Source: an uncultured Bacteroidia bacterium (GTDB lineage: Bacteria; Bacteroidota; Bacteroidia; Bacteroidales; UBA932). Taken from it: 36,383 nt of DNA. Shown here piece by piece: positions 1 to 36,383 of the stretch (the first letter of the stretch is position 1; every line of letters begins with the position of its first letter). The notes below the pieces were generated by a model. The model saw nothing but the letters and a program-made list of their open reading frames with translations, ran no database searches and was not told where the DNA came from. Position numbers and translations under genes: made by a program. Where the stretch lies: contig CADAXR010000015.1 in assembly GCA_902791945.1 (NCBI GenBank), forward strand, positions 1 through 36,383, written 5' to 3'.

Positions 1-579
1 CTGCTTGACATCAAGGGCGCGATCCGCCGCAGCGAAGCCCGCGGCGCCGTCCGCTCCTTCGGGCTCAACGACAAGACCAACGCCCACTTCCTCAACCTGC
101 CCTTCTACGAAAGCGGCGGCGTGAAAAAGATGCCGCGCACGCAGGCCGACGTGGACATCATCAAGAAACTCATCTCCGACCTTAAGCCGGACATGATATT
201 CATGGCCGGAGACCTTGCGGATCCCCACGGGACCCACAGGGTCTGCACCGAGGCCGCCCTCGAGGCCCTCGACCAGCTCCGTGAGGAGGGCAACGACTGG
301 CTCTCGGAGACCCACGTCTGGCTCTATCGCGGAGCATGGATGGAGTGGGAGCTCGGCCGTGTGGACATGGCAGTCCCCATTTCACCGGATGAAATGATCA
401 AAAAGCGCCACTCGATCTTCCGCCATCTCTCGCAGAAGGACATCGTCCCGTTCCCGGGCGATGACCCGCGCGAGTTCTGGCAGAGGGCCGAGGAACGCAC
501 ACAGAACACCGCCAGGCTCTACGACGAGCTCGGCATGGCCGAATATCAGGCAATCGAAGTTTTCTTAAAGCTCTGTTAA
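1..579 (+). CDS. NagB-like/PIG-L protein, C-terminal part (5' truncated by window)
   Basis: The frame is open from the first base to a TAA at 577-579, giving 192 C-terminal residues. Near residue 74 it carries the DPHGTHR signature of the PIG-L/LmbE deacetylase fold, preceded by a hydrophobic strand (DMIFMAGDLA). Bacteroidetes have ~660-residue proteins annotated as glucosamine-6-phosphate deaminase in which a NagB-like half precedes a PIG-L half, and this matches the end of that architecture. The stop is separated by one base from the nagB start at 581, so the two are probably co-transcribed and translationally coupled. This supports an amino-sugar role (deacetylation or deamination of a GlcNAc derivative), which is inference. 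The N-terminal half is outside the window, so I cannot say whether its NagB site is intact. Confidence 0.75.
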   Translation: MLDIKGAIRRSEARGAVRSFGLNDKTNAHFLNLPFYESGGVKKMPRTQADVDIIKKLISDLKPDMIFMAGDLADPHGTHRVCTEAALEALDQLREEGNDWLSETHVWLYRGAWMEWELGRVDMAVPISPDEMIKKRHSIFRHLSQKDIVPFPGDDPREFWQRAEERTQNTARLYDELGMAEYQAIEVFLKLC

Positions 580-580
580 A

Positions 581-1375
581 ATGAAAGTAATCATCAAAGA
601 TTCTTCAGTAGAGGGCTCGGTATGGGCAGCCCGCTACATCGCGCGCCGTATCAATGAGAAGGCCGCGCTGACCGACAAGCCGTTCGTCATCGGCCTCTGC
701 ACCGGTTCAACCCCCATCGAGACCTACAAGGAGCTCATCCGTATGGTAAAGGCCGGCGAGGTCTCCTTCAAGAACGTCATTTCGTTCAACATGGACGAAT
801 ACGTCGGTCTCCCCGAGGAGCACCCCGAGAGCTATCATTCCTTCATGCACACTTATCTTTTCGACCACATCGACGAGCCCGCGGAGAACATCCACATCCT
901 CAACGGCAACGCTCCCGACCCGGTCGCCGAGTGTGAAGCATACGAGAAGGCCATCGAGGCGGCCGGAGGCTTCGACCTCTTCCTCGGCGGCGTCGGCGAG
1001 GACGGCCACATCGCTTTCAACGAGCCGTTCTCCTCGCTTTCGTCGCGCACCCGCGTCGTGACCCTCACCCGCGACACCCGCGAGGTCAATTCCCGCTTCT
1101 TCGGCGGCGACTGGCAGCAGGTGCCCGCCCAGGCCATGTCCGTCGGCGTCGCGACCGTCCTTTCCGCGAAGGAGGTCGTTATCCTCGCCTTCGGCAGCAA
1201 GAAGGCCCGCGCCATCAAGGACGCGGTCGAAGGCCCGATTTCCCACTACTGCACCCTTTCGGGCATGCAGAACCATCCCGCCGGCACCATCGTCTGCGAC
1301 GAACTGTCCGTCGGCGAGCTGAAGGTCTCCAGCTACCGCTATTTCAAGGCTGTCGCCGAAGCGGAAGGGGAATAG
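581..1375 (+). CDS. nagB: glucosamine-6-phosphate deaminase
   Basis: This 264-residue protein has the length and motifs of classical NagB, which converts glucosamine 6-phosphate to fructose 6-phosphate plus ammonia in the cytoplasm. Visible signatures are the phosphate-binding LCTGSTP loop (residues ~40-46), FNMDEYVGL (~70-78, containing the proton-transfer Asp) and GEDGHIAFNEP. In the last motif D141, H143 and E148 fall at the same numbers as the catalytic triad of the E. coli enzyme. ATG 581 follows the upstream stop by one base. The gene ends four bases from the convergent aroD-aroA fusion, leaving no room for a separate terminator. Nothing looks degenerate. Confidence 0.97.
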   Translation: MKVIIKDSSVEGSVWAARYIARRINEKAALTDKPFVIGLCTGSTPIETYKELIRMVKAGEVSFKNVISFNMDEYVGLPEEHPESYHSFMHTYLFDHIDEPAENIHILNGNAPDPVAECEAYEKAIEAAGGFDLFLGGVGEDGHIAFNEPFSSLSSRTRVVTLTRDTREVNSRFFGGDWQQVPAQAMSVGVATVLSAKEVVILAFGSKKARAIKDAVEGPISHYCTLSGMQNHPAGTIVCDELSVGELKVSSYRYFKAVAEAEGE

Positions 1376-1379
1376 TACG

Positions 1380-3347
1380 CTAGCCCTTCAGAGCCGCGAA
1401 ACATTCGTGGAAGGAAGGGAAAGATTTTGAAACGCATCCCTCGTCGTCTATGATGACGGGGGATTCTGCGTAAAGGGAGGCGAGCTTTAGTGCCATCACC
1501 ATGCGGTGATCGCCTCCGGAGGTGAAGGACCCGCCGCGGAGGAGCCTCCCGGTCAGTATCCTTTCGGAGAGGCCTGTGCCGCGGATTGTCATCACGTCCT
1601 CTTCGATCCGGACATCGACGCCCATTTTCTGCAGCATCTCTTCAATCGCGGCGGCCCTGTCGCTTTCCTTGTGGCGGAGCCTCTCCACGCCTGAAAGCAC
1701 GCTGCTTCCTTTACAGAAGGCCGCGAGGACCGCCGTGACCGGAAACAGGTCCGGGCAGTTGGCAAGATCCGCGCTGAAGGCCGCGAGAGGGGAGCGCTGT
1801 ACGTGGACCGAACCATCCTCCAGTGAGGAGAGTGAGGCGCCGGCCTGCGCCAGGATATCCATGATCGATATGTCGGCCTGGAGTGAAGACATGTCGAGCC
1901 CTTCGAGGGTCACGTCGCCGCTTATGGCTCCGGCGGCAAGGAAACAGGCCGCTCCGCTCCAGTCGCCTTCGATGTCGAAGGCTGCGGCCTGGTAGGCCTG
2001 CCCTCCGTTTATCTTGAAGGTTATGCCGGTGCAGAGACCCCAGTCGCGGGATTCCGCGAAATCTTCGTCTCCCTCCATCTCGCAGGAGGCCCTTACGCCG
2101 AATTTTTTCATCACGTCGAGGGTGATGAAAAGATACGGAATGCTCTTGGGATCCGTTACATAAAGGGTGGACCGGCCTTCGGCCATCGGAAGCGCCATGA
2201 GGAGCCCGGAGATAAGCTGCGAGCCGCTGCGGCCGTCAATCTCGGCCTTGCCGGGGATGATCGGACCGCTGACTGTCAGTGGAAGGTAGCAGTCTGTCCT
2301 GCGGGCGCCGGTCCGCTCCGGCCTCAGGCTCACCCCGAAAGCGGCCATCACGTCGTGGGCGCCGGCGAGCGGCCTTCCGAGTATGGTCTTCTCGCCTTCA
2401 ATCCTGACATGCCCGCTGCAGCGTACGGCGACAAGCGGAATAAGCAGCCTCGTAAGCAGCCCCGACTCGCCGACGAACAGTTCCCGCACCTCGGCTTTGC
2501 CTCCGGTGATCCTGAGCCTGTCTCCTTCCCGGACCACTTTCGCTCCGAGGGCTTCGGCTGCGCGTATCGCAGCCTCGCTGTCGTCGCAGGGGGTGTAGCC
2601 GGAAAGGACGGACTCGCCGGGGGCGAGCGCCGCCGCAAGCACCGCCCTCTGTGCAAAACTCTTCGAGGCCGGCATACGGAGCGAGACCGGACGGAGAGGC
2701 TTAACGGGCGAAACCCCGAAAACAGCCTCCTCCATCTCCCGGAACGCCCTCTGGCCCGGAGCCGCAGCTTCGCTTTCCGAGAGGGCGGCGTAGGTGAACG
2801 GCGCCCCGAGGGCGAGGCATCTCAGCCTCGAATCCTTCCCCTCCGGCCCCATCGCGAACGCGACGAGCCGCCCTTCGGGGGCCTTCTTATAAAGGTCATA
2901 TATGCGCTGAATATCGTCCTTTGAACGGGCTGTAACGGCGATTTTTACGATGTCGGCCCCCTTGGAGAGCGCTTCGTGAAGCATCGCTTCGAGCCTCTCT
3001 CCGGACGGGGTACTTTCGAAGTCGTGGAAGGACACGATGAGTCTTGTACCCCACTCGGAGCATGCGCTTTTCACCCTGCCGAAGGATTTTGCGGGCGCCT
3101 CGTTCTCCACGTCGGCGAAAGCTGCTCCGGCCGCGACCGCGCGGAGAATTTTCCTCTCCGCCGCGGAGTCAGCGTCGAAACGGCAGGTCGCAATGAGGGG
3201 AACGTCGGTCGAAGAAAAAACTTCTTCGATGTCCTCTTCGGAAAGAGGGCAGAGGTCAAGCCGGATTTCGGCCATCCCGATCTCCCCGTTTTCAAGCAGG
3301 GAGAGTATCTCGTCGCGGTTTTTGCCTTTCAGGGTGGTTGCAATCAT
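1380..3347 (-). CDS. aroDA: fused 3-dehydroquinate dehydratase (type I) / EPSP synthase
   Basis: A single 655-residue frame joins two shikimate-pathway enzymes. Residues 1-~212 are a short type I dehydroquinase: EIRLD (27-31), ATCR (53-56), SFHDF with catalytic H108, and DIVKIAV with the expected Schiff-base K135. Residues ~218-655 are 3-phosphoshikimate 1-carboxyvinyltransferase: PASKSFAQRA (phosphate/PEP site), GESGLLTRLL (usual GNAGTxxRFL), SGSQLISGLLMALP, GVERLRHKESDR and GGDHRMVMA (usual DHRIAMA). Known family chemistry: step 3 is dehydration of 3-dehydroquinate, and step 6 is enolpyruvyl transfer to shikimate 3-phosphate. The two catalysed steps are not consecutive. No stop or frameshift separates the domains, so the fusion is read directly from the sequence. 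ATG 3347 gives the full N-terminal strand of the dehydroquinase. Confidence 0.93.
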   Translation of the reverse strand: MIATTLKGKNRDEILSLLENGEIGMAEIRLDLCPLSEEDIEEVFSSTDVPLIATCRFDADSAAERKILRAVAAGAAFADVENEAPAKSFGRVKSACSEWGTRLIVSFHDFESTPSGERLEAMLHEALSKGADIVKIAVTARSKDDIQRIYDLYKKAPEGRLVAFAMGPEGKDSRLRCLALGAPFTYAALSESEAAAPGQRAFREMEEAVFGVSPVKPLRPVSLRMPASKSFAQRAVLAAALAPGESVLSGYTPCDDSEAAIRAAEALGAKVVREGDRLRITGGKAEVRELFVGESGLLTRLLIPLVAVRCSGHVRIEGEKTILGRPLAGAHDVMAAFGVSLRPERTGARRTDCYLPLTVSGPIIPGKAEIDGRSGSQLISGLLMALPMAEGRSTLYVTDPKSIPYLFITLDVMKKFGVRASCEMEGDEDFAESRDWGLCTGITFKINGGQAYQAAAFDIEGDWSGAACFLAAGAISGDVTLEGLDMSSLQADISIMDILAQAGASLSSLEDGSVHVQRSPLAAFSADLANCPDLFPVTAVLAAFCKGSSVLSGVERLRHKESDRAAAIEEMLQKMGVDVRIEEDVMTIRGTGLSERILTGRLLRGGSFTSGGDHRMVMALKLASLYAESPVIIDDEGCVSKSFPSFHECFAALKG

Positions 3348-3409
3348 GCTCTGTTTTTTATGGCTGGTACGGAATTTGTCTTGCAGTGCCCCGGTTTCAG
3401 CGGGGCGGA

Positions 3410-3417
3410 CAAAGATA
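3410..3417 (-). promoter_or_regulatory. possible -7 element for the aroD-aroA fusion
   Basis: On the minus strand 3417-3410 reads TATCTTTG, matching the Bacteroidetes -7 consensus TAnnTTTG, 63 bases upstream of the ATG at 3347. No TTTG or TTG is seen at the expected -33 distance, so this is a weak call. Confidence 0.4.
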
Positions 3418-3437
3418 CAAAAAAACGCGCCCTTTCG

Positions 3438-3468
3438 TTTGATATGTTATTATAAATTATTAACTTTG
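3438..3468 (+). promoter_or_regulatory. Bacteroidetes sigma-type promoter of the six-gene secreted-protein operon
   Basis: TTTG at 3438-3441 and TAACTTTG at 3461-3468 are separated by 19 bases, matching the TTTG/TAnnTTTG architecture of the Bacteroidetes primary sigma factor. Transcription would begin near 3475, giving a ~60-base leader before ATG 3537. The leader region holds a small GCAGG/CCTGC hairpin (3476-3488). Confidence 0.75.
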
Positions 3469-3536
3469 ACCTTTGCAGGCCTCCTGCGGCCTTGCGAAAG
3501 GACTAAAAAAAGACAACGTTTTTAAACCAAAACATT

Positions 3537-4022
3537 ATGAAGAAAATCTTACTTTTCGTCCTCGCCGGTATGGCAGCCCTCACTCTTTCTGCCAAGGACA
3601 AGAAGGCCACTGCGGCCTCCGACGCGTTCCACTATGACGTAGAATACGTCAAGACGACCGGCGACGGCATCGCCCAGGTCAAGGTCGGTTCCTATGCCAA
3701 GAAAGCCAATGTGGCGACCTCCGAAATCCGCAAGGATGCCATCCACGCCGTGATCTTCAAGGGCTACGCCGGCAACGGTGCAGGTATCCGCCCTCTCGCC
3801 AAAGACCCCGACGTCCAGTTCACAAAGGCCGATTTCTTCAGCCAGTTCTTCGGTGGAAACGACTGGGAGCGCTATGTCTCCGACGTCCAGACCGGCAGCA
3901 TGGAAGCAATGAAGGTCGGCAAGGAGTACAAAGTCTCCGCGACCGTCTCCGTCAACGTCAAACTTCTCCGCCAGCACCTTGAGAAAGCCGGCGTCATCCG
4001 TGGCCTTGCATCAGGATTTTAA
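3537..4022 (+). CDS. secreted hypothetical protein, first gene of six-gene operon
   Basis: A 161-residue protein with a clear signal peptide (lysines, hydrophobic core, cleavage around A-L-T-L-S-A), so it is probably periplasmic. I do not recognise a characterised family. The mature part has an alpha/beta look: a central helix beginning SEIRKDAIHAVIFKG (~61-75) and a C-terminal VSVNVKLLRQHLEKAGVI (~137-154). Both segments have counterparts at comparable positions in the lipoprotein two genes downstream (4932-5405), which suggests a shared fold. It is the promoter-proximal gene, and all five following genes run in the same direction with 3-13 base gaps. Function is unknown. Confidence 0.8.
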   Translation: MKKILLFVLAGMAALTLSAKDKKATAASDAFHYDVEYVKTTGDGIAQVKVGSYAKKANVATSEIRKDAIHAVIFKGYAGNGAGIRPLAKDPDVQFTKADFFSQFFGGNDWERYVSDVQTGSMEAMKVGKEYKVSATVSVNVKLLRQHLEKAGVIRGLASGF

Positions 4023-4034
4023 TCTCCCGGCCCG

Positions 4035-4916
4035 ATGAAAAAGCTTCTCATAGCCCTTCTCCTCCTCATCCCCGTCCTTTCGTTCGGGCAGGAGGGCTGG
4101 ACCGTCCTTCTTCTGAAGAACGGCAACAAGGTTGAAGGCAACGTCGTTGCCTCCGACGACTACAAAGTCACTATCGAGACGGCTAACGGCCAGACCCTCA
4201 CTTACAACCGCACCGAGATCAACCGTATGGACAAAGGTGTCCCCCAGGATCCTTACGCCCCCAAGTCCCCTTATAAGGACTACACCGGCGTAAAGTCTGG
4301 CTTCTGGTGGGGCGCCGGCGTTTCTGTCGGTGTCGGTATTCCCTATCAGGAAGCTCTCAGGGCCTGCGCCCCTGTTGAGGCAGACTTCGCTCTCGGCTAC
4401 AGGCTCAACGAGTTCTTCCAGATCGGTGTCGGCTTCGGCTACCGCTACTACATCAAGGGCGAAAACTACAAGTATCGCGACAAGGATATGTACAGCGGCT
4501 TCAAGAACATGTCGCTTCCGCTGTTCGGTACCGTCAGCGGTTCGATGATGCCCGGCCGCAGCCGCAACGTAGTTCCCTGCTGGGAAGTCGAAGGCGGTTA
4601 TGCTTTCGGTGAAGGTTACAAGGTGGGGGGCTTCTTTTCCCCGTCCATCGGTCTGAAGTTCGGTCCCCTCGAGCGTCACCACTTCGTGCTGACCCTCGGC
4701 TACCTCCTCCAGCACACCTACATCCACAAGCCCGTCGAGAATGGTATTGATGACAACAGCATCAATATCAATCCCGCTCCCGCACCCATTGGCGGCATGC
4801 GCACGGCTACCGCTCCTTCCCGCGAGCCGGTCAATTACCGCGAACCGGAGCCTCAGGATCCTTTCGCAAAGGGCTTCCTCCACGGCCTTCGTCTCCGTTT
4901 CTGCTACGAATTCTAA
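4035..4916 (+). CDS. secreted/outer-membrane protein, probable beta-barrel, second gene of operon
   Basis: 293 residues with a signal peptide ending near LSFGQ. Residues ~22-68 form a compact beta-rich segment (VLLLKNGNKVEGNVVASDD) typical of small N-terminal SH3-like domains in Bacteroidetes exported proteins. From ~85 the sequence alternates aromatic and glycine-rich amphipathic strands (FWWGAGVSVGVGIPY, IGVGFGYRYYIKGE, HFVLTLGYLLQHTY), and it finishes LRLRFCYEF with a terminal aromatic residue as in BAM-assembled barrels. I infer an outer-membrane barrel, but no specific transport or enzymatic role can be read. The proline-rich stretch ~245-280 is probably an extracellular or periplasmic loop. 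Confidence 0.75.
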   Translation: MKKLLIALLLLIPVLSFGQEGWTVLLLKNGNKVEGNVVASDDYKVTIETANGQTLTYNRTEINRMDKGVPQDPYAPKSPYKDYTGVKSGFWWGAGVSVGVGIPYQEALRACAPVEADFALGYRLNEFFQIGVGFGYRYYIKGENYKYRDKDMYSGFKNMSLPLFGTVSGSMMPGRSRNVVPCWEVEGGYAFGEGYKVGGFFSPSIGLKFGPLERHHFVLTLGYLLQHTYIHKPVENGIDDNSININPAPAPIGGMRTATAPSREPVNYREPEPQDPFAKGFLHGLRLRFCYEF

Positions 4917-4931
4917 AACCCAGTGAAAATA

Positions 4932-5405
4932 ATGAAAATCAGGTTTTTTGCAGTCCTTCTCGCCGTGCTCACCATCGTGAGCTGCGGCAAGAGGCAGGTA
5001 TCCTCGTACTACGATGCGGGTACCCAATTCCTCAACACCGAGGCTGACGGCTCCATCACCGTCCGCGCTTCCGGTCAGGGCCGCAACGCCCAGGACGCCA
5101 TCGAGCAGGCCTGGAAGAACGCGGTCAGGGATGTGATGCTCAAGGGCGTCAACGTCCCCGGTAACACATTCCTCTCCAAGCCCCTCATCACCGAGGTTAA
5201 CGCTGAAGAGAAGTACTCTTCCTTCATTTATTCCTTCCTCGCCGACCAGGGCGAATACCTCAACTTCATCTCCACTGAAGACAAGAAGGTTGGCTCGACC
5301 GACAAGGCAAGGAACGACATTCAGGTCCGTCGCGTCGTGACGGTCCGTATCCTGCGCCAGCAGCTCAAAGAATACCTCATCCAGCAAAACATCATCAAAC
5401 CCTAA
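4932..5405 (+). CDS. lipoprotein of unknown function, third gene of operon
   Basis: I start this at ATG 4932 rather than the in-frame GTG at 4923, because the ATG gives a normal lipoprotein signal (MKIRFFAVLLAVLTIVSC, lipobox Cys at residue 18) and 157 residues in total. The mature part has a SITVRASGQGRNAQDAIEQA segment followed by a helix (AWKNAVRDVMLKG), then a C-terminal VVTVRILRQQLKEYLIQQNII. This resembles the first protein of the operon in order and spacing, so I suggest distant paralogy. The stop is three bases before the next ATG. Function unknown; a FlgT/LPP20-like periplasmic fold is one possibility, stated only from the general pattern. Confidence 0.78.
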   Translation: MKIRFFAVLLAVLTIVSCGKRQVSSYYDAGTQFLNTEADGSITVRASGQGRNAQDAIEQAWKNAVRDVMLKGVNVPGNTFLSKPLITEVNAEEKYSSFIYSFLADQGEYLNFISTEDKKVGSTDKARNDIQVRRVVTVRILRQQLKEYLIQQNIIKP

Positions 5406-5408
5406 GCA

Positions 5409-6365
5409 ATGAAAAAACTCCTTCTTATCGCAGCTTCGCTCGTCCTCGTGGCGGCGACTGCCTTCGGACAGGCCAAGAAGCCTTCCCTTATGGTCATTCC
5501 CAGCAATGTCTGGTGCAGCCAGAACGGCTATATGAATGAAATCGACGTCCAGGGCCAGACGATATTCTCCCCTGACTACTCCAGGGCCCTCAGCAACGAC
5601 GCTGACCTGACCCTCGTCATCAGCAAGATCGGCGGCCTCATGGCAGACCGCGGCTTCCAGCTCAAGCAGCTCAAGGCCGCTTCCGACGCTATCAACCGCC
5701 GTGCGATGGAGAACGCCGCGATCCAGTCCAAGAGCGGCGCCGAGGTCCAGACCAACGCCTACATGGAGATCCGCAACCAGGCCCGCGCCGACATCGTTCT
5801 CGAGCTGACCTGGAAGGTCAACGAGATGGGTCCCAAGCGTTCCATCACCTACATCCTCGACGCTATCGACGCCTACACCTCCAAGCAGGTCGCTTCCGCT
5901 TCCGGTACCGGCCAGCCCTCGTTCACCGCTGAGGTTCCCGTCCTCCTCGAAGAGGCCGTCAACTCCCACATGGACGAGTTCTGCGACCGTCTCCAGAACC
6001 ATTTCGACGACCTTCTTGAGAACGGCCGCGAGATGACCCTCAACATCAACGTCTTTGACGGCAACGACCTCGGCATCGACCTCGAGACCGAGTTCGACGG
6101 CAAGGAGCTCCGCGAAATCATCGAGGACTGGGTCTATGAGAACACCGTTTCCCACCGCTACAACCTCGCCGACGACTCCGAGCTCTACATGAACTTCACC
6201 GAAGTCCGTATGCCTATCTACGACGAGAAGGGCCGTCCCCTCGCCGCCAACGCCTTCGCCAGGGGTCTTGTCAAGCACCTCCAGGCCGCTCCTTACCTCA
6301 TCGAGAGGTCCAAACTCATGAACAAGGGTCTCGGTGAGGCCCAGGTCATCATCGGTGACAAATAA
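5409..6365 (+). CDS. secreted protein resembling DUF6175, fourth gene of operon
   Basis: 318 residues with a signal peptide (MKKLLLIAASLVLVAATAFGQA). The mature protein opens KKPSLMVIPSNVWCSQNGY and contains VISKIGGLMADRGFQLKQLKAASDAI, features I associate from memory with the Bacteroidetes DUF6175 family; this needs an HMM check. Residues ~130-220 include a strand-rich RADIVLELTWKVNEMGPKRSI segment and a VPVLLEEAVNSHMDEFCDRL helix, reminiscent of periplasmic penicillin-binding-protein-activator/TolB-N-like folds. No catalytic motif is visible. It lies in the middle of the operon, 3 bases after the lipoprotein and 12 before the next gene. Confidence 0.75.
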   Translation: MKKLLLIAASLVLVAATAFGQAKKPSLMVIPSNVWCSQNGYMNEIDVQGQTIFSPDYSRALSNDADLTLVISKIGGLMADRGFQLKQLKAASDAINRRAMENAAIQSKSGAEVQTNAYMEIRNQARADIVLELTWKVNEMGPKRSITYILDAIDAYTSKQVASASGTGQPSFTAEVPVLLEEAVNSHMDEFCDRLQNHFDDLLENGREMTLNINVFDGNDLGIDLETEFDGKELREIIEDWVYENTVSHRYNLADDSELYMNFTEVRMPIYDEKGRPLAANAFARGLVKHLQAAPYLIERSKLMNKGLGEAQVIIGDK

Positions 6366-6377
6366 ACCAAGTCAGCA

Positions 6378-7346
6378 ATGAAAGCATTCAGATTCATACT
6401 TTGCGCCATCGCGCTTTCCTGCGGCTTCAACGCTCTTGCGCAGGAGCCCGCACAGGAAGCCCCGAAGGTACCTGTCGCGGTCGTTTTCCCCGAGCAGGTT
6501 CCCTACATCTCCATCGAGGCCCAGGAGATCATCAAGAACAAGCTTTCCGCCGCCTGCGCCCGCAGCGGCATGGGAGCCACCGATGACTTCTGCCAGTTCA
6601 TCCTCACTTCCGCCATCAGCATCACCGACAAGTACGTCAACCCCGGAAACCCTCCCAAGTTCTTTGAGAAGGGCGACCTGACCATCTATGTCGTCGATGT
6701 CCTCGGCAAGAAGACCTTCGATTCAACGACCATCCCCATCCAGGGAGTCGGCAACGCCGAGGAGCAGGCCCACATCAAGGCCTTCAAGGCTCTGTCCCCG
6801 CAGAACCCGAACCTCACCAAGTTCCTCGCCGGTGCTAACACCAAGATCGTCAACTACTACGAAGGCCAGATCGACAACATCATAACCCAGGCCCAGTCCC
6901 TGGCGAAGGTCTACAAGTATGACGAGGCTCTCTTCAAGCTCGGCCTTGTCCCCGAGGCATGCCCCAGCTACTCCTCCAAGGTAGTCCCCGCCGCCGCTGA
7001 CATCTATCAGAAGTACATCGACGACCAGGCCAACCGCAACCTCGCCAAGGCAAAGGCCATCTGGATCGCCGGCCAGGATGCTTCCGCAGCCGCCGAGGCC
7101 GCCGAGTATCTCGCCGAGATCATGCCCGAGGCCAAGTGCTATCCCGAGTCCGTCGCTCTCAGCAAGGAGATTGCCGCCCGCGTAAAGGCCGACATCCAGT
7201 ACTACCGCGACATCGAGGCCCGCGACAACGCCCAGCAGTACGACCTTGCCAAGAAGAAGATCAGCGCCTGGAGAGACGTGGGTGTTGCATATGGCAACCA
7301 CCAGAAAGCGGATGTCTATTACACCGCCTGGCCTGTAAGGTACTAA
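6378..7346 (+). CDS. secreted hypothetical protein, fifth gene of operon
   Basis: 322 residues with a signal peptide ending near NALAQEP. Residues ~30-130 look alpha/beta (VPVAVVFPEQVPYISIEAQEI, then a strand pair with GDLTIYVVDVLGKKTFD). Residues ~155-320 are almost wholly helical with repeated alanine/lysine helices (ITQAQSLAKVYKYDEALFKLG, AAAEAAEYLAEIMP), resembling TPR-like hairpins. A scaffold or binding role in the periplasm is plausible, but no family is recognised. The gap to the next gene is 13 bases. Confidence 0.75.
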   Translation: MKAFRFILCAIALSCGFNALAQEPAQEAPKVPVAVVFPEQVPYISIEAQEIIKNKLSAACARSGMGATDDFCQFILTSAISITDKYVNPGNPPKFFEKGDLTIYVVDVLGKKTFDSTTIPIQGVGNAEEQAHIKAFKALSPQNPNLTKFLAGANTKIVNYYEGQIDNIITQAQSLAKVYKYDEALFKLGLVPEACPSYSSKVVPAAADIYQKYIDDQANRNLAKAKAIWIAGQDASAAAEAAEYLAEIMPEAKCYPESVALSKEIAARVKADIQYYRDIEARDNAQQYDLAKKKISAWRDVGVAYGNHQKADVYYTAWPVRY

Positions 7347-7359
7347 ACAGATCTCAGAT

Positions 7360-8715
7360 ATGAAGAAAATTATTATCCTTCTGACCATGCTCCTTGTCGG
7401 GGCCGGTCTCTTCGCCCAGGACGCCAAGACTGGAAAGGACACCACCGGTGTCATGATGAAGTATCGCCGCAGCTCGCTGTACAGCGTCATCATCGAGCAC
7501 CCTACCTTCCCTTATGCGTCGGCAATCGACTCCGCATTCTTCGCGATGCCTCTTCCCGACAAGTTCAACGACCACAACATCCAGCCGCGCGTGATAATTT
7601 CCAACGCGGCCAAGATGAAGAAGGGCGGCAAGAACAAGGAAGCCGGCAACATGGCCGACATCGACGAGTTCATCGCGACCAACAAGATCCCGAGGGACAT
7701 GATCGCCAAGTGGTTCGACCGTAACCCCGAGACAGGTGCATTCGACATGAACCTTGTCCAGGAGAGAGGTTTCTACGACGCCTCCGCGGCCGATATTTCC
7801 GCGGCTGAGGCCTCGACCCGCAACTTCGCCATCCTCGGCGATGCCGGCGAGGAGCTCATCGGCAAGACCTTCATGATCGTCAATGACATCACCTTCGTTG
7901 ACAAGGGCGAGCAGTCCGCAAAGGCCGCGACCGGCCTCAAGGTCCTCGGCCAGATCGGCGGCGCCCTCTTCGGCTCCAGCGTCAGCAGCCTGGGTGATGT
8001 GGCGGCCTCCGCCATCAACGAGATTGACGGCTTCACCGTCAACATCACGACCTACCTCTACCGTCTCCTCTGGAACGACGAGGTCATGGGTACCTTCTAC
8101 AAGATGTACTGGATCAGCGACGGATACCTCGATGACGCCAAGAAGGCCGCTTTTGAAAACAGCGACGTCTTCTCCCTCGACTACATCGGCGCCACCACGA
8201 CCTCCGGAAGTATCACCACCTCGAAGAGCTTCTCCAAGCTCTCCAAGGACCAGCAGATGCTGAAGGCCGTGACCCGTGCCGTCGACAAGGCCATCGTCGA
8301 GCTCCAGAGGAGCTACGATGAGTTCAAGGTCAACGTCCCCATCGGCGCCATCAGCGCCGACGGCAAGACCGTCGAGGTCCCCATCGGTCTCAAGGAAGGT
8401 GTCAACGAGAAGTCCCGCTACGACGTCCTCCTTCCTTCCAAGGATCCCGACACAGGCAAGGTCAAGTACCAGAAGGTCGCCGAGCTGAAGCCCGTCAAGG
8501 ACAAGATCTGGGACAACCGTTTCGGTGCTCTCGAAGAAGCCGAGATGAGGGCCGCGGCCAAGGCTGCCGGCCAGGAAATCAAGGCTGAAGAGGGAGAGGA
8601 GAGCGGCAACGTCTACCTCACCGCCACGACCTTCGACATCGTGATCGGTGCAGGCAAGATCTTCCCCGGCTGCGTGGTCAAGGAGTCCACTATCAAGGCT
8701 CAGAAGAAGAAATAA
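7360..8715 (+). CDS. secreted hypothetical protein, last gene of operon
   Basis: 451 residues with a signal peptide ending near GLFAQDA. The early mature region (MMKYRRSSLYSVIIEHPTF, then MPLPDKFNDHNIQPRVI) resembles exported Bacteroidetes proteins I remember as uncharacterised and widespread. Further on are strand and helix segments (TFMIVNDITFVDKG ~170-182, AINEIDGFTVNITTYLYRL ~220-238) and a lysine-rich C-terminus. The gene is followed by a strong hairpin, so it closes the operon. No catalytic residues can be assigned and no known function can be offered. Confidence 0.78.
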   Translation: MKKIIILLTMLLVGAGLFAQDAKTGKDTTGVMMKYRRSSLYSVIIEHPTFPYASAIDSAFFAMPLPDKFNDHNIQPRVIISNAAKMKKGGKNKEAGNMADIDEFIATNKIPRDMIAKWFDRNPETGAFDMNLVQERGFYDASAADISAAEASTRNFAILGDAGEELIGKTFMIVNDITFVDKGEQSAKAATGLKVLGQIGGALFGSSVSSLGDVAASAINEIDGFTVNITTYLYRLLWNDEVMGTFYKMYWISDGYLDDAKKAAFENSDVFSLDYIGATTTSGSITTSKSFSKLSKDQQMLKAVTRAVDKAIVELQRSYDEFKVNVPIGAISADGKTVEVPIGLKEGVNEKSRYDVLLPSKDPDTGKVKYQKVAELKPVKDKIWDNRFGALEEAEMRAAAKAAGQEIKAEEGEESGNVYLTATTFDIVIGAGKIFPGCVVKESTIKAQKKK

Positions 8716-8726
8716 TTTTCTTCAGA

Positions 8727-8759
8727 TTGTCGGCGGCAAAGATAATTTCACTATCTTTG
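8727..8759 (+). promoter_or_regulatory. putative promoter of tRNA-Leu, lying inside the upstream terminator
   Basis: TTG at 8727-8729 and TATCTTTG at 8752-8759 have a 22-base spacer and fit the Bacteroidetes promoter pattern. Predicted initiation near 8766 is six bases before the tRNA. The -7 box is the 3' arm of the terminator stem. Confidence 0.6.
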
Positions 8760-8765
8760 CCGCCG
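8731..8765 (+). terminator. intrinsic terminator of the six-gene operon
   Basis: A 14-base perfect stem (8731-8744 with 8752-8765, arms CGGCGGCAAAGATA and its complement) encloses a 7-base loop (8745-8751) and is followed by CCTTTT. It lies 16 bases after the last stop codon of the operon. Confidence 0.8.
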
Positions 8766-8771
8766 CCTTTT

Positions 8772-8856
8772 GCCCTGATGGCGGAATTGGTAGACGCGCT
8801 GGACTCAAAATCCAGTGGCCTTTAAAGCCGTGCGGGTTCGATTCCCGCTTGGGGCA
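8772..8856 (+). tRNA. tRNA-Leu (anticodon CAA)
   Basis: The 85-base sequence folds as a class II tRNA. The acceptor stem is GCCCTGA with TTGGGGC plus discriminator A. The D-arm contains GGTAGACGC. The anticodon arm is CTGGA/TCCAG with loop CTCAAAA, so positions 34-36 are CAA. There is a long variable arm (GGC/GCC) and a T-arm GCGGG/CCCGC with TTCGATT loop. Discriminator A and the long variable arm are leucine hallmarks, and the CCA end is not encoded. It reads UUG codons. Confidence 0.97.
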
Positions 8857-8858
8857 CA

Positions 8859-8888
8859 AAAAAAGACCGGCTTAAACCGGTCTTTTTT
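8859..8888. terminator. bidirectional terminator between tRNA-Leu and the GH3 gene
   Basis: AAAAAAGACCGG (8859-8870) pairs perfectly with CCGGTCTTTTTT (8877-8888) around the loop CTTAAA. The A-run on one side and T-run on the other let it work for the tRNA from the left and for the convergent GH3 gene from the right. Confidence 0.85.
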
Positions 8889-8914
8889 GTATTCAATCAG
8901 TTATTTCCCGTCGC

Positions 8915-11194
8915 TCATGAAATAAGTACAGTCCTTTTCTTGTATTTTTTTACTCGGGCGTCGGAGATGACTCCGCTCCAGTTGAGGCCGAAGGCGAAGT
9001 CGTAGACATTGCCTTCGGCGTCTTCGTAGCAGCGCATATCGCAAGGGACGTCTTCGCACTGCTCTTCGACGGTGCGCATGTCAGCGGGCATCTGGCAGGG
9101 CAGCAGGCCGTAGGGCTCCGCGTGGCCGCTGACGATGTCGAGCAGGGCGTTGTTGTTGACGCCCCAGTTGATCAGGATGGCGTCTGCCCAAGGCTCGATT
9201 TCGGCGGGAACAAAAGGCCTTTCGGTCGCCACGATAACTATCACGGGCTTGTCTCCCATTGCTTTCTTGGTGTCGCGCACCAGATACATATCCGGCTCAT
9301 TGGAACTGGTCTCCGTGCGGCCACGATAGCTGCGGTTGTCCGACGCTTCGCGAGGATCGCCTCCCGCTAAACTCTTTTCGCGGGCAAATTCAGCCGTGTA
9401 GGGTCCCCACTGCAGGCTGATAGGATTGTAATGGCCTTCAGCCTCATCGCCGACAGGGGCGACATAGCCCCAGTGGCCCACAGGGCTCTTTATGCACACG
9501 ATGGCAAAATCGGCATCTTCCGGAGTCTCCGCCACTTCGTAGTAGCGGCCGAGCAGCTCTTTTGATATGGGGTATTCGTCATAAGCGGCGGTGGGAACCT
9601 GCCAGTGGGTGAGCCCGGCCGGGATGTGACGCATCGGCTCATAGACCTTGAGTGATGAAGCCGCGGGCAGTGCGTCGCCGTGGTTCTTGAGCATCACGAT
9701 GGATTTTAGCTGCGCGTCATAGCCGGCCGCGACGAATTCCTTGCAGCCTACCGTCTTTGTCGCCGCTTCCGGGTCGACATACGGATTCTCGAAATTGCCA
9801 ACATTGAAAATATTGACGAGAAGCCTGCGGGCCGACAGCTCGAAGCGCTCGCGGGCGCTTTCCTTTCCGTATTTCTCCTCCCAGAGTTTGTAGGCCTCAA
9901 TGCTGATCTCGTTGTCCTTGGTGCCGCCGAGCTGGTCGACTCCTGCTTCGAAACACATAAGACGCCGCTCCGCCGGGGTGAGCGTCTCCACGCCCCAAGG
10001 CTTGCCGTTATGCTTCCACGGGACTTCGTAGTCGTTCACGATACCCCAGTCCGTGCAGACCACGCCTTCGAAACCGTATTTGTCGCGGAGAAGGTCCTGG
10101 ATAATATAGTGGGAGAATCCGTTGGCGACATTCTCGCCGGAGGGATCCTGTCCGTAGGATATAGTGTAATAGGGCATCACGGCCGAGGCCATTTTCGTCC
10201 TGCCCGGCAGCGAGAATGCCCCGTCCACAAAGGGCACGAGGTTCTCCTCGAAATTGCCCCCTGGATAGACTCCGTACTTGCCTATCCCGAAATGGGCGTC
10301 GCGGCCTGCCTCGCCTGTCCCGCCGCCCGGCCAGTGCTTTACCATACAGTTAATTGACTGCAAGCCCCAGCCGCTTTTGCTCCCGGGAGTGTTCTGAAAG
10401 GCTTCGACGTAGGTGCGGACTATGTCGCGGCAAAGGATTGGATCTTCGCTGAAAGTGCCGTAGAAACGCCTCCAGCGCGGCTCTCCGGCCATATCGGCCT
10501 GCGGAGAAAGGGCCGTAGTGATGCCAAGGGCGCGGTACTCGGCCGAGACAATCTCACCGTGAGCGCGTATTACGTCCAGATCGAAGGTCGCGGCGAGGCC
10601 CATCTCCCTGGGCCATTTGGATATGTCACTTGTCCCGGCGGGGTCGAACTCTCCGTCGGGCTCCGGCTTGTAGGAATTGACATTGGCCGAGCCGTTGGAG
10701 TAGTTGCGCGGGTCGGTGCTGTTGTTGGATGGAATGCCGAGATTGGCGGCTTCACAGTAGGCTTGTACGGCATTGGACCACGCGGCGCCGACAGCCGGTG
10801 AAGCTACGTTCCGTATGAGCATATGGCGGATATGGTCCTTCTCCAAAAGGTCTTTCTGGGGCCCGGTGAGCTCGGCCGAGGTGGCGTCCAGTGCGCTGGA
10901 GTACATCATCAGACCGCAAATCTCTTCAAGCGACATCCTTGCCGCGAGATCTGCCGCACGCTTTTCGACAGGAAGCCTCCAGTCCTCGTAGGGGTCAAGC
11001 TCGCCGTTGCGGTTAAGATCCTTGAATGCGTAACCTTTAATCTCCAGGACAGGCGCTGATGTGTAGCCGAGGGTCGGGCCCTTTGTCTGATGGACAAGCG
11101 TATAGCCGTCACGCTGTTCGACACTGATGACATTAGGTTTACACGCGATTGAAAGGAGCGCCAGCGCAAAAAGCAGTTTGTAAGAAGGATTCAT
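8915..11194 (-). CDS. glycoside hydrolase family 3 lipoprotein (beta-glucosidase/exo-beta-glycosidase)
   Basis: 759 residues. The N-terminus MNPSYKLLFALALLSIAC is a lipoprotein signal (Cys 18). Residues ~58-72 hold the calcium-loop-like DLNRNGELDPYEDWR common in Bacteroidetes GH3 proteins. The (beta/alpha)8 domain includes CMVKHWPGGGTGEAGRDAH and GFEGVVCTDWGIVND, in which D382 is the expected nucleophile of the family SDW motif. The C-terminal alpha/beta sandwich follows (VMLKNHGDALP, VIVIVATERPFVPAE, INWGVNNNALLDIVSG). Family knowledge: retaining release of terminal beta-linked glucose or xylose; the exact sugar cannot be told. It is encoded 13 bases after the regulator, so the two probably form one leftward transcript. 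Length is normal and there is no sign of decay. Confidence 0.93.
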   Translation of the reverse strand: MNPSYKLLFALALLSIACKPNVISVEQRDGYTLVHQTKGPTLGYTSAPVLEIKGYAFKDLNRNGELDPYEDWRLPVEKRAADLAARMSLEEICGLMMYSSALDATSAELTGPQKDLLEKDHIRHMLIRNVASPAVGAAWSNAVQAYCEAANLGIPSNNSTDPRNYSNGSANVNSYKPEPDGEFDPAGTSDISKWPREMGLAATFDLDVIRAHGEIVSAEYRALGITTALSPQADMAGEPRWRRFYGTFSEDPILCRDIVRTYVEAFQNTPGSKSGWGLQSINCMVKHWPGGGTGEAGRDAHFGIGKYGVYPGGNFEENLVPFVDGAFSLPGRTKMASAVMPYYTISYGQDPSGENVANGFSHYIIQDLLRDKYGFEGVVCTDWGIVNDYEVPWKHNGKPWGVETLTPAERRLMCFEAGVDQLGGTKDNEISIEAYKLWEEKYGKESARERFELSARRLLVNIFNVGNFENPYVDPEAATKTVGCKEFVAAGYDAQLKSIVMLKNHGDALPAASSLKVYEPMRHIPAGLTHWQVPTAAYDEYPISKELLGRYYEVAETPEDADFAIVCIKSPVGHWGYVAPVGDEAEGHYNPISLQWGPYTAEFAREKSLAGGDPREASDNRSYRGRTETSSNEPDMYLVRDTKKAMGDKPVIVIVATERPFVPAEIEPWADAILINWGVNNNALLDIVSGHAEPYGLLPCQMPADMRTVEEQCEDVPCDMRCYEDAEGNVYDFAFGLNWSGVISDARVKKYKKRTVLIS

Positions 11195-11207
11195 AATAAT
11201 AAGGTAT

Positions 11208-12194
11208 CTATAGGGATCTTCTGGGCAGAAGCATCCAGGGATTGCGTATGGTCTGTATAGGAGTTGTCGGAGTTGAATCGGTGATAAGCGCGGCCATGGT
11301 CCGGCCCATCTTGCGGAAGTCTGTCGAAAGGGTGGCGATGCCGCCGCAGATCACCTCCTTCAGAGGGGTGTCGTTGTAGGAAATTATCCCGAAATCCTTG
11401 CCGATTTCAAGATTATCCCTTTCGGCGATCTTGATCAGGTTTACGAGTTCCCTGTCGTCGGCCGTCAGGTAAAGGGTCCCGAGCCTGATCGGACTGTCGT
11501 TGACGCTGGGTATGAGCATGGAACTGAATCCGTACTCGTCACTGAAACGCTTGATGCCGTCATATCTCTCTTCCGGTTCCTTCGCCTCGCGCTGCACAAG
11601 CACAAGGGTATCATATTTGCGTACCCTGGGCAGGCCCTCGACAAGGGCATCATAGGTATCCCTGTCGAAATCCTGCCCGATGGCGGGGTAGAGGCCGCGG
11701 AGATCGGCATGGTAATGGTCAAGAAGAAATATTCTGCCCTTGATGCGGCTAAGGGTGCTGGAAAGGCCGCGGAACTTGCCGGGCATCAGCACATAGGAAG
11801 TGTACTTGCCCTCGGCTTCGCGGAGAAGCGTCTCGAAGACCCTGCGGTCGTAGTGGTGGAACATAATGTCGACCGAAGCGTCCGGACCGATGGCCTCGAG
11901 GAAGGACAGGTACAACTCTTCCTTGAAAGCGTTCAGCTCATTAAATAGCAGCAGCACTTTTTCCTGGACGTTGATGCTTTCGCTGCGGACGTAATAACCG
12001 ACAGCTGGCTCAGCCTCTATGATGCCCCTGGATTTGAGCTCCTCCATCGCGAGGAATATGGAACTCCGGGAGATGGGGAAACGGATCTTGAATGCGTTGA
12101 CGGAAGGAATCCGGTCACCTACAGACAGTTCCCCAGAGCGTATCTTATCCTCGATAAACTTTACGACAATCTTGTATTTGGGATCTCTCTGCAT
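11208..12194 (-). CDS. AraR-type transcriptional regulator (GntR winged helix + LacI-like sensor)
   Basis: Starting at ATG 12194 gives 328 residues beginning MQRDPKYKIVVKFIEDKI, the normal opening of a GntR winged helix; the frame extends further upstream but runs through the promoter and operators. Residues 1-~70 hold the DNA-binding domain (GELSVGDRIPSVNAF, then SRSSIFLAMEELKSRGII). Residues ~75-328 resemble a periplasmic-binding-protein-like LacI/PBP1 effector domain (GTLYLTADDRELVNL, DFGIISYNDTPLKEV, GRTMAALI). Such chimeras (AraR of Bacillus is the studied example) are usually sugar-relieved repressors. Two AAACCGGTTT palindromes flank its own promoter and face the divergent PUL, so I infer autoregulation and control of the PUL. 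Confidence 0.9.
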   Translation of the reverse strand: MQRDPKYKIVVKFIEDKIRSGELSVGDRIPSVNAFKIRFPISRSSIFLAMEELKSRGIIEAEPAVGYYVRSESINVQEKVLLLFNELNAFKEELYLSFLEAIGPDASVDIMFHHYDRRVFETLLREAEGKYTSYVLMPGKFRGLSSTLSRIKGRIFLLDHYHADLRGLYPAIGQDFDRDTYDALVEGLPRVRKYDTLVLVQREAKEPEERYDGIKRFSDEYGFSSMLIPSVNDSPIRLGTLYLTADDRELVNLIKIAERDNLEIGKDFGIISYNDTPLKEVICGGIATLSTDFRKMGRTMAALITDSTPTTPIQTIRNPWMLLPRRSL

Positions 12195-12205
12195 AAACCG
12201 GTTTA
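12194..12205. promoter_or_regulatory. operator 1, 12-bp perfect palindrome
   Basis: TAAACCGGTTTA is a perfect 12-base inverted repeat that touches the regulator's ATG and covers its predicted start of transcription. It repeats as operator 2 with centres 40 bp apart (about four helical turns), so bound dimers would sit on nearly the same DNA face. I infer these are sites for the adjacent GntR-type regulator. Confidence 0.8.
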
Positions 12206-12237
12206 CAAAGGTAGAAAAAAAATCATACCAGTGCAAA
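12206..12237 (-). promoter_or_regulatory. promoter of the regulator-GH3 operon
   Basis: On the minus strand TTTG (12237-12234), 20 bases, TACCTTTG (12213-12206) is a textbook Bacteroidetes promoter. Its -33 box overlaps operator 2 and its start site falls in operator 1. The leader before ATG 12194 would be only about 5-7 bases. Confidence 0.8.
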
Positions 12238-12244
12238 CCGGTTT
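12235..12244. promoter_or_regulatory. operator 2, 10-bp perfect palindrome
   Basis: AAACCGGTTT repeats the core of operator 1. It overlaps the -33 box of the leftward promoter and lies 10 bases upstream of the candidate rightward -7 box, so one bound regulator could affect both directions. Confidence 0.8.
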
Positions 12245-12254
12245 TAAAAAATAT

Positions 12255-12262
12255 TATTTTTG
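12255..12262 (+). promoter_or_regulatory. candidate -7 element of the rightward PUL promoter
   Basis: TATTTTTG matches TAnnTTTG, 33 bases upstream of ATG 12296. No good TTTG is present at -33 (the position is filled by operator 2 and its flank), so the promoter may be weak or dependent on other factors. Confidence 0.5.
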
Positions 12263-12295
12263 CATCAGATAGCACTAAAACAATCGCGTGATCAA

Positions 12296-15088
12296 ATGTC
12301 TGTAAACCATATATACAGTGTTCTGATTGGGCTGGGCTTCCTTTTCTTTACGACGGAGGCCCCGGCCCAGAACAAGCCTGATCAGAATCCGGATATCCTG
12401 GCCCGGATCGAGGCTTCCGGCGACTATGCCCCGATGTTCCCGTTCCTGCCGGAGCATTGTGCTCCTCAAAATTTGACGAACGTTGCAACCTGGCAGGGCA
12501 ACGAGTCCCACATTGCCGGCGACACCGGCTTTATTCGTGCGGAAGGTGAGTATTTCAAGGATGAGCAGGGCAACGTCCGACGTTTCCTCGGCACCAACAT
12601 CTGCTTCACAGGTTGTTTCCCCAAGCATAAGGATGCCGAGAGGGTGGCTGACGAGCTCGCCAGATACGGCTTCAACCTTGTCCGTCTTCACTACGTCCAT
12701 CACGCCTTCCCGCCCGAGAAGATCTACCCTGTGAAGAACTCCTTCATAGAGCCTGAGCAGCTGGAACGTTTCGACTATCTGCTCTACTGCCTCAAGCAGA
12801 AAGGCATTTACACTTACTTCCAACTCAATATCTCCAGAAAATTCGGCGAGCAGAATGGCTTTGAGAACGCCGACAAGCTTCCTCATTTCAACCACGGCAT
12901 AGACAATTATGACCAGTGGATGATAATGCTCCAGCAGCAGTACATAAAAGAAATCCTTAATCACAAGAATCCCTACACGGAGCTTCGTTACAAGGACGAA
13001 CCTGCCATTGCCATGCTTGAGCTGGCCAACGAGAACTCCATCATCTATTCCTGGTTCACTCCCCGCTACCGTTTCCCCAATCTCATCGAGCCCTACGCCA
13101 GTGACCTAAGGGAACGTTGGAATCAATTCCTAACGAAGAAATACGGCGACACCGAGTCGTTGGAGAAGTCGTGGCTCCAGGGACTCGAAGGTGACGGTTC
13201 TGAATATATCTCCGACGGCATCATCTCGTCAGAAGTGTCGAAAGACTGGCATCTGCAGGCAGACAACGGGTCGCAGGCGAGTTGGAGCATCGAGCCCAAG
13301 ACATCCAAAGACAAAATCAAGGGAGACCATTTCATCCGTCTTGATATTAAAAAGATCGGCGCCACCCCCAATATGCCCCAATTCGGCAGGTCAGGGCTGA
13401 AATTCAAAAGCATGAGCCCCCTATGCCTTAGGTTTAAGATGCGTTCCGACAGGCCTTGTGAAGTGACCGTGCGCATGAGTCAGCATCACGCTCCGTGGGG
13501 GACGGCAGGCCTGAACGCAAAATTCTCCTGCGGCAAGAAGTGGAGCGAGTATGAGTTCAATTTCTGCTCGAGCTTGGACGACGACGGTCTCAGGATTCTT
13601 TTCTCGAACTTTTCGTCCGGAGCCGTAGTCGATCTGGCTGACGTCTCGCTGGTGTCCGGGATGAACTACAAATGGGACGATAAGGAGAATCTCGAAGACG
13701 GGACGGTCCGCTGGCCTGCCCGCAACGACTGGTCTCTGCTTCCGCGCCGCGCTCACGATTTCACCGAATTCCTCGTTGGCCTGGAAGAGAACTACTTTGG
13801 TACGATGTACCGCTACACCAAAACGACCGTCAAGGCAAAGCAGCCGGTCACAGGCACTCAGCTCCGCTGGGGCTTGGACTATCCCCAGGCTATGACTGAT
13901 TTCGCCGACTATCACAGCTATTTCAATCATCCGGTGTGGCCGCAGGGCCATGGCAATTTCTCCCTGTGGAATGCGGGAGCGCAGTCTCTTGTCAACGCCA
14001 CTCCTCTTCCCGGCAGCACTCTTTCCGCTCTTGCCAGAAGCAGGATTTTGGGCCGTCCGTTCACAATCAGCGAGTACGACCACACGAATGTCAGCCTCTA
14101 CAGCGGCGAAGGCTACCTGATGGGATGCGCCTTCGGAGCCTTCCAGGATTGGGACGCACTTATCCAGTTCGCCTGGAGTGAAAACGACAATTTCTTCCGC
14201 TCTGACATGAATCCCCGCCACGAGAACTGTGCGTCTCCCCAGAAGCTGGTGCATTTCCCTGCCTGCTGGGCGATGTTCGTCCGTGGAGATGTCACTACCG
14301 GGACTAAGGACACCCTCTACACCAGAGTTTCGTCGAAAGAAAAGAGCATTGACTGCCTTACCGTCACCCAGAATCCCGCTCATCTGATTTCCGAGAATTC
14401 GGATCTCCTCAAGGTTCTGCCGTTTATGAAAGTGACAGGAGTTGAGATTGCCGAAAAGCCGGAGCTTTTCAAAGACGCCGGTCATAAGCTTATCCGCACG
14501 GAAGACGAGATCCCCGAGTCCGTAAAAGAGGTGTTGAAGAGCAAGGAAGTCAAAAGTTCCACCGGAGAGATCACCTGGAACTGGAAAGACGGCAACGCCG
14601 GATTCTTCAAGGTGGATACTCCCCGTACGAAAGTCTTTACGGGATTTGTCAAGGGGCGCAGTTTCGAATATGACGGCCTGACCCTGACCCCGGGCAAGAC
14701 GCGTCTTGACTGGCTGACATTGTCCCTGACGCTGACCAATCCCTCTGGCGAGGCGCCGGAAGGAAGAATTTCCGAGGGCAGCTGGCTTCTCGCAGCGACA
14801 GGCCTCTGCCACAACACCGACGAGAAGATCATCGATATAGGAAACGGCAAATACGTCTCCTGCGCGGCGCCAAACGGCGGTTCCTACGGCAAGGCCCCGG
14901 TGCTGTGCGAGGGGATCGACGCCGCCCTCCGCCTCGAAGGCCTCGGCGGCAAAGTCGAGTGTTACGCCCTTGACCCCCGCGGGGACAGGATGAAGGAAGT
15001 TCCGGTGACCTCGGAGGGCGGAGACGCCCTGGTCCACATACTTCCGGACTATAAAACCATATGGTACGAACTCAAAGTCAATCCATAA
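12296..15088 (+). CDS. clan GH-A glycoside hydrolase with inserted beta-sandwich module
   Basis: ATG 12296 gives 930 residues with a type I signal peptide (cleavage near TEAPAQ); the upstream in-frame TTG would start inside the -7 box. The catalytic barrel begins ~80 (GEYFKDEQGNVRRFLGTNI, then YGFNLVRLHYVHH). LELANENS supplies the likely acid/base E246 and RPFTISEYDH the likely nucleophile E593, as in GH5-like clan GH-A enzymes. Between them, residues ~310-450 form a separate beta-sandwich (LHLQADNGSQ-like strand order, ending AVVDLADVSLVSG) that looks like a carbohydrate-binding domain of the CBM4/9/11 type. A C-terminal ~200-residue beta domain follows the barrel. Substrate is not readable; an endo- or exo-beta-glycanase is likely. 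It is the first gene of the rightward PUL. Confidence 0.85.
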   Translation: MSVNHIYSVLIGLGFLFFTTEAPAQNKPDQNPDILARIEASGDYAPMFPFLPEHCAPQNLTNVATWQGNESHIAGDTGFIRAEGEYFKDEQGNVRRFLGTNICFTGCFPKHKDAERVADELARYGFNLVRLHYVHHAFPPEKIYPVKNSFIEPEQLERFDYLLYCLKQKGIYTYFQLNISRKFGEQNGFENADKLPHFNHGIDNYDQWMIMLQQQYIKEILNHKNPYTELRYKDEPAIAMLELANENSIIYSWFTPRYRFPNLIEPYASDLRERWNQFLTKKYGDTESLEKSWLQGLEGDGSEYISDGIISSEVSKDWHLQADNGSQASWSIEPKTSKDKIKGDHFIRLDIKKIGATPNMPQFGRSGLKFKSMSPLCLRFKMRSDRPCEVTVRMSQHHAPWGTAGLNAKFSCGKKWSEYEFNFCSSLDDDGLRILFSNFSSGAVVDLADVSLVSGMNYKWDDKENLEDGTVRWPARNDWSLLPRRAHDFTEFLVGLEENYFGTMYRYTKTTVKAKQPVTGTQLRWGLDYPQAMTDFADYHSYFNHPVWPQGHGNFSLWNAGAQSLVNATPLPGSTLSALARSRILGRPFTISEYDHTNVSLYSGEGYLMGCAFGAFQDWDALIQFAWSENDNFFRSDMNPRHENCASPQKLVHFPACWAMFVRGDVTTGTKDTLYTRVSSKEKSIDCLTVTQNPAHLISENSDLLKVLPFMKVTGVEIAEKPELFKDAGHKLIRTEDEIPESVKEVLKSKEVKSSTGEITWNWKDGNAGFFKVDTPRTKVFTGFVKGRSFEYDGLTLTPGKTRLDWLTLSLTLTNPSGEAPEGRISEGSWLLAATGLCHNTDEKIIDIGNGKYVSCAAPNGGSYGKAPVLCEGIDAALRLEGLGGKVECYALDPRGDRMKEVPVTSEGGDALVHILPDYKTIWYELKVNP

Positions 15089-15089
15089 T

Positions 15090-16652
15090 ATGAAACGACT
15101 GGTACATATCTGCGGCTTGGCAGTCCTGATGCTTCCGGTATTCTCTTGCACGGCTCTTGAGAACCCGGACGCAGCCGCTCTGCAGACAGATTCGTCTTCC
15201 TTGACGATACCGGCGGACATTGCACTTCTCGGCGATCCGTTCGACAGCGACGCCGACTATTCAACCGTCACCGACACCGTCTGGGTCAGCTCCTCCCGCT
15301 CCTGGAGTGCATCCGTCAAGACAGGTGACGGTGGCAACTGGATAAGCCTTAGTACCCGTGAGCGCATCAACGTCTCCGGTAAGGAGGAGAAATATCCTCT
15401 GGTCCTGACGTTAAACCGCAACAAGTTCAACAGCGCGAGGACCGCGACCCTTACGATTGCCGCCGCCGAGGTGGAGGCCCACTCGAAGATCGAGATCACT
15501 CAGGAGGCGTTCGTCCCTTCCCTGGAGGTTTCCGCCTGGGACAATCCCGTTGGTCTGGATCCCAAGAAGGGCGAGTGCTATATCATAGTGAAGTCGAACA
15601 CATCCTGGACGGTTGGCTTCGATGCCGCCGCATCGTCGGTGACCCCCGACTTCTCCGCCATCGCTGGAAAGGACACCAGGGCTGTCCTGGTCAGCTTCCC
15701 GACCAATGTCAACGATGAGCAGGCCCAGTTTGCCACCGTCGAGGTCAAGGCCGACAAGTGCGACCCTCAGAGGATCGAGTTGTTCCAAAGCCAGAGCAAC
15801 CGTTTCTTCTATCTCGACGGTGATGTTCCGGAGGAATTGGAGCCTTACGACAAGGAGCTCCATGTTCCGCTGCTTTCGAACGGTCCGTGGACGGCCGAGA
15901 TTAGTGACTGTACATTCGAGAACGCAAAACTCACCCCTTCCTCCGGTAATTACACCCTCTCCGGATTCAATTTCTCCGCTAATCACGGTTTTGACCCCAA
16001 GGTGGCGATGAAGGAGGCTACCATCACAATCCGTCGCGAGGGTATGGAGCCCATTGTGCTCCATGTCCGTCAGCGCGGATCCATCCATCTCAATTTCGGG
16101 ACTTTCGACACGGAATATGAGTGGAGCGGCAATATTATGGATATAGACCATCCCTATTCTCCCTACATCGGTGGTGTCAATCCGTTCTATGAGCCCTCGA
16201 CGGTTCCGGGCACATTCAACAACGGCACCAATGCCGGCCAGGTCATCGACTGCAAAATGAACAACGGCGGATTCGTGTTCACCATGTATGGAAAAGACTG
16301 CGGCGTCTGGTTCAACAAAAACGCGACATTATGGTGTATCGGCAAGACCAAAGACGACTACGTCCTTTTCCCGGGCATCGAAGGCTGGCGTCTGGAAAAG
16401 ATGTACTACGAAGCTTCGTGTCGCGTGGCGACCCCTTATACCATCAGGACCGAAGACGGTGAAAGGATAATCCCCGGCGGAGAACTCACCGTCACCTCGA
16501 AGGCCATCCCCAACGACAGGGAGCATCACGACATGCACGTCCATGTCTTCCCCGACACCGAGGCCGGTGCGCGCTACAGGTTGAACCTGGAGGAGACACT
16601 CATGCAGATCAGCCTCAAGGACCTGTGCCTTATCTATGAAAAAGTCAACTAG
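15090..16652 (+). CDS. BACON-domain surface lipoprotein
   Basis: 520 residues with a lipoprotein signal (MKRLVHICGLAVLMLPVFSC, Cys 20). Residues ~35-145 and ~148-235 are two BACON-like Ig-fold modules: each has a W-x-x-S/V strand followed by a ...ATLTI... strand and a closing IEITQEA or IELFQSQ segment. A third beta module is seen at ~240-330 (closing VLHVRQRG). The C-terminal ~190 residues (NLNFGTFDTEYEW-like onset, GVWFNKNATLWCIG) are beta-rich and probably bind glycan. The start is one base after the upstream stop and 12 bases precede the SusC-like gene, so it belongs to the PUL operon. A surface glycan-binding protein is the best reading; no enzymatic site is visible. Confidence 0.85.
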   Translation: MKRLVHICGLAVLMLPVFSCTALENPDAAALQTDSSSLTIPADIALLGDPFDSDADYSTVTDTVWVSSSRSWSASVKTGDGGNWISLSTRERINVSGKEEKYPLVLTLNRNKFNSARTATLTIAAAEVEAHSKIEITQEAFVPSLEVSAWDNPVGLDPKKGECYIIVKSNTSWTVGFDAAASSVTPDFSAIAGKDTRAVLVSFPTNVNDEQAQFATVEVKADKCDPQRIELFQSQSNRFFYLDGDVPEELEPYDKELHVPLLSNGPWTAEISDCTFENAKLTPSSGNYTLSGFNFSANHGFDPKVAMKEATITIRREGMEPIVLHVRQRGSIHLNFGTFDTEYEWSGNIMDIDHPYSPYIGGVNPFYEPSTVPGTFNNGTNAGQVIDCKMNNGGFVFTMYGKDCGVWFNKNATLWCIGKTKDDYVLFPGIEGWRLEKMYYEASCRVATPYTIRTEDGERIIPGGELTVTSKAIPNDREHHDMHVHVFPDTEAGARYRLNLEETLMQISLKDLCLIYEKVN

Positions 16653-16664
16653 ACTGTACCGACT

Positions 16665-19136
16665 ATGAAAGGAATTCCAATATTCGTAACAGTCCTCTCG
16701 TTGTTTGCCGCAGGGATTACCCTTGAGGCGAAAAGCGAGGTGACAGACACTCTTGGAGGGTCCAAGAGCGTGGCACAGTCCCCTGCGGAGCTCCTGAAAG
16801 GGAAGGTCTCCGGCGTCCGTGTGTCCCGGATGGACGGCGCGCCCAACGGAGCCTTAAACACGAACATCCGCGGATTCAACTCCCTTCGCGGAGACAGCCA
16901 GCCCTTGTGGGTGGTAAACGGCGTCATCCTGACCAACGGCCTTTCCCAGAACCTCAACGCTTTCTGGCAGAAGGGCGGTCTCACCACTAAGGGCGATGCC
17001 ATCCCCAACTACTCCGAGCTCAGCTACTCTCCTGTCCTCAACTCGATGGCTTTCCTCAATCCCTATGACATTGAGAACATCGAGGTGCTCAAGGACCTGA
17101 GCGCCACCGCAAAGTATGGCACCCAGGGCGCCAACGGCGTTATCATAGTCAACACTCACCGTTCTACGGATGAAAGGACCAATGTCTTCTGGCGGTCCAA
17201 TGTCTCGGTGGACATCTCCGGCAGGACGGGTTCCGCCTTCCGCCCCGGAATCAACCACAACCACACTATCGGCGTCAACAAGACCATCAACAACACATCC
17301 TTCGACATTACAGGATTCATCCGCAACACTTATGGGATTGTCCGCCGCACGGGGAGCTTATACGGTGGTATCAACCTCTCTCTGGAAAACACCGTCCACT
17401 CGATAGTCTGGTTCGGCTTCAACAGCATTTTGTCGGTAGGTAAGCAGGAAAACGCCGCCGGAGCGGCCTATCTTGGCAAGCCTTCCACCATGATTCTCTC
17501 CCGCTACCCCAACCGTTTCACCGGCGACAGCCTGAAGGGATGGGAGGAAGACTTCGACGACGAGGTTGAGGATTACAGGGCTTTGAATTCAGTGTGGCTC
17601 CAACTTAATTTCTCGAAGGGTTTCTACTTCAAGGCCTCGCTGGGAGCCGACTTCGAAAGCAACACCCGCCGTATCTGGTACGGCAACGGCACTTCATTCG
17701 GTGCCTCCAACAAGGGCGCGGCTTCCATAATGTCATCCACACTGTTCAATTACAACGCCAAGGGTGAATTCAACTTCAGCCGCTACATCGCTTCCAAGCA
17801 TCACATTACCGCCAGTGCCGCCGTCGAGGTGATAGGCAGCAAGAACAAGTTCGGCGTCATGAACGGTACTTCCTTCGACCTTCATTACCTTAGGGCCAGG
17901 GGACTTTCGACCATGACCAGCCGGGCCATACCTTATAAATTCACCCGTGACTATATAATTGTCGGCACCTATGGTTTGCTGTCCTATGATTATGAAGGGA
18001 TAGTAGGAGTCAATGCCCTTTATCGCGCCGACTTCTCGACCAAATACGACGGTTCGAAGCCCATCAGCTATCCGGCGGCCGACGCCTTCGTGGACATCCA
18101 CAGGATCGCATTCCCTGACAACAAGGTCGTCACGGCCCTCAAGCTTACGGGCGGCTACGGAGAGGCCGGAAGGGAAGACTACATCCCCTATGAGATGCTG
18201 GGTAACTATCTTGTCAGCTATCCTTCAGTCCCTTCCGGCACCGAAGTCTTCTATGACGGGCTCAACCGCATCCACAGTGCCGAATGGAACGTCGGCGCGG
18301 AAATCAGTTTCCTGGATAAGGTGAATCTCAGCGTCAAGTACTATGACAAGAAGGCGACAGAAGAGTTCTTCATCTACAACTTCGGCAAGAAGATAGGTGT
18401 CTATCACGACTGGGCAAAGAAGCACACCCTGGTTTTCTCCACTGAGGGAGCTGTCCGCAACAGGGGGCTTGAATTCGACGGCGATTTCCGTATCCTCGAA
18501 AAGGGTAAGTGGACGCTTACGGCTTTTGCGAACTTCACCTGGAATTTCAACAACATCACGAAGGTCAAATATGAAGACCGCGCCGGACGCAATATCGGCA
18601 AGAATGTCTATGTCAACCTTCTTGCGGAGAATAATTCAGTCGGCACTCTTTACGGATACTCTGAAAACGCCGACGGCTCCATAGCCGACCTCAACGGTGA
18701 CGGAGACATCACTGACGTTGACCGCAAGATACTCGGCAACACCCTTCCGAAATATATGGCCGCACTCGGTGCCACCCTGCGCTACGACGCCTTCACCCTT
18801 GAGTTCGTGATGGACGGGGTGTTCGGCTACAATGTGGCCAATCTCAACAAGATGATTGCAGAAAGCCGGACCAAACTCTCCTCCCGCTATGTGGAGAGGG
18901 GAGATCACGCCAGGCTTTCCAATGTGACCTTCAGTTACATCATACCTGTCAAGTGGAAACCGATACGCAGCCTGAAAGTCAACCTCAGTGCCACCAATCT
19001 GTTTACCATTACCAAATACAAGGGCTGGAACCCGGATGTCAACTGCTACGGCAGCTCCGCCCTTTCCTATGGTCTGGATTACGGCTCCTATCCTACGGTG
19101 CGGAGCATAGTCCTCGGAATAAGCGCTAACTTTTAG
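16665..19136 (+). CDS. SusC-like TonB-dependent receptor, N-terminally short
   Basis: 823 residues. A signal peptide (~1-22) is followed after only about 20 residues by the plug (SPAELLKGKVSGVRV, then NIRGFNSLRGDSQPLWVVNG, IENIEVLKDLSATAKYGTQG) and then a ~600-residue beta-barrel ending in ISANF. The usual carboxypeptidase-regulatory-like domain and a recognisable TonB box are absent. The plug keeps the SusC signature of the ...VLKD.SATA.YG..GANGVI type. The C-terminal part contains a GWNPDVNCYG segment paralleling GWDPDVNSYG in the next gene, so the two are related. It is probably a glycan importer, but its energisation is unclear. It lies between the BACON lipoprotein and a full-length SusC. 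Confidence 0.9.
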   Translation: MKGIPIFVTVLSLFAAGITLEAKSEVTDTLGGSKSVAQSPAELLKGKVSGVRVSRMDGAPNGALNTNIRGFNSLRGDSQPLWVVNGVILTNGLSQNLNAFWQKGGLTTKGDAIPNYSELSYSPVLNSMAFLNPYDIENIEVLKDLSATAKYGTQGANGVIIVNTHRSTDERTNVFWRSNVSVDISGRTGSAFRPGINHNHTIGVNKTINNTSFDITGFIRNTYGIVRRTGSLYGGINLSLENTVHSIVWFGFNSILSVGKQENAAGAAYLGKPSTMILSRYPNRFTGDSLKGWEEDFDDEVEDYRALNSVWLQLNFSKGFYFKASLGADFESNTRRIWYGNGTSFGASNKGAASIMSSTLFNYNAKGEFNFSRYIASKHHITASAAVEVIGSKNKFGVMNGTSFDLHYLRARGLSTMTSRAIPYKFTRDYIIVGTYGLLSYDYEGIVGVNALYRADFSTKYDGSKPISYPAADAFVDIHRIAFPDNKVVTALKLTGGYGEAGREDYIPYEMLGNYLVSYPSVPSGTEVFYDGLNRIHSAEWNVGAEISFLDKVNLSVKYYDKKATEEFFIYNFGKKIGVYHDWAKKHTLVFSTEGAVRNRGLEFDGDFRILEKGKWTLTAFANFTWNFNNITKVKYEDRAGRNIGKNVYVNLLAENNSVGTLYGYSENADGSIADLNGDGDITDVDRKILGNTLPKYMAALGATLRYDAFTLEFVMDGVFGYNVANLNKMIAESRTKLSSRYVERGDHARLSNVTFSYIIPVKWKPIRSLKVNLSATNLFTITKYKGWNPDVNCYGSSALSYGLDYGSYPTVRSIVLGISANF

Positions 19137-19148
19137 AGAGAATAAGCC

Positions 19149-22100
19149 ATGAAGAAAATTTTACTGATCGCAATGATGCTGATCCCGGTTGTGGCCTTCT
19201 CTCAAAGCCACAAGAGTATCAGCGGCACCGTCAAGGATGCCAAGGGGGAGCCGGTCGTCGGAGCCGTCCTCTCCATCGAAGGCAACACCTCGGGCGCCCT
19301 CACCGACATTTCGGGCAACTATATTCTCAACTACACTCCCGCATCCGGCAAAAAGACCATATTGGTTGTCAGCTGCCTCGGCTATGCCGAGCAGAAGATA
19401 GAGCTCGTTTCCCAGACCAGACTCGACATAGTTCTCGAAGAAGAGTCCGAGCTGCTCGAGGATGCGGTGGTCGTCGGTTACGGCTCCATGCGACGCAGCG
19501 ACCTCACCGGCTCCGTGACCTCCATCAAGATAGATGACACGGAAGCAGGCCAGAGCTCCAATCTGAGCCAGCTGCTCCAGGGCCGCGCCGCCGGCGTGCA
19601 AGTCACCAACAACAGCGCCTCTCCCGATGCCGGAGTTTCCATCCTCATCCGCGGCGCCAGCTCGTTCAACAGTTCCTCCGAGCCTCTTTACGTGGTCGAC
19701 GGAATCATCATCAACACCAGCGGCAGCAGCTCGCTGATGAGCTCGCATCTTGGCGACGACAACGCCGGCACCGACGAGGCGACCAACGGCCTCATAGGTA
19801 TCAACCCCATGGATATCGCCTCAATCGAAGTCCTGAAGGATGCATCGGCGACTGCGATTTATGGCTCACAGGGAGCCAACGGCGTTATCCTCATCACCAC
19901 CAAGTCCGCAAGCCGCGAACGTCCTGTCATCAACGCTTCCGTCGGTATCGACATAAGCACTCCATACAAGAAGCAGCCGATGATGAACTTCCAGGAGTAC
20001 GAAGGCTATCTCAGGTCTCTTGTGGAGAGTCCGATCGTCCAGGAATACAATCCTTCCCTTATCAACACGGCCAAATCCAGGCTCAATTCCATCCGCGGCG
20101 ACTCATTCTTCGACCGTTATGAAATAGTTGACTGGCAGGACTACCTCACACGTACGGCCGTCAACCAGCGATATTACGTATCTATCGCCGGCAAGCCCAA
20201 GCAGACAAGTTTCCTGTTTTCACTCGGTCTCAACAACACCCAGGGTATCATCAAGACCACCGGCTTCCTTAATTTCACCTCCAGGCTCAACCTCGAACGC
20301 ACTTTCGGCAAGAAGTTCACCATGGGCATGAAGGTCGGTTTCTCGTATCTTGATTCAAAACTCACCCAGGGAGCTGCGACCGGCAAGCTCAACGCCGCCT
20401 CCTCGCTTATGCGAAGCATGTTGACGTGCCCTCCGTTCATGCAGCTCAGGGAGACCGACGAGGAAGGCGACGTGATAGATCTCGGTGACGACGTCAACCA
20501 GCAATATGGTCCCAACCGGTGGATGCAGGGCTTTGTCAACAACCGTATCGAGTACCGTGTCAATCCGAGCCTCTTCGCCCAGTATAAGATAATCCCCTGG
20601 CTGACGCTGAAGACCACTTTCGGCGGCGACTTCCGTGTTACCGAGCAGAGTAAGTTCAAGTCAAAGCTCCTTACATCTTCGCCGACCGGCTCTTCTGCCG
20701 CCATCGCCCACACCGACCGCCTCTCCTGGAACTGGGACACCACCTTGTCCTGGTACAAAAAACTGAAGAAGAAACACCTCCTGCAGGGCACGATCGGTAT
20801 GTCTATGTCCGGTGCGAAGACCACTGTCCAGACCACTGAGGGCTCCAATATCGACGAATGGAAACCGAAGGACCTCGCCATCAACAGCGCAGCTTACGGC
20901 TACTTCACTTACACTGAGTCGTCCTATTCGCTGATGTCCTTCTTCCTCAGAAGCATCTACGCCTACGACAGCCGTTATATCCTGACGGCCACCGTGCGAG
21001 GTGACGGCTCCAGCCGCTTTGCCAAGAAGAACAAATGGGGCTGCTTCCCGTCCTTCGCTTTCGCCTGGAGGCTCAGCCAGGAGCCGTGGTTCAAGGTTCC
21101 TGTGATTTCCATGGCGAAGTTCAGGGTCGGCTGGGGCCAGGTGGGCAACCAGGCCATATCTTCCTACGCCACGATCTACAACTACACCACCGTCTATCAG
21201 CCCGACCACGGCAACCTCGACTCCCAGCTTGCGCTTGGTACCACCACGAATAACCTTCCCAACGCAAATCTTAAGTGGGAGACCACCGAGCAGACCAACC
21301 TCGGTCTTGACTACGGCATGTTCGACGGCCGCTTCACATTATCCTTCGATGCCTACTATAAAAAGACCAAGGACCTTCTCCAGACCAAGACCCTCGCTCC
21401 TTCGGCCGGTCTGTTGAATCCCTACGTCAATATGGGCGCCATTGAGAATAAGGGTATAGAGCTTACCCTCGACACCGTTCCTCTCAAGTTGGGCGACTTC
21501 GAGTGGTCGATCGGGGGCAATATCTCCTTCAACCGCAACAAGATTCTGTCCATCAATCCTGAAGAAATCGAGAAGGACTGGATATACCTCACCCCTGACG
21601 ACCGTCAGTTCGTCTCCTATTTCAACGGCGACGACATCGGCTCAGGTTCCATCCTGAAGTCCTTCTTGAACATATTCATCGAGGGCAAGCCTATGGCAAT
21701 CTTCTACGGCATGAAGACCGACGGGCTCGTGCAGGAAGGCGAGATGGGACTTCCCTTCTCCGCAACCGACACCGAATACCACGGCCCTGGCTCGATCAAA
21801 TACGTCGACGTGGACAAGGACGGCTATATAACCGAGCACGACCGCACTATCATCGGCGATCCCAACCCGAAATTCACCTACGGTTTCAACACCACGTTCC
21901 GCTGGAAGAACCTTTCCCTTACGGCCAACTTCATCGGTTCGCACGGCAATGATATCTACAACGTCAACCTCATGCTCGACACCAACACTTCCGGTGCCAT
22001 GCAGAATCTCCGCAGGGATGTCGTAGCCAAACAGTGGACCCCTGAGAACACCGACACCTGGTATCCTGCCATCGGCGCCCTGAGCGGGACTGATGTAAAA

Positions 22101-22367
22101 TGGGCCAGCGACCGATATGTGGAGGACGGCTCTTACCTGAGGCTTTCCAATCTTTCCCTATCCTATGACCTTCGCTTCAAGAAGAAGGATTTCTTCATCA
22201 AGAACATCAACTTTACCGCATCGGCCGGCAACGTCTGGGTATGGACAAAGTACTCCGGATGGGATCCGGACGTCAACAGCTACGGTTCGATAAAGAAGAA
22301 GGGTTCGGATATGGGTTCGTATCCCGGAGCGCGCAGCTTCAAGTTTGACATAAAATTCACATTCTGA
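19149..22367 (+). CDS. susC-like: SusC/RagA-family TonB-linked outer membrane receptor
   Basis: 1072 residues with all the expected parts: signal peptide (~1-19), carboxypeptidase-like regulatory domain (ISGTVKDAKGEPVVGAVL, ~25-105), a TonB-box region (DAVVVGYGSM, ~112), plug (LLQGRAAGVQVTNNS, ILIRGASSFNSSSEP, ASIEVLKDASATAIYGSQG) and a long barrel ending FDIKFTF. SusC proteins pair with SusD in the outer membrane and import oligosaccharides using TonB energy. The gap to the next gene is 14 bases, and that gene is SusD, the normal order. It sits directly behind a second, shorter SusC-like gene. Confidence 0.97.
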   Translation: MKKILLIAMMLIPVVAFSQSHKSISGTVKDAKGEPVVGAVLSIEGNTSGALTDISGNYILNYTPASGKKTILVVSCLGYAEQKIELVSQTRLDIVLEEESELLEDAVVVGYGSMRRSDLTGSVTSIKIDDTEAGQSSNLSQLLQGRAAGVQVTNNSASPDAGVSILIRGASSFNSSSEPLYVVDGIIINTSGSSSLMSSHLGDDNAGTDEATNGLIGINPMDIASIEVLKDASATAIYGSQGANGVILITTKSASRERPVINASVGIDISTPYKKQPMMNFQEYEGYLRSLVESPIVQEYNPSLINTAKSRLNSIRGDSFFDRYEIVDWQDYLTRTAVNQRYYVSIAGKPKQTSFLFSLGLNNTQGIIKTTGFLNFTSRLNLERTFGKKFTMGMKVGFSYLDSKLTQGAATGKLNAASSLMRSMLTCPPFMQLRETDEEGDVIDLGDDVNQQYGPNRWMQGFVNNRIEYRVNPSLFAQYKIIPWLTLKTTFGGDFRVTEQSKFKSKLLTSSPTGSSAAIAHTDRLSWNWDTTLSWYKKLKKKHLLQGTIGMSMSGAKTTVQTTEGSNIDEWKPKDLAINSAAYGYFTYTESSYSLMSFFLRSIYAYDSRYILTATVRGDGSSRFAKKNKWGCFPSFAFAWRLSQEPWFKVPVISMAKFRVGWGQVGNQAISSYATIYNYTTVYQPDHGNLDSQLALGTTTNNLPNANLKWETTEQTNLGLDYGMFDGRFTLSFDAYYKKTKDLLQTKTLAPSAGLLNPYVNMGAIENKGIELTLDTVPLKLGDFEWSIGGNISFNRNKILSINPEEIEKDWIYLTPDDRQFVSYFNGDDIGSGSILKSFLNIFIEGKPMAIFYGMKTDGLVQEGEMGLPFSATDTEYHGPGSIKYVDVDKDGYITEHDRTIIGDPNPKFTYGFNTTFRWKNLSLTANFIGSHGNDIYNVNLMLDTNTSGAMQNLRRDVVAKQWTPENTDTWYPAIGALSGTDVKWASDRYVEDGSYLRLSNLSLSYDLRFKKKDFFIKNINFTASAGNVWVWTKYSGWDPDVNSYGSIKKKGSDMGSYPGARSFKFDIKFTF

Positions 22368-22381
22368 TAGGAGGACCGGCT

Positions 22382-24238
22382 ATGAAAAAGATATATATGC
22401 TCATAACGGCAATGCTGATTGCAGGATGCTCCTTCCTGGATGAAAACATGAACACCCAGTATTCCGAGGAGGACATCTTCGGAAGCGAGGCGGCGCTTGA
22501 GGCTTTTGTCACGGGCTGCTACCAGAGTTTCTGCATAAGCGGCTACTACAACGGCAACATGATGGAATGGTTCGCCCCCGCGTCGGCCATAGTCCACTGG
22601 GGTATAACCGGATCATCCCTGTCTGATCCTCAGAAACGCTATACCAGTCTTCTGCATCTTACCCAGTACGCAAGGCATCCTTACAACGTCCAGATGTTCA
22701 AGGCTTTGTATACTACAATCTACAAATGCAACAAGCTGATAGCCGCTCTTCCGGACAGTCCGGTGGATGAGGGTTTCAAGAAGCAGATCGAAGCGGAGGC
22801 CAGGTTCCTCAGGGCCGAATGTTATTTCCATATTGTCCGTCGCTGGGGCAACGCTCCGGTTCATCTGGATGTTCCCACGACGATAGACCAGACTAACGGC
22901 AGGCGTGAAGAATTCTGGAAGATCTACGCCATCGTCCTTGAAGACCTTGATTTTGCCGAGCAGAACGGCCGTGACTACGACACCCAGAGGAAGATAGCCG
23001 GGACCGGGACCGGAAGAGTATGCCGCAACGCGGCCACCGCGGTCAAGTCGCTGGTCTATCTTACGATCGGGACCCTTCTGGAGCACTCCGACCAGAACGA
23101 CAATTTCTGGATTTGCCCCAATTCGGAAGTCTTCGAAGGCTTCGGCGAGATTGGCATCACTTCGGCGAAAGTCGCTTTCGAGAAGGCGCTTGCCTGTGCC
23201 AAGGAGGTTATGCCCGAGACCAGTACGGTCGGGTCCCCTTATAGACTTGCCGACAGTTATGCCCAGCTGTTCAAATGGACAGATCCTGAAGATTTCCAGC
23301 TCAGGGAAAGGATATTCGTGGTCCCCAGCACCAGCGAGAGGGGAGTTTCCCAGCTTGCCACGTGGACACTTCCGAGCTGCTACAACAACTCGGCCGACAA
23401 CGACAGTTATTACGGCCGCTTCCGTCCTTCCCGTTTCGTGTTCCAGAAGTGGTGCGAAGCCTACGGAGGAGTCAAGGGCAGCGGGAATGCGGGCAATATA
23501 TATATAAAGTGCGGAGATCCCAGGATGGATGCGTCCCTGATATACTATTCCTATCCGGGTCAACCTGGAGTCACGAAGTATTGTTATCCTTATGCCAGCG
23601 CCGTTATCAATGGCAACCGCTGGGAGTGCGCGCCGTATTTCAAGAAATACTACGACCCCAAGTATGACGCCACTGCCGGATATGCGGATTTGTATGTGAT
23701 GAGGCTTGCGGAGGTCTATCTGATAGCGGCCGAAGCCTGTGCCAACCTGTGCAACTCCCCTTACGACACTTATGGACAAGAGGGCATCGGCTATGTCAAC
23801 ATCCTGCTCGAAAGGGCGCGCCGTTCCACTGAAGACGGCATCCCCTCCGCGGAGCCGGCAGATTGGGACGCCGCCACGATTGGCACCAAGGCCAATCTCA
23901 TCGACAAGATTTTCTGGGAAAGGGCCTTCGAGATGCTTGGCGAGCAGCACGAATACTTCGACACCCACAGGATGGGCGCGAAGTGGTTTGCCGAGCACGT
24001 GACCATCCCCCACAACGCCTTTCTTTGCCTTCCCCAGCAGGACGACACCCAAAGCGGCAATCCCGGCTACCGTACCAATTATTTCGGACAGCCCCAGTTC
24101 GGCGAAGGCAACTACTACCCTGCCACGCAGGCAGAAGTCCGTAAAGGACTCATCTGCGCGTTCCCTAACAATGAACTTGTCTATAACAGCGCCCTGACCC
24201 TGGACGACCAGAACCCTTCCGAGGTCTTCTGGGAATAA
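22382..24238 (+). CDS. susD-like: SusD/RagB-family starch-binding-like lipoprotein
   Basis: 618 residues with a short lipoprotein signal (MKKIYMLITAMLIAGC, Cys 16) followed by SFLDENMNTQYSEEDIFGS, the conserved opening of mature SusD. Helical segments typical of the TPR-like core are visible (YTTIYKCNKLIAAL, EAEARFLRAECYFHIVRRWG), and the C-terminal RagB/SusD region carries MRLAEVYLIAAEACANL and a late IFWERAFEMLGEQHEYFD. A GGAGG at 22370-22374, 7 bases before the ATG, is an unusually good Shine-Dalgarno for this phylum. It is the lid partner of the preceding SusC; only one SusD is present for the two SusC genes. Confidence 0.95.
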   Translation: MKKIYMLITAMLIAGCSFLDENMNTQYSEEDIFGSEAALEAFVTGCYQSFCISGYYNGNMMEWFAPASAIVHWGITGSSLSDPQKRYTSLLHLTQYARHPYNVQMFKALYTTIYKCNKLIAALPDSPVDEGFKKQIEAEARFLRAECYFHIVRRWGNAPVHLDVPTTIDQTNGRREEFWKIYAIVLEDLDFAEQNGRDYDTQRKIAGTGTGRVCRNAATAVKSLVYLTIGTLLEHSDQNDNFWICPNSEVFEGFGEIGITSAKVAFEKALACAKEVMPETSTVGSPYRLADSYAQLFKWTDPEDFQLRERIFVVPSTSERGVSQLATWTLPSCYNNSADNDSYYGRFRPSRFVFQKWCEAYGGVKGSGNAGNIYIKCGDPRMDASLIYYSYPGQPGVTKYCYPYASAVINGNRWECAPYFKKYYDPKYDATAGYADLYVMRLAEVYLIAAEACANLCNSPYDTYGQEGIGYVNILLERARRSTEDGIPSAEPADWDAATIGTKANLIDKIFWERAFEMLGEQHEYFDTHRMGAKWFAEHVTIPHNAFLCLPQQDDTQSGNPGYRTNYFGQPQFGEGNYYPATQAEVRKGLICAFPNNELVYNSALTLDDQNPSEVFWE

Positions 24239-24250
24239 TCATCTTGCGTT

Positions 24251-25780
24251 ATGAAAGTCAATTCGATACTGATAGCGGTTCCTTTTGTTCTTCTTGCAAC
24301 TCTTTCCTGCGGGAAAAATAACACTGAAGATACCCCTGCCCCTGCACCGCAGAACAACATATCCCTCTCGATGCAGTCGGTATCTTTCGACGGGACTGCC
24401 CTCGGAGAGGAAGATATCGACATCACTGCTGATGCGGCCTGGACGGTGGAAGGCCTTACAGAAGGCATCAAGCAGTGGATTACCATCAGCGCCGAGAGCG
24501 GACAGGGCAACTCGTCCGTCAAGGTCAGTTGCATAGAGCAGAACCCTTTCGGAAGGGAGCGCCTTGCCGTCCTGACTTTCAAGTGCGGTAATGCTGCGGC
24601 CCCTCTCCTCATAAGACAGTCCAAGGATTCCGAAAGCACGATTGAAACCGACATCGACATCATCGAGTTCGGGAAAGCCGTGTCTGAAGAAAGGACCGTG
24701 CAGATAATCACTCCTAAAGCCTGGAGCGTGGAGGGTTATGATGAGCAGTTGCAAGACTGGCTATCCATCACCCCGCTTTCCGGCAATGGCAACGGCAGCA
24801 TCACCGTCAAGACCCTCAAGCCTTTCGAGGGCTCCGGAGTCAGGGAAGCGTCGTTCAGGATCAGGATCGACAGGATCAACAGCGTCTCGGTCGGGGTGAC
24901 TCAGATGTCGTCCCTTGAAATCAGCTTGAATCCCACCGAGCTTGAATTCCCCTCCAATGAGCCCGCCACCCTGACAGTTATCGTGAACACCTCTTCCGTG
25001 ACCGTCCCCTGGACAGTCGAGGGTTATGACGAAAGCGTCAAGGCCTGGCTATCTCTTGAAAAGGAGACTGCTTCCGGTACTGAGACCACGGTCAGCATCA
25101 GTACTTTGAGCGCCAATATGGAAGCTGAGGCGAGACAAGCTACTCTGAAATTCTGTTTCTCCGATGACATTTTTGCAGAGCTAAGCATCACCCAGCCTAT
25201 AGTGCCTCTCGAGGAGAAGGAGATCAAATGGACCAACGGCCTTGCTCCTATAGTCCCTTCAGGAGCAGGATACAGCGGCTTCCCGTGGACGGATGCGACC
25301 TCCGCTGCCGCCACCACCAGCTATTACGACGGCGAAGGCGGAGCCCTTATCTTTACCGGCAATATCACGGCGACTCGTACCTATATTCTCAAGGACACCG
25401 CACAATCCGATGGCGTCACCTATGAGTTCGGTCCGACGATCGAACCATCAGGAACCCTGCTTACATACTATGCTCAGTTTGCAAGTACTTCCACCATACG
25501 TATGCGCAACTCCTATATCAAGCTTCCTGCAATCGACGGGTTCCGTCTTTCCAAGGTCAAAATGACCTGCTCCGACACCCGTTCTACGGCTGCGGTCACT
25601 ATATCGTCCGACAAGTATGCGGAAAATCCTCTGGAAGGCTGCGACAAGATGAGTTTCAGCAAGACCAAGCCTGTGAATGTGGAGATTGAAGGGACCTCTT
25701 CCGCCACCTCTTATTATATATGCCTTGTCAACGACAAGACCGTCACAGGTTTCACTATCACTTACACAGAAGTCCGGTAA
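24251..25780 (+). CDS. three-BACON surface lipoprotein (putative glycan-binding protein)
   Basis: 509 residues with lipoprotein signal (Cys 20, MKVNSILIAVPFVLLATLSC). After a Pro/Ala linker there are three consecutive BACON-like repeats at about 36-125, 127-220 and 222-318. Each contains a W-x-V-E-G-Y/L motif (AAWTVEGL, AWSVEGYDEQL, PWTVEGYDESV), a W-L-S/W-I-T-I strand and a final I-x-Q/T-Q segment. The C-terminal ~190 residues (KWTNGLAPIVPSGAGYSGF onward) form a jelly-roll-like module without repeats and are the likely binding head, with the BACONs as spacers. The gap to the next gene is three bases. No catalytic residues are seen; an SGBP-like role is inferred from its position after SusD. 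Confidence 0.88.
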   Translation: MKVNSILIAVPFVLLATLSCGKNNTEDTPAPAPQNNISLSMQSVSFDGTALGEEDIDITADAAWTVEGLTEGIKQWITISAESGQGNSSVKVSCIEQNPFGRERLAVLTFKCGNAAAPLLIRQSKDSESTIETDIDIIEFGKAVSEERTVQIITPKAWSVEGYDEQLQDWLSITPLSGNGNGSITVKTLKPFEGSGVREASFRIRIDRINSVSVGVTQMSSLEISLNPTELEFPSNEPATLTVIVNTSSVTVPWTVEGYDESVKAWLSLEKETASGTETTVSISTLSANMEAEARQATLKFCFSDDIFAELSITQPIVPLEEKEIKWTNGLAPIVPSGAGYSGFPWTDATSAAATTSYYDGEGGALIFTGNITATRTYILKDTAQSDGVTYEFGPTIEPSGTLLTYYAQFASTSTIRMRNSYIKLPAIDGFRLSKVKMTCSDTRSTAAVTISSDKYAENPLEGCDKMSFSKTKPVNVEIEGTSSATSYYICLVNDKTVTGFTITYTEVR

Positions 25781-25783
25781 GCC

Positions 25784-27247
25784 ATGAAAATCAAGATTCT
25801 TTTCCCCATAGCATGCATTGCGGCAGCAGTCTGCGCATGCGACATACTTCCGGCAGAAGAGTTCATCGAGGACACCGGTGCGGCAGCGTTCGTGGCCTCC
25901 TTCGAGGTGCCGGGCGGCATACCCGCCTATTGGAAGGCCGAGGATAAACTGATGGTAGTGGACTCGGAGGGTAAATTGCACAAATTCTCCCTCGATTACG
26001 GCGCCGGGTCCGTCAGTGGAGAATTCTCCGGAGAAATTACACCGAAGAGCCAGATAAGTTATGTCGTTTATTCGCCTGATGCGAACGATGTGACTTACGA
26101 TGCCGGTTCGCGCGCATTTTCAATGAATATCCCCAGTCTGTATTCTGCCACCCAGGCAAATGCCCTGGTGGCATCGAACAATGCGGCCATAGGCACTCTC
26201 AGGGGCAGTGAGGTGGACCTCCAGTCCGTCTGCGGTTTTATCCGTTTCACTCTTGAAGGAAACGGAAAGACCCTGGACCAGGGAGGAGTCACCTACGACC
26301 TGACCGACCTTAAGTCCGTAACCTTCACTTCGAACGAGGGAAAATTCTTCGCCGGCGAGATAAGCGCCACCTGGCCCGAGGGGTCCGTCACACCGGAATT
26401 CGCCGAAGTCCGGAACGGACATTCTTCGGTTACTTTCAACACAAGGACCCTTGAGACCGAAGACGGGGAGACTCTCTATCAGGCAGGGGACTATTACATT
26501 CCTGTCGCTCCGCAGAATTATGAAGACGTGTCCATCTATGTCGAGGACGGTAAGGGCCGCAGGGCTACTGCCGTAAGGAGCCGTGCCCTTGACGTCCAGC
26601 GGGCCGTCACATCAAATCTCAACACGGTCAACTGGCCTACTGTCGTGGTCTATGTGACCTACAATGCCAGCACTGCGGCGGAGAGCCAAGCCCACACGGT
26701 GGTAAATGCATTCGGCACTTCCTACCGTTCCGTGGACAGGTATTCTCTTACCACAGGGGGAAAGGTCGAAGGAACATCCCAGGAAAAGACTGAAATTAAT
26801 TTTACCGAGGATGGAGTGACCTATACCCTCTGGGCCACGGGCGGTTACGGGCGCAATACTATCGGTGGCGGTGTGTTCACCGACATTGTCTTCAATGCCT
26901 ACAACGCGGATTGGGAGACTGACGGCGACCACTGGAAAGTGGGCTCGACCAACGGCTATGCCTGGGTCAGGTTCCCGGGCCGTCCGGACGGAGTCCTCAG
27001 CAAGATGGAAGTAGAGGTTATCAGCAATTGCCTGGGACCGTTCTCCGTCGCAACTGCAGTGGACCCGGAAACCGGCGCTCCAATCGATCCGGTCTTCGAA
27101 GAAAGTTCTACCCAGAAGAGTCCTTTCCGCTCCTACACGATAGGAATCCCGGAAGAGGATCCTGAGACGCCATATTATCTGGTTATGGGTGACGGCTACC
27201 ACTACAGGCTGCGTTCCTGGAAACTTTACTACAAAGTCTACGAATAA
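25784..27247 (+). CDS. lipoprotein with fimbrillin-like (Mfa/FimA-type) N-terminal module
   Basis: 487 residues with a lipoprotein signal ending VCAC (Cys 19). Residues ~30-200 follow the fimbrillin-like pattern seen in two other proteins of this locus: an AYWKAEDKLMVVDSEG strand, a FSGEITP turn, a VVYSPD strand (in place of the usual AIYP) and a later SVCGFIRFTLEG strand. The rest, from ~285 (VNWPTVVVYVTYNAS), is beta-rich and ends in WKLYYKVYE. In pili, fimbrillin folds form shaft or tip subunits, but in PULs they appear as surface lipoproteins; I infer glycan binding or cell-surface display. Downstream lies the first small peptide gene. Confidence 0.75.
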   Translation: MKIKILFPIACIAAAVCACDILPAEEFIEDTGAAAFVASFEVPGGIPAYWKAEDKLMVVDSEGKLHKFSLDYGAGSVSGEFSGEITPKSQISYVVYSPDANDVTYDAGSRAFSMNIPSLYSATQANALVASNNAAIGTLRGSEVDLQSVCGFIRFTLEGNGKTLDQGGVTYDLTDLKSVTFTSNEGKFFAGEISATWPEGSVTPEFAEVRNGHSSVTFNTRTLETEDGETLYQAGDYYIPVAPQNYEDVSIYVEDGKGRRATAVRSRALDVQRAVTSNLNTVNWPTVVVYVTYNASTAAESQAHTVVNAFGTSYRSVDRYSLTTGGKVEGTSQEKTEINFTEDGVTYTLWATGGYGRNTIGGGVFTDIVFNAYNADWETDGDHWKVGSTNGYAWVRFPGRPDGVLSKMEVEVISNCLGPFSVATAVDPETGAPIDPVFEESSTQKSPFRSYTIGIPEEDPETPYYLVMGDGYHYRLRSWKLYYKVYE

Positions 27248-27269
27248 TCAATATAATCAACCAAATGCT

Positions 27270-27416
27270 ATGTTTATGAACAAAACAGCAACAATGCGGA
27301 GCTACTCTGCTCCGGAATCAAGGGCAATGGAAGTCTCCCTTGAAAAGTATTTTCTGGCTTCCGACCTCGACGGTATGAACTGGCGCGAGGAAGACTGGGA
27401 TGAAGGTAACAACTAA
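27270..27416 (+). CDS. small ORF, 48-residue peptide with YxxP and acidic D-W tail
   Basis: The frame from ATG 27270 to TAA 27414 encodes 48 residues (alternative starts 27276 and 27294). It has no signal peptide and no similarity I know to a named family. A block from Y12 to D32 (Y-x-x-P, then V-S-x-E-x-Y, then S-D) lines up without gaps with the 49-residue peptide at 31260-31409, and both end in an acidic D-W motif (D42-W43 here). I remember similar 45-65 residue proteins of the YxxP...E type in Bacteroidetes, annotated as hypothetical. It lies 11 bases before the coding start of the FISUMP-type lipoprotein, whose SD begins right after this stop. Its role is unknown; it may be a coupling leader, a small partner or a secreted or processed peptide. 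Confidence 0.65.
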   Translation: MFMNKTATMRSYSAPESRAMEVSLEKYFLASDLDGMNWREEDWDEGNN

Positions 27417-27427
27417 TGGAGGACAAA

Positions 27428-29221
27428 ATGATGAAAAAGCTTATTTTTATTCTTGCAAGCATCTCTGTTCTTGCCATCGCCTGCTCCAAAGAAGTTTCTT
27501 CTCCCGATGCAGCCCCTGAAGGATTGATCTCCGGCAACATCCTTTCTCTCAAGGCTATTGTGCCTCCTACAAAAATCAACATCGCTCCCGGCTCTGGTGA
27601 CGCGACCTGGAAAGAAGGTGACGCGATTGCCGTGTACAACACGAGCGGTCAGAAATTCAAACTCACCCTTTCCGAAGGTGCCGGCACTTATGAAGGCACT
27701 TTCTCCGGTGACTTTACCGGTACTCCGGACGAGGGCTCTCCTGCAATTTATCCGTATGACTTCGCGGCTGATACCCCCTGGGATGTCGTGCTCCCCGAGT
27801 ACATCCCCTGGGAGGACAACGTGCGTGCCGTGATGGTAGCTGAGATTGACGGCTCAGGCGCAACTCCTGACCCGCTTCACTTCACCCACGTGATGTCTGT
27901 CCTTGAAATTACTCTGAAGGACGTTCCTGCTTATGCCAGGGGTCTTCAGATTACCAGCGAAGCCCTCGCTCAGCTCTCCGGCACCTTTACGATCAACGAG
28001 ACCAATGACGGTGTCGAGGCCAGCGGCGCCACAACCGGCAAGCAGGTTATCCATTTCCCCTACAAGACCGGCTACGGTGCAGATGCTACCGTTAAGATTT
28101 GTGCCGTTCTTCCTGCAGGTAACTACACTGACCTCACTGTTTGTGTCATCGACGGCGACGAAGATGCCATCGAGGGCACTACGAAGGCTGTGCCCGCCTC
28201 GGCTTCAAATCTCGCTGCAGGAGACTATGTGTCAATGAAGACCCCTCTCAATGTCCGTGCTCTCGTCGGCACAGCCCGCGACAAATTCGTAAAGGTTGAA
28301 GGCTATAAATGGGCTAAAGGAAACCTCCGTTACTGGAAAACTGCCGGCAACGCTGAAGGCTGGCAGGACGGATGGAATGTTTATGATGTCCAGTGGGGAA
28401 TGACCGGTGCTTATGCCGTTCCTTCCGCTACCGGAAGGTCTCGTGGTATAAATCTTACCACGACCGCGGCTCTCCTTGATGGAGGACAACCTGCTCATTG
28501 GGATTTCTTTACTTGGGGCAATCTTGGTGAGAACTCCAGATTGAGTACTCCGTTAGTCAAATGTAATTCTCCTAAATACAATATGGCCGGCGCAATGCGC
28601 TATGCAACGACAGCGCCGGATTCAAATAATCAGATTGCCCTTGATGCCATGACGCCTATTACCGTTCAGGCGGACAAGTTCGGTGCTGACACCAAAATCA
28701 CTGTAGACGGAGTTGAGTATCAGATGTATGGAGATGTCGCCTACTGGGCCAGCAAGGGACAGTACAGACTTCCGAAGAAAGATGAATTGGCCACGTTGAT
28801 ACATAACGGGCCTACTCATATGAAGGGCGGTTATTGCTTAACTCCGGAGAATGGTAAAGTGTATGGAACTTACTACACGAGCTGCCCTTCCTGGGAGACC
28901 CCGACAAGCGATGTCAGCGCCATCACTTCTACTGAGTTCACAGAAGCCGATCTCGAAGCAGGTGTATTCCTGCCCCAGACGGGCGTTGGATATAACGCAG
29001 CGGACACTTATGACGGCGCTACTATTAAGCAGATCAACAACTGGACGGTTTATCGTTCCGGTACATATAGCGATACTTCAGGATACCCTCACGCAGTCTG
29101 GACACTCTGTGGCGGTGCTGCAATGACACTTTCGATGCAGAATTATAGTTACACTCTCGGAGGAGCGAAAGTCTGCCGCACCAACTATGGAGTAGCCATT
29201 CGCCCGATTTATACCAAGTGA
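27428..29221 (+). CDS. fimbrillin-like + FISUMP/DUF1566-like lipoprotein
   Basis: I start at ATG 27428 rather than the in-frame 27416 because a GGAGG (27418-27422) sits 5 bases upstream and MMKKLIFILASISVLAIAC is a proper lipoprotein signal. The 597-residue protein has a fimbrillin-like part at ~30-260: ATWKEGDAIAVYNTSG, EGTFSGDF, AIYPYDF and VMSVLEITLKD. The C-terminal ~330 residues look like a FISUMP/formylglycine-enzyme-like fold: KWAKGNLRYW, then YRLPKKDELATLI, then FLPQTGVGYN, and a final NYGVAIRPIYTK matching the usual VRPV ending. This fold is seen in many Bacteroidetes surface proteins and is usually a binding module, not an enzyme. The short peptide gene precedes it immediately. Confidence 0.82.
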   Translation: MMKKLIFILASISVLAIACSKEVSSPDAAPEGLISGNILSLKAIVPPTKINIAPGSGDATWKEGDAIAVYNTSGQKFKLTLSEGAGTYEGTFSGDFTGTPDEGSPAIYPYDFAADTPWDVVLPEYIPWEDNVRAVMVAEIDGSGATPDPLHFTHVMSVLEITLKDVPAYARGLQITSEALAQLSGTFTINETNDGVEASGATTGKQVIHFPYKTGYGADATVKICAVLPAGNYTDLTVCVIDGDEDAIEGTTKAVPASASNLAAGDYVSMKTPLNVRALVGTARDKFVKVEGYKWAKGNLRYWKTAGNAEGWQDGWNVYDVQWGMTGAYAVPSATGRSRGINLTTTAALLDGGQPAHWDFFTWGNLGENSRLSTPLVKCNSPKYNMAGAMRYATTAPDSNNQIALDAMTPITVQADKFGADTKITVDGVEYQMYGDVAYWASKGQYRLPKKDELATLIHNGPTHMKGGYCLTPENGKVYGTYYTSCPSWETPTSDVSAITSTEFTEADLEAGVFLPQTGVGYNAADTYDGATIKQINNWTVYRSGTYSDTSGYPHAVWTLCGGAAMTLSMQNYSYTLGGAKVCRTNYGVAIRPIYTK

Positions 29222-29237
29222 TAATTAAGATCATTCA

Positions 29238-30368
29238 ATGAAAAAACTTCTCATAATCCTCGCTGCCGTCACTTTGTTTGCAGGGTGCCGGCAGGGAGGA
29301 TTGAACGTGCTTGAAACGGAGGGATTGACGGTGGAACCTTATGGTCAGGCGGAAGTGTCCTTGGAGGGAAACACCGTAGAGATCACGGGGCTCAGGGAAT
29401 ACGGTGTCTGCGGAGTGTCTTTAAAGGGCCGGTGGGATGTCTCGGAGTATAGCGCCCTGCGCTTTACAATAGACAATCACGACCCCCGCGAGCACCTTTC
29501 CCTGATACTGTGGCTTCTAAACGAAAATGAGGAGAAACTGCCCTGGAGGGCAAGTTCCCTCAGAGGCGCCATCCAGGAACGCCGTCATGTCCTGCCCGGA
29601 GAAAAGGTAACACTTACGATACCTCTTCCTCCCGAAGTCGTGCATCCGGAAATAGACTCGCTTTTCACGACTATGCTCAACACTCCCTATTCCAACGGTC
29701 ACTTCACCTACAACGCGGATCTTTCAGATATCCGCGAGCTCAGGCTTGCGACGCGCTGGGACAGGAAAGACGTGCGTTGGAGCGTCTCGGACGTGGAGTT
29801 TGTCAAAGGCAAGAGAGAGAAGGCGCCGGAGTATATGTCGCTTTCGGAGGAAGAGTTCTTCCCTTTCATCGACAAGTTCGGTCAATTCAAGTACCGCGAC
29901 TGGCCGGGGAAGATCCACTCCGAGGAGGAACTGTTGAAAGCGCGTGAAGATGAGGAGAAAGACCTAGCCGCTCATCCCGGTCCCGATGACTGGGATGAGT
30001 ACGGCGGTTGGGCTGCTGGCCCGAAGCTGGAAGCTACAGGCCGCTTCCGTACTGAAAAAATTGATGGCAAATGGTGGCTTGTGGATCCGGAGGGCCATCT
30101 TTTCTGGTCGCATGGGGTCCTCAGGATTTCTCCCGGGAACGCCGTCACGCCGCTTTACGCCCCGGATCTTGCCGACCGGAGGAGGATGATCCAGAGTTCG
30201 GGAAGTTCTATACCACCTTCGACCCGCTGCTCGGCAGCTACTATGCTGCAAGGCACATCGATGGTCACTACGACTTCTCCTCGGCGAACTGCTACCGCAA
30301 ATATGGTCCTGACTATATGGCCGTCTACGGCGACCTGTGCCACAGGCGCCTTCGCAGCTGGGCAATGA
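29238..30368 (+). pseudogene. agarase-like glycoside hydrolase, N-terminal fragment (frameshifted)
   Basis: Lipoprotein signal (MKKLLIILAAVTLFAGC, Cys 17), a ~170-residue beta-sandwich (AEVSLEGNTVEITGLREYG onward), then the start of a GH-A-type catalytic region with IDGKWWLVDPEGHLFWSHGV at residues ~275-294. The sequence is coherent to about 30179 (ending LYAPDLADR). After that the frame turns into low-complexity, Ser/Thr/Arg-rich non-homologous sequence and stops at 30368, while the rest of the enzyme continues in the next forward frame. The two halves together form one ~680-residue gene. This is either a genuine inactivating frameshift or an assembly error, and I cannot decide which from one read of the sequence. 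Confidence 0.8.
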
Positions 30369-31270
30369 ATACGATGGCAAACGCCACCGAGCCAAGCATC
30401 TGCGCTATGGACCGCACCCCCTGGTGCGACCGCATTGAGATCGTTTCAAAACCGATGAATCCCGACGCAAAGGTTATCTGGTGGAGCCTTCCCGACCCGT
30501 TCGATCCGTCTTTCCGCGCGGAGATAGTGCGTCAGCTTGAGGAGAGGGGAGACGCTCTGCAGGATCCCTGGTGCCTGGGCTTCTTCGTGGATAACGAACA
30601 CGCCTGGGGAAGCCCCACCCACGTCACGGAATGTGCGCTCGCCGCTCCGGAGGATGCTGCCGTCAAGGCGGCCCTCAGGAAGTGGCTGAAAGAACGTTAC
30701 GGCAAGGCCGTGGCGTTTGACGCGATGACGGAGGAAGACAAACTTGCCTTCAACGATGTGGTCATAGAAAAATACTACAGCACCATCCGTGAGGAATTCA
30801 ACCGCATTGCTCCCGGACTGTTGTACCTTGGCTGCCGCTTTGGCGGGCAGCCGGGCAATCCCCATGTGATAGAGATCGGGGCGAAATACTGCGATCTGCT
30901 CAGCTTCAACATCTACAAGTACAATCTTGACTGCTTCGCTCTTCCCGAGGGGATAGACAAGCCCGTGCTCATTGGCGAATTCCATTTCGGAGCCTTTGAC
31001 CGCGGTCCTTTCCATCCCGGACAGGTGTGGACGGAAAGCCAGGAAGACAGGGCGGCCTGTTACAAGGATTTCGTCCGTTCCGCAGTCGAGCATCCGAATT
31101 TTGTCGGCGTCCATTGGCACCAGTTCTCGGACCAGGCCACTACGGGGCGCTTCGACGGTGAAGACTTCCAGGTCGGATTTACCGATGTGTGCGACACGCC
31201 TTACAAAGAGACTGTCGAAGCTGCCCGCGAGATAGGAAGTAGGATCTACAGGATGAGATATGGCAAGTAA
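30071..31270 (+). pseudogene. agarase-like glycoside hydrolase, C-terminal fragment carrying both catalytic Glu
   Basis: This frame is open to TAA 31268-31270. Its first ~36 residues are out-of-frame noise, and real homology begins about base 30179 with EEDDPEFGKFY. It carries SWAMNTMANATEP, FFVDNEHAWG (acid/base Glu codon 30596-30598) and LIGEFHFGAFDRG (nucleophile Glu codon 30977-30979), which resemble GH50-type beta-agarases and related unclassified clan GH-A enzymes. It has no good start of its own and no signal peptide, so by itself it would be cytoplasmic and incomplete. The reading frame change is from pos mod 3 = 0 to pos mod 3 = 2. The last bases overlap the second small peptide gene. 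Confidence 0.8.
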
Positions 31271-31409
31271 AAATGCCTACATAAGCCCTTCGGTCACCTC
31301 ACGCACTGTCAGTATGGAGCAGTATGTCTGCGTCAGCGACAGTGTACAAGCCGGTTCGATAGCCGATATCACAGAAATTGAACGAACAGGAGACTGGAAT
31401 GATGATTAG
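31260..31409 (+). CDS. small ORF, 49-residue peptide related to the one at 27270
   Basis: ATG 31260 lies inside the last codons of the hydrolase and TAG 31407 lies inside the start of the GH5 gene, so this short gene fills the whole 128-base gap. It reads Y7-x-x-P10, V17-S18-x-E20-x-Y22, S26-D27, exactly five positions offset from the peptide at 27270, with 8 identities in 21 ungapped residues, and it closes in D45-W46 plus acidic residues. An AGGATGAG stretch precedes the ATG by two bases, so ribosome binding is not clear. It also precedes a fimbrillin-domain lipoprotein. No signal peptide is seen. The conserved block and overlap make chance unlikely, though translation is unproven. Confidence 0.6.
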   Translation: MASKNAYISPSVTSRTVSMEQYVCVSDSVQAGSIADITEIERTGDWNDD

Positions 31410-33405
31410 ACACAGCAAACTGCTTTTCGGCGTCCTTATCTGCTTTGCAGCAGTTGGATGCCTCAAGGAAAAAGACCCCTATGCGGGTAAGAGCAAGCCT
31501 GTCAGCTTCGTTGTCGGGGAGCTTTCCTGCGACGGTGACGAAGTCGGTAAGGTCACCGACCACCCGTCCGGAGCCACCCACAGCCTCTACTGGGACAAGG
31601 GCGACCAGATCTCCATGATTGCTTTCAAGGAGCCTGCGGCCGCCGGAGAACTTTCGTCCGACAACGTAGTCAATTTCTCGTCCAACCGTTTCACTTCCGA
31701 TGCGGCAGGCAGGATAGCGACTTTCACGGGGAACATTCCCGACCTTGCGGGGACACTCGGAAGCGGCACATGTAAGCTATACGCAATCTATCCTGCCGCC
31801 AGTGTAAACGTGGCCGCCAGGTCCACAAACGACTACGGCGCAGTCAATTATAATCTGACCGGGCTCTCGATAGCCGACTTCCAGGACGGCACGGGATGGA
31901 AATACTGCTGGTTCGTCTCCAATGACGGTACGATCGACATTGCAACCAGGGCCGTAAAGAACTCGCCTTCTTTCATGATGGCCAACACCTTGCTGAAGTT
32001 CAAATATATTTCGACAAAGAGGATACGCAAGATCGAAATCACGGTCAGCATGAACACCAGCGGAGGAGGCCTCGCCGGCGATTTCGTGCTTTACACCAAA
32101 TACAAGGCGGTCCAGACAGGATGTCCTAAAACAACCATTACGATTTCTAACGGGTCATATCTGCCGACAGAGATTCTCTTCGCCTGCCGGGAGGTGCGCA
32201 AGGACCGCACGTTGACCTTCGTCTTCACCGCAGAAGACGGCACGACTTTCACGAAAAGCCTGACCGCTTCGGCGGCATACAACACCACCAAGATGTATGA
32301 TCTCGGGACCATCAGCCTTGGAAACTGGGTCTCTACAGAAAGTGCTGCGGAGGCTGCCTACAATATGGGCGTCGGCCTTAACCTTTGCGGGACCTTTGAC
32401 GACGTAGAAACCCCCGAGGGAAGGAATCCGCCGGACCGTAACGATATTTCCACGTTCGAGACATTGCATGCTCAGGGAATCACCACCCAGACGACTATGA
32501 ACGCAACTGCCGCAGCCGGATTCAAGAGCATGAGAATCCCGATTACCTGGTATCCGCACATGGACGACCCCTCGTCGACCATCGATGATGCCATGCTTGA
32601 CAGGATTGAAGAAATTGTCAATTATTGCTTCAACGCCGGACTTTACTGCATTATCAATATGCACCACGACGGCGGTCCCGTGGCAGGTAAGGCCTGGCTC
32701 AGGGCCAACTGGGCGAACTATGAGGACATCAGCGCCAAATACAAGAATGTCTGGAGGCAGATAGCAGAACGCTTCAAGGATTACGGGCCTCATCTTCTTT
32801 TCGAGAGTTTCAATGAAATCAGGGATGCCTACAGCACCTGGTTTCAGCCGAGGAACGATATCGACTATCAGGCTGTCAACGCTTTGAACCAGGACTTCGT
32901 GGATGTGGTGCGCGCAACCGGGGGGACCAATACTACACGTAACCTTATCGTGTCCACCTACACCGCTTCCACGCGCGAGAAAACCCTGCAGAACTTCGTT
33001 ATGCCCAGCGATGCTATTCCCGGACACCTGATGGTACAGATCCACTCCTATCTTCCGGTCGGTTTCGTGACCGCCAGCGTCGACAGGGAGGATTCCCGCA
33101 GCGAATTCTACGACGAGACGGATATCCCGGAGATAGAAGCGATGTTTGAGACCGTCAGGGCCAATATCCTCGCGAAGGGATGGCCTTGCGTAATGGGTGA
33201 ATACGGCGCCTTCCGCAAGAACAACAATGATGTCCAGAGGGGCCACCATGCCGCGGTCTACACTGAAAGGGCTCTCCGGCTCGGAATAGTTCCGCTCTAC
33301 TGGTACAATCCCATGTCGTGGAGCAACCGCACGTCCGGTACCTGGACCTATCCTCCTGTCAAGGATTCCCTTATCGCCGCATATAACAGGGTTAGGGAGC
33401 AATGA
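31399..33405 (+). CDS. GH5-family endo-beta-glucanase lipoprotein with fimbrillin-like N-terminal domain
   Basis: ATG 31399 is preceded by AGGAG (31388-31392) and yields 668 residues with a lipoprotein signal (Cys 21, FAAVGC). Residues ~30-305 are fimbrillin-like: SLYWDKGDQISMIAF, TFTGNIPDL, YAIYPAAS, FMMANTLLKFKY and a GGGLAGDF turn. Residues ~310-668 are a GH5 barrel: MGVGLNLCGTFDD, MRIPITWYPHMDD, IINMHHDGG, LLFESFNEIRD with acid/base E473, and VMGEYGAF with nucleophile E601. The LNLCGTFD motif is like subfamily 4 enzymes active on xyloglucan or beta-glucan. It would be anchored at the cell surface and cut polymer before SusCD import. The last codon overlaps the activase start (ATGA). Confidence 0.92.
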   Translation: MMIRHSKLLFGVLICFAAVGCLKEKDPYAGKSKPVSFVVGELSCDGDEVGKVTDHPSGATHSLYWDKGDQISMIAFKEPAAAGELSSDNVVNFSSNRFTSDAAGRIATFTGNIPDLAGTLGSGTCKLYAIYPAASVNVAARSTNDYGAVNYNLTGLSIADFQDGTGWKYCWFVSNDGTIDIATRAVKNSPSFMMANTLLKFKYISTKRIRKIEITVSMNTSGGGLAGDFVLYTKYKAVQTGCPKTTITISNGSYLPTEILFACREVRKDRTLTFVFTAEDGTTFTKSLTASAAYNTTKMYDLGTISLGNWVSTESAAEAAYNMGVGLNLCGTFDDVETPEGRNPPDRNDISTFETLHAQGITTQTTMNATAAAGFKSMRIPITWYPHMDDPSSTIDDAMLDRIEEIVNYCFNAGLYCIINMHHDGGPVAGKAWLRANWANYEDISAKYKNVWRQIAERFKDYGPHLLFESFNEIRDAYSTWFQPRNDIDYQAVNALNQDFVDVVRATGGTNTTRNLIVSTYTASTREKTLQNFVMPSDAIPGHLMVQIHSYLPVGFVTASVDREDSRSEFYDETDIPEIEAMFETVRANILAKGWPCVMGEYGAFRKNNNDVQRGHHAAVYTERALRLGIVPLYWYNPMSWSNRTSGTWTYPPVKDSLIAAYNRVREQ

Positions 33406-34151
33406 CCGGTCTGCTTTTCAGCATAGAGGAATTTGCCATCAACGACGGCCCGGGAATACGTACGACAGTGTTCCTCAAGGGCTGCCCGCTCCGCTGCGTC
33501 TGGTGTCATAATCCTGAAGGCTGGAAGGCCGCTCCGGAGACTATGGAAAAACGGGGTCGGAAAGAGATCTGTGGCTATACGATCGAAGCTGAGGAGTTGG
33601 CGAGGCGTCTGCGCCGCGACGCCGATATTTTCCGCGACAGCGGTGGAGGAGTGACATTCACGGGAGGGGAGCCTTTGCAGCAGTGGCAGTTCCTCTGCGA
33701 GGTGATGGACCTTCTTCCCGGCATCGACAAAGCTGTCGAGACCAGCGGATATTCTTCCGAAGAAGCCTTTGGAAAGGTCCTTTCAAGGGTGGATATGGTT
33801 CTGTTCGATATAAAGATTGCCGATCCCTATCTCCATAAACACTACACGGGAGTGGATAATGAACCTATACTTAGGAATTTCAACTTGCTTAAGTCTTCTC
33901 CCAAGAGTTTTGTCGTCCGCATTCCGCTGATCCCCGGAGTCAACGACAGTCTTGACAATATGCTCGCCACTCTTGACATTATCAAGGGCGCGCCGGGTCT
34001 TAAGCGGGTGGAACTGCTTCGCTATAACACCCTCGCAGGTGCCAAATACCCGATGCTGGGGCTCTCCTACAATCCGCCCTTCGACGGAACCAGGGCCCCG
34101 GAAATACACGATGTTTTCACTTCCAAGGGAATAAAAACAGTTGTTCTGTAA
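33402..34151 (+). CDS. glycyl radical enzyme activating enzyme (PflA-like radical SAM)
   Basis: 249 residues. It shows the radical SAM cluster motif C28-x3-C32-x2-C35 in FLKGCPLRCVWCHNPEG, the activase opening FAINDGPGIRTTVFLKG, the SAM-binding GGEP motif (TFTGGEPL, ~86-93) and VETSGY (~110-115). It binds a [4Fe-4S] cluster and SAM and generates the glycyl radical on the downstream enzyme. The ~45 residues between the cluster and GGEP contain only one Cys (C57), so the ferredoxin-like insert with two extra clusters found in most non-PFL activases is missing. The start overlaps the GH5 stop as ATGA, and the stop overlaps the GRE start as TAATG. Confidence 0.95.
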   Translation: MTGLLFSIEEFAINDGPGIRTTVFLKGCPLRCVWCHNPEGWKAAPETMEKRGRKEICGYTIEAEELARRLRRDADIFRDSGGGVTFTGGEPLQQWQFLCEVMDLLPGIDKAVETSGYSSEEAFGKVLSRVDMVLFDIKIADPYLHKHYTGVDNEPILRNFNLLKSSPKSFVVRIPLIPGVNDSLDNMLATLDIIKGAPGLKRVELLRYNTLAGAKYPMLGLSYNPPFDGTRAPEIHDVFTSKGIKTVVL

Positions 34152-36220
34152 TGAATAAGGATATTGAAATCTTACGCTCGTTCATCCGCGGCGGGAATCA
34201 TCACAGGTTCCGTCACGACCCTGAGGAGTTCGGGCTCGACACTCTTTCAGGGCGGTTCCAGGCGGAGAAAATCCCTCCGGTGGAGCGCAGCGCAAAAATG
34301 CTCAAGGCTCTCCTGAATGCCGAAATGCCCATAATACTCGAGGGAGAGAAGATAGTCGCCACAAGGACGATAACCCGAATCCCTTCCATATTCACGGAAG
34401 ATGAGTGGGCGGATATACGGGCTCATCATACTCTTCACGAGCGCGGAACCGTTTCCAATATCTCTCCCGACTATGAGGGTATACTGCGTGACGGGCTCGG
34501 GAGGCGCAAGGCCGAAGTCGTGACGAGGATGGAAGACCTCACCCTCGATGAGGGGCAGCGGCAGTTCCTTTCGGCGGCGAAGGAGAGTATTGAGGCAGTG
34601 CAGGACTTTATCCTGAAATACAGGGATTGCGCCCGCAATGCCGGGCTGGATGATATAGCCGACACACTTTCAGCAATTCACACTTCCGGGGCCGGTACCC
34701 TGCGTGAAGCGCTTCAACTGTTGCGAATAGTCCATTTCGCCCTTTGGGAGAGCGACTGCTACCACAACACCCTGGGGCGCTTCGACCAGTACATTTATCC
34801 TTATTATAAAGCCGATATGGCTTCCGGTCGCATCACCCGCGAAGAAGCTTTCGACCTCATCGAGGAATTCTTCCTCATGTGCAACAAGGACAGCGACCTG
34901 TATGTCGGCATGCAGCAGGGCGACAATGGCCAGAGCATAGTGCTGGCCGGGCGTGACGCCGAAGGGAAATATCTCTTCAACGAAGTCTCCGAGATGTGCC
35001 TCAGGGCCAGCTATGAGCTCAACCTCATCGATCCCAAGATCAATCTGCGCTGCGACGGCAAGACACCGCTCGAGGTCTATAAGATGGGGGCTCAGCTCAC
35101 TAAGCGCGGCCTCGGTTTCCCGCAGTACGACAACGACGACGTCGTGATACCGGGATTATTGAAGCTCGGCTATTCGCCCGAGGATGCCTACAACTACGTA
35201 GTGGCTGCCTGCTGGGAATTCATAGTCCCCAAGAACGGCATGGAGATCGTCAATATTGACGCCCTATCCTTCGCAGGAGTGGTAAGCGCGGCGCTCGAGC
35301 ATCTCGGCGAATACGACAGCTACGATAAGTTCTATGCATATATAGATGGTCTGATCAAAGCGGAATGCGACAGGATCACCTCTGCCCACGACAATCTGTA
35401 TATAGTTCCCGCACCGTTCATGTCGATGCTTATGGGGGGAACCATCGATCGCGCGCAGGATATTTCCCTGGGCGGGAATTCCAACAATTTTGGAGTGCAC
35501 GGTACCGGACTTTCCACTGCCGCGGATTCACTTGCGGTCATTAAAAAGTTCTATTTTGAAGAAAAATCCGTAACTTTAAAGGAATTGATGGATTCCGTCC
35601 ATAATAATTTCAAGGGCCACGAGGCATTGCAGGAGCGTCTTCGCAACGACTCTCCGAAGATGGGTCTGGACTCCGACGAGGCCGACTCCATCGGCACCGC
35701 CCTGCTGGATTCGTTCGCGGCTGCGCTTCACGGGAAGCGCAACGAACGCGGCGGTATCTGGAGGGCCGGCACCGGTACGGCGATGTATTATATCTTCCAC
35801 GCCAAGGACCTGCCTGCAACCCCGGACGGCCGCTGCGCCGGCGAGGTTATTCCCGCCAACTTCACTCCGAGCATGTTCTTGAGGCAGCAGGGGCCTGTCT
35901 CCGTGATGCGCTCCTTCTCCAAGCAGCACCTTGAGGACACGATCAACGGCGGCCCTCTTACGATTGAGCTTGATGAGAGCATATTCCGTAGCGAAGAGAC
36001 TGTCGAAAAACTCGCCATGCTCATCCGCTCCTATATGCGTCTCGGCGGCCACCAGCTTCAGCTCAACACCCTAAACCGCGAGACTCTTCTCGATGCCAAG
36101 GTCCATCCGGAGCAGCATCGGGACTTGATAGTCCGCGTGTGGGGCTGGAGCGGTTACTTCGTGGAACTTGACGAGTGTTACCAGGACCATATTATCGAAA
36201 GAATAAAATATAAGGTATGA
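34151..36220 (+). CDS. glycyl radical enzyme of the pyruvate formate-lyase/dehydratase superfamily, substrate unknown
   Basis: 689 residues, shorter than typical GREs (750-850). The thiyl-radical site is in VVAACWEF, with C354 and a Glu two residues later (E356), as in the C-x-E of diol and choline-type dehydratases/lyases, not the CC of true PFL. The glycyl loop RVWGWSGYF near the C-terminus places the radical on G665, with Trp on both sides of the Gly where most families have Ser/Ala and Tyr. Immediate upstream partners are its activase and a PUL; downstream, with overlapping ATGA, is a sugar porter. I infer it works on a sugar, sugar acid or polyol derivative, but the reaction cannot be read from sequence. 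It is not likely a housekeeping PFL. Confidence 0.9.
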   Translation: MNKDIEILRSFIRGGNHHRFRHDPEEFGLDTLSGRFQAEKIPPVERSAKMLKALLNAEMPIILEGEKIVATRTITRIPSIFTEDEWADIRAHHTLHERGTVSNISPDYEGILRDGLGRRKAEVVTRMEDLTLDEGQRQFLSAAKESIEAVQDFILKYRDCARNAGLDDIADTLSAIHTSGAGTLREALQLLRIVHFALWESDCYHNTLGRFDQYIYPYYKADMASGRITREEAFDLIEEFFLMCNKDSDLYVGMQQGDNGQSIVLAGRDAEGKYLFNEVSEMCLRASYELNLIDPKINLRCDGKTPLEVYKMGAQLTKRGLGFPQYDNDDVVIPGLLKLGYSPEDAYNYVVAACWEFIVPKNGMEIVNIDALSFAGVVSAALEHLGEYDSYDKFYAYIDGLIKAECDRITSAHDNLYIVPAPFMSMLMGGTIDRAQDISLGGNSNNFGVHGTGLSTAADSLAVIKKFYFEEKSVTLKELMDSVHNNFKGHEALQERLRNDSPKMGLDSDEADSIGTALLDSFAAALHGKRNERGGIWRAGTGTAMYYIFHAKDLPATPDGRCAGEVIPANFTPSMFLRQQGPVSVMRSFSKQHLEDTINGGPLTIELDESIFRSEETVEKLAMLIRSYMRLGGHQLQLNTLNRETLLDAKVHPEQHRDLIVRVWGWSGYFVELDECYQDHIIERIKYKV

Positions 36221-36383
36221 AAATCAAGGGTTTTATGCTGTGGGTCGCCTTCGTCGCTTCGCTCGGAGGACTCCTTTTCGGTTTTGACACTGCCGTTATC
36301 TCCGGTGCGGAGAAGCAGATACAGGCCGTCTATGGGCTCGGTGACTTCGCCCATGGTTTCACCATGGCAACTGCGCTGATAGG
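36217..36383 (+). CDS. MFS sugar porter, N-terminal part (3' truncated by window)
   Basis: The 55 visible codons start ATG 36217, overlapping the GRE stop (TGA 36218-36220). A first transmembrane helix (FMLWVAFVASLGGLLFGFD) is followed by TAVISGAEKQI, the sugar-porter signature seen in XylE-type proton symporters (GGLLFGYDTAVISG-like). It would import a monosaccharide, probably a product of this locus, through the inner membrane. The remainder is beyond the window. Confidence 0.88.
   Translation, partial: MKIKGFMLWVAFVASLGGLLFGFDTAVISGAEKQIQAVYGLGDFAHGFTMATALI

Follow-up and report, generated by a model that had tools for sequence, protein, structure and literature searches.

Some of the most difficult reactions of the anaerobic gut are carried out by glycyl radical enzymes (GREs), and we know of none that has been shown to act on sugars except the anhydrohexitol-phosphate lyases YbiW and PflD. 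What, then, does a GRE do when its gene lies at the end of a glycan locus? Such an arrangement is found in the stretch of DNA analysed here (below, the window), which comprises 36,383 bases and is the entire contig G000:C15. The initial annotation had read it as a pathway in which an imported sugar is dehydrated or cleaved by radical chemistry within a polysaccharide utilization locus (PUL). The sugar context is borne out by our comparative analysis; the tie to PULs, in the form proposed, is not.

Gene content of the window

The following features are relevant.

11208..12275, minus strand: regulator with a GntR DNA-binding domain and a periplasmic-binding-like sensor, divergent from the PUL
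12260..15088, plus strand: large protein heading the PUL, no match in the Pfam search
19149..22367, plus strand: SusC-like TonB-dependent transporter (Pfam)
22382..24238, plus strand: SusD-like lipoprotein (Pfam)
29238..31270, plus strand: glycosidase-like gene identified by eye, here in two frames with a break near 30176-30194
31378..33405, plus strand: GH5 (PF00150) with an N-terminal extension, overlapping the activase by 4 bp
33402..34151, plus strand: radical SAM activase of the GRE (249 aa), a short form that lacks the cysteine-rich Fe-S insert
34151..36220, plus strand: GRE, 689 aa, thiyl/base site C354-W355-E356, predicted radical Gly665 in V-W-G-W-S
36217..36383, plus strand: 5' part of an MFS sugar porter (PF00083), truncated by the contig end

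The SusC/SusD pair (19149-24238) and the GH5 gene on the same strand define a PUL. The GH5 product (PF00150, 167 bits) has 675 aa when read from TTG, with an alternative ATG start at 31399. The glycosidase-like gene, for which the Pfam search gave no match, is a single frame of 682–686 aa in loci L003 and L002, and the protein heading the PUL shares 52% identity over 888 residues with the protein encoded two genes downstream of the L002 porter.

Coordinates confirm the overlaps by which GH5, activase, GRE, and porter had been joined into one unit: ATGA at 33402-33405 is both the GH5 end and the activase start, TAATG at 34149-34153 is common to activase and GRE, and ATGA at 36217-36220 to GRE and porter. 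This arrangement suggests translational coupling of the four genes. The activase has Radical_SAM and Fer4_12 domains and the motif CPLRCVWC (C-x3-C-x2-C). Because the window is the entire contig, the porter breaks off after 55 codons, and this fragment scores 21.1 bits with PF00083, slightly below the cut-off of 22.3; a full-length homologue is L002:12067-13389. For the porter relative tested, the best model was XylE, at 346 bits below its own cut-off of 608 but above that of the sugar-porter family. The regulator matches a profile of the GntR proteins found near the GRE elsewhere (486 bits) and belongs to one family with those of 13 other Bacteroidota loci, which are at most three genes away from the GRE there; judging by this match, it is a further link between PUL and GRE in the window.

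Assignment of the GRE and its active site

The enzyme has the PFL-like (PF02901, 307 bits) and Gly_radical (PF01228, 76 bits) domains of the GRE superfamily, with C-W-E at 354-356 and V-W-G-W-S at 663-667, near the C-terminus; C354 and G665 align with the thiyl and glycyl sites. Its family was collected from 104 loci in Bacteroidota, Verrucomicrobiota, and Clostridia, with one metagenome-assembled genome labelled Chloroflexi. These are L002-L049 (48 loci), L117-L171 without L120 (54), L112, and the window. L115, L116, and L120 were removed as duplicates of L011, L012, and L028, while L058, L074, and L095 repeat L034, L023, and L033; L057 and L078, on contigs shorter than 4 kb, were left out, and where a search had given a short locus, a longer stretch from that position was fetched and used instead. 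Genes were called with our own script, which may miss or shorten some of them. Around known carriers, counting the carrier itself, the GRE is found in 2–6% of sampled genomes (7/299, 15/397, 21/337, 19/295).

Residues were counted in the 95 members with a GRE call longer than 600 aa. The C-x-E site of glycerol and diol dehydratases, reported initially in place of the adjacent cysteines of pyruvate formate-lyase (PFL), is invariant (C354/W355/E356, 95/95), and the W-G-W glycyl loop noted with it is present in 94/95 members (W664/G665/W666), the remaining one being gapped there. Twelve curated NCBI models match the window GRE, each with a score far under its cut-off: TIGR01255 (PFL) gives 72.7 bits vs. 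994, PRK09983 (PflD) 263 vs. 1109, and the models for choline TMA-lyase, HypD, sulfopropanediol dehydratases, and indoleacetate and HPA decarboxylases 157–270 vs. 1000–1150. The nearest structures are glycerol and diol dehydratases, at about 25% identity. The prediction of a dehydratase-type enzyme rather than a PFL is supported, and the GRE stays below the curated cut-offs of PFL, choline lyase, and hydroxyproline and sulfopropanediol dehydratases. In genome G300, the only one among 11 with further GRE matches at the limit used, the family member scores 1216 bits vs. 230–277 for four other GREs. Plasmid records gave 137 matches, all below 60% identity (about 30% among the five matches listed), and no paper describing the family was found in the open-access literature searched, subscription papers and preprints being mostly outside this scope. 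By these sequence comparisons, the GRE belongs to an uncharacterised subfamily that known types (PFL, PflD, choline lyase, HypD) do not match at cut-off, seemingly undescribed and present in gut and rumen bacteria.

By profile, the closest structures are diol- or sugar-type enzymes, with the B12-independent glycerol dehydratase first (367 bits), followed by PflD (343) and diol dehydratase (335); the top Foldseek match of the structure model (pLDDT 89.8) is glycerol dehydratase 1r8w (TM 0.85). The family shares with this enzyme and the 1,2-propanediol dehydratases (5i2g, 9rco) the fold, the C-x-E site, and, in most members, the equivalent of glycerol dehydratase H281 (H205, 90/95). It differs from them in length (689 vs. 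787 aa), in a new conserved stretch NKDSDLY-GMQQGDNGQ, in its sugar rather than diol context, and in two catalytic positions. His164 and Asp447 of 1r8w, a pair which we take to face the leaving hydroxyl, correspond to N103 and N368, both Asn in 95/95 members; the same columns hold His and Asp in PflD, and His and Gly in YbiW. D249, Q255, D258, K296, N298, R538, T604, and E606 are likewise identical in all 95. Relative to 1r8w, the alignment indicates that the polar pocket is remodelled, and these invariant changes predict a new chemistry. As a guess from the structure model, D258, which sits in a low-confidence stretch of it, might serve as the leaving-group proton donor in place of the two acid residues replaced by Asn.

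The same residues bear on two other assignments. One is a dehydratase of small 1,2-diols (ethylene glycol, 1,2-propanediol) ending an ordinary isomerase-kinase-aldolase sugar pathway. Locus L132 has an Fe-dependent alcohol dehydrogenase and a fucose-isomerase-type protein as neighbours, and L026 an isomerase, a kinase, and a class II aldolase; GREs are reported in fucose/rhamnose microcompartment loci of Lachnospiraceae (PMC10266427). The leaving-group His kept in 1r8w and 5i2a and the Asp kept in 1r8w are nevertheless Asn here, no microcompartment genes were recognised by eye near the GRE, and the association with porter, epimerase, and glycosidases would be left unexplained, which makes this role very unlikely.

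The other is a C-O lyase that, like YbiW and PflD, acts on sugars and opens an anhydro-sugar ring to give a 1-deoxyketose. These enzymes are also sugar-directed GREs with a C-x-E site and a similar fold (TM 0.88 and 0.85), PflD is the second-best profile match, and structures 8id0 and 8id7 were solved with 1,5-anhydrohexitol-6-phosphates; the chemistry is established (Ma et al., 2024, as cited in PMC12441222). We regard such a role as quite unlikely, given the distance from the PflD model, the differing active-site residues, and the aldose epimerase, which makes no sense for an anhydro-sugar. In E. coli, PflD and YbiW adjoin PTS and FSA aldolase genes, whereas our family has a porter or an ABC transporter; reading by eye through the neighbourhoods inspected (L164 in part) brought up none of the E. 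coli neighbours (PTS, FSA aldolase, GldA) except a PTS EIIC gene five places from the GRE in L131.

Genomic context across the family

The proposed tie to PULs does not extend to relatives. Among 30 Bacteroidota loci (the window included; 6–22 kb fetched, some contigs short), single-sequence phmmer searches of our own gene calls found both SusC- and SusD-like genes in only four (the window, L002, L003, and L006), one of the pair in L007 and L015, and neither in 24. Hence the GRE is largely independent of PULs in relatives, an outcome that the initial annotation had named as counting against it. What is widespread in Bacteroidota is an activase-GRE-porter unit, to which an aldose epimerase and a GntR regulator may be added, and the fusion of a PUL with this module is a feature of the clade of the window.

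The activase/GRE overlap recurs: where the activase directly precedes the GRE on the same strand (12 loci: the window, ten other Bacteroidota, and L023), the genes overlap by 4 bp in nine and by 1 bp in the window, with gaps of 3 and 13 bp in the other two. An opposed GntR gene stands between the two in at least seven loci of Bacteroidaceae type (L017-L022, L024). The activase profile matches within three genes of the GRE in 89/104 loci; the other 15 include contig ends (L004, L043, L046, L049) and a gene-call failure (L010). L049 has no eligible GRE call, and the neighbour counts here and below rest on 103 loci; the neighbour profiles were trained on the GRE neighbours themselves (genes within six of the GRE).

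Within three genes of the GRE, a XylE-like sugar porter is found in 29/104 loci, a GntR regulator of the sugar-sensor type in 13, an aldose epimerase in seven, and a GH51 or GH127 L-arabinofuranosidase in 21, ten of the latter proteins being verified by Pfam. After the 95 GREs were collapsed at 90% identity (84 clusters), arabinofuranosidases make up 16/457 near genes (within three of the GRE) vs. 1/490 far genes (p = 7e-5), the comparison set being far genes and not other GREs; at 70% (49 clusters) the counts are 8/275 vs. 1/309 (p = 0.012). The arrangements occur in separate clades of three groups, namely, GRE-porter-GH51 in Bacteroidota, GH51-GRE-activase in L143-L145, and GRE-activase-GH51 in L155 and L158-L160. 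The remaining 83/104 loci lack an arabinofuranosidase at this distance; some have rhamnosidases (GH78 or GH106) instead, others no glycosidase at all. The PUL link is local, but the sugar link of the family is wider.

Candidate pathway and substrate

Four Lachnospiraceae-type genomes (G299, G649, G324, and G488; G649 and G324 are close relatives) carry, in three arrangements, what looks like a whole catabolic set: GH78, an ABC transporter, a GH88/105-like protein, a LacI regulator, an aldo-keto reductase (AKR), a Zn-dependent alcohol dehydrogenase, a kinase, deoxyribose-phosphate aldolase (DeoC), an SMP-30 protein, activase, and GRE. In that order of genomes, DeoC scores 239, 229, 230, and 219 bits, above the cut-off of 117 in all four; the kinase passes the xylulokinase cut-off of 380 in G299 (397) and falls narrowly below it in the others (375, 373, 374). 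In the route proposed below, no clear part falls to the SMP-30 protein.

On sequence grounds we tentatively favour, at somewhat less than even confidence, a GRE acting as dehydratase of an unphosphorylated monosaccharide that is either imported or released locally, probably a pentose, with L-arabinose as the best candidate. The sugar would enter through the porter or ABC transporter and be sensed by the GntR or LacI regulator, while aldose 1-epimerase, where present, would supply the right anomer. By homology, the co-encoded activase would make the glycyl radical on Gly665. As in other C-x-E enzymes, the radical would pass to Cys354, which would take hydrogen from a hydroxyl-bearing carbon as Glu356 deprotonates the hydroxyl. 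Loss of the neighbouring hydroxyl may then give a keto-deoxy sugar, as in the first half of ribonucleotide reductase action on ribose. Class I ribonucleotide reductase also has C-x-E; the likeness drawn here concerns the proposed chemistry, with a thiyl taking hydrogen beside the leaving hydroxyl, and the substrate there is a nucleotide rather than a free sugar, whereas separate enzymes would carry out the reduction in the GRE route. In the Lachnospiraceae-type sets, the recurring genes suggest that the aldo-keto or Zn-dependent reductase would reduce the product, the xylulokinase-like kinase phosphorylate it, and DeoC split it to acetaldehyde and triose phosphate. Deoxyribose utilization likewise proceeds through a kinase and DeoC; here, the kinase is FGGY/XylB-like, the GRE would come before it, and glycosidases and a sugar ABC transporter belong to the gene set. 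In the window, this GRE module has become attached to the tail of a SusC/SusD glycan locus.

The complete version of this route, in which free L-arabinose is deoxygenated and DeoC yields acetaldehyde and L-glyceraldehyde-3-phosphate (L-GAP), the latter taken in some carriers by an L-GAP-reductase-like enzyme, is rather unlikely as it stands. The AKR is near the L-GAP reductase model (cut-off 448) in G649, G324, and G488 (412, 411, and 400 bits) and far from it in G299 (60), L030 (68), and L040, L041, and L128 (44–70). Of eight AKRs tested, three (L123, L124, L125) are near the model and five (L030, L034, L040, L041, L128) are not, and an L-GAP reductase as constant partner was rejected. Since the AKR is not one conserved enzyme, the argument for the L-configuration is carried by three genomes, of which two are close relatives. 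DeoC as a universal exit was likewise rejected: it is present in 20/25 GRE genomes (completeness is known for five of the 25) and absent from five, including G1253 and G1182 with the GRE-activase-GH51 unit. Nor is a 2-deoxyaldose suited to loci such as L026, where a fucose-isomerase-type protein occurs together with a kinase and a class II aldolase. The missing DeoC, the 83 loci with no arabinofuranosidase near, and the presence of AraA (below), which bears no relation to the GRE, count against the favoured pentose route as well.

The AKR admits another order of events, in which it makes an alditol and the GRE turns the terminal 1,2-diol of this pentitol into a 2-deoxyaldose for kinase and DeoC. 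Such a product is directly a DeoC-type substrate, glycerol dehydratase is the closest profile and fold, and an AKR lies within three genes of the GRE in six loci and in the four full sets. We consider it unlikely: in Bacteroidota, the AKR profile has no match within three genes of the GRE at any locus, while aldose 1-epimerase is that close at five, and Asn takes the place of both H164 and D447 of glycerol dehydratase.

The glycosidases, in turn, allow another sugar of pectin or arabinogalactan (L-rhamnose, or a methylated or branched sugar), with arabinofuranosidases as fellow travellers and a substrate that may vary by clade. GH78 stands beside the GRE in L030, L034, and L048 and in the G649, G324, and G488 sets, which also have GH88/105-like genes, and GH106 is present in L025. 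The XylB-like kinase and DeoC, by contrast, suit a pentose, and rhamnose, until it is isomerised, offers no free primary hydroxyl for phosphorylation; such a substrate appears fairly unlikely.

That the GRE is a radical aldose-ketose isomerase replacing L-arabinose isomerase (AraA) is extremely improbable. AraA was looked for in 25 and 21 GRE genomes and two background samples. It is missing from 14/25 GRE genomes and also from 96/119 sampled genomes of the family of the window; a clear AraA is present in 5/10 Bacteroidaceae/Prevotellaceae-type GRE genomes vs. 80/139 in the genus of one of them. Since AraA is lacking about as often where there is no GRE, the replacement idea was dropped. PF00596 has a single match in G000, a 265-aa frame at 73 bits (vs. 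196–201 bits next to AraA in G298 and G282), and this is so weak that the downstream AraD seems missing too, although PF00596 is too broad as an AraD test and was applied to these three genomes only.

Returning to the complete L-arabinose version of the route, if true, it would be the half-reaction of ribonucleotide reductase used catabolically, bypassing isomerase/epimerase chemistry, and a fermentation route. Four genomes with an apparently whole pathway, together with the invariant active-site changes, make a substrate screen short and decisive. The GRE family may open a new anaerobic route of sugar breakdown.

Gene order in the window and distribution of the family

The overlaps ATGA, TAATG and ATGA, by which the initial annotation joined the genes for GH5, activase, glycyl radical enzyme (GRE) and porter, are present in the window and were accurately described. 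The window is a complete contig of 36,383 bases from a 2.57 Mb genome, in which the GRE was the single match of a whole-genome search (E <= 0.001).

Features of the window:
1380-3347, minus strand, one frame encoding a 3-dehydroquinase and EPSP synthase fusion (aroD-aroA)
11208-12275, minus strand, GntR sensor of the PUL
16665-22367, tandem pair of TonB-dependent receptors, the first a plug match only, with a single SusD found
29238-31270, gene split in two by a frame break near 30176-30194 (a frameshift, real or an assembly error); a single frame of 682-686 aa in loci L003 and L002
33402-34151, activase
34151-36220, plus strand, GRE (689 aa)
from 36217, MFS sugar porter

The GREs closest to that of the window come from Bacteroidales MAGs. 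A contig scan with one genome per species gave 48 loci. These belong to MAGs or isolates titled Bacteroidales, Verrucomicrobiota or Clostridia-type, often of rumen or gut origin, and to a single MAG carrying a Chloroflexi label. Whole-genome searches (E limits of 1e-150 and 1e-130) identified the GRE in 7/299 genomes from the family to which the window belongs (window counted), 15/397 in the family of locus L034, 21/337 in the phylum of L023 and 19/295 in the order of L033. Locus L044 has a Chloroflexi title, yet its GRE groups with clostridial GREs on the tree, and hence the bin may be wrong. The same locus contains short frames with repeated GSPPLARGK/ITPACAGK peptides (17564-19534), resembling a read-through repeat array (CRISPR?).

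Subfamily placement and active site

Twelve NCBIfam models match the window GRE, every one far under its cut-off: the top model, TIGR01774, scores 320 vs 678, followed among others by HypD (270 vs 1100), PflD (263 vs 1109), CutC (231 vs 1050) and PFL (73 vs 994). These scores are for the window protein; each of the 41 sequences in the family alignment is matched by this set of models too. The profile of these 41 placed glycerol dehydratase (1r8w) at the top with 367 bits, ahead of PflD (343) and diol dehydratase (335). The AlphaFold model of the window GRE (pLDDT 89.8, pTM 0.91) has 1r8w as its best structural match by E-value (TM 0.85), and its TM to PflD with bound 1,5-anhydromannitol-6-phosphate (8id0) is 0.88. 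A wide gap separates the member in carrier genome G300 (1216 bits) from the other GREs of that genome (<=277). As a sequence group, the family is almost certainly a new subfamily; no earlier description was found in the open-access papers searched.

Among 95 members with a GRE call above 600 aa, C354, W355, E356, N103, N368, D249, Q255, G257, D258, K296, N298, R300, R538, T604 and E606 are identical in all, while W664 and W666 are present in 94, with gaps in the remaining one. N103 and N368 align with His164 and Asp447 of 1r8w, residues that contact the leaving hydroxyl in glycerol dehydratase. In contrast to the Asn/Asn of the family, these columns hold His and Asp in PflD, and His and Gly in YbiW. 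The QQGDNGQ stretch, where confidence in the model is lowest (pLDDT <50 at residues 255-259), aligns immediately ahead of Tyr339 of 1r8w, a residue near the substrate. The Asn/Gln/Asp-rich pocket would be compatible with a sugar; any mechanism finer than 'C-x-E dehydratase-type' is hypothetical for the family.

An activase lies within three genes of the GRE in 89 of 104 loci (window included). Most GRE activases except PFL-AE keep a Cys-rich insert. In the 88 loci with a readable activase, the segment from the WCHNPE motif to the GGE motif holds 0-1 Cys in 37 activases and 3-11 in the other 51; the Cys-rich Fe-S insert is lost in Bacteroidota and in L023, L025, L132, L134, L140, L142 and L147-L150. 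L170 contains, some 3.5 kb away from its family member, another GRE-like gene accompanied by a separate activase (L170:13209-16284), and an opposed 661-aa frame of L157 (15304-17289, oriented with the GRE on the plus strand) clusters with GREs.

Porter, regulator and other neighbors

The coupling of the GRE to a PUL, proposed initially, proved to be confined to the window's clade. In 29/104 loci, an MFS sugar porter is found no more than three genes from the GRE; 26 of these, from the species scan and the search of the window's family, are all in Bacteroidota or Verrucomicrobiota, and three more are from the phylum of L023. The best curated match of the one porter tested is XylE. A GntR sensor is equally close in 13/104 loci and an aldose 1-epimerase in seven. 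The regulator of the window PUL and the GRE-linked GntRs form one family: it scores 486 bits with their profile and has 42-62% identity over 192-329 residues to 13 of 14 and 81% to the remaining one, a 64-residue fragment.

Several clostridial loci have a DUF4867 protein in the vicinity of the GRE (PF16161 matched in L029 and L125, recognized by eye in L132). Rubrerythrin-like frames (by eye; cluster c29) occur near the GRE in L143, L145, L134 and L169, possibly for oxygen protection or by chance. The sole PTS gene noticed, EIIC/EIIB (L131:907-2508, minus strand; PF02378, 274 bits), sits at a distance of five genes from the GRE. The family member of L131 branches deeply, and its substrate might be a phosphorylated compound.

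Candidate pathway and substrate

An L-arabinofuranosidase (GH51, GH127) occurs within three genes of the GRE in 21/104 loci, and none was found at this distance in the other 83. A Pfam check of ten assigned GH51 to L118, L155, L145, L009, L144, L158 and L020, and GH127 to L157, L167 and L019. All 16 GH51 matches lie within three genes. With GREs collapsed at 90% identity, arabinofuranosidases constitute 16/457 near genes vs 1/490 far genes (p=7e-5), and at 70% identity 8/275 vs 1/309 (p=0.012); their loci are scattered over separate clades of the GRE tree. Since the GH51 proteins of L155, L158 and L160 have no obvious signal peptide at the start (by eye), arabinose release would there be cytoplasmic, beside the GRE.

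In four genomes, the GRE region shares GH78, a sugar ABC transporter, GH88/105-like, LacI, AKR, Zn-ADH, FGGY kinase, DeoC and SMP-30 genes. Three arrangements of this set occur, one of them common to G649 and G324.

Four genomes sharing the gene set: loci; DeoC score (equivalog cut-off 117); AKR score for L-glyceraldehyde-3-phosphate reductase (cut-off 448)
G649: L124 + L175; 229; 412
G324: L125 + L176; 230; 411
G299: L034 + L172; 239; 60
G488: L123 + L173 + L174; 219; 400

DeoC is above its cut-off in all four. The kinase of G299 passes the xylulokinase model (397 vs 380), the other three being narrowly under (373-375), and the AKR is near the reductase model in all but G299, where it is far from it. 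Judging by these annotations, DeoC would require a 2-deoxyaldose phosphate, which the consecutive action of a GRE dehydratase and a reductase could supply; an L-pentose would then yield L-GAP, in keeping with the reductase of G649, G324 and G488.

Several observations count against this reading: 83/104 loci lack an arabinofuranosidase within three genes; GH78/GH106, or a fucose-isomerase-type protein together with a kinase and a class II aldolase, are present at other GRE loci; DeoC was not found in 5/25 GRE genomes; and the presence of AraA is unrelated to the GRE. We consider that the family probably acts on a monosaccharide, and tentatively suggest that the reaction may be pentose dehydration, with L-arabinose as the best candidate.
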